Assembly: GCA_030068145.1 (NCBI GenBank)
Contig: JAPJBO010000675.1
Coordinates: 62,001-126,000, forward strand
Length of the DNA: 64,000 bases
Origin: Diplonema papillatum
Lineage: Eukaryota; Euglenozoa; Diplonemea; Diplonemida; Diplonemidae
Reading direction: 5' to 3'
Shown here: positions 1-64,000 of the stretch, in pieces
Layout: every line of letters starts with the position of its first letter
How positions within the stretch are numbered: position 1 is the stretch's first letter
Notes under the pieces: model-generated
The model's input: the letters and a program-made list of their open reading frames with translations, nothing else
What the model was told of the DNA's origin: nothing
The model's database searches: none
Program-made: the position numbers and the translations under genes

Positions 1-234
1 GCTGCCTACGCCCGTATTCTGCAGGCGTACCGTCCCACGGTCGACGCCTCGCTCTTCCAGCCGCTTTCCGCAGTCCTGCAGCGGGACCCTGCCGTCTTCC
101 TTCAAGAAAGGCGTGCGGTGGTGACTGGACAGACGGTGCAGACGGCAGACAGTCTCGCCGCCTTTCATGCTCTACTGAAGGAGCGATCGACCCGCCGTGA
201 CTTCTCAGACGGTAAAGCGAGAGAACCGGTCTAG
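1..234 (+). CDS. 3' end of an unidentified protein (partial)
   Basis: Frame 1 is open from the first base to a TAG at 232-234, giving 77 residues with no internal stop. The composition is protein-like, rich in Ala, Gln, Leu and Arg, with alternating hydrophobic and charged residues that suggest helices. The start lies off the left edge or in an upstream exon. I recognise no family. It is on the same strand as every other gene here, so it may be the last exon of the preceding gene. A spurious open frame in GC-rich DNA cannot be excluded. Confidence 0.4.
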   Translation, partial: AAYARILQAYRPTVDASLFQPLSAVLQRDPAVFLQERRAVVTGQTVQTADSLAAFHALLKERSTRRDFSDGKAREPV

Positions 235-1011
235 CCTTTGTCTCGCTCGTGAACTTCGGCTGTGCCCCTGTTCAGTCTCCGTTGGCAGCACGGGGGCTCG
301 TCCCCGATTACTCGAATGATGGAGGCGGTGAACTCGACGCTGGAGAAAGATACGGAGAGAGCTTTGAGCAGCATGAAGCTTCAGAAAGGCACTGTCCTGT
401 TCAAGCTTCAATTCTGACTGTGTCGAATCAATGGCCTGCCCGTGATCAAGGGGCTGAAGGTGAGGTACAAGGATTGGGCCTGCAAAACGGTGAATCTTCC
501 CCGCTAGTCTCCCCCCTCGTTCCGTGAAGGCAGAAAGACGTCTTCCATCAAAGGTTCCCCGGAGGAGTCTGGAACAATTGTCTTCCATCAAAGGTTCCCC
601 GGAGGAGTCTGGAACAATTGTTGACAAGTCTGCCACTTCACCGCCGAAGTGCCCACACACCCTTGATATCGTCCCCCTTTTTCATCACGCCACTTCCGTT
701 CACATAGGCTTGCGGGAGCGGGGTCCGGCAAATCTCGAAATCCACTCTGCCTCTCCGTTTCCGAACCATTGCTTCCAACGCGCGCTGGTCAATGGTACCC
801 GCGTCTCATTCTCAACACTTCGCAAGGTCCCGAGCCGCGTTCCCTTTGTTATTGCCCGCCAAACTGCCCCTTAGGCGTACGATGTCCAGCTTTGGAGCAA
901 CGTCCCGGGTGCAGCAACAACAGTCCCGACCGCTTTCGGTTCGCAAGACAACGTGTGGCGGGAGTGTCACGCGATCCTCGGCACCACCAGTTCCAAAAAG
1001 GCGCAGCCATA
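235..1011. other. Intergenic stretch with a perfect 40-bp tandem duplication
   Basis: No convincing gene is seen. Short open frames exist on both strands but lack protein-like composition or known motifs. The interval contains a perfect 40-bp direct duplication at 541-620. Pyrimidine-rich segments and several AG dinucleotides lie just upstream of the next gene; one AG sits a few bases before the ATG at 1012. Confidence 0.6.
541..620. repeat. Perfect 2 x 40-bp tandem duplication
   Basis: The 40 bases at 541-580 are repeated without mismatch at 581-620. A perfect copy in non-coding DNA implies a recent duplication or an assembly artefact. Confidence 0.95.
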
Positions 1012-4000
1012 ATGAGCAATACGAGTTTCCGTTCTGTGGCACTTGCTTTCAAGAAACGAGAAAAGAGAACACGCCAAAGCAGGCGGGGGGGGGCTGTGGT
1101 ACCAGGGCAAAAAGAGGTGTGCATGCCCGATGTCGTCGAGGGCACACGCGAGGGCCCCCTGTGCGTGTTGGCAGGACGAGTGCTTGGCTCGTCATGCGGG
1201 ATGTGCCTCGCCGTGCTCAAGGAAGGAGGCCGTGTTGACATATATGTGCCCTGCCCGCCTCCCGACGACCCTTTGGTCATTGCCGTGCAGATCGAAGTGA
1301 ACGTGCCCGACGCCTTGTGGCTCGTAAGCATTCCGGCCGACCGTGAACTGGAAGCAGACTGGCTGCTGTGCATAGGCCGGTCCGGCGACTTTGAGCTCAT
1401 ATCTGTCATCCCGCCTCAAGACGCCGACGATTCCGCGAGCAATGATCAGAACGGCCAAGACCCCACCATCGACGTACTCGCAAAGGGAAACTTGAGTGAA
1501 GCAGCCCGGGGGGTCGGCCATTTATGCGGCGAGAGCGGCACCCCGCAGATCAGCCTCGAGCCGTCGAATCACCTCCCGCCCGTGGTCGTGACGCACCGGG
1601 AGGGAACGTGCGCGTACAGCCGCCGCGGTGGGCAGGGGCGTGTGGCGCGTCGGCGCATCGTCGCCATCCCGTTGCTGCCGGCGTCGTTCTTGACCCTGTC
1701 GTTTCACAGGGTGAAGGGCCGGCGCGACGAGTTGAGCGAGAGCCCGCTTTCCTGCCGCATGCAGCTCTGGCCGGTCGCGGCGCGCGACCACGTGGGAGCG
1801 CCGCAACCGGCGTTGCAGGACATGCGGCCGCTTGCGCTGCTGCCGGCGGCGGACATCTTGACGGCCCAAGCTGTCTTCGACGAATCCTCCGTCCGGCTCC
1901 TGTCCGTTTCCGCGTCGGCAGTCAAAGACGGGGAGAGCCTGTTCACGCTGTCCGCCCTCATCGAAGAGAAGCTGGTCCCCCTCGACCCCTTCCCTGTGCA
2001 GCACGCGTTGCTCCTCGGGTTCAGGGAGAGGAACCACACCGCCGAACAGTGCCAATGGAGAGTGCGAAACGCAACACCCGCATCCATCATCACCGGTCTG
2101 ACCGTCGGGAAGATGGACGGCGTGGTCATCACCGGCGCTGGCAAAGTCTCTCTTTACAGCAATCGCGGCTGTGAGTGCGTGTTCGACGCACAGACGTTGC
2201 CGGGTGTCCGATCTCTTGAAGAGCTCGGGGCGCCGGTGGCTGTCGACGTGAGCTTTCCGCTCGCCGCCGACGAAAGTCGCGCGGCGGCCGTCGTCTGCGT
2301 TCTGACCGACACGGACGCGTTGCTGACGCTCCAAGTCGCCGAGCTTTGGACCGCCGACAAGAAGCCGCGGAGATACATCGCGATGGACCCGCTGCACCTG
2401 CAGCGGAATGCATTCGACCCCCAGTTCGCCGACGATCCTGAGGGGGATTCCGGGTATCGAAGGTCGAAACTGAAACCATCCGCTTGGGGGACAAGCGCCG
2501 GCTTGGCGACCATGCAAACCCACGGGGGGACCGGTGAGTATACCTGCGTGGTGTGGGACACGTGGAAGGGTGCCATCGCGCGGTGCGGCGACGCCGAAAC
2601 CTTCCCGCTGCCGGGGAAGACGCACCAGGTCGCACACGGGACGCTGGGCACCGTGCAGGCGTGCGCGTTCACGCCCCGGCCGGGAGCGGCGTCCGGCGCG
2701 CTCGCGGCCACCGCGGCCGGGCGGCTGGCGCGGCTGGTCGTCGCGCACGCGCTGCTGCCGGGGATCGGTGCCCCCGCGCCCTTGCCGTCGCTGCCGGCGC
2801 TTTTCCACGCGAACGGCCGCGTGTTTCTGGCGTACGACACCGGTACGTCGGTCCTGTCCCTCGCCGACCTCACCTTCACCAGCACCGCCGACCTCGAGGC
2901 GAGCCGACTGCTTGCGTGCTGCGAATCGGGGCCGTATACTCTGCTCGCGTTGTCGAGTAAAGTCACGGTTCTGGCGGGCGACCTCGCCGAGGTGTCGAGC
3001 GTCCCCCACGAGACCGGGCTGGCGGTCGGATTCGCGCACGCGGGGGGGCCCGCCTATGTCGCGGCCGCGAGGGGGGACGAGCTCTCGTTCTTCGCCCTGG
3101 ATCCGGCGGACGGCCGCGTGCGCGCGTGCGGGGCGGCCGTACGGCTGCCAGGGCACCCGTCGGTGCTCGAGCCAGCTGCGGGCGGGGGCGGGCTTCAAGG
3201 CGGGCTCCAAGGCGAGCTTCAGCCCGCTGTTTACGCGGGGTTTTGGGACCGGAACGACGTGCACGTAGTGCGCGGCGGGCAGAGCCGAGCGGCCGCCCGG
3301 CTCGGCGGGAGCGTGCGGTCGATCTGCTGCTTCGGCGCGTCGGTCTGCGTGCTGGCGCTCGACGGGTTCGTTTCGCTGCTCCGCGCGGACGCGGAGGGAG
3401 GGGACACGGCGCACGTCTTGTGCAGGGTCAGGGTCGCAGACCCGCACTGCATCATGCGGCGGCTGGGGGCGGCCGAGGCGTGGTGCGGAGAAGACATCAT
3501 AAGAGTCACCGGCACGCGTGTGACGTGCACCGCGGTCTCATCCCGGGCGCGTTCGTTCTGCCCCGTCGGCGATTTCGACGCCGCCAGGCAGGCCGTGTGG
3601 GCGGTGGAGCACAATGGCGGCCACGCGCTGTGGATCGGGAGTCTGTCCGAAGCGAGGTGGGCCGCGCACGACGTCACCGCCGACCTGCAGGCGGCCGTCG
3701 TCGCGGTCGCGTCGACCGACCGGTTCGTGGCCGTCGTCACCAAAACCAACGACGGCGCCCAGCTGCTCCTTCGGACGTCGAACAACCTCAAAAAACCCCT
3801 CTCCCGCGTCGGCATCCCCGAGTTCCGCGACGCCGACGTCCTCACGTTCGCAGCCGCACCCGCCGGTGCCGGCGCCCCCGAAACCGACAGCTTCCTCGTG
3901 ACCCTCACCGTCTCCCGCCCGTCCGGCGCTGTGCTCGTGCAGTGGCGCGTCACGGCACAACTTTTCGGATTGGACGACGCGCCCGCCGTCAAAATAGCTC

Positions 4001-4599
4001 CCGTGGCCGTGCAACCCCTGGGGAACGGGGGGGGCGGAGCTGTGGGGGTTTGGAAGGGGGCGACGTACGCCGCCGTTGCAAATGAGGCCGAGCGGCGCAG
4101 CTTCGGTGTCTTGCACTTGGACACCAAGCTGACGTCCGAAACGTCAGGTCCAGTCGTCTGCATCCAGTTCGCGGAGCCTGACGTGATGCTGGCTTGCATA
4201 GCTTTCGCGCGGACAGACGTGATGCGGTATGACGCGGCCACAGGATTGTACGTGCGACTGAGCCACTGCGGCCCGGGACCGCTCACGAGGGCGGTGCCCT
4301 GCGGCGGCGGCGGAGTGCTCGTGGCTTCGCTATTGTCCAAGAAATCAGGGGCGTTGTTGCACCGCGTTGCGGTGCGTGGTGGGCCCCCGCCGGAGTCTGA
4401 CGCCGGGTGTCCTTCCCCCTTCGCCGGGCCCCCACCGGTGCCCCTCCCCGCCTCTGCCGCCCTGCACGCCGTGTCCGTGCGCGCCGAAGCGCTGCCCGGG
4501 CTGCCTTCTTCCATCCTCCCGCTTTCAGACTCGCGTGTGCTTGCGCTCGGCTCCTTCGGGGCGGTCGTTGTCTGTTTTGGAATGGAACCGGAAGCCTAG
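1012..4599 (+). CDS. Large single-exon protein, possibly beta-propeller (DDB1/CPSF-A-like?)
   Basis: This uninterrupted frame of 1195 codons starts at ATG 1012 and ends at TAG 4597. A second in-frame ATG at 1123 is also plausible: codons 1012-1120 are less GC-rich in third position and include a run of G, so translation may start there (1158 residues). The protein has no membrane segment. Most of it consists of short beta-strand-like blocks rich in Val, Ala, Gly and Leu separated by Gly/Pro/Asp turns, as in WD40-like or DDB1/CPSF-A beta-propeller proteins. Total length is close to DDB1 (about 1140 residues). A stretch near residue 1020 (V-A-N-E-A-E-R-R-S-F-G-V-L) resembles the turn before the CPSF_A region, but this is weak. 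Function is not assigned. The long antisense frame at 1522-3447 is a GC-bias shadow. Confidence 0.65.
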   Translation: MSNTSFRSVALAFKKREKRTRQSRRGGAVVPGQKEVCMPDVVEGTREGPLCVLAGRVLGSSCGMCLAVLKEGGRVDIYVPCPPPDDPLVIAVQIEVNVPDALWLVSIPADRELEADWLLCIGRSGDFELISVIPPQDADDSASNDQNGQDPTIDVLAKGNLSEAARGVGHLCGESGTPQISLEPSNHLPPVVVTHREGTCAYSRRGGQGRVARRRIVAIPLLPASFLTLSFHRVKGRRDELSESPLSCRMQLWPVAARDHVGAPQPALQDMRPLALLPAADILTAQAVFDESSVRLLSVSASAVKDGESLFTLSALIEEKLVPLDPFPVQHALLLGFRERNHTAEQCQWRVRNATPASIITGLTVGKMDGVVITGAGKVSLYSNRGCECVFDAQTLPGVRSLEELGAPVAVDVSFPLAADESRAAAVVCVLTDTDALLTLQVAELWTADKKPRRYIAMDPLHLQRNAFDPQFADDPEGDSGYRRSKLKPSAWGTSAGLATMQTHGGTGEYTCVVWDTWKGAIARCGDAETFPLPGKTHQVAHGTLGTVQACAFTPRPGAASGALAATAAGRLARLVVAHALLPGIGAPAPLPSLPALFHANGRVFLAYDTGTSVLSLADLTFTSTADLEASRLLACCESGPYTLLALSSKVTVLAGDLAEVSSVPHETGLAVGFAHAGGPAYVAAARGDELSFFALDPADGRVRACGAAVRLPGHPSVLEPAAGGGGLQGGLQGELQPAVYAGFWDRNDVHVVRGGQSRAAARLGGSVRSICCFGASVCVLALDGFVSLLRADAEGGDTAHVLCRVRVADPHCIMRRLGAAEAWCGEDIIRVTGTRVTCTAVSSRARSFCPVGDFDAARQAVWAVEHNGGHALWIGSLSEARWAAHDVTADLQAAVVAVASTDRFVAVVTKTNDGAQLLLRTSNNLKKPLSRVGIPEFRDADVLTFAAAPAGAGAPETDSFLVTLTVSRPSGAVLVQWRVTAQLFGLDDAPAVKIAPVAVQPLGNGGGGAVGVWKGATYAAVANEAERRSFGVLHLDTKLTSETSGPVVCIQFAEPDVMLACIAFARTDVMRYDAATGLYVRLSHCGPGPLTRAVPCGGGGVLVASLLSKKSGALLHRVAVRGGPPPESDAGCPSPFAGPPPVPLPASAALHAVSVRAEALPGLPSSILPLSDSRVLALGSFGAVVVCFGMEPEA

Positions 4600-5610
4600 C
4601 GCTAGGTGGGCCAAGCTTCGCCCGTGCCGCCAGCTTCCGTCGTCCCTCTTTCAACTTCTCCCTCGGAGTCACTTTGGAATAGACACGGACACCTCGTGCA
4701 CGGTGTAGTCGATTCATGCTATAGCCGGAGGTGGTAGGAAAGTGTCGATGGGGACCTCCTCGGCCCGCAATTTCAACTGTGACGTCCGCGATCGTGGCTG
4801 CCACCTCGATCCCGCCTTCACGAGGAACAGATCCATGGCGCCTCCAACCGTCAAGCGCCTTCGCGAACGGCAGCAGCCCAACTGCGGTCGTACGCAAGCG
4901 GCTTGGACTCAGGCATTTCGCCAGGCCTCGCGTTTTGAATGCTGCTGATTGACTACGCTCTTGCCCTTGGGCGAACCGCCTCTTCTTCTACCATCACCGA
5001 CCTGATGCGCTGTTCTGCAGTGCTCATGCCCCGAGCCCTTTGGGGCTCGACTATCCTCCTCACCCATCGCCGTTTTACACGCGCGGCGGCGATGACCTTG
5101 TGCAAAGGTTTTTGTTCCTTCGTAGATGTTTTCCGGCGCAGACGTGCCGTCTTCTCCTTCATTTCCTCTTTCGCTTGAAACGTGCTGGCGGCGAGTCGGT
5201 GAAGACGATGTCTTGCGGTGAATCGACCACAAGAACTGTTTAAAAATATGGAAGTCGTCCGCTATGAACGGCTGGACGAGAAGATCTGACCGAGCTTGGC
5301 TATATTTTGCGTGAAGATTCTCAAACTCTTCACTTGTGAGGATCCTCGAAACTCTTCACTACAAAGAAGTCAGCGCACAGGTGTACATGCCAAACTAGGA
5401 CAACCACATCGCTAGGGCGCAACCCGGGCTTCTTGCCGTGGCTGTTCTCGGCTAAAGCTAGTGGCCCGATAGATCCAGTGCCCTGAAGAACGCATTCATC
5501 TAAACTGGGTTCTGATTTAGAAGCGATCCATAATCCGTGGTAGCATCACATGGCTTCTCTGCACACCAGCTGATGAAATTTATCTGCATATCAGGACTCT
5601 TCCAAAAGAC
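4600..5610. other. Intergenic stretch
   Basis: This follows the stop of the large gene. Short frames occur on both strands (for example 4731-4952 + and 4909-5232 -), but none has recognisable motifs and they overlap each other. No element of the dispersed repeat families was seen. A near-duplicate phrase about an ATTCTCAAACTCTTCACT-type motif recurs at about 5316-5360. Confidence 0.5.
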
Positions 5611-6012
5611 ATGGTGCTCCACGTGCCACGGCATCAACTGAATGTCTGCGCGGAGCTGAATGGAAAGAAGGTGAACATCGAGCTGATGTTCACGGCTCGG
5701 CCTTCGGTTCGAGAGTTCATCGACGCCGCCGAGGCTTTCATGAATTCGGAGCTCGCCATTCGTAGCGACCTGCGAGAGGGCCCGGCACATCACTTCAAGG
5801 TGCACCGGATCAGCATCTTCGACAAGGGACTAGCCATGTGGCTTGACCTGACGACCGGGAGTCAGCTCGAATCTTTCAGCCAAACCTACGCGTTCCAATG
5901 GCAGGGCGGACCGTTTCTTAGATGCGAGTCCGTTCAAGATTTGCCCTGTCCAATGCCGCCCACGTATCACGCCGCGATGCCTGTGCGACCAGTCGTTGTG
6001 GAAGGGAGGTAG
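5611..6012 (+). CDS. Small protein with a protist-type N-terminal domain (W-x-D-L ... Y-x-F-Q)
   Basis: The frame runs from ATG 5611 to TAG 6010 and encodes 133 residues. It starts with hydrophobic/basic strand-like sequence, has a helical middle (about residues 30-55) and then the pattern M-W-L-D-L-T-T-G-S-Q-L followed by Y-A-F-Q near residues 72-95. This W-x-D-L/QL/Y-x-FQ pattern is, from memory, found at the N-terminus of longer EF-hand or coiled-coil proteins of protists. The tail after residue 115 is proline-rich and poorly conserved in character. A GT at about 5965 (C-C-A-C then GTATCA) could be a splice donor, so this may be the first exon of a longer gene, but no following exon was identified. 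Function is unknown. Confidence 0.5.
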   Translation: MVLHVPRHQLNVCAELNGKKVNIELMFTARPSVREFIDAAEAFMNSELAIRSDLREGPAHHFKVHRISIFDKGLAMWLDLTTGSQLESFSQTYAFQWQGGPFLRCESVQDLPCPMPPTYHAAMPVRPVVVEGR

Positions 6013-7148
6013 CTCTCCATCTATGGAAGACATTGCTTCCGACGCGTGGCCGTTCAAGCAGTTGCCATGCCTACGCACCCCGCCGCGATGTGCAGCCAGT
6101 CGTTGTTCATCCTCTGCGCGCATGTTCAGCCTTACGCAATACGACCACCGAAGGACGGTGCCTTTTTTCACCGGTCTTCGCAGAATTGTCGTAATCTATT
6201 AGACAATGATCCCACCGCACAGCGCGTCCTGTCGCCCTGGACACCAGCAACACCTTTCATAATTAACCTCAAAAAACGGGACCACCTTGCCTTGGAATGC
6301 GTAAAGCGCGGAGCCTCGCTTATCACAGGCAAGCCGTGTCCATACGTGCGCGGGTTCAGCACCTAACCCAGACCTGAGCAAGCCTATGTCCTAGTTCCCA
6401 AAATGCTGAATACTGTTGTGTATTGTTTAGCAGCAGCAAACGGATTGCTGCTTGCTCTCTACCTAGCTGCATGAGCGGTTAGCGAGCGGATAGTGTACCA
6501 CGTGATTAGAGACCTTCTTGCAGCATATGCTTCACCCGTGACCAGGGACTTTCACGCTTCTTTTCGGAAACGTCAAACCGAGCGGGAGTGATCAGGTTGG
6601 AAGCCTCAGCGGAAACCTGAGAAATTGGAAGTGGCGATCACCCCCAGGGAACGCAGAGCCTACGCCTGCACCGAAACTCTCTCCCGGAATCGCTGCGACT
6701 CGGAGTTGGGCCTGCAAAGCAAACAGCAAGATCAAATAATGCGCTGGCGCACCTCGCTTCCATTTTGCCGATTGCGCCTAGGGTTTGAGCACCAACCACA
6801 GCCGAAAATGCAAAATAAACAAGAATACAATCGCAGGACGCCCCCCTCCCCGAAACGGGAGCTGAGGAGAAACAAGCGGTGGGGGCGCGGGAACGAGAAG
6901 CAAGAACAACACCCCTTCTTCGTGTTGTGTGTCCGACACGGAGAGCGGTCGTCGGGGCGGTGGGTGGTCGCCGCATCCTCGGAACGATCTCCGCGAATTT
7001 TCGCAGGGAGGGAAGTGGCGTCATTCAGCTGTGCCCGTTACTCGTGCGAGACAGGCCGGTAGTAGAGTACGGCAGTACAGCCTCACTCCTCGCAGGCAGC
7101 CTGTGCGTATACCGGCGGCAGGGCCCGAGGGGGGGAGGGTGAGAGAGG
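6013..7148. other. Intergenic stretch / 5' leader of the MORN gene
   Basis: No supported gene. About 30 bases at 5971-6003 recur in diverged form at 6081-6109 (CGCCGCGATG...CCAGTCGTTGT), a small local duplication overlapping the end of the preceding frame. Several CAG triplets at 7060-7100 precede the ATG at 7149 and could serve as splice acceptors for a leader. Confidence 0.5.
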
Positions 7149-9430
7149 ATGGAAGATCCGCCGATCGAGTTGACGGACAGCGTAGACCACCGCCAGCAGG
7201 TCTCCTTCGGGAAGCCGGTCGCGACGTTTCTGGTGCGGTGTCGCAAGCGGGCTCGGCTGACGCTGAAGCTCCTGGAGAACAACACGGCCGGGCGGTGCTG
7301 CCTGTACGCGAGCACCGAGCGCGTGCCCACCGAAGTCAACGCCCTGTGGCGCGTCGAAGACGCCAACACGGAGAAGACCATCGTCATCCTCCCGGCGGAC
7401 CCGCACTTCAACGTCGACGAGCTGTACGTTTCCGTCGTGTACCAGCCCAAATCCGGGGTGAGCTTCGTCACGATCTCATATTCGGTGGCGGTGCAGTACA
7501 CGGCCCGGTGGACGGTGGCGTCGGGGCATGTGTATGAGGGCGAGTGGAACTTGGATGCGAAGCACGGAAAGGGCACTGCGTGGTATCCGAATGGGGATGT
7601 GTACATGGGGGATTGGCGGGACAACGAAAAAGACGGCGTCGGGACGTACACGTGGGCGGACGGGAAGAGCTACGAAGGTGACTGGCGGCTGGCGAAGCGT
7701 AACGGGAAGGGCACCCTGGTGCGGTTGAACGGGACTCGGTACGAAGGCGAGTGGCGGGACAACGTGAAGGAGGGCACCGGCCATTGCGCGTACCCGGACG
7801 GCACGTCGTACGAGGGCGCGTGGTCGAACAACAAGCGGTGCGGGAAGGGCACGTTCCGGTACGCCAACGGCACCTTGCTCGCGGGGCAGTGGGAGAATGA
7901 CCAGCTGGTCTCCGCTGCGGTGGTGACGTTCACGGACGGGACCGTGTACAGGGGCGACTGGAGGATGGACGAACGCGACGGCACGGGCGTCTACACCAAC
8001 TTGAAGAAGGAAACGTACTGCGGCGCGTGGGCCGCGGGGAAGCGGCACGGGGAAGGCTCGCTCACGCTGCCGACGGGCGTCGTGTTCACCGGGCAGTGGG
8101 TCGACGACGTGCGGGTGCAGGACCCGGCGGCCGGCGTCTTCCGATACCCCTCGGGGGACAGCTATTCCGGGGACTGGGACGACGAGAAGTACACCCGCTG
8201 CGGCGAGGGGACGTGCGCGTACGCGAGCGGGGTGACGTACACCGGCAGCTGGGTGCACGACAAGCAGAACGGCGAAGGGTCGAAGACTTTCCCCAACGGC
8301 GACGCGTCGGTCGGGCTCTTCGCCGACAACGAGCGCTTCGGGCGCGGCAAGTGCACGTACGCGAACGGCGACGTGTACGACGGGGACTGGTCGTACGACA
8401 AGCCGCACGGGCACGGCGAAATGCGGTTCAGCAGCGGCGACGTGTATCTCGGCGCGTGGGAGCGCGGCCGGCGCGTCGGGCAGGGGCAGGTGGTGTACAA
8501 GAACGGGACGAAGTACGCCGGGGAGTGGAGCGAGGACCAGCCCTGCGGCGAGGGCTCGTGCGAGTACGCGGACGACGCCGAAGCGGGCGGGGTGTACGTC
8601 GGGAACTGGGCCGAAGGGTGCCGGAACGGGAAGGGGAAGATGAAGTACCCCAACGGCGACGAGTTCACCGGCGTGTGGCAGGACGACGCGAGGCTGGACG
8701 GGAAAGGGATGATGCACTACTCCAACGGCGACGTGTACACCGGTTCGTGGAAGAACCACCACAGAGACGGCAAGGGCGCCTGCCAATACGCCGACGGCTC
8801 CGAGTACAACGGCGCGTGGGAGGAGGACGCGCCGCACGGGGAAGCGACCCTGCGGCTGCCCAACGGCGACCTCTTCACGGGCACGTGGGAGCACGGAAAG
8901 CGCCTCGACGGCTTGGCCAAATACGCCTTCGCGAACGGCCCGAAAGACTCCTCCGGCTACCCGACGCTGGCTGACGAGTACCAGGGCCACATGGTCGATG
9001 GCATCATGCACGGACACGGCGTTTACACGTTTGCCTTTCTTCTAATTTTGCTTTCCCAGTTTTAGCCACACGTATAGTGCGAGGAAGCTGAACCGCCCGA
9101 GTAGGACATGAGTAGTTGCCACAGGCAACCCCATGTCCAGGATTTGAATTCCCGGTAGTGTGGTCATCGAAAAACACCGTACATTTTCCCTTCTTCCTCC
9201 TGCTCTCGGTGTGCGGGTTTCTGAAAGCACACAAATTACGTACGAAGTCCAGCTTGAGACGAATCCACCATATAAGAAAACTGGGTGCCGCACGGTAAGA
9301 AAGGCCCGCAACACCGGCAGCCCAGGCTGCTGGAACTAGCTTTTACTTCCGCGCATTCTTCTCACACAGGTACGCTGACGGCACGAAGTATGAAGGCGAG
9401 TTCGTCAACGGACAACTCTGCACTCCCTGA
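7149..9430 (+). CDS. MORN-repeat protein (two exons, about 22 repeats)
   Basis: Exon 1 is 7149-9028 and exon 2 is 9370-9430, giving 646 residues. The intron (9029-9369, GTTTGC...ACAG) is phase 2. Splicing turns the broken last repeat into an intact MORN unit followed by a short tail and TGA, which strongly supports the model. The first ~115 residues are a beta-rich region without repeats. From there to the C-terminus come about 22 MORN units of 22-24 residues with the core Y-x-G-x-W followed by G-x-G-x-x-x-Y. Units near residues 385 (A-S-V-G-L-F) and 620 (E-Y-Q-G-H-M) are degenerate. MORN proteins act at membranes, cytoskeleton or flagella, as scaffolds or phosphoinositide binders; there is no catalytic domain here. 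The antisense frame at 7476-9017 is a shadow of the repeats. Confidence 0.92.
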
Positions 9431-10824
9431 GGTAGTGCGGCGCTGTTAGGTTGTTGTTCGGTCGCAGCTTATTCCGGTCTGCCCGCCCCAGGCAGAAAGT
9501 CTTCATGGCTCGACCTCTGACGGAAGAGGCGAGAAAGGCGGCGCAGCAACGCGATATATTCCTACACAAGCGATCTTTGCAACGAGTTGATTGCCGTCAA
9601 ACCTTCGAGAGCCCGCTGTTCGGCTTGCGTTGCTCGATGTACGATCCTCCTCCGGGTCCCACTTCGTGTATGAGGGGTGACTCCGCTCAGAACTAGACCA
9701 CGATACACACACCCGGGGGGGTGTCCCAGGTAGTCTCCTGCGTGACTGCACCAGTGGTGGTCCTGCAGCCTCTATGACAGCGGCATCTAGGGGTCGAGCT
9801 GAGTATTGCACCCCATGGCGCGGGCAAGCAGCAGGGTCGCGATGTTCTGCAAAATACGCAAAGTCGCAAACCCCTAAAAAAAAATGCCGAACCGGTTAAA
9901 ACCTGAGACAGGCAGGGATGCTGTTAAGTGGCATCCTCCGGTAAAGCACAGCGGGTAACCCTTCACACTGCTTATCGCTAGTTGATTGAAGCGTCTTCCA
10001 GCCACTCAGCAGGCAAAGAAAACGCACCCCCTGCGAAGGCGTTCTCAGAAAGAGCTTGCCCAGTATTGGTTCCTTCGGATTGTTCCTTGCGCGGTCGTAG
10101 AGCAACCTCACACCCGTCCGATGGACACCTGAAGGCAGCAGCCTTTTCTTTTTTTGGCTCACCCGTCCCGAGTCATCAAAACGCCGGCGTGATCCTTGCG
10201 GCCGGTGCGGAGTTTACGCCGGCGCACCTCAACTTACTTAAATAGCCTGTACGTGTGCATCCCCTCACTTCTTCTCTCTCTCTCTCTCGCTTTCTCTCTC
10301 CGTCTCCTTCGATGTTCTTGATGGTTCGAGGAACAAAAACAGGAAACGGCGGTTTGCTTCAGGAGTTCTCTTCATTTTAGCGCCGTTTTCAAAACCCGCG
10401 TGCTCCCGACGAGGAAATATATCGCAACGCTGGCCTGTCATCGTTCGCGAACCCAGACCCAACTGAACAAAGGACCCCACTTCGACTGTTGCGAGCGGGA
10501 AACTTGAGCACCACCGACTTCTTCCGTGGTGACACATTCTCGATGCTAGCGGAACTCGCCTGCTGGTGGTGAGTTTCATTAAGTACGCTGCCAAGTACGA
10601 ATTTAACAAAATAGGAACATAAGCATTGGAGACTGCACAGCAAAAGCGGGAGATAAAGAGTCCGGGCCGGTACCTGGCTGTGCTGCGCGCTCATCTCCCC
10701 GCGTGCTCTGACTTGGAGCCGGGAAAAGTTGGCCTTTGTTGTGCTGGGCTGCCTACGTCTTTTCGGCACCCAACTCCGTCGATTAGGGAACCGTCAGCGG
10801 GATAAGTCGGTGTGAACGTTTGCG
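9431..10824. other. Intergenic stretch with a doubtful small ORF
   Basis: An ATG frame at 9505-9696 (+, 63 residues) follows a pyrimidine-rich CAG acceptor-like site. Its first half is charged and helical (E-E-A-R-K-A-A-Q-Q-R-D), but I recognise no family and its second half is unremarkable, so I leave it as a possible short exon only. A 20-base CT-rich run lies at 10270-10305. The rest shows no structure that I can name. Confidence 0.45.
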
Positions 10825-13800
10825 ATGCCTCCGAGGAAAGAGGACCGGCTTGCCAACAAGGCACTGTTCGAAAGCCAGATGAAAAAAAGTATGCGCGTCT
10901 CCAATTTCTTCTCTCTCCGTCTCAGGAGGGTGTTGCGCCCCCAAGACCACAATCTCGAAACGAAGAACCCAGCGGGCCCCATGGTCATTTCTTATATGTG
11001 GATCGATCTACACCTAAACAACATCTTAACACAATTCGGGAACGTTTCCGGAACAACGGTTGCACATGAAAGAGAAAACGAAGCCAACGAAAAAGTGCTA
11101 ATACAGGAAACCCCCCCAGAGAGGTTTATACCCTGTACACGCGAAGAACGTGAAGAACAACAACCTTTTGCCTTATCATTTTCATCACCTTTGGTCAGTT
11201 GATGCTGATCGTCCGTTGCTTCGTTTATCAGTGCAAACCCTAACTCCGGAAATGTTCCAGTTTCGCATCTGTCTTCTTCGTCTTTGATGCCAACTGCATG
11301 TGAGGCATTGCTCAGTCCAAAAATTAAACTAAGGTTTCCCCCCACGCTGCAGAGGGGGGCCCAGGTGGAGTCGGTCGCAGGAATTTTTTAGCCAGCCAAA
11401 AAGAGCAGAAGCGTGAAAGGGTAGCGTAGTAGAGTAGAGAAGAGGAACGAGTGAGTAGCGGAGGTAGCACAAACTACCCGGACCGACGGAGACCTCAGTG
11501 AAAATTTTCTTGCCCCCCCCTCGTTCCCACCTCAAAACCAGCACCAAAAACAACGACCCCCCGCACCGCAGAAGCTGTGGCGTACGAAATGCGGCCGATC
11601 GTGGAATGCGAGGTGGAGGATCGGTACAAGTGGGGGAAGAAGCTGTGCGAAGGCTCGTTCGCGCAAGTTTACGCGGCGCGCACCATCGACACGAACGAGC
11701 AGCGCGCAATCAAAGTGATGCCGCTGCCGACAGCTGAGACGCCGAAGACGAAGGTTGCGTGGCTGGCACAGGAGATCGAAATCTGCCGGCGCGTGGACCA
11801 CCCGAACATCGTGAAGCTGTACGAAGTGGTCAAGACGAAGGATTCGTTCTGCATGGTGTTCGAGGTCATGAACTGCGACCTATGGGAGTTCCTGCGCAGC
11901 CTGCGAAAGGACAACCGGTGGATCAGCGAGAAGCACGTCGCGAAAACGGTGTGCCCATCTCCATGTCCTCAATCGAATCTGCAAAAGCTTCCTCGTGCCC
12001 AGAGAAATCCGATGCCGTGTTCACAGCGCAGTTTGTCCGCGGACAGTACAGCCTTTCTCACTAGCTGAGCTGCAAGAAGTGACTACCCAATCAGAAAGAA
12101 ACACACCACAAGCTTACGGTTATCAAAGCCCCTGTCAAGGGACGGCGGCAGCGAGGACAAAAAAGTCTCTTGTTGATTATGAAGAGGAAGACTGGGGAAA
12201 GTTGGGTTCACCCCGTCCTTGCTGTCGGCTTAGCTTGGCAGAGGCCGTTGAAACCCTCTGCGACGTTGCTACATCCCTTAATGGTGACAAGTCCGTCCTC
12301 AGTAAGAGCGCCCTTTTTCTTCTTCACTGGTTGATCGTCGGTAGCGAACGTCGCCGGGAATGCGAAGAATGGAGAGGAAAACAAATATTCAAGGGGTTCC
12401 ATCGGTATTCATTCCCCCCCACCCAACAGATGCAATCGCTTCTCGAGGCCGTTGCGTACCTCCACCAGCACGACATTGTGCACAGGGACATTAAGCCCGA
12501 AAACTTGTTAATCAACAAGTACGGCGTCGTCAAGTTGACGGATTTCGGGATAGCAAAGGTTGTGAACAACATGTTCACACCGTTTGGCTCGAGGTCGTAC
12601 ATGGCGCCAGAGATCGTATCCGGGATGCAGCAGGTGCACGACATGGCGTCCGACGATATCCACAAGATCCTGATGACGAAGGAGTCGGCGAAGCAGATGG
12701 ACCTATGGGCGTGCGGCATTGTGTTGTACTTCCTCCTCATCGCCAACTTCCCGACCATCATCGGGAAGTCGCGAGAGCAGCTTTTGCCGGACGCCCGGAA
12801 CTGGCGGCAGGCGATCTTCGAAAAGCACAAGGAGAAGTGGGACCGGGTCGACCCGAACGGCAAGGAGCTCGTCTTCAAGCTCCTGCAGCTTGAGGCCCTG
12901 AAGAGGCCGACCGCCGCCGACTCCCTCAACCACGACTTCTTCAACAAACTGGAGGGGTACCAGCTCGGCGAGTACGACTACAAGCAAGAAAACGACGGCA
13001 TCAACCTCGATGAACTCAAGGTATCCACCCCTAGTTCCTCCCAGCCGCTGCCAGTTTTCGACGAACCCTTGTGAAGGGCCGGGTCGAATACTAAAAACCC
13101 GGAATCTCAAGCGAACTTTAACTCTTAAAAAAAAGTTCTGGGTGGGCGGTGGTGTGCTGAACGGTAGCAGGGTCAACGAGTGGTCGTGTTTTTTGGCAGC
13201 CAGACGCGTGTCAAATAGCTGTTATTATTCGACCCCCGCCTTTGCAAGTGCCGTGGGCATTCATTGCAAATGTGGCGCAGGAGTCTTTTTTGGCTAGCCA
13301 ACGTGAGTTAAAGAGTGAAAGAGTACGTACAGTATAGTGCGTTGCTCAGGGTAGCCGAAGGCCTGACAACCACACTCATGCAACAAATTTACTACAGGAG
13401 TGAGTAGAGACGAGAGCGAGTGTAAATAACGGAGGTAGTGCACAAACTACCCCTGGAATCTCCTCCTGGCCTCAACCGAGGTGGGAAGGAACAGTTAGGA
13501 CCAGCAATGGAACGGTCGGAATCTATTAGGCAGAGCGTCTACTCTTGTTTGCATCAGGCCCTACAAGGAAAGACCCCTGGAAAAAAGAAATCACCCGAAA
13601 AAAAAAGAAGCGAGCGGACCATCAGAGACCACCGCGGAAAAGATTCTTGCCTTTTCTTATCCCTCAAAACCAGCACCAATAACAACGACCCCCCTTCGCA
13701 AGAGTGCCGCAAAAACCTCGCGCAATTCATCCACAGGAAGCCATCACGAAGCACGTGGACATCATGCGAGACAGCTTCGACGTTGACAAGACGGTGTCGT

Positions 13801-13859
13801 TAGCTGACGTCGACCTCGGCGGATCCAACGAGGCCGCCGAGCAAAAAGGGAGTGATTAG
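10825..13859 (+). CDS. Ser/Thr protein kinase (four exons)
   Basis: Proposed exons are 10825-10888, 11572-11948, 12430-13020 and 13737-13859, giving 384 residues. Intron phases are 1, 0 and 0 (donors GTATGC, GTGTGC, GTATCC; acceptors GCAG, ACAG, ACAG) and all join in frame. Kinase landmarks are the ATP lysine K69 in R-A-I-K-V-M, an E-I-E-I-C-R-R-V-D-H-P-N-I-V helix C segment, catalytic D167 in H-R-D-I-K-P-E-N-L, D185 in D-F-G, and E208 in M-A-P-E. The glycine loop is degenerate, L-C-E-G-S-F-A-Q-V, with the first and third glycines replaced. The domain resembles CAMK-type kinases, with a short C-terminal acidic tail. A long insert lies between APE and the D-L-W-A-C-G motif (about residues 212-236). 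Exons 2 and 3 are firm; exon 1 and exon 4 rest on phase and splice signals. Confidence 0.85.
10889..11571 (+). other. Kinase intron 1, sharing its 3' part with kinase intron 3
   Basis: The last ~180 bases (from about 11390) share blocks with 13290-13700 in intron 3 of the same gene: GAGTGAGTAG, CGGAGGTAG, CACAAACTACCC, then CTCAAAACCAGCACCAA and AACAACGACCCCCC just before the acceptors. The copies are diverged and unequal in length. Confidence 0.6.
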
Positions 13860-14202
13860 TAAGAGAGGAGAAGGTCGCTCCCCCCAGGGGGCAAAAAGAG
13901 CGCGCGTCTGCCCCGGTGCTGCTGGATGCCCGTTGCCGCCGAATTGGCCGTCCCCCAGCGGCTTCGTGCCCCCGCCGCAGTCGCGCTCGCGCGTTTGGTG
14001 CTTTTTGGTCGAGTCTCTCGACCCCGTGTGCCCAACGGCTGCTCCTGTTGCCAACAGGGGTTACTTTCCCCCCCCCGTCCGGTGCACTCGTGCCGGCCTG
14101 CCGGCTAGTCTGCCGGACCAGACTCCTGTTGTAGCAGAAACCGTACCCGGACCACTGCACCAGCACCGAAACGCCACACTCTTTCGGGTGGTTGTTTTGT
14201 TG
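13860..14202. other. Kinase 3' flank
   Basis: GC-rich sequence after the kinase TAG. Open frames exist in several phases but none is protein-like. Probably 3' UTR and spacer. Confidence 0.5.
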
Positions 14203-14220
14203 CATAAGCACCTGCCTTGT

Positions 14221-14660
14221 AGGAAATACTTGAGGAGACTGCCAGTTTGCGAAGTCTCATTAGGAAATCCTTGAGGAGACTGCCAGTTTGCGAAGTCTCA
14301 TTTGGAAATCCTTGAGGAGACTGCCAGTTTGCGAAGTCTCATTAGGAAATCCTTGAGGAGACTGCCAGTTTGCGAAGTCTCATTAGGAAATACTTGAGGA
14401 GACTGCCAGTTTGCGAAGTCTCATTAGGAAATCCTTGAGGAGACTGCCAGTTTGCGAAGTCTCCTTAGGAAGAGACTGCCAGTTTGCGAAGTCTCATTAG
14501 GAAATACTTGAGGAGACTGCCAGTTTGCGAAGTCTCATTAGGAAATACTTGAGGAGACTGCCAGTTTGCGAAGTCTCATTAGGAAATACTTGAGGAGACT
14601 GCCAGTTTGCGAAGTCTCATTAGGAAATTCTTGAGGAGACTGCCAGTTGCGAAATCTCAA
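14221..14660 (+). repeat. 41-bp satellite array, 11 units
   Basis: Units start at 14221, 14262, 14303, 14344, 14385, 14426, 14467 (truncated by 9 bases), 14499, 14540, 14581 and 14622. Each is nearly identical, with only one to three changes, mostly AATACT/AATCCT. Each unit contains GAGACT and AGTCTC separated by 12 bases, so each can fold into a hairpin. The unit is the left terminal segment of element A. Confidence 0.95.
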
Positions 14661-14664
14661 AGGG

Positions 14665-14708
14665 CAATAGTGTGGTACTCATCGGCATGCCGATGACTCC
14701 CCACTATA
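14665..14708. repeat. Short inverted-repeat insert with a perfect palindromic core
   Basis: The core TCATCGGCATGCCGATGA is a perfect 18-base palindrome. It is flanked by TAGTGTGGTAC on the left and CTCCCCACTA on the right, which are themselves imperfectly complementary. Related inverted repeats occur at 36219-36262 and 48709-48750 with a different core. Confidence 0.7.
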
Positions 14709-16599
14709 TCGCAACAATATTCCAATCACAAAGGAGGTAAATGTGCTGTAGCCCACACGAAACACAGGTAAATCTGGGTTAGTGGCGGGCGTAAGCGTTC
14801 AACAGGGCCTCCAGCCTGCCTCCGTCGAAATGAGCAAGGCAGTCCCTCGAGTATTTTTCCGTCAGCGCGACGATGGGGTGCCCAGGAAAATAGAACAACG
14901 CGGCGCCAGACGGCCGGCGTGCGAGATGGACATGCAACCCGTTGCTGCAGACTTTTTTGTGTTAACAATGCATTGTTGGTACTAAAAACTTAAGAACTTG
15001 CACTCTAAAAATTAGTAGTTGGCAGCGTACTACATGAAACTTACCATGGCAGGTGAGTTCCGCTAGTTCGCACAAACAAAAGAAAGCGCCAGTAGCTAGT
15101 TTTCTTGGTACAAAGTAAAACCGCCAGCCTTTCAGGTTCAAAGAGTGTTGAACGCAGCGTGGGGTTGACGTTATGGGACCGGCGGTGAACACTGTTTGAC
15201 TTCTCCTAATACGAGCGAGCAATGGGCATTTTGTTGTGTATCTCCATCTCCAGCCGGAGCTCAGAATTGCGACTGCGGTCACAATTCGCTTGTGGAAAAG
15301 TGCATCCCTGACCTTGGTCGAAGAACGCCAGGGGACAAACGAGATACGCTGATGGTCCGTCTGGGAAAGTATAGGTTCTCGGTTGCCCCAGGTGACTTAC
15401 GATTCATCGTGGGAATGTTCCAGCGTAACGACCAAACAGCAGGTCATTGGGGTTTTAGCAACACAAAGTCTAAAGTTCCCACCCACCCACATCCTGGTAT
15501 TCGCTGCTTGCTATCCTATCAGTCCGCGGTATCCGCGAGGTCCAGGGGAGCAGAGTTCCCACCCTCCGTCCCCCGTGACTTCCTGGGGGAGCCTGGTCAC
15601 TCACAAAATCAGTGGCCACCTCAGGGGGTTGCCCCAGAGGTAGGTGAGTGCTCGACGCGCGGTGCCCCTGCCGAAAAGCACTGCCAAGACGGCGGGGGGG
15701 CGTCGTGGGTGGCTGGCCTGGCCGCCTGGCCTGGCGGAGCCACAGTGCCAGGCTCTGCGAGACCCTGAGTCTACACCCCAGTCGTCGGCTGCACGAAAAA
15801 AAGCAATCCAATTGGTGCGAGGGAAACGTTTATCAAGCTTCGAACCCATGCAAGTCCAAAACGATAGAGGCCTTTACCTCGAAGGAACCAACCACCCCTG
15901 GGTGGGCCAGTCTGGCACTTGTTCAGGGATTAGTTTACGTTGCAGATTTAGACCGACAACCGTCTAAATCTGCGAACCGGGGTCGGCCGGGGGAAAAAGT
16001 AAAACATGTGGCGTCGGGGGCGCTGGAGGGCAGACCCATGTGATACAAGCCGCGGTTACTTTGGACGAAGTTGCGGAGGTGTGTCAGCTCCGCCCCGAGC
16101 CACCGAAACGACAGGGCTGACCGAAACGCCCCCAGAAGCACCCCCATAATCGGTCAAGATCTGCATACCCCAGAAACCTCTGAACTAGTACCCTGCCCCG
16201 GGGGGGAGGGAAAAAGGAAAAGAGATCCAACCACCTCCGGGCGGAAATTGTGACACTTGCTGTCGGTTGGGAAAAAAATATGAACAAAAAACGTGGGCTT
16301 CGGGCAGTTAGAGTGCGCCTTGATTTCTCAGGGACAATTCGAAATCCTCGGTTGTGCGGGCGTAAAACCACGTGCTCTGACTGTGTGTTGTATTCTCCAT
16401 CGAAAGAAGATGCGGTCTTGCTGAAGAGATCGAATGGAACACGGGCGTGCAACCGTGTTCCAGTTGATCTTTTTGGGTGTCGAAGGGCTCGCCAGAGCAT
16501 CACTGCGGGTTCGTCTTCCTTTTCGAACGTAGGTAGCTAACGGAAGGGGAGGAAGGGAAGCGAATAGTTGTACCTGAGAGACCTCTGTGGTACCCCCGA

Positions 16600-16840
16600 A
16601 CCTCTGTATTGTATGTACTTCCTGCACAGTTCGTGCGGGGTTTCTGAAACGGCGAGGGCTACGTTTTATAAGTGTGTGGACTTTTTCGCCGCAGTGGTAA
16701 CTGCACGGCTAGTTTTCACGGCGCAGGGGTTTGTGCATCGTGCATACGGAGTATAAACAATGTAGCCCCACACCGTACTGCGTAGTTCCTCGGAGTTCTC
16801 GCGTACTTCGTTACTTCGGGTTTCGGGGGTACCACTCTGG
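16600..16840. repeat. Repeat D, copy 1
   Basis: Blocks GTTCGTGCGGGG, GCGAGGGCTAC, TTATAAG...GGACTTT and ATGTAGCCCCAC...GCGTAGTTCCT reappear, as the reverse complement and in rearranged order, at 41504-41865. It is a diverged dispersed repeat without coding sequence. Confidence 0.55.
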
Positions 16841-17465
16841 TACCGGCAAGGAGGGAGGGCTCCAATAGCATTCAAACAGGACGAGTCCCTGGACCCGGCA
16901 GATTTTCAAGGAGGCGGCCCAGGAAAAAAGAAATTTAGGAAACGGCGGGAAAAAGTCGTTTTACTCCGTCCGCCGCCTCACGCGTTGCCCTTCTCTCTAA
17001 TTTTTGCAACTGTGCGGGGCTCCCCCCCGCCCAGGTCCCGCGTCCCAGCCAACGCTCCTCGCTTCTTACAATTCGCCTACAAGTCCAACCGGTTCGTCTT
17101 TCCCTTTGCCCTTTTCGCTAAACCTGGATTGTTCAGAAAGTTGCAGTTGGTGGTGACTCAAGACTTTTAAGGCCACACACAGGGGTAGCAGTCGTCAGCA
17201 TTGCAGAATGCTTGACGACAAGTGATTCGCGCCACTTCTCCGTGCGAGCGAGTCTCGGAACAGGACTCAAAACTGTGACCCAGGTGGCGACTGCCGACCA
17301 TGACGGGTGCTTGCATCAGGAGTTTGGAACAGCTAGTCAGGACAAGCTCATTGCACAGAGAGAGCTTGCCACATCCTCGGGTGAGATGTGCCGCCTGTGT
17401 GGCACGGGGCCGAAACCCCGTACGCCGGTCGGCCCGGGTTCGAACCCCGCTCATTACACTTTTCA

Positions 17466-17705
17466 GGTCGAAGATTGTTTTCGAGGTTTTGTTGCGTTTC
17501 GGGGTCCAATGTGCCCGAAAATTGCGTTTTTGCGGAGTTTCTCAGTCTCTCGCGGTATTTGGGTCACCACGGGAAACGGAGTCGTGGGCCCCCCCGGGTA
17601 CTGGCGCCGAACTTGCCACCAGAACCCGAACTTAGCTTCGCCCGAACTTTGCTTCACCCAGAATTTAGCTTCGCCCGGACTTTGTTTCGCCCGAACTTAG
17701 CGTAC
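17466..17705 (+). repeat. Repeat G, copy 1, ending in a TTCGCCCGAACT minisatellite
   Basis: The segment CGAAGATTGTTTTCG... to CTGGCGCC is matched in reverse complement at 52205-52380. On the distal side both copies carry an irregular minisatellite of about 15-16 bases with core TTCGCCCGAACTT (AAGTTCGGGCGAA on the other strand). No coding sequence. Confidence 0.75.
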
Positions 17706-17975
17706 AGCTATCACCGCAAGATGAAAACAGAAGTCTTGAGCCGAGTGCCGAATGGAGCTGACAGCCCCCCACGCTCTATCCCTCGAAGGATCCCGCCTCA
17801 CCCACTCTTCGGTTCGACGCTGTCTTGAAAAAAGAGGTCAGTTCCGGAACAGCGACCGATCCCGAAATAAAACACGAACTTAGCTGACATTAAACTCCCA
17901 AAAAAGAAGCTTTCACTCTCTTAAGAAGACACTAAACCACCCCCAAAAAAGAAGAAAAGAGAACGCACGAGCGCC

Positions 17976-19518
17976 ATGTCGCCCCTGGCCGAAGCGATCG
18001 AGAAGACGAACACCGTGGCGAAGCTGGTCTCGGAGTGTCCTTTGGGCAGTTGGGATGACGCGAAGGCTGGGCAGTTGCAAAACAAGCTGATGGAGACCAC
18101 GTACGCGGTGAGGTCGTCGAGTCGGACCAAGAACGATGCGATGACTGAGAGCGGCAAGGACCGGGCGAAGTTGGCCGACATATTGAAAATGGAGAAGTCG
18201 AAAGCGGGCATCGAAGTCATAAAACCGCACAAAAACTCAGCGCCGGTGGCGCTCGTCACAACGAACGACGGCTGGCGCGCGGTGATGAAGTGCCGCGGAT
18301 GGTACGAGGACAAGTCGAGAAGAGAAGAAACGTGCCACAGGCTCGCAGGTTTCCTCAAGCTAGACTCTGTCGTCAGCCCCATCTCCGCAGCCCGAGTCCA
18401 GCTCCAACCTCCCGACAGCGACACGACAGTTGCAGCGCAGCTGGGGCGTGTCATCTACGACGCGTACATGGACGACGATGGGTTCGCACCGGAACACGAG
18501 TGGATCTGCTTGGAGAAAATGGTGCGGGTCCTGCCCCACTCGGACGCGGTCCCCGACGGCAAGCACAAGACGTGGCTGCCGAAGGTTCTCGCCAACAAGC
18601 ACGGGTTCTGCGACGTGGCCACCGCCTACCTCAGCTGCCCGTCCGGCCTGCTGACCGAGCACTCCGCGCACCTTCAAATCCGAGCCTCGGCGGACATGAC
18701 GGACGACCACTTCGTTGAAGTCATCAAAAACATCTCGCAGCAGCACCTCGAAAAATTGGCATTATTTCACACGGTCATCCTCCAGCGCGACGGGACGCCA
18801 GTGAACACGCTGTTGGAGTGTGTGAGGACCGGCGGGAGGGATGCTGAGCAGCCTTACGAGATACGTTTGATCTCGATCGACAACACGCGCACGTTCGGGT
18901 CGATGACGGAAGACGAGCTGAACTTCTCTCTCGACAACGACGACCCAGACCGGCTGGCGTATTGGTACCCCTGCTTCATCGGGTTCCCGGGCGTTCTCAA
19001 GCCGCTGTCCGACAGTTTCCGGAAGGAGGTGCTGGGCTGGGACGCCGGCGCCGTGCAGAGCTTCCTCGAGTTGTTCCTCATCGAAAGCGGCGCACCCGCG
19101 GCGCTCGACGCCCAGCGCTGCGCGGACCGTGTCCGCAAGCTGCAGGCCTTCGTTCGCGACTCGCCGAACAGCAGCATCCGCGACATCGCGTTCCACGTCG
19201 TTCCTTCGTGGAAGAGAGACTGGGATGCCGCCGGTGCTGGTGGGGAGCTCGGCCCTCTTCCGGTATGGAACCGTCACCAACAAAACAAATCACACACATC
19301 ACACACACACCATACCATACACACACACACCGCACCGCCAGTGGGAGGCTGACGTGTTTTATACGCCGACCACTCGGTTTTTCAGCGGAACCCCAAAATC
19401 CTTCACACTTCTACAGGACTTCGAGAAGCTCGTTTCTGAGGGCCGACCGTTCGAAGACTGGACGAAAGTAGTCCGCGCGCGCAACGTGAAGTCCCTGCTG
19501 AAGAAGCGATGCTCACAG
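17976..19518 (+). CDS. Atypical PI-kinase/actin-fragmin-kinase-like protein (3' end missing)
   Basis: Exon 1 is 17976-19262 and exon 2 is 19417-19518, joined by a 154-bp phase 0 intron (GTATGG...ACAG) that contains a CA-rich tract. A GTACAG donor follows exon 2; I could not find the next exon, so the C-terminus is open after 463 residues. The arrangement K105, then Q-R-D272-G-T-P-V-N277, then I-D302-N-T resembles the catalytic lysine, the D-x-x-x-x-N loop and the metal-binding Asp of the PI3/4-kinase-like fold, including actin-fragmin kinase and related protist or bacterial effectors. That match is pattern-based and unverified. The remaining sequence is mixed alpha/beta with no membrane segment or signal peptide. 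Substrate, lipid or protein, cannot be told. Confidence 0.65.
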
Positions 19519-19593
19519 GTACAGCGTTTGTTTCTGTCTGTCTGTCTGGTAGCTTGGCCCCGCTCGGTGGGTCAAGCTAGCCGCTACTTTCAC

Positions 19594-19812
19594 AAGGAAA
19601 TACTCGAGGGGCTGCCTTGTGCTTACTTCGAAGGACTAGAGGGGGAGAAACAATACAACTACAAAATGGGTCTTTTTTGTTGAACGCTTACGCCCGCCAC
19701 TAAACCCAGATTCACCTGTGTTTCGTGTGGGCTACAGCACATTTACCTCCTTTGATCTTTTGCAGCTGGCAGCCTCCTCAAGTATTTCCTACAAAGCAGG
19801 TGCTTATACAAA
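19594..19812 (-). mobile_element. Element A, full-length copy, reverse orientation
   Basis: At about 219 bp this is one of the most complete copies. Its two ends are inverted: AGGAAATACTCGAGGGGCTGCC at the left and, on the opposite strand at the right, AGGAAATACTTGAGGAGGCTGCC. Outside these lie AAGCAC-type bases. It lies just downstream of a splice donor of the PI-kinase-like gene, so it is probably intronic. It has no coding capacity. Confidence 0.85.
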
Positions 19813-20991
19813 AGAAAAAAGTCAGCAACCTCTTTCAACAACTTCAGGAATCATTGCGAAAAGAGCGTTCTGTCATTGTTTGCTTTTGCATCGTACGTCG
19901 TGTGCAACACTCAATATCCAAAACACACCGCAACACTCAATAACCGAGAATGTGGGTCCTCTCAGTGAACATAGAAATCGTCTGAAAGGAATTGCAGTTT
20001 ACTGAGGGAATAGGAGCAAGACGCATGGCTAGACGAGCACGACCACCTCGAATCGACACCAGAATAATTCGGGGTGGGGCTGGCTTCGACGACTAGTATT
20101 ATCCCGGTAAATGGTAGCACTCCTGAACTAGCCCGAACCAACAGGATCAAAGAATGTCAGCCACACCGGTTCCACCCTTTGTTGTGAGATGGAGATGCAC
20201 GAGCCGACCGGAGGAAGGGGTCAGCACAAGCCCCAGGTAGCCAAGCCAGTGCGAGAGGCCAGAAGACGCCTGCTCCAATTCCCAGTATTCCTGTCTGGTA
20301 CACCCGCACGCTGCGTTTCCATCGCGTAGCCGCAATCGAAGAAGTCCGGTGTCTACCAAAGTTGCTTGGTGTGTTTCGAAGCCCTTTTCCAATGCAGCCT
20401 CTCACACAGATCGCCCTGGCCGCGGCGGTCGTTGCCGCCGTGCTGAAAATTCGGTCTTCGCGCTCTTGAATCCCGCCCGCCTGTCGTTGAGTGCGCGCCC
20501 AGCGAACGCTGTCGCAAAGCCAGGTTGCGGCCTCACCAAAATTACCGCGCCCCCCGGCTAATCGAGTGGAATTACTACAGGGGCGGGCGTATATATACTC
20601 CAGACACACCCCCCGAATTACGTGTGCGATTGCAGCACATTTCCTCCCTTTCGTGATCCCGCGGCTGCCTTCCGAGACCTGATGCAGAGGGAGCAGGTCT
20701 GTACGCCCGCAAGTCTCTCTCAGACCCCTCTCTTTTCTCCCTGTTTCAGCGGTCACGAAGACTGCTCCGCTCGCGCACACGACAGCGTTGCGACCAGGAA
20801 AAAATGACACGTCACGCCCACCACGCGAAACAGTGGAGGCATTTGAAGTCAGACGCATGTCAAACTCAACGGGAAGCCCTCTCATTCCCCGCGAATCCCT
20901 GTGGCGAAGGGAACGCTACACGATCAGTCGTGAGCCTTGTTGCTGCGGGTTGTATAGTCCTCGTTCGCCGCCATCCCCTTTATTTATGTGT

Positions 20992-21180
20992 GATGAGCCG
21001 GTCCGTCGCTATCTCTTGAAACTGCATCGAAGTGCCTGCCGCTGTTTATCACAGTGAATCACGGTCCACCACGGTCCATCAGGTCCATCCCTAGTCCCTA
21101 GAGCTGCAAATGGGCCATGGAATTGCCCGGTGCTGTATTCTTCGGTCTATCACGGTCTATCAAGAGGGGATGAACCCGCT
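20992..21180 (+). repeat. Repeat E, copy 1
   Basis: Begins GAGCCGGTCCGTCGCTATCT and contains several CACGGTCCA/CACGGTCTA phrases. A close copy lies at 37297-37466 and a shorter one, in reverse order of blocks, at 49634-49739. Non-coding. Confidence 0.8.
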
Positions 21181-21890
21181 CATGTGAGGGAGATATTGCG
21201 CGGGATCGATCCGGAGACTGAACGGTTTCGTTATTGCTGGAAAGTCTTTGTTCAGCAAGCGTCCAAGTCCGTAGTAGGGCACGTAGGCAATCGGTCCTGA
21301 GCCTTGTTGCTTGGATTGGTAGTCCTTATTCACTACTTGGATGAGGGAGATGCTGTCAGCGATCGATCCCGTTCGCTGCTGCCTCATAGGTCCTCACTCC
21401 GCAAACACCCACCCCCCCCCCGCGGTCAGTCCTCAGTCTCGCTGCTGGGATTGTTGCTGGGTGACTTATGTCCTCCATCACCATCGCCCCTTTTTGGGAA
21501 AGGAAGCTGAACGTTTGCTGTTCCTCGTTAGACGACCATTCCCGCCTTTTGTGTTGGGAGCAGCGTTCCACGCGATCGGTCCTGATGTGGATTGAACGAT
21601 CCTCATACGTGTTCCTCGATGTCCAGCCGGCAGGTTCTTATGCCTTTGGTAAGACGATTTCCCACCTTGCTCCCTGTTGCTTCTCCTAACCTACGAGGGA
21701 GGTTCAGCAAGCTTCCTCCTTGCAAACCGAGCCTCCTTCTATATTGATTGACAAACCTGCACCTTCGTTTCCCCCTCGCTAAATCAGCGCCACACCATGT
21801 CCTACGCGAAACGCAAGCGACCAACCACCACCCAGACCGGCAGAGAACCCTGCCAAGGAGCTACCCAGCATTTGCTGTCCCCAGAACCAT

Positions 21891-22435
21891 GTAGCCCTTT
21901 CTGCAGCAGCAGCAGCAGCGGCAGCAGCGGCAGCAGCGGCAGCAGCAGCAGCAGCGGCAGCAGCAGCAGCGGCAGCAGCAGCAGCGGCAGCAGCGGCCGG
22001 CGCCGGAACCGGCCCCGCACGCGACCTTCACGCCGAGCTCCAACCAGCGGCTGCTCGCGTCGCACCGAGAGCTCACCGCCACCCCCGTACCCACTCGGGC
22101 CTCTGCACACCCCAAGCCCCAGTAAAACACCACCATCTCCTATGACGAGGAAAAAGAACAAATCGTCGACCTCACGAAAAACAAGCAAACTTTCGCTCCA
22201 AAAATCCCGGGGACTCAAAAATACCGGCCTCTTAATGCTCGAAACCGTCTTAAAACCCAGGCGGGAGCGGGCTTTTTTTATGGTAACAAGCTTGCTTGTC
22301 TATATCAAAAAGTGTCGGATGGCAGCGTGCTGTGTTAAATCACTCAAAACAGGGTTTACACACGTACGCACAAACAAACCTCCGAGAAGAGGGGGCAAAA
22401 AAATAACACAAAATCAATCCCGTGAAACACCTTCA
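21891..22435 (+). pseudogene. Decayed partial copy 1 of the 5' end of the gene at 22956
   Basis: From about 21994 to 22290 the sequence matches the coding start of the gene at 22956 and, further right, its upstream leader. The copy lacks the first ~190 bases of coding sequence, replaced by the expanded CAG/CGG tract. A ~99-bp segment (about 22279-22378) absent from the other copies interrupts the leader part. Confidence 0.85.
21900..21993 (+). repeat. CAG/CGG trinucleotide tract (~94 bp)
   Basis: An interrupted run of CAG and CGG/CGC triplets. The equivalent position in the intact gene downstream (about 23120-23141) has only six CAG codons, for Gln, and in the middle copy three. The tract is therefore an expansion inside a decayed gene copy. 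Confidence 0.9.
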
Positions 22436-22955
22436 ATGAGCGCGGGCCACGTGGACCCAGCGCCGGGGCGAGGCGGCGGCCCTACGCGGCGGACGGCGCC
22501 GGCGTCGCCGCCGCGCGACCTGTCGGCCTACGCGATGGACGGGCGCGCCACGTTCACGCGCGCCGCGCGCCGGCCGCAGGAGTGGTCGCCCCCCGCGCAG
22601 CGGCAGCAGCAGCGGCCGGCGCCGAAACCGGCCCCGCACGCGACCTTCACGCCCAGCTCCAACCAGCGGCTGCTCGTGTCGCACCGAGAGCTCACCGCCA
22701 CCCCGTACCCACTCGGGCCTCTGCACACGATTTCACCCCAAGCCCCAGTAAAACACCACCATCTCCTATGACGAGGAAAAAGAACAAATAAAAACAAGCA
22801 AACTTTCGCTCCAAAAACCCCGGGGACTCAAAAATACCGGCCTCTTAATGCTCGAAACAGTCTTAAAACCCAGGCGGGAGCGGGCTTTTTTCTCTTCTCC
22901 TCCGAGAAGAGGGGGCAAAAAAAGAACACAAAATCAATCCCGTGAAACACCTTCA
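22436..22955 (+). pseudogene. Partial copy 2 of the 5' end of the gene at 22956
   Basis: ATG 22436 begins the same coding sequence as ATG 22956, offset by exactly 520 bases. It is readable for about 100 codons with few substitutions, then departs into a non-homologous sequence and stops at about 22769. The rest of the unit is the leader that precedes copy 3. It could make a short truncated protein, but it is more simply a tandem duplicate of the promoter and 5' coding region. Confidence 0.85.
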
Positions 22956-25900
22956 ATGAGCGCGGGCCACGTGGACCCAGCGCCGGGGCGAGGCGGCGGC
23001 CCTACGCGGCGGACGGTGCCGGCGTCGCCGCCGCGTGACCTGTCGGCCTACGCGATGAACGGGCGCGCCACGTTCACGCGCGCCGCGCGCCGGCCGCAGG
23101 AGTGGTCGCCCCCCGCGCAGCGGCAGCAGCAGCAGCAGCAGCGGCCGGCGCCGGAACCGGCCCCGCACGCGACCTTCACGCCGAGCTCCAACCAGCGGCT
23201 GCTCGCGTCGCACCGAGAGCTCACCGCCACCCCCGTACCCACTCGGGCACCGGCTTCTCCCCTTTCCTCGCGGCCACGCACCGGCAAGACTGGCATCGCA
23301 TCTTCGCCGAAATCCGCGCCGCCCGCCCAGAAAACTCGGCAGCGGGACGTATCCCCGACTGCTATGGCCGGCAACGGCCAGCCACCCCCGCCGCCGGTGT
23401 ACTACTACAGCCCGGGGCGCACGGAGCGGGCCTCCGGGGGCCCGCAGGGCGGCAGCCAGCGGCTGCCGTCCGGCAGCCCGTCGCATCGGAGGAGCGGAGT
23501 CTTCGGGGTGCTGGAAGGGGCGCGGTCGGAAAGCTCGGTGTTCGAAGCGCAGCACAGCTCGCGGAGCCACGAGCGGGGGCTGCCGCTGACCGCCGGCGAG
23601 GCCAGGTTCGGCGCTGGCTGGCTCTCAGCCGACCAACCGCCCGCCGCGCCGCTGGCCGACGAAGCGCCGACCGAGGAGGTGGACGACGCGTCGAACCAGT
23701 ACCGCGACGCGTTCTGGGCGTCCGCCGCCGACGTCCGGCGCAGCTTCCTGGACGCGGACCCGTCGTACCTCGAGCACCGCGCAACCGGCCGGAACGCCAT
23801 GCGCATGCTCAACGGCCCCGCGACCCCCCTCTCGGTGTCGGGGGGCAACGACTCCGCGATGAACTTGTCGCAAACGCATGACCGCCGCCGCCTGCTCGAC
23901 GAGGAAGATGCGTTCGGCCCGGAGGTTCACGAGGAAGGCAGCGTCGACGACGAAGATCTCACGGCCGTCGCGCCCTTCGGGCTCCCCGGGTTCGCGGGGC
24001 ACCGCGGGGCAGGGTGCGGCAGCTCCGGGGGCGGCAGCGGGCGGGCGTCGAGCGACGAGTTTCTGCTGAAGAGCCCCGCCGAGGACCGGGCCGAGCGGAC
24101 GCGGCGGAAGAGCTTGGACGCCGGCGCCCCGGCGTTCCCGGCGCTCCTGCCGTCGCTCGCGAGCATGGGCGCGATCGACGCGGATTCGTCCTCGAGCGAC
24201 GGCCCGGCGAAGCGGTCGCGCGAGGACGAGAGCAGCCGGCCAGCAGACTCATCGACGACCGCGAGCCGGCAGAAGAACTACAGCCACGGGCGGCTATACG
24301 ACTCGGGTCACACCCACAGCCACGGCGGGCGAATCTGCGGCGCGTGCAAGCTGCCGCCGCAGCCGGAGGCTCTAAAAAAACGGACGCATTCCCTCTCCAG
24401 CGCGCCGTTCGTCTCCGCCACCGGCCGGCCCATGCACGAGCCGCGGGTGCAACCCCTCGAGCACGCCGACAGCGTGGCGACCTCTCGCCGCGGCAGCAAC
24501 GCGTCGAACGCGAGCACCGGCGCGTCGAGGAAGAAGAAAAAGAAAGCAGATCCGGGCAAAACGCCGCTGCCGCCGGGGAGCCCGGTCGCGCGGCGGGACA
24601 GCGCCGCTTCGGCGCACTCGGCCGGCGCGTCGAAAAAGGCTGGCCGCAGGAGTTCCAACTCCCCGCCACCGCACTCCGAAGCACCCGTCGACCGCAAGGA
24701 CAGCGCCGCGTCGCACCAATCTGGGGGGGTGTCGAAAAAGGCGGGCCGCGGGAGTTCGAAGTCCCCGCTGCCGGCGCACTCCGAACCACCTGTCGACCGC
24801 AAGGACAGTGCCGCGTCGCACCAATCTGGGGGGGCGTCGAAGAAAGCGTCGCCGCCGAAAAAGGCGGGCCGGAGGGCATCGAACTCTCAGCCCGTCGACC
24901 GCAAGGACAGCGCCGTCGTCGCGTCGCGGAGGGATAGCAACGCGTCGAATCACTCCGCCGGCGTCTCGAAGAAGGCGGGTCGGCGGAGTTCGAATTCCCC
25001 GCTGCCGACTACCCACTCAGAACCCGTCGACCGGAAGGACAGCGTCGCGTCGCGGAGGGATAGCAACGCATCGAATCACTCCGCGGGGGTCTCGAAAAAG
25101 GCGGGCCGGCGAGTGTCGAAGGAGGCGAAGCCGCTGGCTCCGGGGAGTCCCCAGGGGTCCCCTACGAGCCCGCCGGGCGACCGAAGGGGCAGCGACGCGT
25201 CGAGGAGGGACAGCAACGCGTCTAGTTACTCGACTGGGGTCGCGAAGCGGACGGCCCGGAAGTCGAAGCCGAAGCTGCCGCCTGGATCACCCGGCAGCCC
25301 GCTGTCGTCGCCGCGAATGGCGCACGCGACGCCGCCGCTGCCGCCGCGGCGGGCGGCGTCGTTCAAGCCGACGGCGTCCGAAGACTTCGCGGCGCCGCAC
25401 TCTCCCCTCCTCCGGCGACCGGCGTCCTTTACCGGGGACGCCGTGGCGCCGAAGAAGGCGCCCGCAGTCACCCCTCGCGCCACCGCGTTTAACAGCAAGT
25501 CCAAGCGGTACGCGCACACCAAGAAGTACGACGCTTCCGGCAAGATCAAAGCCGCCGCGAAGGCGGCCAAGAAGAAGGCGAAGAAGAAGGCGGACGCCGG
25601 CTCCGATGCGTCGGCCGGCGACGGCAACGAGAGCGACGGGCTGCTGAGGGTCGCGCAGACGGGACCGACGCTGTCGAACCCGGAGCTGTCGAGGACGGTT
25701 CCAGCGGACCCTTCCGCGGCGCGTGCCGGCCTCGCCCGGCGGAGCGAGACGGAGAGCGGCGAAGAGGACGAGGAAGGCGAGGAGGACGAAGACGTCATGT
25801 CGTGGACCGACAAGTTCTCCGGCTTCGCAGGCAAGGGGCTCGAGCTGCGCGAGGGGAGCGACCTGTCGCTCGCGTCGTGCCAGTCTCCGACGAGGAACAA

Positions 25901-26153
25901 CTCCCGCGCACCTTCACGCGGCGGCAGCGCCCGCTGGACGTCCGTCCAGTCGGCCCAAGAAGGGCCCGCGACCTTCACTCCGCAGTCGCAGCCGCTCATG
26001 CAGCACGTGTCGTTGCAGCACCTGGAGGGCGACGTTGCTCAATACTCGGCTCCCGACGACGCAGCTTCGCACACGGGAAGCTACGAGGGCAGCCCGCATT
26101 CCGTGGAAGCTTCCCCGAAGACGAAAAGCAGCTCGTGGCGATTGTTCGGCTGA
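22956..26153 (+). CDS. Low-complexity Ser/Lys/Arg-rich protein of unknown function
   Basis: One exon from ATG 22956 to TGA 26151, 1065 residues. The frame is open 36 codons further upstream, but this ATG heads the duplicated unit and has no closer in-frame ATG. The protein is Pro/Ala/Gly/Ser-rich with an N-terminal Gln tract (about residues 56-61). Residues ~545-725 hold about six imperfect copies of a 25-35 residue unit with cores S-K-K-A-G-R-R and D-R-K-D-S; many R-R-x-S sites look like targets of basophilic kinases. A Lys/Ala-rich helical segment lies near residue 865, an acidic run near 940, and the end is S-S-W-R-L-F-G. There is no catalytic domain, signal peptide or membrane segment. 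Likely an intrinsically disordered phosphoprotein, with function unknown. Tandem partial copies of both gene ends flank it. Confidence 0.8.
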   Translation: MSAGHVDPAPGRGGGPTRRTVPASPPRDLSAYAMNGRATFTRAARRPQEWSPPAQRQQQQQQRPAPEPAPHATFTPSSNQRLLASHRELTATPVPTRAPASPLSSRPRTGKTGIASSPKSAPPAQKTRQRDVSPTAMAGNGQPPPPPVYYYSPGRTERASGGPQGGSQRLPSGSPSHRRSGVFGVLEGARSESSVFEAQHSSRSHERGLPLTAGEARFGAGWLSADQPPAAPLADEAPTEEVDDASNQYRDAFWASAADVRRSFLDADPSYLEHRATGRNAMRMLNGPATPLSVSGGNDSAMNLSQTHDRRRLLDEEDAFGPEVHEEGSVDDEDLTAVAPFGLPGFAGHRGAGCGSSGGGSGRASSDEFLLKSPAEDRAERTRRKSLDAGAPAFPALLPSLASMGAIDADSSSSDGPAKRSREDESSRPADSSTTASRQKNYSHGRLYDSGHTHSHGGRICGACKLPPQPEALKKRTHSLSSAPFVSATGRPMHEPRVQPLEHADSVATSRRGSNASNASTGASRKKKKKADPGKTPLPPGSPVARRDSAASAHSAGASKKAGRRSSNSPPPHSEAPVDRKDSAASHQSGGVSKKAGRGSSKSPLPAHSEPPVDRKDSAASHQSGGASKKASPPKKAGRRASNSQPVDRKDSAVVASRRDSNASNHSAGVSKKAGRRSSNSPLPTTHSEPVDRKDSVASRRDSNASNHSAGVSKKAGRRVSKEAKPLAPGSPQGSPTSPPGDRRGSDASRRDSNASSYSTGVAKRTARKSKPKLPPGSPGSPLSSPRMAHATPPLPPRRAASFKPTASEDFAAPHSPLLRRPASFTGDAVAPKKAPAVTPRATAFNSKSKRYAHTKKYDASGKIKAAAKAAKKKAKKKADAGSDASAGDGNESDGLLRVAQTGPTLSNPELSRTVPADPSAARAGLARRSETESGEEDEEGEEDEDVMSWTDKFSGFAGKGLELREGSDLSLASCQSPTRNNSRAPSRGGSARWTSVQSAQEGPATFTPQSQPLMQHVSLQHLEGDVAQYSAPDDAASHTGSYEGSPHSVEASPKTKSSSWRLFG

Positions 26154-26600
26154 CAGTCCGAAGGAATGGAGTCCCACACGGCGAGGGCCGCATTTTCTCG
26201 TCGTCGATCCCACAGCAGCGAGGGACGTGCATCTTCACGCGGCGGCAGCGCCCGCTGGACGTCCATCCAGTCGACCCAAGAAGGGCCCGCGACCTTCACT
26301 CCGCATTCGCAGCCGCTCATGCAGCACGTGTCGTTGCTCAATACCCGGCACCCGACGACGCAGCTTCGCACACGGGAAGCTACGAGGTCAGCCCGCATTC
26401 TGCGGAAGCTTCCCCGAAGACGAAAGCCAGCTCGTGGCGATTGTTCGGCTGACAATCCGAAGGAATGACGTCCCACACGCATTTTCCTCTTCGTCGATTC
26501 CGACACTTCCCGCGCACCTTCGCGCGGCGGCAGCGCCTGCTGGACGTCCGTCTGGAAGACGATTTCCCCAGTACTTGGCATCTGACTACTAAACAACAAC
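26154..26600 (+). pseudogene. Two decayed copies of the 3' end of the preceding gene
   Basis: The final coding segment (from about 25912) recurs at 26234-26456, about 322 bases downstream, still ending in the same W-R-L-F-G-stop (stop ends at 26452). A third, shorter copy of the start of the segment lies at about 26517-26560. The copies contain small deletions; the middle one loses the Q-H-L-E-G-D part. These mirror the duplications at the gene's 5' end. Confidence 0.85.
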
Positions 26601-28583
26601 ACACGGGAAACCTACAATGACACCCCTGGCTCCGCAGTCGCGTGTTCAGGCTAACGACTTATAAGAAGTGAGGGGTTGTCAGGTTCCGGGTACCGGGGAT
26701 AGCCACCTTCAATCAACCATCAGAGGTACAGAGCGCGATTCGACCTGAAGCCCGTTCTCGCAGGCACGCGCTACTTCGTGAAATATCCCGAACCACTGAA
26801 CTCAACGCAACCCCACTTCCCCGAACTGATTGTATACTTTTGACTGACAAGCAACGAGTCCGGCTGATATACACATGGGTAGGTGCCAACCCCCCTGGTC
26901 CGAGCTGAAGATTGTCAAGGCACATACCCGTACCGAATCGAACGTCTGCTTGCCAGCTAGTGGCGCCGACGCCTAGCGTTGATACCCGTACACAGGCGGC
27001 TCTGAGGTGGCTTCAAGTCATTGCCCGCATTTCTTAGGAGGTCGGTTTTAACGGCTTTTAGGCCGGCAAGGAGCGGTTAAGGCCGCCCGAAGAAGGCACG
27101 AGAAGATGTTGAATGTGTAAATAATGTTGTCCACCGAAAAATATAAGAGTCAAAAAAAAACTACTTGGGTAATGCTTTGTCTCGCCACATGCCACACCCT
27201 AGCGTCTTTTGACTAAGCACCTGCTTTGTAGGAAATACTCGAGGATGCCCTCTCGTGAAAAGGGAAGGATAGAAACCACCTCTTTTTTTCCATACCAAGG
27301 GCTCAGGCTTAGGGCTGCGACTCAACGTTTCGTCTGCCTACAGATCTTACCCAGTTCCACCGATCTTACTTCAGTAGTCCCCCCTGCGGTGTATGTCCAT
27401 CTCACTTCGAGCCGTGTATCATTGTTTCCGGAGCAAACCCGTGTATTACCAAACCTGGCCTTCCTTCGCTCCTTTTGCTCCTTGTTGCGTTTGATGCACA
27501 CCGGGGACAAGCGCAGTGCTTGGAATAGTAGCGTGTGCAGAGAACTGGCCAGTGTCAAGATTGCAAGTCGGTGCAAGCCCGCGAGAGCCTCGGCTGTTCA
27601 TTGATAGCGCCGTTGCGCAGAATGTCCTCTGAGCGATCAATGAGGGGGTTTTGACACAGGACGCCACAGTGCATGCGAAACGACGGAAGGTCACGATACA
27701 GACTACAGCCGCCAATTCTTTGCGTTCTAGCCTCTAACTATCGCGGTGCATTCACCGTGTGTCGACACAAATAATCGCCTCACAGTTTTTTGTATTTCAT
27801 TCATTATCCTATGTAATGCAGGTAGCAAAAGAACACAAAAACAAACCGCCAACACCCACACATACGCACACACAACACAAATTGGGCGGCCTTCGGTGCG
27901 TACCCAGACGACACAGCTTTACGTGCGTCTGGGTCTGATTGAGTGCCGTGCCCTTCTTCTTTTCTTTTTTGCCAACAAGTAAACAAACCCCCCTAAAGCA
28001 AAGCCACGCGTTTGCTTTCCAGCCGTGGCAGGCCGCCCTCGTAGATCGTCACCCCGATTCCAACGAGGATCCTGCCCTTTCAGACTTCGCGTCTTTCCCA
28101 CAGCCATCCCACCAAAAATTGCTCTCTTGACTGCCCACGACACGAAAACACAACCGGAGACCATTTTGAATTCTTTGCGTTTCTTTTCTCTTTTTACTCA
28201 CGCTCACGTCCGTCACGGCAGAGGAGGGCGGGAAACCGGGTCCTCTCTTTGGATTCGTTAAATCCTGACTCCCGCAATCGAAGGGACCGGACAAGCAATT
28301 GGGGTCTATTAAAATATTCCCCAGTAGCAGGAGTTGCCCACTGTAAAGAAAAAAGAAGGGCGCTACAACCTGAACGTCCCCGTTTGGCGACACACTTAAA
28401 CAAGAAGATTTTTATACAGCAACCCCCTATATTTGTTCCTGCATCTTTTTCTTTGCTGATCTGGCGCTTCCTTTGTTTGTGCGCACCCTCACACCTGTTT
28501 TCTTCATCTAACGGGGAGAGAGGATAGTACGCTGCCATCGGTTTTTGTTCTTGTCACAATTGCATGTGCGAGACTCAAAAAGC
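26601..28583. other. Gene-free interval
   Basis: No supported gene. A remnant of element A left end lies at 27213-27250. The rest is AT-richer sequence with short non-protein-like frames on both strands. Confidence 0.5.
27213..27250 (+). mobile_element. Element A, left-end remnant
   Basis: TAAGCACCTGCTTTGTAGG followed by AAATACTCGAGG matches the first ~38 bases of element A; the rest is absent. Confidence 0.7.
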
Positions 28584-28880
28584 CCCTTGGAGACTTTGAA
28601 ATCCCGAATTTCTCAAGCGAATTTACTACCATCTCGCCTTAAAAGAAGGCGCCGTGAAGGTTGCGACACAAAAAAAAAAAAAAAATCCCCCCTCGAAGAC
28701 TTTGAAATCCCGGATTTCTCAAGCGATTTTTTTTTACTACCAACTCGCCTAAAGAAGGCGCCGTGAAGGTTGCGACACAAAAAAAAAAAAAATCCCCCCT
28801 CGAAGACTTTGAAATCCCGGATTTCTCAAGCGATTTTTTTTTACTACCAACTCGTCTAAAAAAAAAAAGGCGCCGTGAAG
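28584..28880 (+). repeat. Three tandem copies (~107 bp) of the phosphodiesterase leader
   Basis: Units start near 28584, 28686 and 28793. Each has GACTTTGAAATCCC, ATTTCTCAAGCGA, TTACTACC, a T or A run, and ends with GGCGCCGTGAAG. The third copy runs directly into the 5' leader of the phosphodiesterase 25 bases before its ATG. Homopolymer runs differ in length between copies. Confidence 0.9.
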
Positions 28881-28904
28881 ACACCCGTGCACACACGGGG
28901 GACG

Positions 28905-31900
28905 ATGCCGGGGTTCAGTGATTTGAAGCGGAACAGCGACCCGACGGGGTCGTACGTCCGGGTGGGCGCGTCCGGGTTCGGCGGCCGCGAGATCCCGTGG
29001 CGGAAGTCGCGGCGCGGCCGCCCGGTGGTGGCGGCGGCCGCGGAGGGGTTCGGCGGCGGTGGTGACGGCGGCCCGCGGGGCGAGGTGAAGCGGGCGCACG
29101 ACGCGATGCTCTCGCTGCGCTCGCACTGGCTCGGTTCGCCCGCCGGCCGCTCGTCGCTGCCGGCGTCGCCGGTCGCGGCGCGGGGGGGGGTCTGCGGGGC
29201 GCTTGGGGCGGGCTCCGCGCCCGCGAGCCCGTGCCGGCGGAAAATGCCGGCGGTGCCCCCGCTGACCGACCTGCCGTCGGCCGCGTCGTCGCCGGCCGCC
29301 ACCAGCCCGGCCTTCGCCAAAAAAGGGCTGCTCGCACTCTCCCTCGAGAACAGCATCAAGCTCCTCGAGGACCGCGACGTGGCGGCGGCGCCGTTCACCG
29401 AGAACGAGCAGGCAGCCGCCGGGCGGCTGCTGGACCTGCTCAAGGGAAAAGTCCCCATGCGGCCGCCCCTCCCGTCCGCCGCGAGGCCGAGGGAAAGGGC
29501 TGGAGACCCGGCCCGCCGGCAGAGCGTCGTGTCGTCGGAGGTGTCGGAGCTGTCGCCGAAGACGTCGCCGCGGGAGAACAGCAACGAGCTGGAGTACCAC
29601 AGGGAGTCCAGCCAGTCGTCCATGCAGTCCCACGATTTCGGGCGTCCGGCCGAAGTCCTCATGCAGAACGGGCCGGGGCTGGCGCAGGACGCCGACAATT
29701 CTCCCTCCGCCTCCCCGCGGTCGTCGCCGATCTCGTCGCCGCGGAAGCGGAAGCAGGCCGCCATCACGACCGCGATGATCTGCAAGCGCCTGCTGTTCAC
29801 CGGGCAGCTGCGGTCGAAGGCGATCCACGACATGCTCCTCGCCCTGATCATCGAGCTCGCTTCGATCCCGTCGGACTCCGTCGAGTTCAAGTACCAATAC
29901 ATACGCAGCCGCACTGCGCAGCTCGTCGGCGCCGAACAGTGCTCGATGTGGGTCGTCGACGAGGACTCCCAGGACACACTGATCGAGCTGGGCGGCGAAG
30001 AAGACGTCCACGAGTCATGTGACCGTAGGCAGTCGGCCCTCGCGGTTGTGTACCGGACGGGCGGCCACGTCTTGTATAGAAGGGACGACGGGGAAAAAAC
30101 CGACTCCGAAATCTCGGATATTGAAGGCGAAAACGGGCCGGAGGCTTCGAAGAAGAAAAGGCGGCTGGAGGAGGAGGACGACGCGTCCGTCAGGAGCGTG
30201 CTCGCCGTCCCGATCCTGCGCGACGCGAAGGTCACCGGCGCGCTGCGGCTGGTCAACAAGAGAAAAGGCACCGGGTTCGGCGAGGGCGACACGCAGCTGC
30301 TGGAGGCTGTGAGCATGATCACCTCGCTGCTGCTCCGCTGCGGGGTGCTGGACCACATCGCGAGGCGCCAGGAGGTGCGCGCGAAGGAGCTGCTGAAGCT
30401 CGCGTCCCTGATCGCCTCGGCGGACTTCGAACGGGACAACCTCATCGCCACCGTGATGGAGTCGGCCCGGGAGCTGACGCGGTCCGAAGGGTGCTCCCTC
30501 TTCATCCTCTCCGAGAACGGCCGTCTGACGCCGCACGGCGACGCCATCAAAGGGCCGTCGTCCATGGGCATCGCGATGCACGTCCTCCGGCAGAACGCCC
30601 CGTTGAAGGTCGACGATGTCGACACGCACCCGCTGTTCCGGTCCGGCGTGTTCAAGAAGCACAACACCGGGACAAAGTCGCTGCTGTGCCTGCCGGTCAC
30701 CTGCGAGAACAGCATCGTCGCCATCGCGCAGCTGACCAACAAAAAACGGGGCGCTTCGGTCGTCCGGTACTCGCAAGAAGACGTCGAGCTCTTCGGGTAC
30801 TTCTCCGTCTTCGTCGGCGTGTCCATCCGCAACCTAAAGCAGCACAAGCGGCTGCAGACGGTGCTGTCGAGGAATCAAGCGATCATGGCGTCGGTGCGCA
30901 GGCTCGCGGTGACCGACATGCGGGATGTTGAAGACGTCGTGCACAACGTCATCCAAGGCGCGAAGGACGTCGTCGCAGCGCAGAAGTGCGCGCTGTTCCT
31001 CGTCGACAAGGAGAAGAACGAACTGTTCGCCATCTACGAGCGCACCGACGACGACGCCCCGGACGGCTCGTCGTCGGGGCGGGCGAGCGACGAGGAGCGG
31101 GAGGGAGACCACGCGTCCCTCAGGTTTCCCGCGGGGAAGGGCATCGTGGGCAGCGTCGCGGCGACGGGCGAGGTGGCGAACATCCCGGACGTCAAGCGCG
31201 ACGCCCGTTACGACCCGGAGATCGACGAGACCGCAGGCGTGCACGCGAGCTCGATGCTGTGCCTGCCCGTCCTCCACAACGGGCAAATCGTCGCGGTCCT
31301 GCAGCTCGTCAACAAGGTAGAGCAGACCCGCCGCTCCTCCGTAACCTCCCCAGGCAACTCGCCCGTCAGCCTCCAAGCCCTCCTGCCGTTCGCCCAGCCG
31401 TCGCCGGACACTTCGCAGCCGAACGCCGCGCCGCCGCCGCCGAACGTGTTCACGAAGGAGGACGTCGACCTGTTCGTCGACTTCTCCGAGTTCGTCGGCG
31501 TCTCGCTGTACAACAACAAAATCTACCAGTTCGCGGTGTCCGCCCGCGACAACGCGATGCTGCTGCTCAAGATGCAGGACAAGCCGTCGGCGGGCGCGGC
31601 CGCAAAGGTCCGGCTCTGCTCGGAGGCCGACATCAGCGTGTACCAAAGCCTGCGCCTGACGGCCGCCGAGTGCGAGGTCGGCGTCACGCCCGCCTTCAAC
31701 ATCCACGCGCTGCACGCGGCGGCGCCCGACAAAGTCGTGCTCCTCCTCGTCGAGCTTTTCCGGGCACTCGGCTCGATCGACGATTTGTCCATCGACGAGG
31801 GCACCCTCCTCCGGTTCCTCGCCGTCGTGCGCTTGAACTACCGGCAGGTGCACTACCACAACTTTTTCCACGCGGCCGACGTTTGCCACACCATTTTCTG

Positions 31901-32815
31901 CTACCTGCAGTTCAACGGGTTGAAGGCACGGTTCACCCCAGTGGAAAGCTTCGCGCTGATGGTGACGTCGCTCGTCCACGACGTCGATCACATGGGGCTC
32001 AATAACTCGTTCCACTTCAAGACCGAGACGCCGATGGGCATCCTCTCGAACAGCACGGGGTCGTCGAGCATACTGGAGGTGCACCATTGCAACACAGCGA
32101 TTGACATCCTGGGCAATACGGCGTGCGACGTGTTTTCGTCGCTGTCCGACCCGGATAAGAAGCAGGCGTACAAGATCATGATCAACGGTATCCTCGCAAC
32201 CGACATGGCGCGGCACGTCGAGCTGCACGCCGCCTTCAACAAAATCACCGACCTGACCGAGTATTCCTCCGACGAGGCGAAAGGGGTGGCGATGCAGATG
32301 CTGCTGAAGTCGGCGGACATCAGCAACATCACGAAACCGTTCGACATCTCGAAGTGCTGGGCGGTGGCCGTGACCGAAGAGTTCTACTGCCAAGGAGACA
32401 AGGAAAGAGAGCTCGGGGAGGCCGTGTCGCCGATGTACGACCGGGAGCAGGAGGTGGCGCTCGCGAAGGGGCAGATCGACTTCATCAAAAACGTGGGGGT
32501 CGCCCACTTCTCGTCGGTCGTGCGCCTCTTCCCGGAGATGACGCCGTGGCTCACCAGCATGAACGACAACCTCGAACGCTGGGAAAGACAGCTGCGCGAA
32601 GCGACAGCAATCAGCTCATCGCCGATGCCACGAAAGGTATGTCCTCTTCCACCCACGAGGTCCCCCCCCACACTGCATTCCCGTGAAGCATGCTAGCATC
32701 AAACACACATGATGGATATCATCTTTTCTAGACTTTGAATAACCCGAGCTGGAGTTCGGACACGGGGCATCCGGAGCAAAGACACGTCAAAAAGGATCAA
32801 TGTTTGTTGCTGTGA
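28905..32815 (+). CDS. Class I cyclic-nucleotide phosphodiesterase with three GAF domains
   Basis: Exon 1 is 28905-32636. A 95-bp phase 0 intron (GTATGT...CTAG) probably leads to exon 2, 32732-32815, giving 1271 residues; exon 2 is less certain. Residues 1-300 are disordered and Ser/Pro/Arg-rich. Three GAF domains follow at about 302-489, 493-649 and 654-881, each with an N-K...D element (L-V-N-K, L-T-N-K, L-V-N-K). GAF1 carries an acidic Lys-rich insert. The catalytic domain (about 930-1225) has Y-H-N-F-F-H near 984, the class I signature H-D-V-D-H-M-G-L-N-N near 1025, S-A-D-I-S near 1136, and the purine-binding glutamine in G-Q-I-D-F-I. It should hydrolyse cAMP and/or cGMP to 5'-nucleotides with two divalent metals, with GAF domains as allosteric sites. 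Known animal and kinetoplastid GAF-PDEs carry one or two GAF domains. No membrane segment is seen. Confidence 0.95.
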
Positions 32816-33160
32816 AGAGATGTGTTCCTGGTGCTCCTTGGAAAGGTTTCCCGTTTTGGAGTCGTAAAACTCTCGAGTTTGACCTTCGATTCCCCGGAAG
32901 GCTTTCTGCGCGCTGGACAACCTCCCTCCCCTGGTTAAGGACCAGTCTGGTCCTCTAAGGGGCAGTCGGTCTGATTCGGAGGGAGTCACCTCAGGCGAGA
33001 GACTAAGACCGGAGAACCTGTTTTTTTTTGTCGTATAAGATCGCAGATCTTAGAAGATTAATATATCCGACGAATACCTAACACTCGTTACAGGTTGAAT
33101 AACCCCGTCGCTATCCCGAAAACATCGTAACTTCACCCCTCGCTTGCCTAAACAGTGTTT

Positions 33161-33373
33161 AAAACACCTGCTTTATAGGAAATACTTGAGGAGGCTGCCA
33201 GCTGCAAACGATCAACGGAGGTAAAATGTGCTGTAGCCCACACGAAACACAGGTGAATCTGGGTTCAGTGGCGGGCGTAAGCGTTCAACAAAAACGACCC
33301 ACTTTGTAGTTGCATTGTTTCTCCCCCTCTAGCCTCCTTCGAAGTAAGCACAAGGCAGCCCCTCGAGTATTTT
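33161..33373 (+). mobile_element. Element A, full-length copy
   Basis: About 213 bp, from AACACCTGCTTTATAGG through the conserved body (CACGAAACACAGGTGAATCT, GGCGGGCGTAAGCGTTCAAC) to CCCCTCGAGTATT. The two termini are inverted with respect to each other (GGAAATACTTGAGGAGG against AAATACTCGAGGGG). Confidence 0.85.
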
Positions 33374-34710
33374 TTTTGCATGCCACATCAACCCCACAGC
33401 TCGCCCACCGCCTTTCTATCCATCCGTTAAGCCAGAGTATCAGCATGTTTTCTGGCTCCTCCGACCCCACGCAGTTGACTCTGCAACTTCCTCATACGTG
33501 AGGAGCTGGGATTCGTTCGCACGACGGCTGCCGGTGTGGTTGATATCAGCACTCGGTATGGGTACCAGTGTTGTCGATGACCGACGACTCACTCTGTCCA
33601 GGCTACACTGGGACGAGTCAATCTGTACTTCGCAGGGATGCAGGGAAAAAGAGTATTGCAAAACACAACCCAGTCAGCAAAAAAAAGAAGGAACCAAGAA
33701 TAGTTGAGTTGCAGCTCTTGACAAAGATAGATGGAAAAAAGAAGGTGCTTTTATTCTTCGCTTTTTCTCACGAACGGGGGGGTCGGTCCTGCTTTTGGCT
33801 TTGTAGGTTCTCCCGACTCCCCTATTCGTGGTCAGCACAAACTCAAGAGGTCTAGTCAACTATTCCCTGCAGTATTGGCATACTTTCAATAACAATATCA
33901 ACAACAGCGGAAAATAAAGCAAGGGGTCGGCCTTCCATTGCGTCACACTCCCAAGCACATCGTGCTGCGTGCAAAACCAACCAATTCATTCTTTTCAAAG
34001 TAGTACTATAGTACTGAAGGGGACATTTCGGGAATGGGAAATTAAACGATGTCAACCAAAACGTCCATAACGTATTGATTTCAAGCATGCGAATACGACC
34101 TTTTCCCCCTACATACACCGAACTGAATGAATTCTGTGCAGAGACCCGAATTCCGGAAATGTTCCCCTCCCGAAACACTAAACTAAGATTTCCCCCCCCC
34201 CGCGAATTAGTGGACCCCAGTTGTAAGGGCCTTCTCCCTGACAGATTTGCCTGTGCTAACACGGGTGGTCTGGCTGTGACAAGCTATGAACATCCTGACA
34301 AACCAAAGTTCCGCGCTGATGATGGTCCGCCTTATGTGTCCGTGGCTTAAAGGACCGAAACACGGCGCAGACGGGTCCAGTGCGGTGTTGGTGGGATTGA
34401 TCCTCCCGCGAATCAATGGGCCCCAGTCAAGCCTCAGCTCACCAGGCGTTCGAGCTCCATATTTTGCCCACTCGGGCAAAGTCGGCTGAACGAGAGATGC
34501 TCAACACTTTGTGAGTTCCTTCACCGCAAATAACCAGCGGGTACGTGCCGTGCGAATTGCATGCCGGGCCGGAGGCCAATTCGTGCGCGTGTTAGCGTCG
34601 GCCTTGGGGTCTTTGTGCGCAGATTTGCGGGATGAAGCTCGCTGGTAGCGAGCGCCACCATTACGGATCTGAAGACCCTGCCGACGAAGGCGCAGCTCCT
34701 CCTCGGGCAC

Positions 34711-34957
34711 TTGATTGCAAATGAGCCCGGTACATTTGATGGCATTTCTGCAAACTACGGTGGGGCTGGTTTTACCGGTATGAAGTTCAAGGCCATCGCT
34801 ACGGAAACTGAAGCTGATTTTGAGGCTTGGGTGGAAGGAGTGAAAGCGGGATCAATTTGGTTCAATCAACAATGGTGTATTGGATCAGGCTTACTATGAA
34901 GCTCTTGCCGAACATGACCTAGATGCTCATCACGTTGAACCGACCTCGGGATGAGTA
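34711..34957 (+). pseudogene. cyoA: Frameshifted fragment of bacterial cyoA (ubiquinol oxidase subunit II)
   Basis: The first ~48 codons read as the conserved region of cytochrome bo3 ubiquinol oxidase subunit [18 protein letters not shown], then [12 protein letters not shown], then F-E-A-W-V. At about 34855 a frameshift occurs; another phase continues with the next expected part ([11 protein letters not shown]) up to a TGA near 34957. The N-terminal membrane and lipoprotein part and most of the copper-less cupredoxin domain are absent. The fragment is AT-richer in third codon positions than the genes here. Eukaryotes have mitochondrial cox2 rather than cyoA, so this is most simply a decayed transfer from a bacterium, or a chimeric assembly join. 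Confidence 0.8.
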
Positions 34958-36097
34958 AGCGGAGAGTAAGCGGAGGGCACTTCATTGCACGGGCCTCAAT
35001 TGCTTACCCCGCGCACAGCGCGCCACGAAACGTGGCACTTCGGTGCTGAAGCTTTCAGAGGGTAACAGTGAGGCCTCACCTCCCCGCCCCCTCTCCCTTC
35101 CTCCCTCTTGCGTGTGCGTCTGCCCCCCCGAAGTCTTGCAAGCTGGTGGATATTGGCAGCTCCCTATTGCACCGTGTTTAAGCCAGTCCCCACGAATCTG
35201 ACACTGCGACGCGCGGAAATACGACGTGGTACGGACACGTGGAAAGACCGGAAGATTCCGCGATCCACGTGTAGGGACACCGCGTGTTGAGAATGCACAT
35301 ACCATTGGAAGCACGTTCTTTTGCGTTGCCCACTCCCGCTTCAATTCAAGACCGGAGACTTGAAACACCGGCTTCTTACAAACACGAATCAGTCTTGTAC
35401 AGCGCGTATGGTTCTGCCGTGTCTTTCTTTCCGGATTCTCGGTCTTTTTTTTTAGAGTTAACAATGCATTGTTGGTACTAAAAATTAGTAGTTGGCAGCG
35501 TACTAAAAGCAACTCACCAAATCAGGTGAAAAGCCGCTAGTGCGCACAAACAAACCGTTCTGTCAAGAGCTTCAACTCAACTCCTGTTGCCACGCTCCAC
35601 ACCGTCGCCGAGCGCGTTCGCGCCCGATTTGTCGCTTCCACGGAGCACACACCACGCAACAAGAGAAGCTCAGCGAAAAGATTCGGGACTCTCCCCCTTC
35701 CCCTTCTATCTCTTTCTATTTTGCATCCCTTTCCTAGACAACATCTTCCTCGAAGAAGACTTGATGCTAGCATCAACCATGCCTGAGAGGCAGTGCTCTG
35801 CCTAAACATTAAACCAAGATTTTCCCCTTTACACGACGTGCCCGCCCCCTGCTCCGAAAGAACGCCCCTCCTGCGCCATTCCTCCTTTTCTTGCGTCGGA
35901 TTATTTCGGGCTCTATTTTGTTTTGAAGTCGAAGAAGGCCGTCTTGCCACGTGTAGGCTTGCTCCGACCACTGCACTCGGTGTGCCCGTCGTCGGTGCAC
36001 ACGGCGACAGCCCCACTCTGGAGTGCAAGCACGCGTTTATTGCTGCTGTTTGGGGGATCGCACTCGTGTGTCGGCAACATAGTGTTCTGTTCTTCAG

Positions 36098-36262
36098 CCA
36101 TCTGCGCACTTAACCATGGCTAAGAAGACGAACGAAAACGAATAGACACAAACAAAGCTCAAAGCACCTGCAGCATAACACTGTTGTGCAGTCTATCGTC
36201 ACAGATTGTTGCGTTAGTAGTAGGGAGTCAATTGCATGCAAATGAGTACCACCCTATGCTGC
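36098..36262 (+). repeat. Repeat C, partial copy, with an adjacent inverted repeat
   Basis: GCGCACTTAACCATGGCTAA begins the part shared with 50045, 53285 and 61563. After about 75 bases it diverges into TCTATCGTCACAGATTGTTG and an inverted repeat at 36219-36262 (GGGAGTCAATTGCATGCAAA then TGAGTACCACCCTA), a combination also seen at 48655-48750. Confidence 0.65.
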
Positions 36263-36328
36263 ATATCAAGTTCGAACAACGTCTACTTACAACGCTTCAC
36301 TTGTCTGGGAGAACGAGGGAAATGTTTT

Positions 36329-36562
36329 TGTATAAGCACCTGCTTTGAAGGAAATGCTTGAGGAGACTGCCAGTTGCGATAGATCAAAGGAGGTAAATGT
36401 GCTGTAGCCCACACGAAACACAGGTAACCCTGGGTTTAGTGGCGGGCGTAAGCCTTCAACAAAGCGTAAGCGTTCAACAAAAAAGACCCACTTTGTAGTT
36501 GTATTGTTTTCTCCCCCTCTAGCCTCCTTCGAAATGAGCACAAGGCAGTCCCTCGAGTATTT
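36329..36562 (+). mobile_element. Element A, full-length copy
   Basis: Full element with a local duplication of GCGTAAGCGTTCAACAAA in its body, ending CCCTCGAGTATTTC. Confidence 0.85.
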
Positions 36563-36768
36563 CGAGAGGATGGGCTCAGCGTCGCTGCAGCTGGGGATTC
36601 AGGCGAGGCGGGGGACTAAGAGGAGCCAAGCCTCTACGGTCAACCGGAGACTTTAAAATACCGACCTTCTAATCCACAAATAACGCTAGGAGGGCGGACC
36701 GGTCAGTGAGCGCCTTGCTTACAAATGCTTCAAACGTCCACAACGGCCCACAAGACCTTTTTCTTTTT

Positions 36769-36942
36769 GTATAAGCACCTGCTTTGCAAGAAACGCATGC
36801 GGAGGCTGCCAGTTGCGAAATCAAAGGAGGCAAATGTGCTGTAGCCCGCACGAAACACAGGTAAATCTGGGTTGCGGGCGAAAGCGTCCAACAAAGCGTT
36901 CGAGCCTCCTTTGAAATAAGCACGAGGCAGCCGAGTCTTTCA
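36769..36942 (+). mobile_element. Element A, shortened copy
   Basis: Left end and body are present with several changes (GGCAAATGTGCTGTAGCCCG); the segment between GCGTCCAACAAAG and the right end is deleted. The right end is degraded (GAGGCAGCCGAGTCTTTC). Confidence 0.75.
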
Positions 36943-37296
36943 GGGGGGTTTTGGCCTTCCACACCACAAAAGCAGGTCGCGAAAACAGCGCGGACGGTAG
37001 ACTTGAGTCCCTTCGCAACGCACTCTTGTGCTCTTATGCACACAACTTGCCTGGTTGCACGTGCGTCCTTCGCCGGAGTGAGTCGGTGCCTCTCGTCTCA
37101 CCTCTCAGGTTCGGCTACGTCATACCTTACCTAGCGCCCAGCAAAGTGTCATCCGTCTTAACCGCCGTGGGTTTCCCCTCTGCTTTTTGCGAGGTTTCCC
37201 TGTTGCTGGTTCTCGCTGCGGCAAACGGAGACGAGATCGGAGGAGAGGGGCATGGGACGGGCTGCGCCGCACTCACGGAGGCAGCCTCGCAAGCTT

Positions 37297-37466
37297 GAGC
37301 CGGTCCGTCCCTATCTCTTGAAACTGCATCGCAGTGCCTGCCGCTGTTTATCACAGTGAATCACGGTCCACCACGGTTTGTCAGGTCCGTCCCTAGTCCC
37401 TAGAGCTGCATCGAATTGCTGTATTCTTCGGTCTATCACGGTATCAAGAGGGGATGCACCGGCTCA
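37297..37466 (+). repeat. Repeat E, copy 2
   Basis: Nearly collinear with 20992-21180, including GCCGGTCCGTCCCTATCTCT and CACGGTCCACCACGG, with a 30-base deletion near CTAGAGCTGCA. Confidence 0.8.
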
Positions 37467-38105
37467 AAGCTGTCGCCGCCGGCGCGCCTTTTCCGGAGTT
37501 CCAGGTCAAAAAACAAAGCCAACTGCCGCGAAACGATCTTTTTAGTACTAACAATCCTGCGCGTTGCCCTTCAATGTATTGTGCAGGCTAAAAAGACGTA
37601 GGCAGCGTGTTTTGGCGGTTGATCAGAATTCCTTACCTGAATATACACAGGGTACATACAAGTGGGAAAACGATCACCCGGCACGCACAATCAAAACGAA
37701 GCGCCTGTCTTTTTTTTCTTGAAAGTATGCCTGCAGGGGATAGTTGGCTAGACCTCTTGAGTTTGTGCTAACGGGAGTCGGGAGAACCTACAAAGCCAAA
37801 AGCAGGACCGACCCCCGGGGGGCCAGTGGTTCACATGACAAGGGGATCGGGCCCCAGGTTTTCAGCCTCGGGTTTTCCCCTGTACAACTTCAGGTGAAAA
37901 ATCTCTCATCAAGGGGTTGGCTTTTTTTTTCGCATTTTTGGCAGGGGCCGCACTTTGGATCTGGGTCCGAATCACTCCGATCTTTCCAAATACGCCGTTC
38001 TCGGAAAGAATAAAAATGGGGTGTTCCTGAAAATGATACAGGGTACATACGAGTGGAAAACGATCAACCGGCATGCACATACAAAACGAAGCACCTGTCT
38101 GGTTG

Positions 38106-38230
38106 GTACCTGTTTTGTAGGAAATACTTGAGGAGACTGCCAGTTGCGAAAGATCAAAGGAGGTAAATGTGCTGTGGCCCACACGAAACACAGGTTAATC
38201 TGGGTTTAGTGGCGGGCGTAAGCGTTCAGT
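38106..38230 (+). mobile_element. Element A, 3'-truncated copy
   Basis: Runs from ACCTGTTTTGTAGG to GGCGGGCGTAAGCGTTCAG. The right end is missing. Confidence 0.8.
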
Positions 38231-38384
38231 TGTCGTTGTTTCATATTGTTATAGATGCGTTTCCCTTCCCTTGCCCCAGGCAAGACCTTGCCTGCCCGCA
38301 CACTGGACCGCTCATACGTCAGAAGGGGCCGAGGAGGGAGATGGTTTGGTCTTTGCCGCGGGCGGGTTTCGCGTTTTTTTTTTT

Positions 38385-38675
38385 ACATAAGCGCCAGCTT
38401 GAAAAGAAATGCTCGACGATGCTGCCCGACAAAGAACAGAAGGGATCCAAAGTGCTGTAACTACCGAACCACGTGTTGAACGGACGTGAGGTCATGCGGG
38501 TCTACCCCTACACGACAAATCACACAAACACAACAGGTCAAAAATCCTGAGTGAGAAAACAACACACGGTGGTGTAGGCGAAGAACAAATCAGGTTGTGT
38601 TTGTATTGTATTTGCCCCTTACCTCTATATTTCCCCCCTTCCATTCGGAGTCGAAGCAGCTACGTCGAGTATTTT
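38385..38675 (+). mobile_element. Element B, full-length copy
   Basis: Begins TTTACATAAGCGCCAGCTTG and ends GCTACGTCGAGTATTTT, about 291 bp. The termini are inverted: GAAATGCTCGACGATGCTGC at the left, and AAAATACTCGACGTAGCTGC on the other strand at the right. The body contains CACACGGTGGTGTAGGCGAA. Terminal sequences resemble those of element A (GGAAAT.CT.GA.G..GCTGCC), so A and B probably belong to one superfamily. Non-coding. Confidence 0.85.
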
Positions 38676-38772
38676 CCATCTATCTTTGTCAAGAGCTGCA
38701 ACTCAACTATTCTTGCCTTTTCCACGAAAAAGACTCGCGACCCCCCCTCGGCCCCTCTGCACTTTCTACGCA

Positions 38773-38911
38773 GTGAACTCCAGCCTCAGAAGTAAAAAGC
38801 GGGTGCGACACACCCACTTTTCGGGTGCACATCTACACGCGTTTTCGGTGTAGCACGCCCTGCGTCTCGGGCACACCCTCTTTAATTCCTGCTTCTGAGG
38901 CTGGACTTCAC
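38773..38911. repeat. Foldback sequence with 20-bp inverted arms
   Basis: The left arm GTGAACTCCAGCCTCAGAAG and right arm CTTCTGAGGCTGGACTTCAC pair with one mismatch across about 100 bases. A related but diverged sequence lies at about 49405-49540 (CAGCTTCAGAAGCG, CGGGTGCGCTACA, TAGCACCCGCTTTTT). Confidence 0.8.
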
Positions 38912-40194
38912 CGTACAACGTATTCCTGCTGGAAGCTGAAATCGCTCCTGTTGCTCTCTAACGTCATCTGCTGCGATGAAGGTCTAGTCGTTGCTTTAGG
39001 CAGGACTGAGGCGTGGGAAGGTGAACAGGGGCCACCCAATTTTTCGGTCTGTACGGCAGAGGCTATCTCTCTTCCTCCCAACAAGACCAAAGGTGGCCCG
39101 CGGTGCACATTCAAAACGCGTCTGCACAAGCCAAATATAGAAAGGACCGTAGTGGCAACGGGGCGAACACAAGTAGACAGACGCCGGCAACAAACTATAA
39201 GACACGCAAGCAAAAAAAAAAAAAAAAAAGACCAGCCAAAAAGTATGCGCAACCAACACCGGGGGAGGGGAAACGAGGCAACAACGACGAAAGGCATAGC
39301 CGGATCGTCTATCTTGTTAACCAATCGCCCGACAGTAGCCGCCGCAACAGGCGCAGTACGGAGGGAAGAGTGGTGACCGCAAGCTCCTTGGAGAGATGCG
39401 TCTCCCTCTCTCTGTCTCTGTCTCTCTCTCTCTCTCTCTCTCTGAAGCTCACCATCGCAAGGCTGTGGCGAATTGACTTTCTGCTGTCGCCGAACTCAGT
39501 TCGTTTGAACGCAATCTGGGTAGTATAATTACAGAAAATATATTCCAGCTCTTCACTGCAAACAAGCAAAGTCAGTCAGTGGGAGCACGCAGCGCTGCAA
39601 CCTGTCGAGAGTGTCGAACGAAAAAGAAGCGCAGGCCTGCACGAGTAGAGAACACACCCAGGCTCAGCGAAATTTGGGTACCGCGCCGCAAGGGTTCTGG
39701 ACAGCTTCATGGGGCTTTCGGTGCGCATGAGGTGGGTACAGCATGATTAGAGCCAATCTCTGCTTTCAGTTCGTGTATCTCGGTTCCTGCCGTAGCCTAG
39801 TGCAAAACAACGTGTGCGGGAGGGGAACGACGTTCCCGTATGCCGGAAGTGCGCTCTTTCACCCAGACCCAATCGTTTTCGGGCTGGGGTTGCTTCCTCT
39901 TCACGGGCACGGAAGTCTTGATTTTGTGGAAACAGTCCAGCGGGCTTGGAGTAAGGGAGGAAGTATGTAGCCCACACGAAAACTCGAGTGTAAAAAAAAA
40001 GAGCAAACAACAAAGTATATTCCTATACAGAACGACAGCCCAAACATGGCCACGTTAAAAAGTGGCTGCCTGACAACGAGTAGGACCCTCTGAATGCTCT
40101 ATTGCCACCTGAAACAACGCCCAAAATCTGTGTTCAGGGTGGTCAACGAAAACTGTAGCTTCTATTCCTTGTTCGTTTACATAAGTGTGGTTAT

Positions 40195-40652
40195 TAAGCG
40201 CCAGCTTGGAAGGAAATGCTCGACAATAACTGCCAGACAAAGAACCGAAGGGGTCCCAGGTGCTGTAACTACCGAACCACGTACGTGAGGTCATGCGGGT
40301 CTACCCCAACACAACAAATCACACAAACACAACAGGTCAAAAGTCCTGAGTGAGAGAACACCACACGGTGGTGTAAGCGAACACCACACGGTGGTGGAAG
40401 CGAACACCACACGGTGGTATAAGCGAAGAACAAATCATCATCATCAGATCGTGTTTGTATTTTTTGTATAAGTACCTGCTTTGTAGGAAACGCTTGAGAA
40501 GACTGCCAGTTGCGATAGAACAAAGGAGGTAAATGTGCTGTAGCCCACACGAAACAAGGTAAATCTGGGTTTAGTGGCGGGCGTAAGCGTTCAACAAACC
40601 TCTATATTTCCTCCCTTCCATTCGGAGTCAAAGCAGCTACGCCGAGTATTTC
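40195..40652 (+). mobile_element. Element B interrupted by element A
   Basis: Element B sequence runs from AAGCGCCAGCTTGGAAGG to TCGTGTTTGTAT, is replaced by element A at 40465-40598, and resumes with ACCTCTATATTTCCTCCC to CGCCGAGTATTTC. The CACACGGTGGT phrase is present three times (40368-40420) instead of once. Confidence 0.85.
40465..40598 (+). mobile_element. Element A nested in element B
   Basis: Starts TGTATAAGTACCTGCTTTG and ends GGGCGTAAGCGTTCAACAAA. It lacks the usual right end, so the nest could be an insertion followed by deletion or a recombination between A and B. Confidence 0.8.
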
Positions 40653-41503
40653 TGTTTTCCCGGGGTTGTAGAAAGAGAACACCAGTCAAACAAACCCCCA
40701 GGAGCCCCCTGCGAAAAGTTGCTCGGGACCAGTCGTGCTGTTCCGCTTCACGATCATCGCTCCAATCGAGTCATGCCATTCAACTATTCTCTCCATGAGC
40801 TTGCCTCGCTTTCTTCAGCTGTTCAACCGCAGCAGCAACAACCCCCTTCAATCGCGTTTCAACTTTTTAGTGTGACGACTGGACAGAGAGATGGTGCATT
40901 TCCGGAGCAACAGTTGCACATAAAAAGTCAAACGGGTGGTGTAATATTATGCCCGTGCGCGCGAGGTACAGGAATCTTCCGCTTCACGTGCTGGTCGCCC
41001 GTGCTTTGCTTCTCAATGCAAGCTACTACTAGAGGCGTTACTCAACACCGCAGCCACCCTTCTGCGTGTTTCGTGACTGCTGCACTCGGAGTTCTAAAGC
41101 CGAGGCACCTGCCCTTTTTCTGAGTCTACACCAACTCAAAGGGCTGCCTCGATTGGAGAAGTTCAAACAAACAGTAATCCGACTTCGTAATATCTGATAT
41201 GAGGCCGTTGTCTGCCGGCACCGTTAATGATTTTCAAACCAGGAGCAACAGTTGCAACCTCAGCAACCGTGGCCGGTCAAGCATAAGATGGCTCCGACGA
41301 AGAATGACGATCATCTTGGTGTTCGCATCGTAGAATACGAAGGAGTGATGGACTTTCTCTTCTTTTTGTGAAACGCAAACGTCCGTGCCTTCACCTAGGC
41401 ACAGCTACTTGCCGCCCCCCATCCGTGCGTGTGATTTGGTCGGTCTGTGTTGAACATGCCGAAGGCATGTTTTTGGATACGAAAAGTAGCGATCCCGCAC
41501 ACG

Positions 41504-41865
41504 CCTCGTCGTTTCACATACCCCGCACGAACTACGCAGCGTGATGGACCTTTCTTCGGAGGGGCTCACGCACTCAAAGATCGACTTATACGCAGGAACT
41601 ACGCAATACGGGGTGGGGCTACATTTTGATACTCCACATGCAGCTGGCGGCTAACTGAGTGTCTAAACGGTCCTGACAGGGCTTATATAACTTGCCACCG
41701 CGGCCAAAGAAAGTCCAGTACCCTTATAAGATGTAGCCCTCGTCGTTTCACATACCCCGCACGAACTACGCAGTGTGATGGACCTTTCTTCGGAGGGGCT
41801 CAGGCACTCAAAGATCGACTTATACGCAGGAACTACGCAATACGGGGTTTTCGGGGGTACCATCA
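41504..41865. repeat. Repeat D, two tandem copies about 234 bp apart
   Basis: The segment starting CCTCGTCGTTTCACATACCC at 41504 is repeated at about 41738, nearly identical for ~105 bases (GATGGACCTTTCTTCGGAGG, AGATCGACTTATACGCAGGA, ACTACGCAATACGGGG). Reverse-complement blocks match 16600-16840. Confidence 0.85.
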
Positions 41866-43382
41866 ATGAAAGTGAGAACTCGGGAAAGCCCTGGTTGTTG
41901 GTCACGCTTCTTGTCTACATTGCATTCCAACTTCAATCTACTTTATGCATCGACACCCCGCGACCTGTGATGGATGTTTCTGGCTGTGGCGAGCTGCGAA
42001 CAGCCGCCTGCGGCGAGATGCTGATGGCCCGCCCCATGCGTGCGTGCAACACGGGTGCTGACAGGACACGGTGTTGAGCAAATACCATTTCGAACACGTT
42101 TTCTTTTGCAATACCCCCCCCCCACCCCTATCCGGTGCTCCCCGCGAGACGGGCTCGCCCGCCAGCCAGAACGGCCCCCCGGCTGTGTCAACATCGACGC
42201 CGCCGCCCTCGGTAACGGGGCCGCGGCCCGCACCGCGCCTCCGACGGAACGGTCTACGCCCGCCTTAGAAGTACGTGGTAGTAGTGAGGCGACCGGAAAC
42301 TCCTCGGAGAGATGGTCCCTGCACTCCAACTCGTCTCTCTCGCTCTCTATCTCTTTCTCTCTCTGAACTTCTTACCTCGGGCTTATTTGGACCAGCGCGT
42401 GCAAACCAAGCGACCACTAGACTTACTAGCGCGGTGAAGTAACGAAGTTCACTCGAGTGACCGATGAAGCCCCTTGGCATAATACCACCCAACGACTGTA
42501 ACACGCATGCACAATGCCGGACGCTAGCGTCTGTCAAGAGCAAGCGTGGCACAGCCGTGTCTTAAAGGTGAGATGAGAGGCATTGGCTCACTCTGTCAAA
42601 GGACAATACCACTAGACTTACTAGCGCCGAAAAAGGTACAAATGCCGATACTACTACGGCCGTGATGAGACATGAGCCTGCAAAATAAAGGTACGGGCAG
42701 CTACAAGGCAACCCCTGCTCAACTTGTAGAACGTGGGGGGCCCAAGACTACACCACGAAGGAATGTACTTGGTGTCGGTCACAAACAGTCCCGGACATGG
42801 CTAGCCATAACCCATAACGAAAGCGTGCACTAAATATACAACCCGTAACCATATAGCCCTTTTCTTGCTCTAAGAGAACCCATTCATGAACGGTCACACG
42901 GAGCCTAAACCCCCGGAATTTCAAGCAAACCTTAACTCTAAAATGAAGCTGCCCGAACAATACAGTTCTTTGGGTGGGTGTTGCTGGTGCTCTTGCGGTC
43001 TGTTGTGGGTTTCGTACCTGACCAACAGGTCCACCCCCCGCGCGCCGAGCCCGCCTTTCGGTATAAGTTCGTAGAACTTCCCACGTCGTCCACAAAGTTC
43101 TTGACGACGTTCTTGATCCCTGTCTGTCTCTCTCTTTCTCTCTAATCTTTTTTCTTCTTTCTTCCTTTGCGGGGATTCTTCAAAAATTTCAAGCATTGCA
43201 ACTCTTCAATTTTGTGCTCACGAATGTGAGGGTCGACAACGAAGCGACTTTAAAAGATTGGAGCGAAGACTCAACCATTTCCCTCGTCATTTTCACGTGC
43301 GCCGTGCATAACGCGGGGTCGAGGGGCCCAGAAGGAGGATGCTTGGACGCAGTGTTTTTCCTGTGTGGCTAAAAAATATTTT

Positions 43383-43431
43383 TGTAAGCACCTGCTTTGG
43401 AGGAAATGCTTGAGGAGACTGCCAGTTGCGA
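43383..43431 (+). mobile_element. Element A, left-end remnant
   Basis: TGTAAGCACCTGCTTTGGAG through GGAGACTGCCAGTTGCGA, then unrelated sequence. Confidence 0.75.
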
Positions 43432-43785
43432 CCATCAGCCAATATTCGGGTTATCGCACCCACGACTGCCACTCTAGCCGACTTCATGAAACAACAACTC
43501 GCTTCTAGAGGATTAGCATACCAATCGACGCATGCAGGAACTATGTGCGGGAATTATGCAACATCGCAGAGAAGTCTAGATTACGTAGACCTCTCTCCGT
43601 GGTGTCTTGTATTGACCGGAGCAGGTGCTGGCGCCAGGAAACTAGTTCGGGGCCAACGTTCTGTTGGAGCACAAACAGACCCTGTTTCCCCAACGCCCTT
43701 ACCCGATCTTCTTGCTGCAGCGCGTTCTGACTGCCAAGTTGGCACATTCCAACTGCCCAAGTTTCACCCACTGCACTCCCAACTT

Positions 43786-43830
43786 GATGTCGAACCCGGA
43801 CAAGAACCCGGTGTCTTCGCAGCTGAAGCG
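43786..43830 (+). repeat. 45-bp copy of the zinc-finger gene start
   Basis: These 45 bases match 44233-44277, which spans the ATG and the first 14 codons of the gene at 44234, with two mismatches. The copy has its own ATG in an equivalent place but no further homology, so it is a fragmentary duplicate 447 bases upstream. Confidence 0.95.
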
Positions 43831-44233
43831 ATCAGCTACCAAGAGCCCAGCGGAAAGGCTGCGCATCCCGGCTCAAGCATGAGTTAAAGTCTAGCCCGAT
43901 ACAGTAAAGCTTCCTCCTATCCAACCCACCCCCCGCCCACCGACCACACGCACCAAGCTGAACCTCACGAAACAAACAACAGGTAGAAAGGCACCAATCT
44001 GTACGTCTCACGTCTCGGAAACACAAAAAATGTGTTCGAGCGTGTCGGTTGATCATCTTCCACTTGTTTTTAACTCTGTTTCATTTCCGATTCTGATCAC
44101 CGCCCGGCGTTGATTGTTGCAATAATGTTTAAATGCTAAGCAATTCTGAACAGGAGGTGGAGGGAGGCGCGCGGTGGTGTGTGCAACAGAAAGAAAAGAG
44201 CGGGGGGGGGAAAAAAAAAAGAAAGGTAGAACG

Positions 44234-46892
44234 ATGTCGAACCCGAACAAGAACCCGGTGTCTTCGCAGTTGAAGCGGAACATCATCGCCTGCCAGCCGT
44301 TCAAGGAGAATGTCGCGACCATCATCTGCAGCGGGTGCCATTCGCTGATGGCGTTTCCTGCCGGGTCGTCGCGTGTTCGGTGCCGGGCGTGCTCGACGAT
44401 CACCACCGGAATCAAGGTGAGCTGCACCGCGTGCAAGCACCCGCTGAAGCTCAGCATCAAGCTCAGCGACGCCCAATGCCCCAGCTGCGGGTACCACTTC
44501 CAACCCGTCTCCACCTTCCGCTTGGCGCTCCCGCCCGGGAAGGACATCAAAATGGTCGAAGCCGAGCAAGTCGAGGCGCCGGTTAAAAAGGACGTGTACA
44601 TCACCGTCCGCCTCACGCCCACGGGCTCGCTGGACTCGGAGTTCTCCGGGTGCAACGTCAAGATCGTCGCCGATCGCCCGTTGCAGTCCAACTTCAAGAA
44701 GTGGGCCACCAAATTGGAGCTCCACCATGTCACCTCGTTCGTGTGCCACTCGCCAACCGGCACCGTCTTCGACGCGAAGATGACGCCCAAAGTATGGGGG
44801 TTTCCTCAAGAACGCATCCGAGACGATGCCAGCAGGAGGGCGGGACAAGTACCAGTCACAACTGCAGCCGGTGTCACATAAAAGTGAGTGCAACAAGTAG
44901 AGTCATGGCGTCCAACGTGCCTTCCCGGATTCTAGGAGAACTCTGGAACCAGCGCAAGCGCCTTTGACTCGTTTTTCTTGAACTTCGTAGCACACTTCTT
45001 TACAGCGCAAGACAACCCACTTCAGTGACAGGCGCCAGGAAGATTCGAGTGAAAATAGTACATCCGTACTGACGGGAGGATTTCCGGAACAACGGTTGCA
45101 CATGAAGGAACAGGTGAGTTCCGCTGGTGCGCATCTTCTAGACTTTTGAGGCTCGCCGGCACCGAGTTGAAGCGAGGAATGAAAGCTTGGATGGGGGTGG
45201 TCGTCGATCTACTTCCGTGTGACAAGAGGGACAAGCTCATAAAGACCCAGCCTCCAGTGTTTTTGTATGGTGGTTTCCCTTTGTTTGTTGTCGAAAATGA
45301 TGAACGTAAAAAAAAATTGAATCACAGGAGCTCGGCATTTCGCATGAAAGCGAGATTAGCCTCAGCAAGGAGATCGAGGACAGCGTGTCCGGCACACACG
45401 AGTTCGTGTCGCACCAGTTCTTGAAGCCGACGAACTGCGCGTACTGCCACAAGTTCGTCTGGGGCCTGTACAAGCAGGGCCAGTGGTGCAGTCGATGCCA
45501 CCTTCCGGTCCACCACCGATGCGCGAAGAAAGTGACGATTATCTGCGACGCAGCGCTGCGGGATGCAGTCGGACTCTCGATGGATGATTTCGATGACGTT
45601 GAAGACGCCGACGTTGCCGACGACGTCGACCCGCGCGCAGTTGCCAACATCCCGGACGGCTTCCCCATCGACGAGCAAGACTTGAACGACTGGGAAGATT
45701 GCCTGGCGCCGACAGCAACATACAGGAGTATGAACCACCTCTATTCCTCTCTAGCAGACATTCGCTTTCCCCCCTCCAAACGAACAAGTACTGCCAGCAG
45801 GAAAGCACTGGAAAATGCAGACAGAGTGGGCCACTTGGCTGAAATCACGCAGCTCGGAGATACGATGAATTTGCCATTTGCTCGACAAAATATTTGCTCT
45901 CTTTTGGCTGAAATCACGCAGCTCGGAGATACGATGAAAATGCTATTTGTTGTCAAACGGAAGTAGTACGGGGTTGTGGCACTGTGCTGCCTCCGACTCA
46001 AGCTTTGCAAGCTGTGGTTGACCGTCACGTTCCTGGGAGCTACCTTTTTCTTTTGTATAAGCACCTGCTTTGTGGGAAATACTTGAGGAGGCTGCCAGCT
46101 GCAAAATATCAAAGGAAGTAAATGTGCTGTAGCCCACACGAAACACAGGTGAATCTGGGTTCAGTGGCGGGCGTAAGCGTTCAGCAAAGTTCTACGCGTC
46201 GTGTACAGAACCTCATCGATCGATAGCCGGTCGGTCTGTGCGCCCCAATAGAACTCGCCTGCTTTGGTAAGTTCCATGTTGTACGCTGTCAACAACTAAT
46301 CTTTAGTACCCACAATTGTCACCACACCCGCGCAGACGACACTTTTTTGAGCTCGTTCGGCAAGCTTTCGGACTGGACCGACGAGGAAATCGCGGAGGTT
46401 TGGAAGAAGTACGACACAGACGGGAACGGCAGCGTGGACCGAAGCGAGCTGGCGCAGTTCATCGCGGATTTGACCGGCGCGGAGGGCGGGAGCTACACGG
46501 AGCCGAAGCTGCAGGAAGAGGTCGAGAGGGTGCTCCAACGGATGGACACGAACAACAACGGCATCATCGAGTGGGAGGAGTTCTACTTTTTCCACCAGGC
46601 GCAGCAGGCTGGCGACTTCTTGCACAAGTTTGAAGGGGTCAAGCTGACGAAGGAAAAAGCGAAGGAGATGTGGGATCACTACGACGAGGACGGCAGCGGC
46701 GCCTTGGACACCGACGAAGTCCGAAACCTCCTTCGCGACTGCGCTTCCACCGGCGGCGCCAACATCTCGGATCTCGTCACGGAACCCATGGGCTTCTGGG
46801 AGCTCGGCAAGGCCGTCTCGTGGGACCAATTCTGCGACGTCTTCTTGCCGATGATCACAGAGTGCACTTTCGCGGAGCCCGACACTCCTTGA
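44234..46892 (+). CDS. LSD1-type zinc finger + C1 domain + EF-hand protein (three exons)
   Basis: Exons 44234-44791, 45328-45727 and 46336-46892 join in phases 0 and 1 (donors GTATGG, GTATGA; acceptors ACAG, GCAG) to give 504 residues. ATG 44234 follows an A-rich leader. Residues 32-53 are an LSD1-type finger (C-x2-C, L-M-A-F-P-A-G, C-x2-C) and 64-85 a second C-x2-C...C-x2-C. Residues 210-259 fit the C1 consensus H-x12-C-x2-C-x13-C-x2-C-x4-H-x2-C-x7-C exactly. Three EF-hand loops start at 346 (D-T-D-G-N-G), 390 (D-T-N-N-N-G) and 436 (D-E-D-G-S-G); a fourth hand is degenerate. Zn-dependent lipid or protein binding under Ca2+ control is inferred. The last exon has no ATG at its start, so it cannot stand as a separate gene without an alternative start; transcript data should confirm the join. 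Intron 2 carries element A. Confidence 0.85.
46054..46188 (+). mobile_element. Element A inside intron 2 of the zinc-finger gene
   Basis: Runs from TGTATAAGCACCTGCTTTG to GGGCGTAAGCGTTCAGCAAA, 3'-truncated. It lies wholly within the intron 45728-46335 in the sense orientation. Just upstream, 45838-45864 and 45905-45937 are a short direct repeat (GGCTGAAATCACGCAGCTCG). Confidence 0.85.
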
Positions 46893-48708
46893 AAAAACGG
46901 GGAGCTGGGGACAACGATTATATGCCTGCCGCAGTCGATTCCACCACTAGCGCCGCCAAGTTGAAAAGAAAAATGAGGGCGGCTCCCCGGATCAAGTAAT
47001 AGGGGTACCCATGTGGGTGGGGGGATAGTATGAGGGTCACGACTCGCTGCGTGCCCTCTGTGGGCTCTCGTCCAGAAACCAGCCAACGCTGAAGGGGAGG
47101 CCCCCCGTCTGTGTGCGATGCCAGCAGCTTTGACCACTCAGCGAAGTAGGAACCCCGCCGGCAGCCGACGTTCAGAACTTCGCTGCGGAGGCGAACGGAG
47201 GCAAAGCGGGGCAGTACGAAACTCCCGTTTCTAGTCCCTGCTGTCTCTGTTGCTCGATTCGGACAGAGCCGGGATCCTGCCCGGGGATGGACTTTGGCTG
47301 AACGCCTCTGAGCCAAAATCACAGACTTGGGGGAGAAGTTCTGCCAATCCAGCACCCATTCCTTCTGTTCACAAACGGCGGAACCCAGCACCTCTTGAAT
47401 GGGAGCGAATGTAGATCGCAGTTCGTTGTATCGGTCGGCCGTCCACCCCTTTGACATCCCCCCCGAGCATGCCACCGGCCAGCACCCTCTAATAGTATTT
47501 TTCAATGCTCTGGCATGGACACGTTGCGCGAACCTTTCAACCCCCCCTTTCCCCGGAATACAGGCATCGGCTTTGACAGTTCAGGTCGGCGAACTCGCGA
47601 GCGGGGCGCGAACCGAATGCTTCTTTGCAGGGGACCGCCCCCGCTCACCAAGTGTCCACTCATCCAACGCAGTCTTTTCTCCTGTGCGTGTTGTGCACGA
47701 CCTCTCGTGTGTATCGTGCACATCCTCTTGTATGCAGCACTTCTTCTCATGCGTACTATGCGCTGCTCTCGGATGTATTTCTTCATAAGTACCTCATGCA
47801 CTAGGACTTCATCTGCGTATGTAGCATACGCTGCTCTCAGCTGCCAGTGTTTTTTTGCTCACGCATAGTCGTTCTACTCTCGAGGAAGTTTCTTCGTGCA
47901 TACCAGGTGCAGCTGTGTATTCATTCTTCTCATACGCAGTGTACACATGTCTCGTTTGTCTGTGCCCAGTATGTCGTGGGCCTGCGGTATTGGCGGACGA
48001 TGCAGAGCAGACGGACACTGCGTGTTCCAATGGAGCACCGAACGTGTTACCCCGCCCCCCCCACACGTCTTTCCACACTTTCGTACCCCGCCTCCGTTTG
48101 CGAACGCTACCTGATTTTCCACTGTTTTGTTGCTTTCCTTTTCGTGTTTCTTCGGGGGCCTGCATTGGGCGGGCGGCACTTGAGTATTGCGGTACTCGAG
48201 TGTTGGTTGTGGGAAACTCGGCAGAGGATGGATGTCTTCGTGTCCTTGGCCTGTAAGAGCGCTAACGCTACTCTTTCTATATCGTAGTCTATTCATGATA
48301 ACCAACTACATATAAAAGGTGTCACGGGATAAGCCGGACTCGTCATGAGAGGCACCTGTCTCCAGCTCCTCTGGGGGGGTGGCGCCTACATCGACCCTCA
48401 CCCCGTCCCTCTTGTTTCCCATACCATTCGAGGTTTGATGACAACTACTGGTACTAATATGTAGTCTATCGTCACAGTTTGTTGCTGCGCAAACTACGAA
48501 TACTTTCCTTTTTGAAAAGAGGCGGAACCCGCCCGCGCGAGGGGAGAAACGAAAGTGCACCGATTCAGATGGGGCCTCGGGCTCGTCAGACCCGCAGCGA
48601 CGTGGAGACAAACGGTCCGCGGGGCTAGCGACGGAAACATCAGTCGGTAGCGACTTGTGCAGCCCATCGTCACAGATTGTCGCTGAATATCGTCGTCTTG
48701 TTGCGTTA

Positions 48709-48750
48709 GTGGGGAGTCATTTGCAAGCAAATGAGTACCACACTATGCCA
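48709..48750. repeat. Short inverted repeat (TAGTGGGGAGTCAT ... ATGAGTACCACACTA)
   Basis: The imperfect arms surround TTGCAAGCAA. The same arms occur at 14665-14708 and 36219-36262 around other cores, which fits a tiny foldback element whose core varies. Confidence 0.65.
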
Positions 48751-48879
48751 GCTTTTCGCTACGTGACTCCAGAAGGGTCACTTTTTCCGCGCTTTCGGCG
48801 CGGCGCAACTCTAGTCGGTTGCAACTGTTCTTGGAAACTACTGACGATTTCATAATCCGAAAAGGAATCGGAATCTTCG

Positions 48880-49200
48880 CTTTCTCGTTTGCGCCGGTAG
48901 GCACGCCGCGATGCGGAGGACGCGAGTAGCCGGGAAGAGCCGGCGGGAGGGCGCGATCGTTGTGTGACCCGTGGAGGGTCGGAACCAGAATCAGGAAAAG
49001 GGCCCGAGTCAGGGCCTGCCATCGAAGAGGGCCGGGCGGGGCCGGGTGGGCGCGGTGTGTTCGGGCCGGCGAGGCCAGTGCCGTCGTCGCCGAGATCGGC
49101 GCGTCGTCGTCGTCGTGCGCGCAGCGCGGCTGCGGGAGAGGCCGTGGGGGTGCATGGCGCGGGTCGCTTCCTGCCTGCTGGCGGGGGGGCGGAGATTGTC
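48880..49200. other. GC-rich, coding-like island, frame undetermined
   Basis: About 75% GC, in clear contrast to its flanks. Frames are open on both strands: + from 48905 to about 49330, and - at 48759-49022, the latter with charged protein-like sequence (R-K-R-E-S-E-D-S-D-S-F-S-D-Y). No motif or splice structure decides between them. It may be an orphan exon, a gene fragment or non-coding GC-rich DNA. Confidence 0.35.
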
Positions 49201-49633
49201 GCTGAATACCAAGTTCAAACCACCACTACTACTTCCTTTTCGTGTTTCTTCGCGGCCGCGTTGGCCTGCTCCACTCCAAGGCGGATCGTAGTAGCCTGCT
49301 ATCTTGTCGATTGGTATGAAAGACTGTGGGCAACAACGAAAAGTGGAACAGAAAACGCCGAACCAGACCTAAGAAGGACAAGAGAGCGGATCCTCCTGCA
49401 CGGCGGAGCCCAGCTTCAGAAGCGTTGGTGAAAGGGTGCGTGTCCGAGACACCCCCAAAATCGGGTGCGCTACAAACAAAACGCATGTGAACGTACACCC
49501 GAAAAGCTAGTGTAGCACCCGCTTTTTAACTCCTTTAGCCGCCGATCTCGGTCCTTCGAAGCACGACACGGCGATCGGAGACTCTCCGTTCTAACTTCAA
49601 GCGATCTGGGTCTGCCACCCTAAACCACCGGTT

Positions 49634-49739
49634 CATCAGGTCTATCCCTATCCCCTGGAACTGCACAGAATTTCTTGCCGCTTTCCTTCATGGTCCGCAC
49701 GCGATAAATCACAGTTTATGGTGGGATGGACCGGCTTCC
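49634..49739. repeat. Repeat E, partial copy
   Basis: CATCAGGTCTATCCCTATCC and CTTTCCTTCATGGTC match repeat E blocks in a shortened, rearranged form, ending GGATGGACCGGCTTCC. Confidence 0.5.
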
Positions 49740-49897
49740 AGTGACCAGTGGAGAGACCAGCGCTCCGTGGTTTGGTCGAAAGGTAGGGTTGTCCACCCAG
49801 CGTGTTCCTTTTCCTTCCCCCCCCCGTCTCTTTTCCATTCTTGCATATCAGGCCTGCAAGCCCCATCAAAAGCAATCGAAAAGAAAATAAAAGAGCG

Positions 49898-50165
49898 TTT
49901 TACCACCTTGTGCCGTGTCACGGGATGTTTGGCCGTAGTGCATGCTAATCCATGTGGTTCATGTACTTAAAAGAACTCAATGCTAAACAATCACATATCG
50001 TGGGCGGCGCCGAAGCTTTACCAGCTTCGGCTGACACCATTTGCGCACTTAACCATGGCTAAGAAGACGACTGAAAGCATAGACACAAAGATTGCTCAAA
50101 GCATCTGCAGAATAACACGAAAAGCCTCTAGGCAAAACCCCTTTTTCGCATTCCTTCTGGACCCG
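49898..50165 (+). repeat. Repeat C, long copy with a stable hairpin
   Basis: Nearly collinear with 53143-53400: TACCACCTTGTGCCGTGTCA, GGGATGTTTGGC, CATGCTAATCCATGTGGTTC, a hairpin, then GCGCACTTAACCATGGCTAA and AAGACGACTGAAAGCATAGA. The hairpin (50009-50031) is GCCGAAGCT-TTACC-AGCTTCGGC, a perfect 9-bp stem. Confidence 0.85.
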
Positions 50166-51387
50166 AGAAAACGGGATGAACCAGCGGCTGTCACCCAGAG
50201 ACTTTGCTCCCCGAGCCCCCCCACATCGAACTAAGATTTCCCCTGCTCAGATGTGTCTTCAACTTGACCTTGTCAAGCAATTCAAACCGAGCAGAATTCA
50301 CAATCTTTTTGGGGCTCCGGCGTGCTACTCCTGTTCGTCGCTCTACTCCTTCCAGTAGTGAGAAGCCGGCAGCTGCTTTCCTCGTGGGTTTGGGGTCTGT
50401 AGCCCAAACGCCGTTCATCGTCGGGGCAACCCGCAGATGGCTGGCGATGATACTGAGTATATTATATAGGCTTGCAAAAGAAGCAACCAAACGCAGAGAT
50501 CCCGGATCACCGCTCACCGTGTGTGCCGGCCCAGATACTGTGCAAAGGGGCACCCCGCAGCACAAAGCCTGAATTGCGAATCAGACACTGCATTATCAAC
50601 TGAGCAACACATCTTCACACACCACCATCGTCATCGTTTCCGTACCGCAGCCGTCGGCGGGCTCTATTCTGAAACGCCTGCGATAGGAGGAGAAATGCGA
50701 GCTAAAGACCGCAACCCCCACATGGCATGCGGGGAGACGCAAGGCGCAGCCAACAGCTAAAGTTAGTAGTAAAACAATGGCGTTGATCAGGATTTCCCTG
50801 AAGAAATCCCCCGGCCCCCCTGATGTCAAACATGCACGGGAGGCAGTGTTCTGTCTGAACATTAAACGAAGATTTCCCCCCTCGGCAAAAAAAGAAAAAG
50901 TAACAGGGGAGCCGGCCAGCTGGCACGCACAACCAAAATGGATCCCTCCTCTTCTTTCTCCACCCAATCCGATTCCCACTGCGAGAACGTGAGTCGCTCA
51001 TGAGAAGACGAAGAGAAGCCGGTGTCTGCACCACCAGCTGACTCGACTACCTTTGTTCCATTTGGTGTTGTGTGGTAAGAAACGGTGCGCACGTAGTCGG
51101 GGTAGCGAGGACCAATTCGTAGCTGTCAAACTGCCGAAGCGACTGGGCTCACGCAGATGGACGGTTTTCGGCTCTGCGGCGTGAGACATATACACGCAAA
51201 AGCAAAGTCGGAAACAGGGAAAGTACCCGCTGGGGGCACCGAAAGGACGCGGCCCTGTTCCTTCGTTCCTTTTGCTACGTTCGTTCGGGAAACCAGCCTG
51301 CTTTGCGGACTCTTTTGCCTTTTCTTTTCTTGTTCCCGTAGCTGCACTGACGACTGTGCTCTGTCCACGACCGATACTGATTTGCGC

Positions 51388-51780
51388 AACACCATCGACA
51401 CCGGGACAGTCCCGACGACCATGAGCAGTGAATTTGTTACATTAGTGTGATTGTCAGGCCTTCGACTACCCTGAGCAACGTACTATGCACACTCCGTGTC
51501 ATGAGCAAGTTGTGTGAAGATCATGAACAAGCTGTTCACGAGTTCGATCTATAAAGATCGTGAAAGAGTTGCGCAACCATTCGATACCGGGACGGTCCCG
51601 ACGACCACGAGCAGTGAATTTTTGTTACATTAGTGTGATTGTCAGGCCTTCGACTACCCTGAGCAACGCACTATGCACACTCCGTGTCATGAGCAAGTTG
51701 TGCCAAAAAGGATCATGAACAAGCTGTTCACGAGTTCGATGTATACAGATCATGAAAGAGTTGCGCAACCATTCGATACC
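51388..51780 (+). repeat. Tandem duplication, about 2.1 units of 183-196 bp
   Basis: Units start at 51388, 51571 and 51767 (partial). Shared phrases are CCGGGACAGTCCCGACGACC, TTGTCAGGCCTTCGACTACC, ACTCCGTGTCATGAGCAAGT and GATCATGAACAAGCTGTTCA. The middle part (GGCCTTCGACTACCCTGAGC) appears in reverse complement at about 13345 in kinase intron 3. The third unit is cut by an element A remnant. Confidence 0.85.
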
Positions 51781-51842
51781 TTTGATCTTTCGCAACTGGC
51801 AGTCTCCTCAAGCATTTTCTACAAAGCAGGTGCTTATACAAA
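51781..51842 (-). mobile_element. Element A, left-end remnant, reverse
   Basis: TTTGATCTTTCGCAACTGGC through GCAGGTGCTTATAC is the reverse complement of the first ~60 bases of element A. Confidence 0.8.
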
Positions 51843-52014
51843 AAAGAGAGAACGAAGGGTTTAGTTCAGACCCGTTCCGCGTGTCAATCAGAGACTTGGA
51901 AACCACCGACTTCTACATAACTCTAAAAACACAAGAAACAGTCAGTAGGTGCGCTCGGCTAAAGGCCGGCGCGGGGCGAGACTGGAGGCAGCTGTTAAAG
52001 TTCGAGAAACAGTA

Positions 52015-52380
52015 AAGTTCGGGCGCAGCTACGTTCGGGCGATGCTAACTTGGGGATGCAAATTTCTGGTGAACCAAAGTTCGGACGCAGCGGAGTTCGG
52101 GCGAAGCAAAGTTCGGGTGAAGCTAAGTTCTGGTGAAGCAAAGTTCGGGCGAAGCAAAGTTCGGGCGCAGCTGAGTTCGGGCGAAGCAAAGTTCTGGTGA
52201 AGCAAAGCAAAGTGTGGCGCCAGTACCCGGGGGGGCGACCCCCGACCCCCCGACTCCGTTTCCCGTGGTGCCCAAATACCGCGAGATACTGAGAAACTCC
52301 GCAAAAAACGCAAATTTCGGGCACATTGGACCCCGAAACGCAACAAACAATCTTTTTTCGACCGAAAAAGTGTGATGGGC
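52015..52380 (-). repeat. Repeat G, copy 2, with a long AGTTCGGGCGAAGCA minisatellite
   Basis: 52015-52208 is an irregular minisatellite of about 12 units with core AGTTCGGGCGAAGC (variants GGTGAAGC, GCGCAGC). 52209-52380 matches 17466-17610 in reverse complement (GGCGCCAGTACCCGGG, CTCCGTTTCCCGTGGT, AATACCGCGAGATACTGAGA). Confidence 0.85.
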
Positions 52381-52830
52381 GGGGGCCTACCGGCCTGAAG
52401 GCCGACGCCCGCTCACCCCTTGCCTTTTAGCAGGGGGAAAAAAAGCTATCTCCGCACTAGTATCTAGTCCAAAAACAATACACTTTTCGCAACTTAGAAA
52501 AGCCGGGTTGGCTCGAATAGAGGCTATTCACATTGCATGTTCATAGGACCTCCAGTCTCGAAAGATGCGGTCGAATAAAGGCCCCAAACGCATGTAATGT
52601 AAGTCCATTCGGGATCGCCGGAAACACAAATTAATTAGCCATAAACATGCAAAACATCTCTAGAGCAGTGGGTGGGTGACTGTGGTTGGTTAAGGCAAAG
52701 GGCAAAAATGCAGCGCCGGGCACCCTCCGTTCAGAAGTTCCGCCAAGGGGGCGACAACCAAGTAGACTTCGATGAAGGTACGCACGTCCCCCTAATTGAG
52801 CTGTTCGGACAAATTCAGGCCACGAATCTA

Positions 52831-52905
52831 GCCTGGCCCACCTGACGGTGGGGCCACACCCTTTAACTTGTTTTATGTGTTCTGTCTCTTTGAAAGAGAG
52901 AGCAT
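52831..52905 (+). repeat. Repeat H, copy 1
   Basis: GCCCACCTGACGGTGG, CCACACCCTTTAACTTGTTT and TGTGTTCTGTCTCTTT match 63340-63395, where the same sequence leads into a CT microsatellite. Here the CT tract is absent. Confidence 0.75.
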
Positions 52906-53142
52906 TGTTGATGAAGAAGCAAAAACCGAGCCAGCGAGCTATTTGTGTGTGGGTTTTATTATCCAAACAAAAAAGGGGTTTGCTCTCTCTTTTATTTTCC
53001 GCTAAAAATGCGCAGTGCTGCAGAACGCACCCCGCTGCAGCCCGCTGTGTTGCAAGACCGCAAAGGGAAGGGGAGTGGTCCCGTGCACATCACAGGACCG
53101 ACACAAGCGTGTCTCCCCAGCACCCTACTCGACAAAATCGTT

Positions 53143-53400
53143 ACTTACCACCTCGCACGGTGTCACGGGATGTTTGGCAGCCGCTGCTAAACAGTGCATG
53201 CTAATCCATGTGGTTCATGTACTCAATGCTAAACAAACATAACATGGGCGGCGCCGAAGCTTTACCAGCTTCGGCTGACACCATTTGCGCACTTTATAAT
53301 GGTTAAGAAGACGACTGCAAGCACAGACACAAAGATAGCTCAAAGCATTTGCAAAAAAACACGAAAGCCTCGGGAAAACCCGTTTTCACATTTCTTCCTT
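53143..53400 (+). repeat. Repeat C, long copy
   Basis: Collinear with 49898-50165 including the 9-bp hairpin at 53253-53275. Differences are mostly single bases and one ~14-base insertion (CAGCCGCTGCTAAA). Confidence 0.85.
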
Positions 53401-53465
53401 CTTTGCTTAGCAATGCTTCCGGTGTCCCTTCTCTCACTGGATTACATGGTTTGAACTTAGTGCGG

Positions 53466-53726
53466 TAGTAGTAGTAGTAGTAGTAGTAGTATGTGTCGTC
53501 TGCCGAAGCAGCCGGAGACAGCAGGCGCAGGGGGCAGGTCTTGCTTTACTTTTCTTCATGGAGACCCGCCCCCGGCAATCCCGACTGTCTAATCACTGTC
53601 GAAAAAAGTTTGTGCCCTATAGTGATGAGGTGGTTGACCAGGCCCCCACGAAGCCTTATACACAACACGGCTACAACACGAGGATGCAGCCCTGCTTAGG
53701 TGTGCACTCAGCCATCACAGGGCCTC
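53466..53726 (+). repeat. Inverted repeat I, left copy (~260 bp)
   Basis: Begins with a TAG trinucleotide tract, then ATGTGTCGTCTGCCGAAGCA, and ends near GTGCACTCAGCCATCA. Its reverse complement is at 58782-59038 with roughly 90% identity. The TAG/CTA tract lies on the outer side of both copies. Confidence 0.9.
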
Positions 53727-56504
53727 AGATCTCGCTACTTGACCTGACACAGCTGCCACCCAGAAGGCCGCAGCAGTAACCTTCGCAATGAAGGCACGCG
53801 CGGCTGAGTGTGTAACTTAGTGCGGAAATAAAACATTTTTTACAGTATCACTGCGGGAATGCTGCTGCGCAGTCGTCAAGCCACCCAAGAACCAGGTGGT
53901 TGGGGGGGGGGTGTCGTTGGACGGGAAGAAAAAGCAGGTGGAAAGTGACCTTGTCCAGACAAGCTTATTTCCGTAGGTCCCCTGGACGGGTATTTTCATC
54001 TTGCCCCTACGCAATGTAAGTGATAGGTTTGCCCGGGATGGTTTGATTCCTCTTCGTTCTTTCTTGCAGTCATGTCACCAACAAGTATCCCGCAGACTTT
54101 ACGTCTGCGAACACAAGGCGCAGACAGACCAGTAAGCAGAATTCCTCTCAATTCACGCAACAGCGAACATGTTCCACCCGTCCGCTGTGGGCGCTCCTCA
54201 GAAAGCCAGATCCTTCTCCATCGACGGCACGTTGGCGATGCTCGCCGTAACAGCCTGGTATGCACAGAGAGTTACGATCTCAGGAGGCGCGAAACCCCAA
54301 AGACCAGCTTTTCGGATCACCAAATTCGTCCGACATTGTCGCAATTCATTGTGAACTTGTTCTTTGGTACCAATTCTTCCTGCTTTTTGTTGCGTTTTTC
54401 GGTCTCTTTCGAGTCGGCCTCTTCACAAAGAGGCCGTATCTAGAAGGAAGGCTACAAACACGGAGAATCAATCCAATCCACGAGGGGGCCCGCAGGGCGA
54501 CCGAGTGCGGGTTTGCGGGAGTACATCTGCAAGCGGCAAAGCTTGAAAGGAAATTGACGGCACAGATGCCATCTCGACTCAGCAGGAGAGACAACTCAGT
54601 CCATTCCGGATCCGGGCATGAACCGCGTTTCTATTTTCCTCGCATATTAGCCTTGCACACATCACAGCTGGATTTACTTGGTGATGGATCTCACGGGCGT
54701 GGAACTCGTGTTGACCGGGTTGCCCGGCCAATAGGCGGTTTGGACAACGGACGAGCGCGCTACTCGGATCGGAGCTTTTTTCCTGGCGCGACCGGCTTCG
54801 TGTGGAAGGTCGTTAGTTCGTCTCTCACTGCAGCGCCTTCTTCTCGTGCGATTTCAAAAAAAAAAAAAAAAAAAATGGTAACGCAAAAAGAGGGGGGGAC
54901 CACGACATGTCGTGGCGCACCTCAAAGATCCCTCCTTCCTAGCAGCGAGCGAGCGTCGTGGATCCTTCTTGACGACCAGTCCACTGGCTGTGTAGCGCAG
55001 ATACTGCACGTTGGTAGTCGTGGGTCCTTCACGGCGACCAGTCAGCTCGTTGTGTACTAAACAGACGGATCTTGTTCTCATCGACCATCCTTTTGCCATC
55101 GGCGAATGGTGTATTTTTGGTGTACGGTGAAGGTCTTCCAAGTCGACGCCGTGGCCGCTTCACTTGTCCAACTCTTTGCCGCGACGGTTCTTGCAAGCAC
55201 CGCTTCCCGCTGCCGGCAAGACAAAACGTGGTCGAAAGCCCCCGACGCACCTTTCGGGAGCGCTCGGCTCCGCGAGAATTCGAAGCGAAATGCAACCCGG
55301 CCGAGTCCCTCCCCCCACGAGTGCTCCGTTCCCGGCGGTACCGTGGCCGCCGTTTCTCTTGCGCCGGTTCGTTTCCCCGGCCTCGCGTTCTGTACTTTCT
55401 CTGGAGCGCTTCGAGAAGGTCGAAGGGTCCATTGCGCCCTTTTAGTCACGCGCCACCGCATGGGATGTGGATCCTCTCATACGGGCGCGTGTAGATGCAT
55501 CGTACGGCTGTATATGCACTGGGGTTTCCTCCGTGTCCCCACCCAATGCAGGAGATCTGTGTAGCACCGCATGCTCAACCCCCCATGCAGCTGTTGCTCG
55601 CCCAGCTTCCCTCATTTGACCTCGGACGACGCGTCTGGCTTAAAACTCTGGTCGCTTCCCGATCCTCTTTGGTCTGCTGGGTTTCCCTCTTCACCGGAAA
55701 AGTGAAAAAGGCAGAGAATTAAAGGCAGCAGATCAGCGGCGGTTCTAAGCAACCTGAAACTTTGAATGCCGACCGAAAGAACGCCGTTACAGCTGCAGCT
55801 GACTCGAGCGAATACCGCCGAAACACAAAGGAGGGAACTGTTCAACACAAGGAAAGTGCCCTGTGACCGTGCACCGAACTTATGTGACCGTGCACCGAAC
55901 TTGTGTGCATTGGCCCGCGCGAATACGTGCGCGCTCACATCGGCAAGCCGCGGTGGGTGCACATGCCGTGGTGAAAGGTGGAAGCAATGCGAATTTCTGT
56001 GCTACTACAGTAGTACTACTGCAGTTCGAGATTCTGACACAACAAAAAAGCTAGATTTCTCTCAAAAAAACGACACAGTCTGAGAAATAAGGAAATAATG
56101 CAACGAACCCGATGGCACACTTCGTGGTCCTGGAAGCCACCCTAATTGTGAAGCAATTGTTGTTGTTTTACAATGCTTCCTGCATCCTCCTCTCGGCGCT
56201 GTCGCTGCTTATCGTGCCAGTCTTCATGTTTTCAGGACCACCATCAAGCAGACCTAAGTTCTGCATTTGCGCTTTAGGTTCAGCACTCTCTCGTATTCAT
56301 TACTTCTATGTTCCGAAGTAGGCAGCTGCCGCCGCAGGACCTCAAGAGTAGACTGGACCTCTCACGGAAACTGAGAGGAATGGAGCTCCCCTGCTCCCAG
56401 GGATTTATACGCCGGTCTAGATGGGCGGGTCACCCGTCCATCCTCAAAAAAAAAAAAAAAAAAGACCCACGGGCTGGCGGGTGTGGGTAGGCTACCACAG
56501 CAGT

Positions 56505-56605
56505 CATAGGGGGTCATGGGGGGGCCCATAGGGGGTCCATAGGAGGGTCATGGGGGGGTCCATAGGGGGTCCCAGGGGGGTCATAGGGGGGGGGGGGTCA
56601 TGGAG
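56505..56605 (+). repeat. G-rich minisatellite (GGGGGTCATGG/CATAG type)
   Basis: About eight irregular units of GGGGGGTCCATA/GGGGTCATGG with G runs of 4-12 bases. A further G-rich run is at 56936-56955. The sequence has strong potential to form G-quadruplexes on the + strand. Confidence 0.85.
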
Positions 56606-57565
56606 GCGAGCAAGCGGCCCAACCCGGCGAGACACAGCCGAACTTCCAACCGCAGTGGTGGATTCTATCACGCCCAACTCAGGATGGGGCCGGGACAATG
56701 CCGGGGAAAAGGAAGGACATGCTAGGGCAACATACGTTGTTCAGCTCCTGGAAGAGACAGTGCACGGCAACCCAGCCAGCCTCACGAAGCGAAACCCCAC
56801 CGCCTCCATACACGAAGGACTACAGCCTATGGTGGTGCATAGTGATCCACAGTGGAGGACAGTGGTGGCACTAATTTTCGGGCCCTCAACGACTTTGCAG
56901 GGCTGGCTGGGGTGGCTGGACAGGCTGGACCACCACTGGGGGGGGGGGTCTGGGGGGTCGACAAACACGTGCTCGGCACCCCGGTGCAAAAGACGGGTAC
57001 CCGTCCATCTACATGGACTATTGCTCTAGGCCGAAATCCCCTTATAAATCCCTGCCTGCTCCCCTCTATACAAAAAAAAAATGGTCTTGGCCTTTCGGGG
57101 GTTTGCTCTGTGACCGTTTCCGGACCCCACAAACCCGTGATGCACATAATCGGGTCTCGTCTTGTGGTGCGGGAACCACGCGCTCTTTACAGTGCTTGAG
57201 CTTCCGAAGAAAGGCTGTTTGTCGTATCGGGATGTACCGCGTGTACGGCATGCCTTGTTCGTTGGATTCTGCTCCACCCGACCTTCTGCTGAATCCGATC
57301 CAGCGGTATCTTCAGCCGAAAACGTAAAACCCCGCCAAAAAACGATGAGCATCACACCACGCAATACACTCGGACAGCTACCGAGTGACTCAGCTACTCT
57401 TTGCCTTGCCCCCTATTGTTTTCGTTTGTTTTGTATTTGAGCCTGTGTAGTTTGGCATATCGTTTGCACAAGGCGTCAGACATGAGGCCAACACCAATCC
57501 ACGAGGCACTGGCGGATCCACGTACAACAAGGGTAAAAGCTTGCTCGAGACACGATCTTCAGTAC

Positions 57566-57703
57566 CGATCCTCGGTGTGAAAGCATGGCCTAACGATCCT
57601 CGGTGTGAAAGCATGGCCTAACGATCCTCGGTGTGAAAGCATGGCCTAACGATCCTCGGTGTGAAAGCATGGCCTAACGATCCTCGGTGTGAAAGCATGG
57701 CCT
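57566..57703 (+). repeat. 28-bp minisatellite, five units
   Basis: Five copies (starts 57566, 57594, 57622, 57650, 57678) of a unit that begins CGATCCTCGGTGTGAAAGCA; the first four are identical and the last differs at its end. A single degenerate unit start (CGATCTTCGGTGTTG) lies at 57778. Confidence 0.95.
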
Positions 57704-58456
57704 GAGCAGGGCAGTCGACGAGGCGACTACCCCAATTCGCCTAGTTTTTAAGCACGCTTCTGACGATGCGCTTGCATCGATCTTCGGTGTTGTGCTCAAA
57801 ACACGGGTCAATCAGTCTGGGACAGGGTGTGCCGGATGGCGTACGCATCCGAAACTCGACTTATCACACGACCTCTCGAGGCAAGGCACCAATGCGAGCC
57901 CACCACAACTCGCAAGGGAAGGTACGTGCACATACCTAGTGAAGCAGCATTTGCCCGTCTGGCACTCGTATCTGCTGCCTTCGGAGGAATGGTTCTCACC
58001 CGTTGGTAAGGCCAACGGAGATGAGACCAAAGGAAGTCGGCGGGTGCTGGGTCGGCTCACAAGGGGCACTTGCCTTCCCCGTCCTCTCCCCCCCCCCATT
58101 GTAGCATAGAACTTGCCCCCCCCCCATACCCCCTCGACGACTAACAGCCTCGCATCGTTGACTTGCCTGCAGACTCAGGTTCCGCGCTGGCCCAAAGCGT
58201 CCGTGGCTTGACGGGCCGAATACACGGGGCAGAAGGGACTGGTCGGTATCGGATACCGGCTTCCATGGCCACCGTCCTGCTGCCAAGGTGTACCGGCACC
58301 CTACACGGGATCTGATGAGCGATCACTATGACACCTGAAGGAGGAAGTCAGCTCTCGCTTCATCCCGCGTCGCTACCAGAAGTGGCAGTTAGAACCAGGA
58401 TGCTATAGCATTAAGGTTCGAATAGGTTGGCCAATAATTCGCCTTATCTGGCGTAC

Positions 58457-58596
<140 letters not shown>

Positions 58597-58781
58597 GAGT
58601 GCGTACCAGGTCCAAGATCGCAAGCACTAAGGTGATTTTGAGCTTTTGACAACCGCCAAAACACGCTGCCTGCGTCTTTTCATTCACTGTAGAACGACCC
58701 GCAAGGTTGTATGTATTGCAAAGGAGCAATTTCTGATGCAGGATACAGTCAAGAGGGCACAAGGGCAAACTCTCTCAGCCA

Positions 58782-59038
58782 AGGGCCTGATGGCTGAGTG
58801 CACACCTAAGCAGAGCTGCATCCCCGTGTTGTAGCCGTGTTATGTGTATAAGGCTTCGTGGGGGCCTGGTCAACCACCGCATCACAATAGGCGCAAACCT
58901 TTCTCGACCGTGATTGGACAGTCGGGATTGCCGGGGGCGGGTCTCCATGAAGAAGAGAATAGTAAAGCAGGACCTGCCCCCTGCGCCTGCTGGCTCCGGC
59001 TGCTTCGGCAGACGACACATACTACTACTACTACTACT
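58782..59038 (-). repeat. Inverted repeat I, right copy
   Basis: Reverse complement of 53466-53726: GGCCTGATGGCTGAGTGCAC ... GCTGCTTCGGCAGACGACAC followed by a CTA tract and a short CT run. The two copies bracket about 5.1 kb in which no transposase is visible. Confidence 0.9.
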
Positions 59039-59650
59039 CTCTCTCTCGTCCTCGTCAACCCCACACCCCTTTTCTGGTTTCCTTTGGGTTCCAACTTATT
59101 TTATTTTTAAATCTGGCGCGCAGTCCGAGTGAAAAGCGACATGCTGGATGCCGGAAGGATCAGGACCCATTCCTGATGAATGCAGATGAATCAGCATCCA
59201 TGAATGAAAACGAGGGCAAAAATGTTTCCCTGCGATACTACACGCCGTCCCGGGTTCGCTCGCGAGCAAGTTGAAAAAAGATGAGTAAGGAGAGTCTGAT
59301 CTGTGCTTGCCATTTTCTCACTGACCTCACTTTCTTCCAAAAAGAAAAAAATAAAACGAAAAAGAAAAAAGCTCTGTGTTCCGCTGCCGTCCGTCCACAG
59401 TCGGCTTCCTCCAGTACCCGTTGTAATAATTACGTCATTTTGGGGAACCGTGCTTCCTTTCTTTCGTTTCTCCGGACCGACACTTTACGACCGGGGCGGG
59501 GTCTAAGGAAGCGAGCTCGCGTCTTCGCCCTCGGAATTGCCGTGAGCGCCGGCAAACCAGTGTCCGCCGCCCGGACAGACTTTTTCTATGGCGTGAAAGA
59601 AGCTGCACATCTCGAAGAAGCTCTACAGCTACCCAGATTGCGACTTTTTT

Positions 59651-59786
59651 TGTATAAGCACCTGCTTTGTAGGAAATGCTTGAGGAGACTGCCAGTTGCG
59701 ATAGATCAAAGGAGGTAAATGTGCTGTAGGCCACACGAAACACCGGAAAATCTGGGTTTAGTGGCGGGCGTAAGCGTTCAACAAAA
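59651..59786 (+). mobile_element. Element A, 3'-truncated copy
   Basis: Runs from TGTATAAGCACCTGCTTTG to GGGCGTAAGCGTTCAACAAA, with GTAGGCCACACGAAACACCG as a variant of the body. It lies about 385 bases upstream of the phosphate transporter ATG. Confidence 0.85.
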
Positions 59787-60170
59787 AAATAGATAGATTA
59801 CAGTGCGCCACCTGTGCTTCACCAAAATACGTTCAGGCTCAAGACCCAGGGACAATATATTGCTTGGGCTACGCACACTGCGAAAATTAGGTCTCAGAGC
59901 AGGACCGCACACACTGGGGCACTGCATGATCATTCTATTCATTCTTCAGCTTTCAAAAGGGGCAGTCCTCGATCGTATCTCTACGACCGATAGCTTTCCT
60001 CGATTGCCTTTTTTGTATTTCACCATCGTGTCTTCCCGATTACCTTGACCATTTGGTCGAGCGCATACGAGTATGCTAACTCGGATCTGGAACGAACCCC
60101 CAGGCGTCAAGAGACCGAGCGAGAGAAGGATCGGCAACACTAGAAAAGGGAGGAGGCAGGGACCAAGACA

Positions 60171-62513
60171 ATGATAGTGGGCGATGTGGAGAGCATCGCG
60201 TCGGCCGAGCCGCTGCAGAAGAAGTCGACGCTGATCGGCAAGATCGGCAACTTCAGCGTGCAGTACAACTTGGGCGCCGCCAGCGCCGCGGTCATCCTGC
60301 TGACCAGCCAAGACGACACGGCGCTCGGCAGCGGGAGTCTGTCGCAAGGGGACTACCCGGAGCCGAAATGGGCGAAGTACGTCCTGCTGGGAACTGTGTT
60401 CGCGGGTTCCGTCTTCGGAATGCTGATCATGGGGTACCTCGGCGACTTGATCGGCAGACGCCGGGCCATGATCTTCACGCTGCTCCTCGTCGTTTCCGGC
60501 GCCCTCGGCTGCGCCCTGCTCCCTTGGGGCGGGGTCACCGAAATCTACGCGACCCTCGTCGTCTGCCGCTTCATCGTCGGAGCCGGCGTGGGCGGCATCT
60601 ACCCGCTGTCCGCCGCTCACTCCGCGGAGCAGACTTCGCACAACGAAGACGACGACGTGTGTTCGTCGGTGCTGAGGGACCAAGCAGCGTCGCGCGTGGG
60701 TTGGAGCTTCTTTTGGCAGGTAACCCACCCTCTCTTGCTCGCATCGTCAGTTCTTTTACATAAGCGCCAGCTTGAAAGGAAATGCTCGACGATGCTGCCC
60801 GACAAAGAACAGAAGGGATCCCAAGTGCTGTAACTACAGAACCACGTGTTGAACGGACGTGAGGTCATGCGGGTCTACCCCGACACGACAAATCACACAA
60901 ACAAAACAGGTCAAAGTCCTGCGTGACAAAGCAACACACGGTGGTGTAACCGAAGAACAAATCAGATTGTGTTTGTATTGTATTTGCCCCTTACCTACCC
61001 CCCCCCCCCTTCATCCCTCTTATGCACGGGGGGGGGGGGGGTAGGTACCTCTATATTTCCTCCCTTCCATTCGGAGTCGAAGCAGCAACGTCGAGTATTT
61101 TTTTTGTTGAGTGGGGTGAACACGCAGTAGTTTTTCCCTCCGACGTTTTGTTGTCGCAAACGAATCCCCGGGCGGCGCCCACGGCACACGGCACCAAACG
61201 TTCTTTTGAGTTCAGGAACCACATGGATTATCATGCACCAGCAGGCACCAAGCAGTCAGATTCTTAAGTGCGCGCGTGATCAAAGAAACAACAAGACACC
61301 TCTTTTAAAGACCAGCCACGGTCAACGCCGCGTGGGCGCGGGCTTTAAAGAACATGAAGGAACCTTTCGACGATGGTCACCTGGAGACTCTTAAGGGACT
61401 CGAAACAAGCATATGACTACTGGCAGGATCAACCAGGTTTCTTGTCAATCAAACCAGGCTGGACCGAGGAAAATCTGACGAATCAGAGATTCCCCGATAC
61501 CAGTGATTGTATCGTGTCAAGCCTGGATTGATGCATTGATCATTCCATTCAGTCACCATTTGCGCACTTAACCATGGTTAAGAAGACGACTGAAAGCACA
61601 CAAAGATAGCTCAAAGCATTTGCAAAATTCCACGAAAGCCTCAAGGCAAAAACCCGTTTTTCACAATTCTTCAGCTTTCAACGGGGGGCAGTCCTCGATC
61701 GTGCATCCTCAAGCGAACTTTCACTCCAAATCCCACCTGCAGGTCCCCGGGTCGATGACGCCGTACGTCGTTTGCTTGATCCTGATAGGGCTGCACCAGC
61801 TGAGCGACTCGTTCGACGTGGATGCGCAGTTCAGGATCTTGTTCGGCCTCGGCGCGGTCCCGGCGTCGTTGGTGATATACCTGACCATGCTCGAAGAGGA
61901 CTCTGAGGAATTCCTCCTGAAGCAGCAGGAACGGAAGGAAAGCGAGGTGGCGTTCAACCCTTGGACCTGGGCCCGGGCCCAGCCCGAGTGGCCGCAGATG
62001 CTGCGGGCCCTCATCGGGACCACGGGGACTTGGTTCCTGTACGACATCTCGTTTTACGGGACCGCCATCTTCACCCCCACCATCCTGAAGGACATCTTCG
62101 GTGACAAGGACAGCATCGCGGATGTGTCCTGGCAGTCGTGCATGACGACCGCGTTCGGGATTCCGGGCGTGATTTGCGGGATCTACGGCTTGACCAAAAA
62201 AGGCTGCTACTGGCTGGACTTCTACGGGTTCTTGCTCATGGCGACTTGCTTCGGCGTGCTGTCTGTCGTGTACGGCGTGGCCAGCGACCAGCACGCGCTG
62301 CTCTTCGCCCTGTTCCTGGTGCTCAACTTCGCGATTAACAACGGCCCGTCCGTCGCCACGTTCGTGTTGCCCGCCCTCATCTTCCCGCCAGAGGTCCGTA
62401 CGACGTTCCACGGCATCAGTGCCGCCGGCGCCAAGCTCGGCGCCATGGCGGGGACGTTCATGTATGCGCCCCTCAGCGACGCCACCAGCTTCTCCTTCGT
62501 CATGGGCCTCCAG
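60171..62513 (+). CDS. Phosphate:H+ symporter-like MFS transporter (PHO84/PHT1 family), C-terminus missing
   Basis: Exons 60171-60719 and 61743-62513 join in phase 0 (GTAACC...GCAG) and give 440 residues; a GTACGC donor follows and the last exon, with the final membrane segment and tail, was not found. Family marks are G-D-L-I-G-R-R-R after TM2, R-F-I-V-G-A-G-V-G-G-I-Y-P-L-S-A in TM4, W280-x3-D284-x3-Y288 in TM7, and N-N-G-P-S-V-A-T-F-V-L-P-A with P-P-E-V-R-T-T-F-H-G-I-S-A-A in TM10-11. W, D, Y and the TM10 Asn correspond to the phosphate-binding residues of the fungal PiPT structure. The TM4 Asp next to Tyr (G-G-D-Y) is Ile143 here, a key change. Expected role: phosphate uptake at the plasma or an internal membrane. 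Intron 1 holds element B and repeat C. Confidence 0.88.
60756..61100 (+). mobile_element. Element B inside intron 1 of the phosphate transporter
   Basis: Full-length copy from TTTACATAAGCGCCAGCTTG to AACGTCGAGTATTTTT. Relative to 38385-38675 it contains an extra ~50-base hairpin at 60995-61045, TACCTACCCCCCCCC...GGGGGGGGGTAGGTA, made of a C run and a G run. Confidence 0.88.
61548..61680 (+). repeat. Repeat C, 3' part, inside intron 1 of the phosphate transporter
   Basis: CCATTTGCGCACTTAACCAT, AAGAAGACGACTGAAAGCAC and AAGCCTCAAGGCAAAAACCC match the right halves of the copies at 49898 and 53143. It is followed by TTCTTCAGCTTTCAA...GCAGTCCTCGATCGT, which also occurs just upstream of the gene at 59942-59977. 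Confidence 0.8.
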
Positions 62514-63542
<1,029 letters not shown>

Positions 63543-63580
63543 GCCTTACTGCTCTCGGGACTCCGAATGGTAGGGTTGGA

Positions 63581-64000
63581 ATGGCGGTGACATGGACGCG
63601 CGCGTGGTGGAGATGGACGGGAGGGTCCACAACCCGTCCGGTGGAGCGCGTGGTGCGGGTGGACGGCCGCAGTCGGGCGGACGAGCCGGACGACGAGCGG
63701 CAGGCCTTTGGTCGCTGGGTGAGGAAGCGACCGAGGGTGGACGGGGGAAAGCGCCGCGGGGACGGGTGCGGCCGCCGTTCGCTCTCGCCGACGTGGGTGC
63801 TTGCCGTTGGGGGCCCGCAGTCGGCCGGTCGCGGTGGCGGAGTGGGTCGGGATGCGTCGCGTCTTGCAGGGCTGCAGAGGCGGCTGCAGGGCATCGCGGG
63901 CGGGCTGGCGGTGTACGACGAAGCCCCGGACAACGTGTCCAGCTCGACCTACTCGTCGACGCCCTCACTTCCAGGGTGTCGAGTGGCTCCGGGTAGGCGG
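63581..64000 (+). CDS. Possible first exon running off the right edge
   Basis: From ATG 63581 the frame stays open for 140 codons to the window end. The second half reads as a plausible soluble protein: L-Q-R-R-L-Q-G-I-A-G-G-L-A-V-Y-D-E-A-P-D-N-V-S-S-S. A competing frame from ATG 63592 is also open to 63996, and the antisense strand is open too, because the region is very GC-rich. A CAG at 63868-63870 could instead be a splice acceptor. No family is recognised, so coding status is uncertain. Confidence 0.3.
   Translation, partial: MAVTWTRAWWRWTGGSTTRPVERVVRVDGRSRADEPDDERQAFGRWVRKRPRVDGGKRRGDGCGRRSLSPTWVLAVGGPQSAGRGGGVGRDASRLAGLQRRLQGIAGGLAVYDEAPDNVSSSTYSSTPSLPGCRVAPGRR

Follow-up and report, generated by a model that had tools for sequence, protein, structure and literature searches.

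The genome of the diplonemid Diplonema papillatum is described as about 280 Mb in size, with 52% repeats and with introns, mostly of the GT-AG type, in 41% of the genes (PMC10161547). Two kinds of foreign DNA are reported from it: at least 96 acquired bacterial genes, all of which are transcribed, and more than 1400 NUMTs, about 20% of which lie in introns and UTRs (PMC10161547). Primate NUMTs have been reported to enter natural chromosome breaks via end joining (PMC2567098). In insects, fragments of the Wolbachia genome have been described from nuclear chromosomes (PMC3798261). The transfer of bacterial DNA to a nucleus is of an already known kind, and what is new in the locus described here is the donor genus, the unselected state and the two-step history.

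The locus contains a piece of the bacterial gene cyoA. Like the NUMTs, it is short foreign DNA found in an intergenic region and in an intron, but it comes from a gammaproteobacterium and not from the mitochondrion. With the acquired genes of D. papillatum, as these are described, it shares a bacterial origin, a grouping within a bacterial clade and a location on contigs with host genes (PMC10161547); in contrast, those genes are expressed, while the cyoA piece is fragmentary and its frame is broken. It resembles CyoA of Marinomonas at codons ~193-271 but lacks both ends of the gene. As with the Wolbachia DNA, a fragment of a bacterial genome resides in a nuclear chromosome. The Wolbachia fragments in insects stem from an inherited endosymbiont, whereas nothing indicates an endosymbiont for the cyoA piece. 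A search of one literature collection found no paper naming both Diplonema and Marinomonas, and searches that combined eukaryotic genomes with Marinomonas or cyoA showed no nuclear case in the titles and abstract openings of the papers listed. Taken as a whole, the history of the piece was very probably a neutral bacterial insertion at a chromosome break, followed by nuclear duplication and decay.

The window, that is the whole stretch of 64,000 nucleotides that was analyzed, corresponds to C675:62001-126000, and the assembly searched comprises 271,365,524 bases in 2,910 contigs. The earlier note had placed a recognizable cyoA fragment at 34711-34957. The core of this stretch stands, but the borders now lie at 34708-34944, and the final 13 bases (34945-34957) have no counterpart in the Marinomonas sequences compared. 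The 237 bases of 34708-34944 (+ strand) share 85% DNA identity with codons ~193-271 of Marinomonas arctica cyoA and 91% amino-acid identity with its CyoA over 80 residues. All three peptide pieces named in that note belong to one + strand frame, and the translated database search it proposed matched CyoA profiles and a CyoA structure well beyond chance. Specifically, this first frame is matched by the NCBIfam families NF007816 (PRK10525; E 3e-19) and TIGR01433 (CyoA; E 7.2e-14), and its best PDB match is CyoA (1cyw, 8.8e-16), which establishes sequence homology to CyoA, subunit II of cytochrome bo oxidase. Both profile scores are far under the full-length cut-offs because only a fragment is left, NF007816 giving 69.3 bits vs a cut-off of 511. 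Pfam gave no above-cut-off match for the piece.

No complete, intact cyoA is present. The piece comprises ~79 of ~348 codons, about a quarter of the gene, the first ~192 and the last ~77 codons are absent, and there is no start. The first part (34708-34857, + strand) consists of 50 codons in one open frame ending VKAGSI and is included in a frame at 34636-34899. The frameshift and continuation of the same protein that had been claimed were both found: a deletion between 34857 and 34858 has removed 2 bases in comparison with M. arctica as well as with a second host copy, and past it the CyoA reading resumes at 34859 in a shifted frame and extends to 34944. This second part (34858-34944, + strand; 31 residues) has no NCBIfam or Pfam match when taken alone, and its kinship to CyoA follows from the Marinomonas alignments.

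The borders of the piece to host DNA are sharp on both sides when compared with four Marinomonas genomes. When 34601-35300 was compared by blastn with the best 80 related loci, M. arctica aligned over 34708-34944 with 85% identity and a single gap of 2 bases; among the alignments returned, only one extra base, on the left, aligned beyond these positions. Likewise, the regions 33000-37000 and 25000-44999 of the window matched four of four Marinomonas genomes at the cyoA piece only. The GC content of the piece, 46.8%, is close to the 45.2% of the matching M. arctica piece; it is 58% in the 500 bases to the left, 61% in the adjoining tail and 50.8% in the 500 bases beyond the tail, so the piece stands out less clearly from the DNA beyond the tail.

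The donor genus is Marinomonas. A scan of a collection with one genome per species gave at least 597 pattern matches and at least 476 confirmed relatives, of which the best 80 were kept. The top 13 of these 80 are all Marinomonas; their best segments, of 76-81 residues, are 71-91% identical. None of the other 67 exceeds 67% where at least 68 residues are covered, and over 46-49 residues values of up to 80% occur. Of the 48 Marinomonas genomes compared, 34 match the piece and 14 gave no match. Since the best of them still has only 85% DNA identity, the exact donor was not found among these genomes, and the fragment is too short for the donor species to be named.

Phylogenetic analysis, which had been suggested as a means of naming the donor group, places both host copies among Marinomonas. 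In a DNA tree with 13 Marinomonas and four outgroup rows they fall in a 15-row Marinomonas cluster (99/99). In a larger tree of 37 rows they fall inside a 24-row Marinomonas cluster (100/100). The input to the larger tree included 13 Marinomonas and five outgroup loci from the best 80 together with 30 loci from genomes of the genus; 13 of these 30 were dropped as identical, and four further weak matches in genomes of the genus gave no locus. In this tree, CyoA of eight genomes labelled Marinomonas (L119, L121-L127) falls outside the 24-row cluster. Within the cluster, the host copies share a smaller group of eight rows with M. arctica, M. shanghaiensis, TW1 and M. aquiplantarum, at 94/86 and under the starred level. 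Placement within the genus is not certain, given the unstarred branches of the 37-row tree and the long outgroup rows flagged there.

Contact between Marinomonas and marine protists is ordinary. OTUs likely to represent Oceanospirillum and Marinomonas are reported from three ciliates (PMC4826875), and M. blandensis has a 'Vacuoles' entry in a table of protist co-cultures, where it is called a non-pathogenic case (PMC12175539). The diet of D. papillatum is described as 'seemingly strictly eukaryotic' (PMC10161547), and for this reason the source could equally well have been a bacterium attached to prey, or free DNA, as the endosymbiont or food bacterium originally proposed.

The assembly contains one other cyoA copy, at C1249:7868-8277 (- strand), which matches window positions 34727-35172. 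It begins seven codons later in cyoA, stops at the same cyoA codon as the window copy and carries the same tail of ~230 bases. In the window this host-type tail occupies 34945-35172 (+ strand). It was duplicated with the cyoA piece to C1249, and part of it is also found without cyoA at C227:72484-72662, giving three places in all; the counts of two for the cyoA piece and three for the tail are lower bounds. The two copies differ at 7 of 205-206 cyoA sites and at 4 of 202 tail sites. All 13 Marinomonas agree with C1249 at 34759 and 34893 and with the window copy at 34801, 34817 and 34820, while 34770 and 34848 vary among them. Two indels are private to the window copy, namely the 2 missing bases and an 11-base tandem duplication at 34953-34974 (+ strand; GAGTAAGCGGA twice), which is single in C1249. 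The C1249 copy in turn lacks 11 cyoA bases and 14 tail bases, and those 14 exist on C227 with one change. Since substitutions and indels differ between the copies, each copy decayed on its own. The earlier interpretation of a decayed bacterial gene from past transfer is thus borne out by the donor genus, the eukaryotic surroundings and the two separately decayed copies.

The C1249 copy and its tail are located in the intron of an intact two-exon gene. The gene model, which was made from the sequence alone, predicts on the - strand an exon 1 at 8978-8438, a GT-AG intron of 2,239 bases and an exon 2 from 6198. Residues 5-395 of the 395 in the predicted product align with 3wqc (7.5e-88), and the product resembles D-threo-3-hydroxyaspartate dehydratase, with 298 bits to PDB entries of this enzyme vs 180 bits to a D-serine dehydratase entry. 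This gene may itself be a transferred bacterial gene. The region 1-9999 of C1249 has no match to the four Marinomonas genomes outside the cyoA piece. On C227, pieces similar to window positions 34308-34390, 34960-35136 and 35124-35151 occur in a different order within ~560 bases (about 4109-4663 of locus L010). They adjoin a tandem array of the CTCTAGTAAGG type and form a patchwork of short repeated stretches.

The state of the piece is not that of a working gene. Compared with M. arctica, 34 of 237 sites differ, distributed over the three codon positions as 5:3:26, and this excess of third positions indicates that the divergence mostly arose in bacteria under selection. The seven changes between the host copies are distributed 2:3:2, as would be expected for dead DNA, although seven changes are a small basis for judging selection. 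An intact frame under selection was not found: the piece is a fragment with a frameshift. It would appear not to be a gene and to have no likely function. Because about a quarter of the gene without a start remains, it could not have made CyoA, and cyoA is not known to be of use without its partner subunits.

It might be proposed instead that a transferred cyoA, or an exon domesticated from it, once worked in this nucleus and was later lost, leaving a remnant. The window piece can still be read well in two frames, and on C1249 (9047-8118, - strand) an open frame of 310 codons links exon 1, across the beginning of the intron, with the cyoA copy. Retention of this intron would produce a fused tail, but the open frame is probably due to chance. 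Moreover, only ~79 of ~348 codons are present, both copies end at the same cyoA codon, the changes between them show no third-position preference, and the assembly searches yielded nothing else from the cyoA locus. A formerly working gene is therefore highly unlikely.

A Marinomonas read from the culture, wrongly joined into the contig, would also yield a short piece with its best relatives in one marine bacterial genus. Such a chimera or contaminant would not account for two contigs that share both the piece and its host tail and yet differ there in substitutions and indels. It would also leave unexplained why, when full-length CyoA (Pseudoalteromonas, L005) and 6,240 M. arctica bases around cyoA were searched against the 271-Mb assembly, only the two fragments were matched. 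The genome searches score the best candidates only and skip very common words, so the absence of further pieces is no proof. Judged from these comparisons, an assembly join or contaminant is very improbable, and the piece appears to be truly nuclear.

The surroundings of the piece are consistent with a nuclear location. Upstream lies a stop-to-stop frame for a cyclic-nucleotide phosphodiesterase with GAF domains (28860-32696, + strand), which provides a eukaryotic setting. Pfam analysis of 10 window frames gave eukaryotic domains, with no lineage indicated; a PDB search of one window frame gave no match, and no Rfam family reached the gathering score in the window. The left flank (34380-34707, + strand) was found at a single place in the assembly. 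Neither the left flank nor the tail matches the four Marinomonas genomes compared or the plasmid collection.

Entry by way of a virus or phage carrying cyoA was considered as well. Ten phage records do match, but the best reaches 70%, none is named for Marinomonas, and a scan of viral contigs for close relatives gave three pattern matches and no relatives. The plasmid and phage collections contained only more distant CyoA, at most 69.6% among the matches listed. Eight of the ten phage matches (H21-H30; CyoA or its kin) are without annotation, and all ten records resemble DNA of bacterial hosts that was submitted under a phage label. Judged from the records searched, a viral carrier is extremely improbable.

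Instead, a short cyoA piece from Marinomonas would have been built into a diplonemid nuclear chromosome, most likely as filler during the repair of a double-strand break, by analogy with the primate NUMTs, and perhaps through end joining aided by short sequence likeness. An imperfect direct repeat of 15 bases may be relevant here. Its left copy (34705-34719, + strand; GGGCACTTGATTGCA) consists of three outside bases and the first 12 bases of the bacterial piece, and 14 of its 15 bases are identical to the right copy (34975-34989, + strand; GGGCACTTCATTGCA), which is host-type DNA starting 31 bases past the right junction. Such a repeat would fit short-homology joining in break repair, or a target duplication. 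Both copies are suggestive only: the repeat was equalled by 110 of 20,000 random window placements, and the comparison was made once the repeat had already been seen, which makes it no more than a hint.

At a later time the piece, together with ~230 bases of adjoining host DNA, would have been copied into the intron of a different gene, losing part of its left side, after which both copies would have decayed with no visible selection. The C675 stretch contains all of what is present in the C1249 copy, which makes an insertion on C675 followed by a shortened copy to C1249 the simplest order, although a third copy, lost or unassembled, could be the source of both. Retroposition was dropped as an origin of the second copy, as no poly-A was seen and the right ends of C1249 and C227 differ.

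Spread by a transposable element of the Helitron or MULE type, with the tail as part of the element, would compete with the copying step only and not with the bacterial origin. The piece and the tail did move together, the tail is present in three places, and D. papillatum is reported to have such elements (PMC10161547). Against this, the matched stretches on C1249 and C227 have different end points, no more than two cyoA and three tail copies were found (lower bounds), and by eye only the 4 bases GCAC flank the C1249 copy on both sides. Neither terminal inverted repeats nor common ends in many copies were observed, with 0 inverted pairs in either cyoA locus (that of the window and that of C1249). 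Element spread is accordingly rather unlikely as the route to the second copy, which is better seen as a nuclear duplication.

Screens for horizontal transfer seek working genes, so mainly the winners are seen. A piece that does not function, whose donor genus can be named and of which a second copy is decaying, gives direct evidence that raw bacterial DNA enters a protist nucleus. It is conceivable, but doubtful at present, that this piece is one visible part of a steady, unselected influx of DNA from environmental bacteria, Marinomonas included, along the same break-repair route as the more than 1400 NUMTs. If so, the expressed transferred genes would be those few that selection has kept from a large pool of scraps, and some scraps would be copied again between loci. 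A count of them would measure the influx ahead of selection and reveal whether bacterial DNA is still taken up by organisms described as not feeding on bacteria.

Several further observations were made in the assembly and in the window. The core sequence of the diplonemid spliced leader has 323+281 = 604 exact copies in the assembly and none in the 64,000-base window; the reversed control has 0. A literature search for the sequence used found none. The core is preceded by ACCAACGATTTAAAA in three of three loci read and followed there by GC, GC and GT, so many of the 604 may represent retrocopies that carry the leader, as opposed to leader genes. A search of the assembly for the light-harvesting family gave no match. 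Pfam COX2 (PF00116), which fails on the cyoA piece in any case, missed it in the assembly and gave one match, a mitochondrial-type cox2 piece at C560:98339-98437 (TLYGQCSEVCGALHDYMPLCM) on a 151-kb contig, with TGA read as Trp. This is probably a NUMT of a cox2 module. The leader copies point to a diplonemid host, probably D. papillatum, and the reading of TGA as Trp and the lack of a light-harvesting match agree with that species. In the window, 15-mers from 14219 onward recur 230-310 bases downstream as a local repeat, and 62610-63224 is a long CT-rich simple repeat with open frames of Ser-Leu and Arg-Glu.
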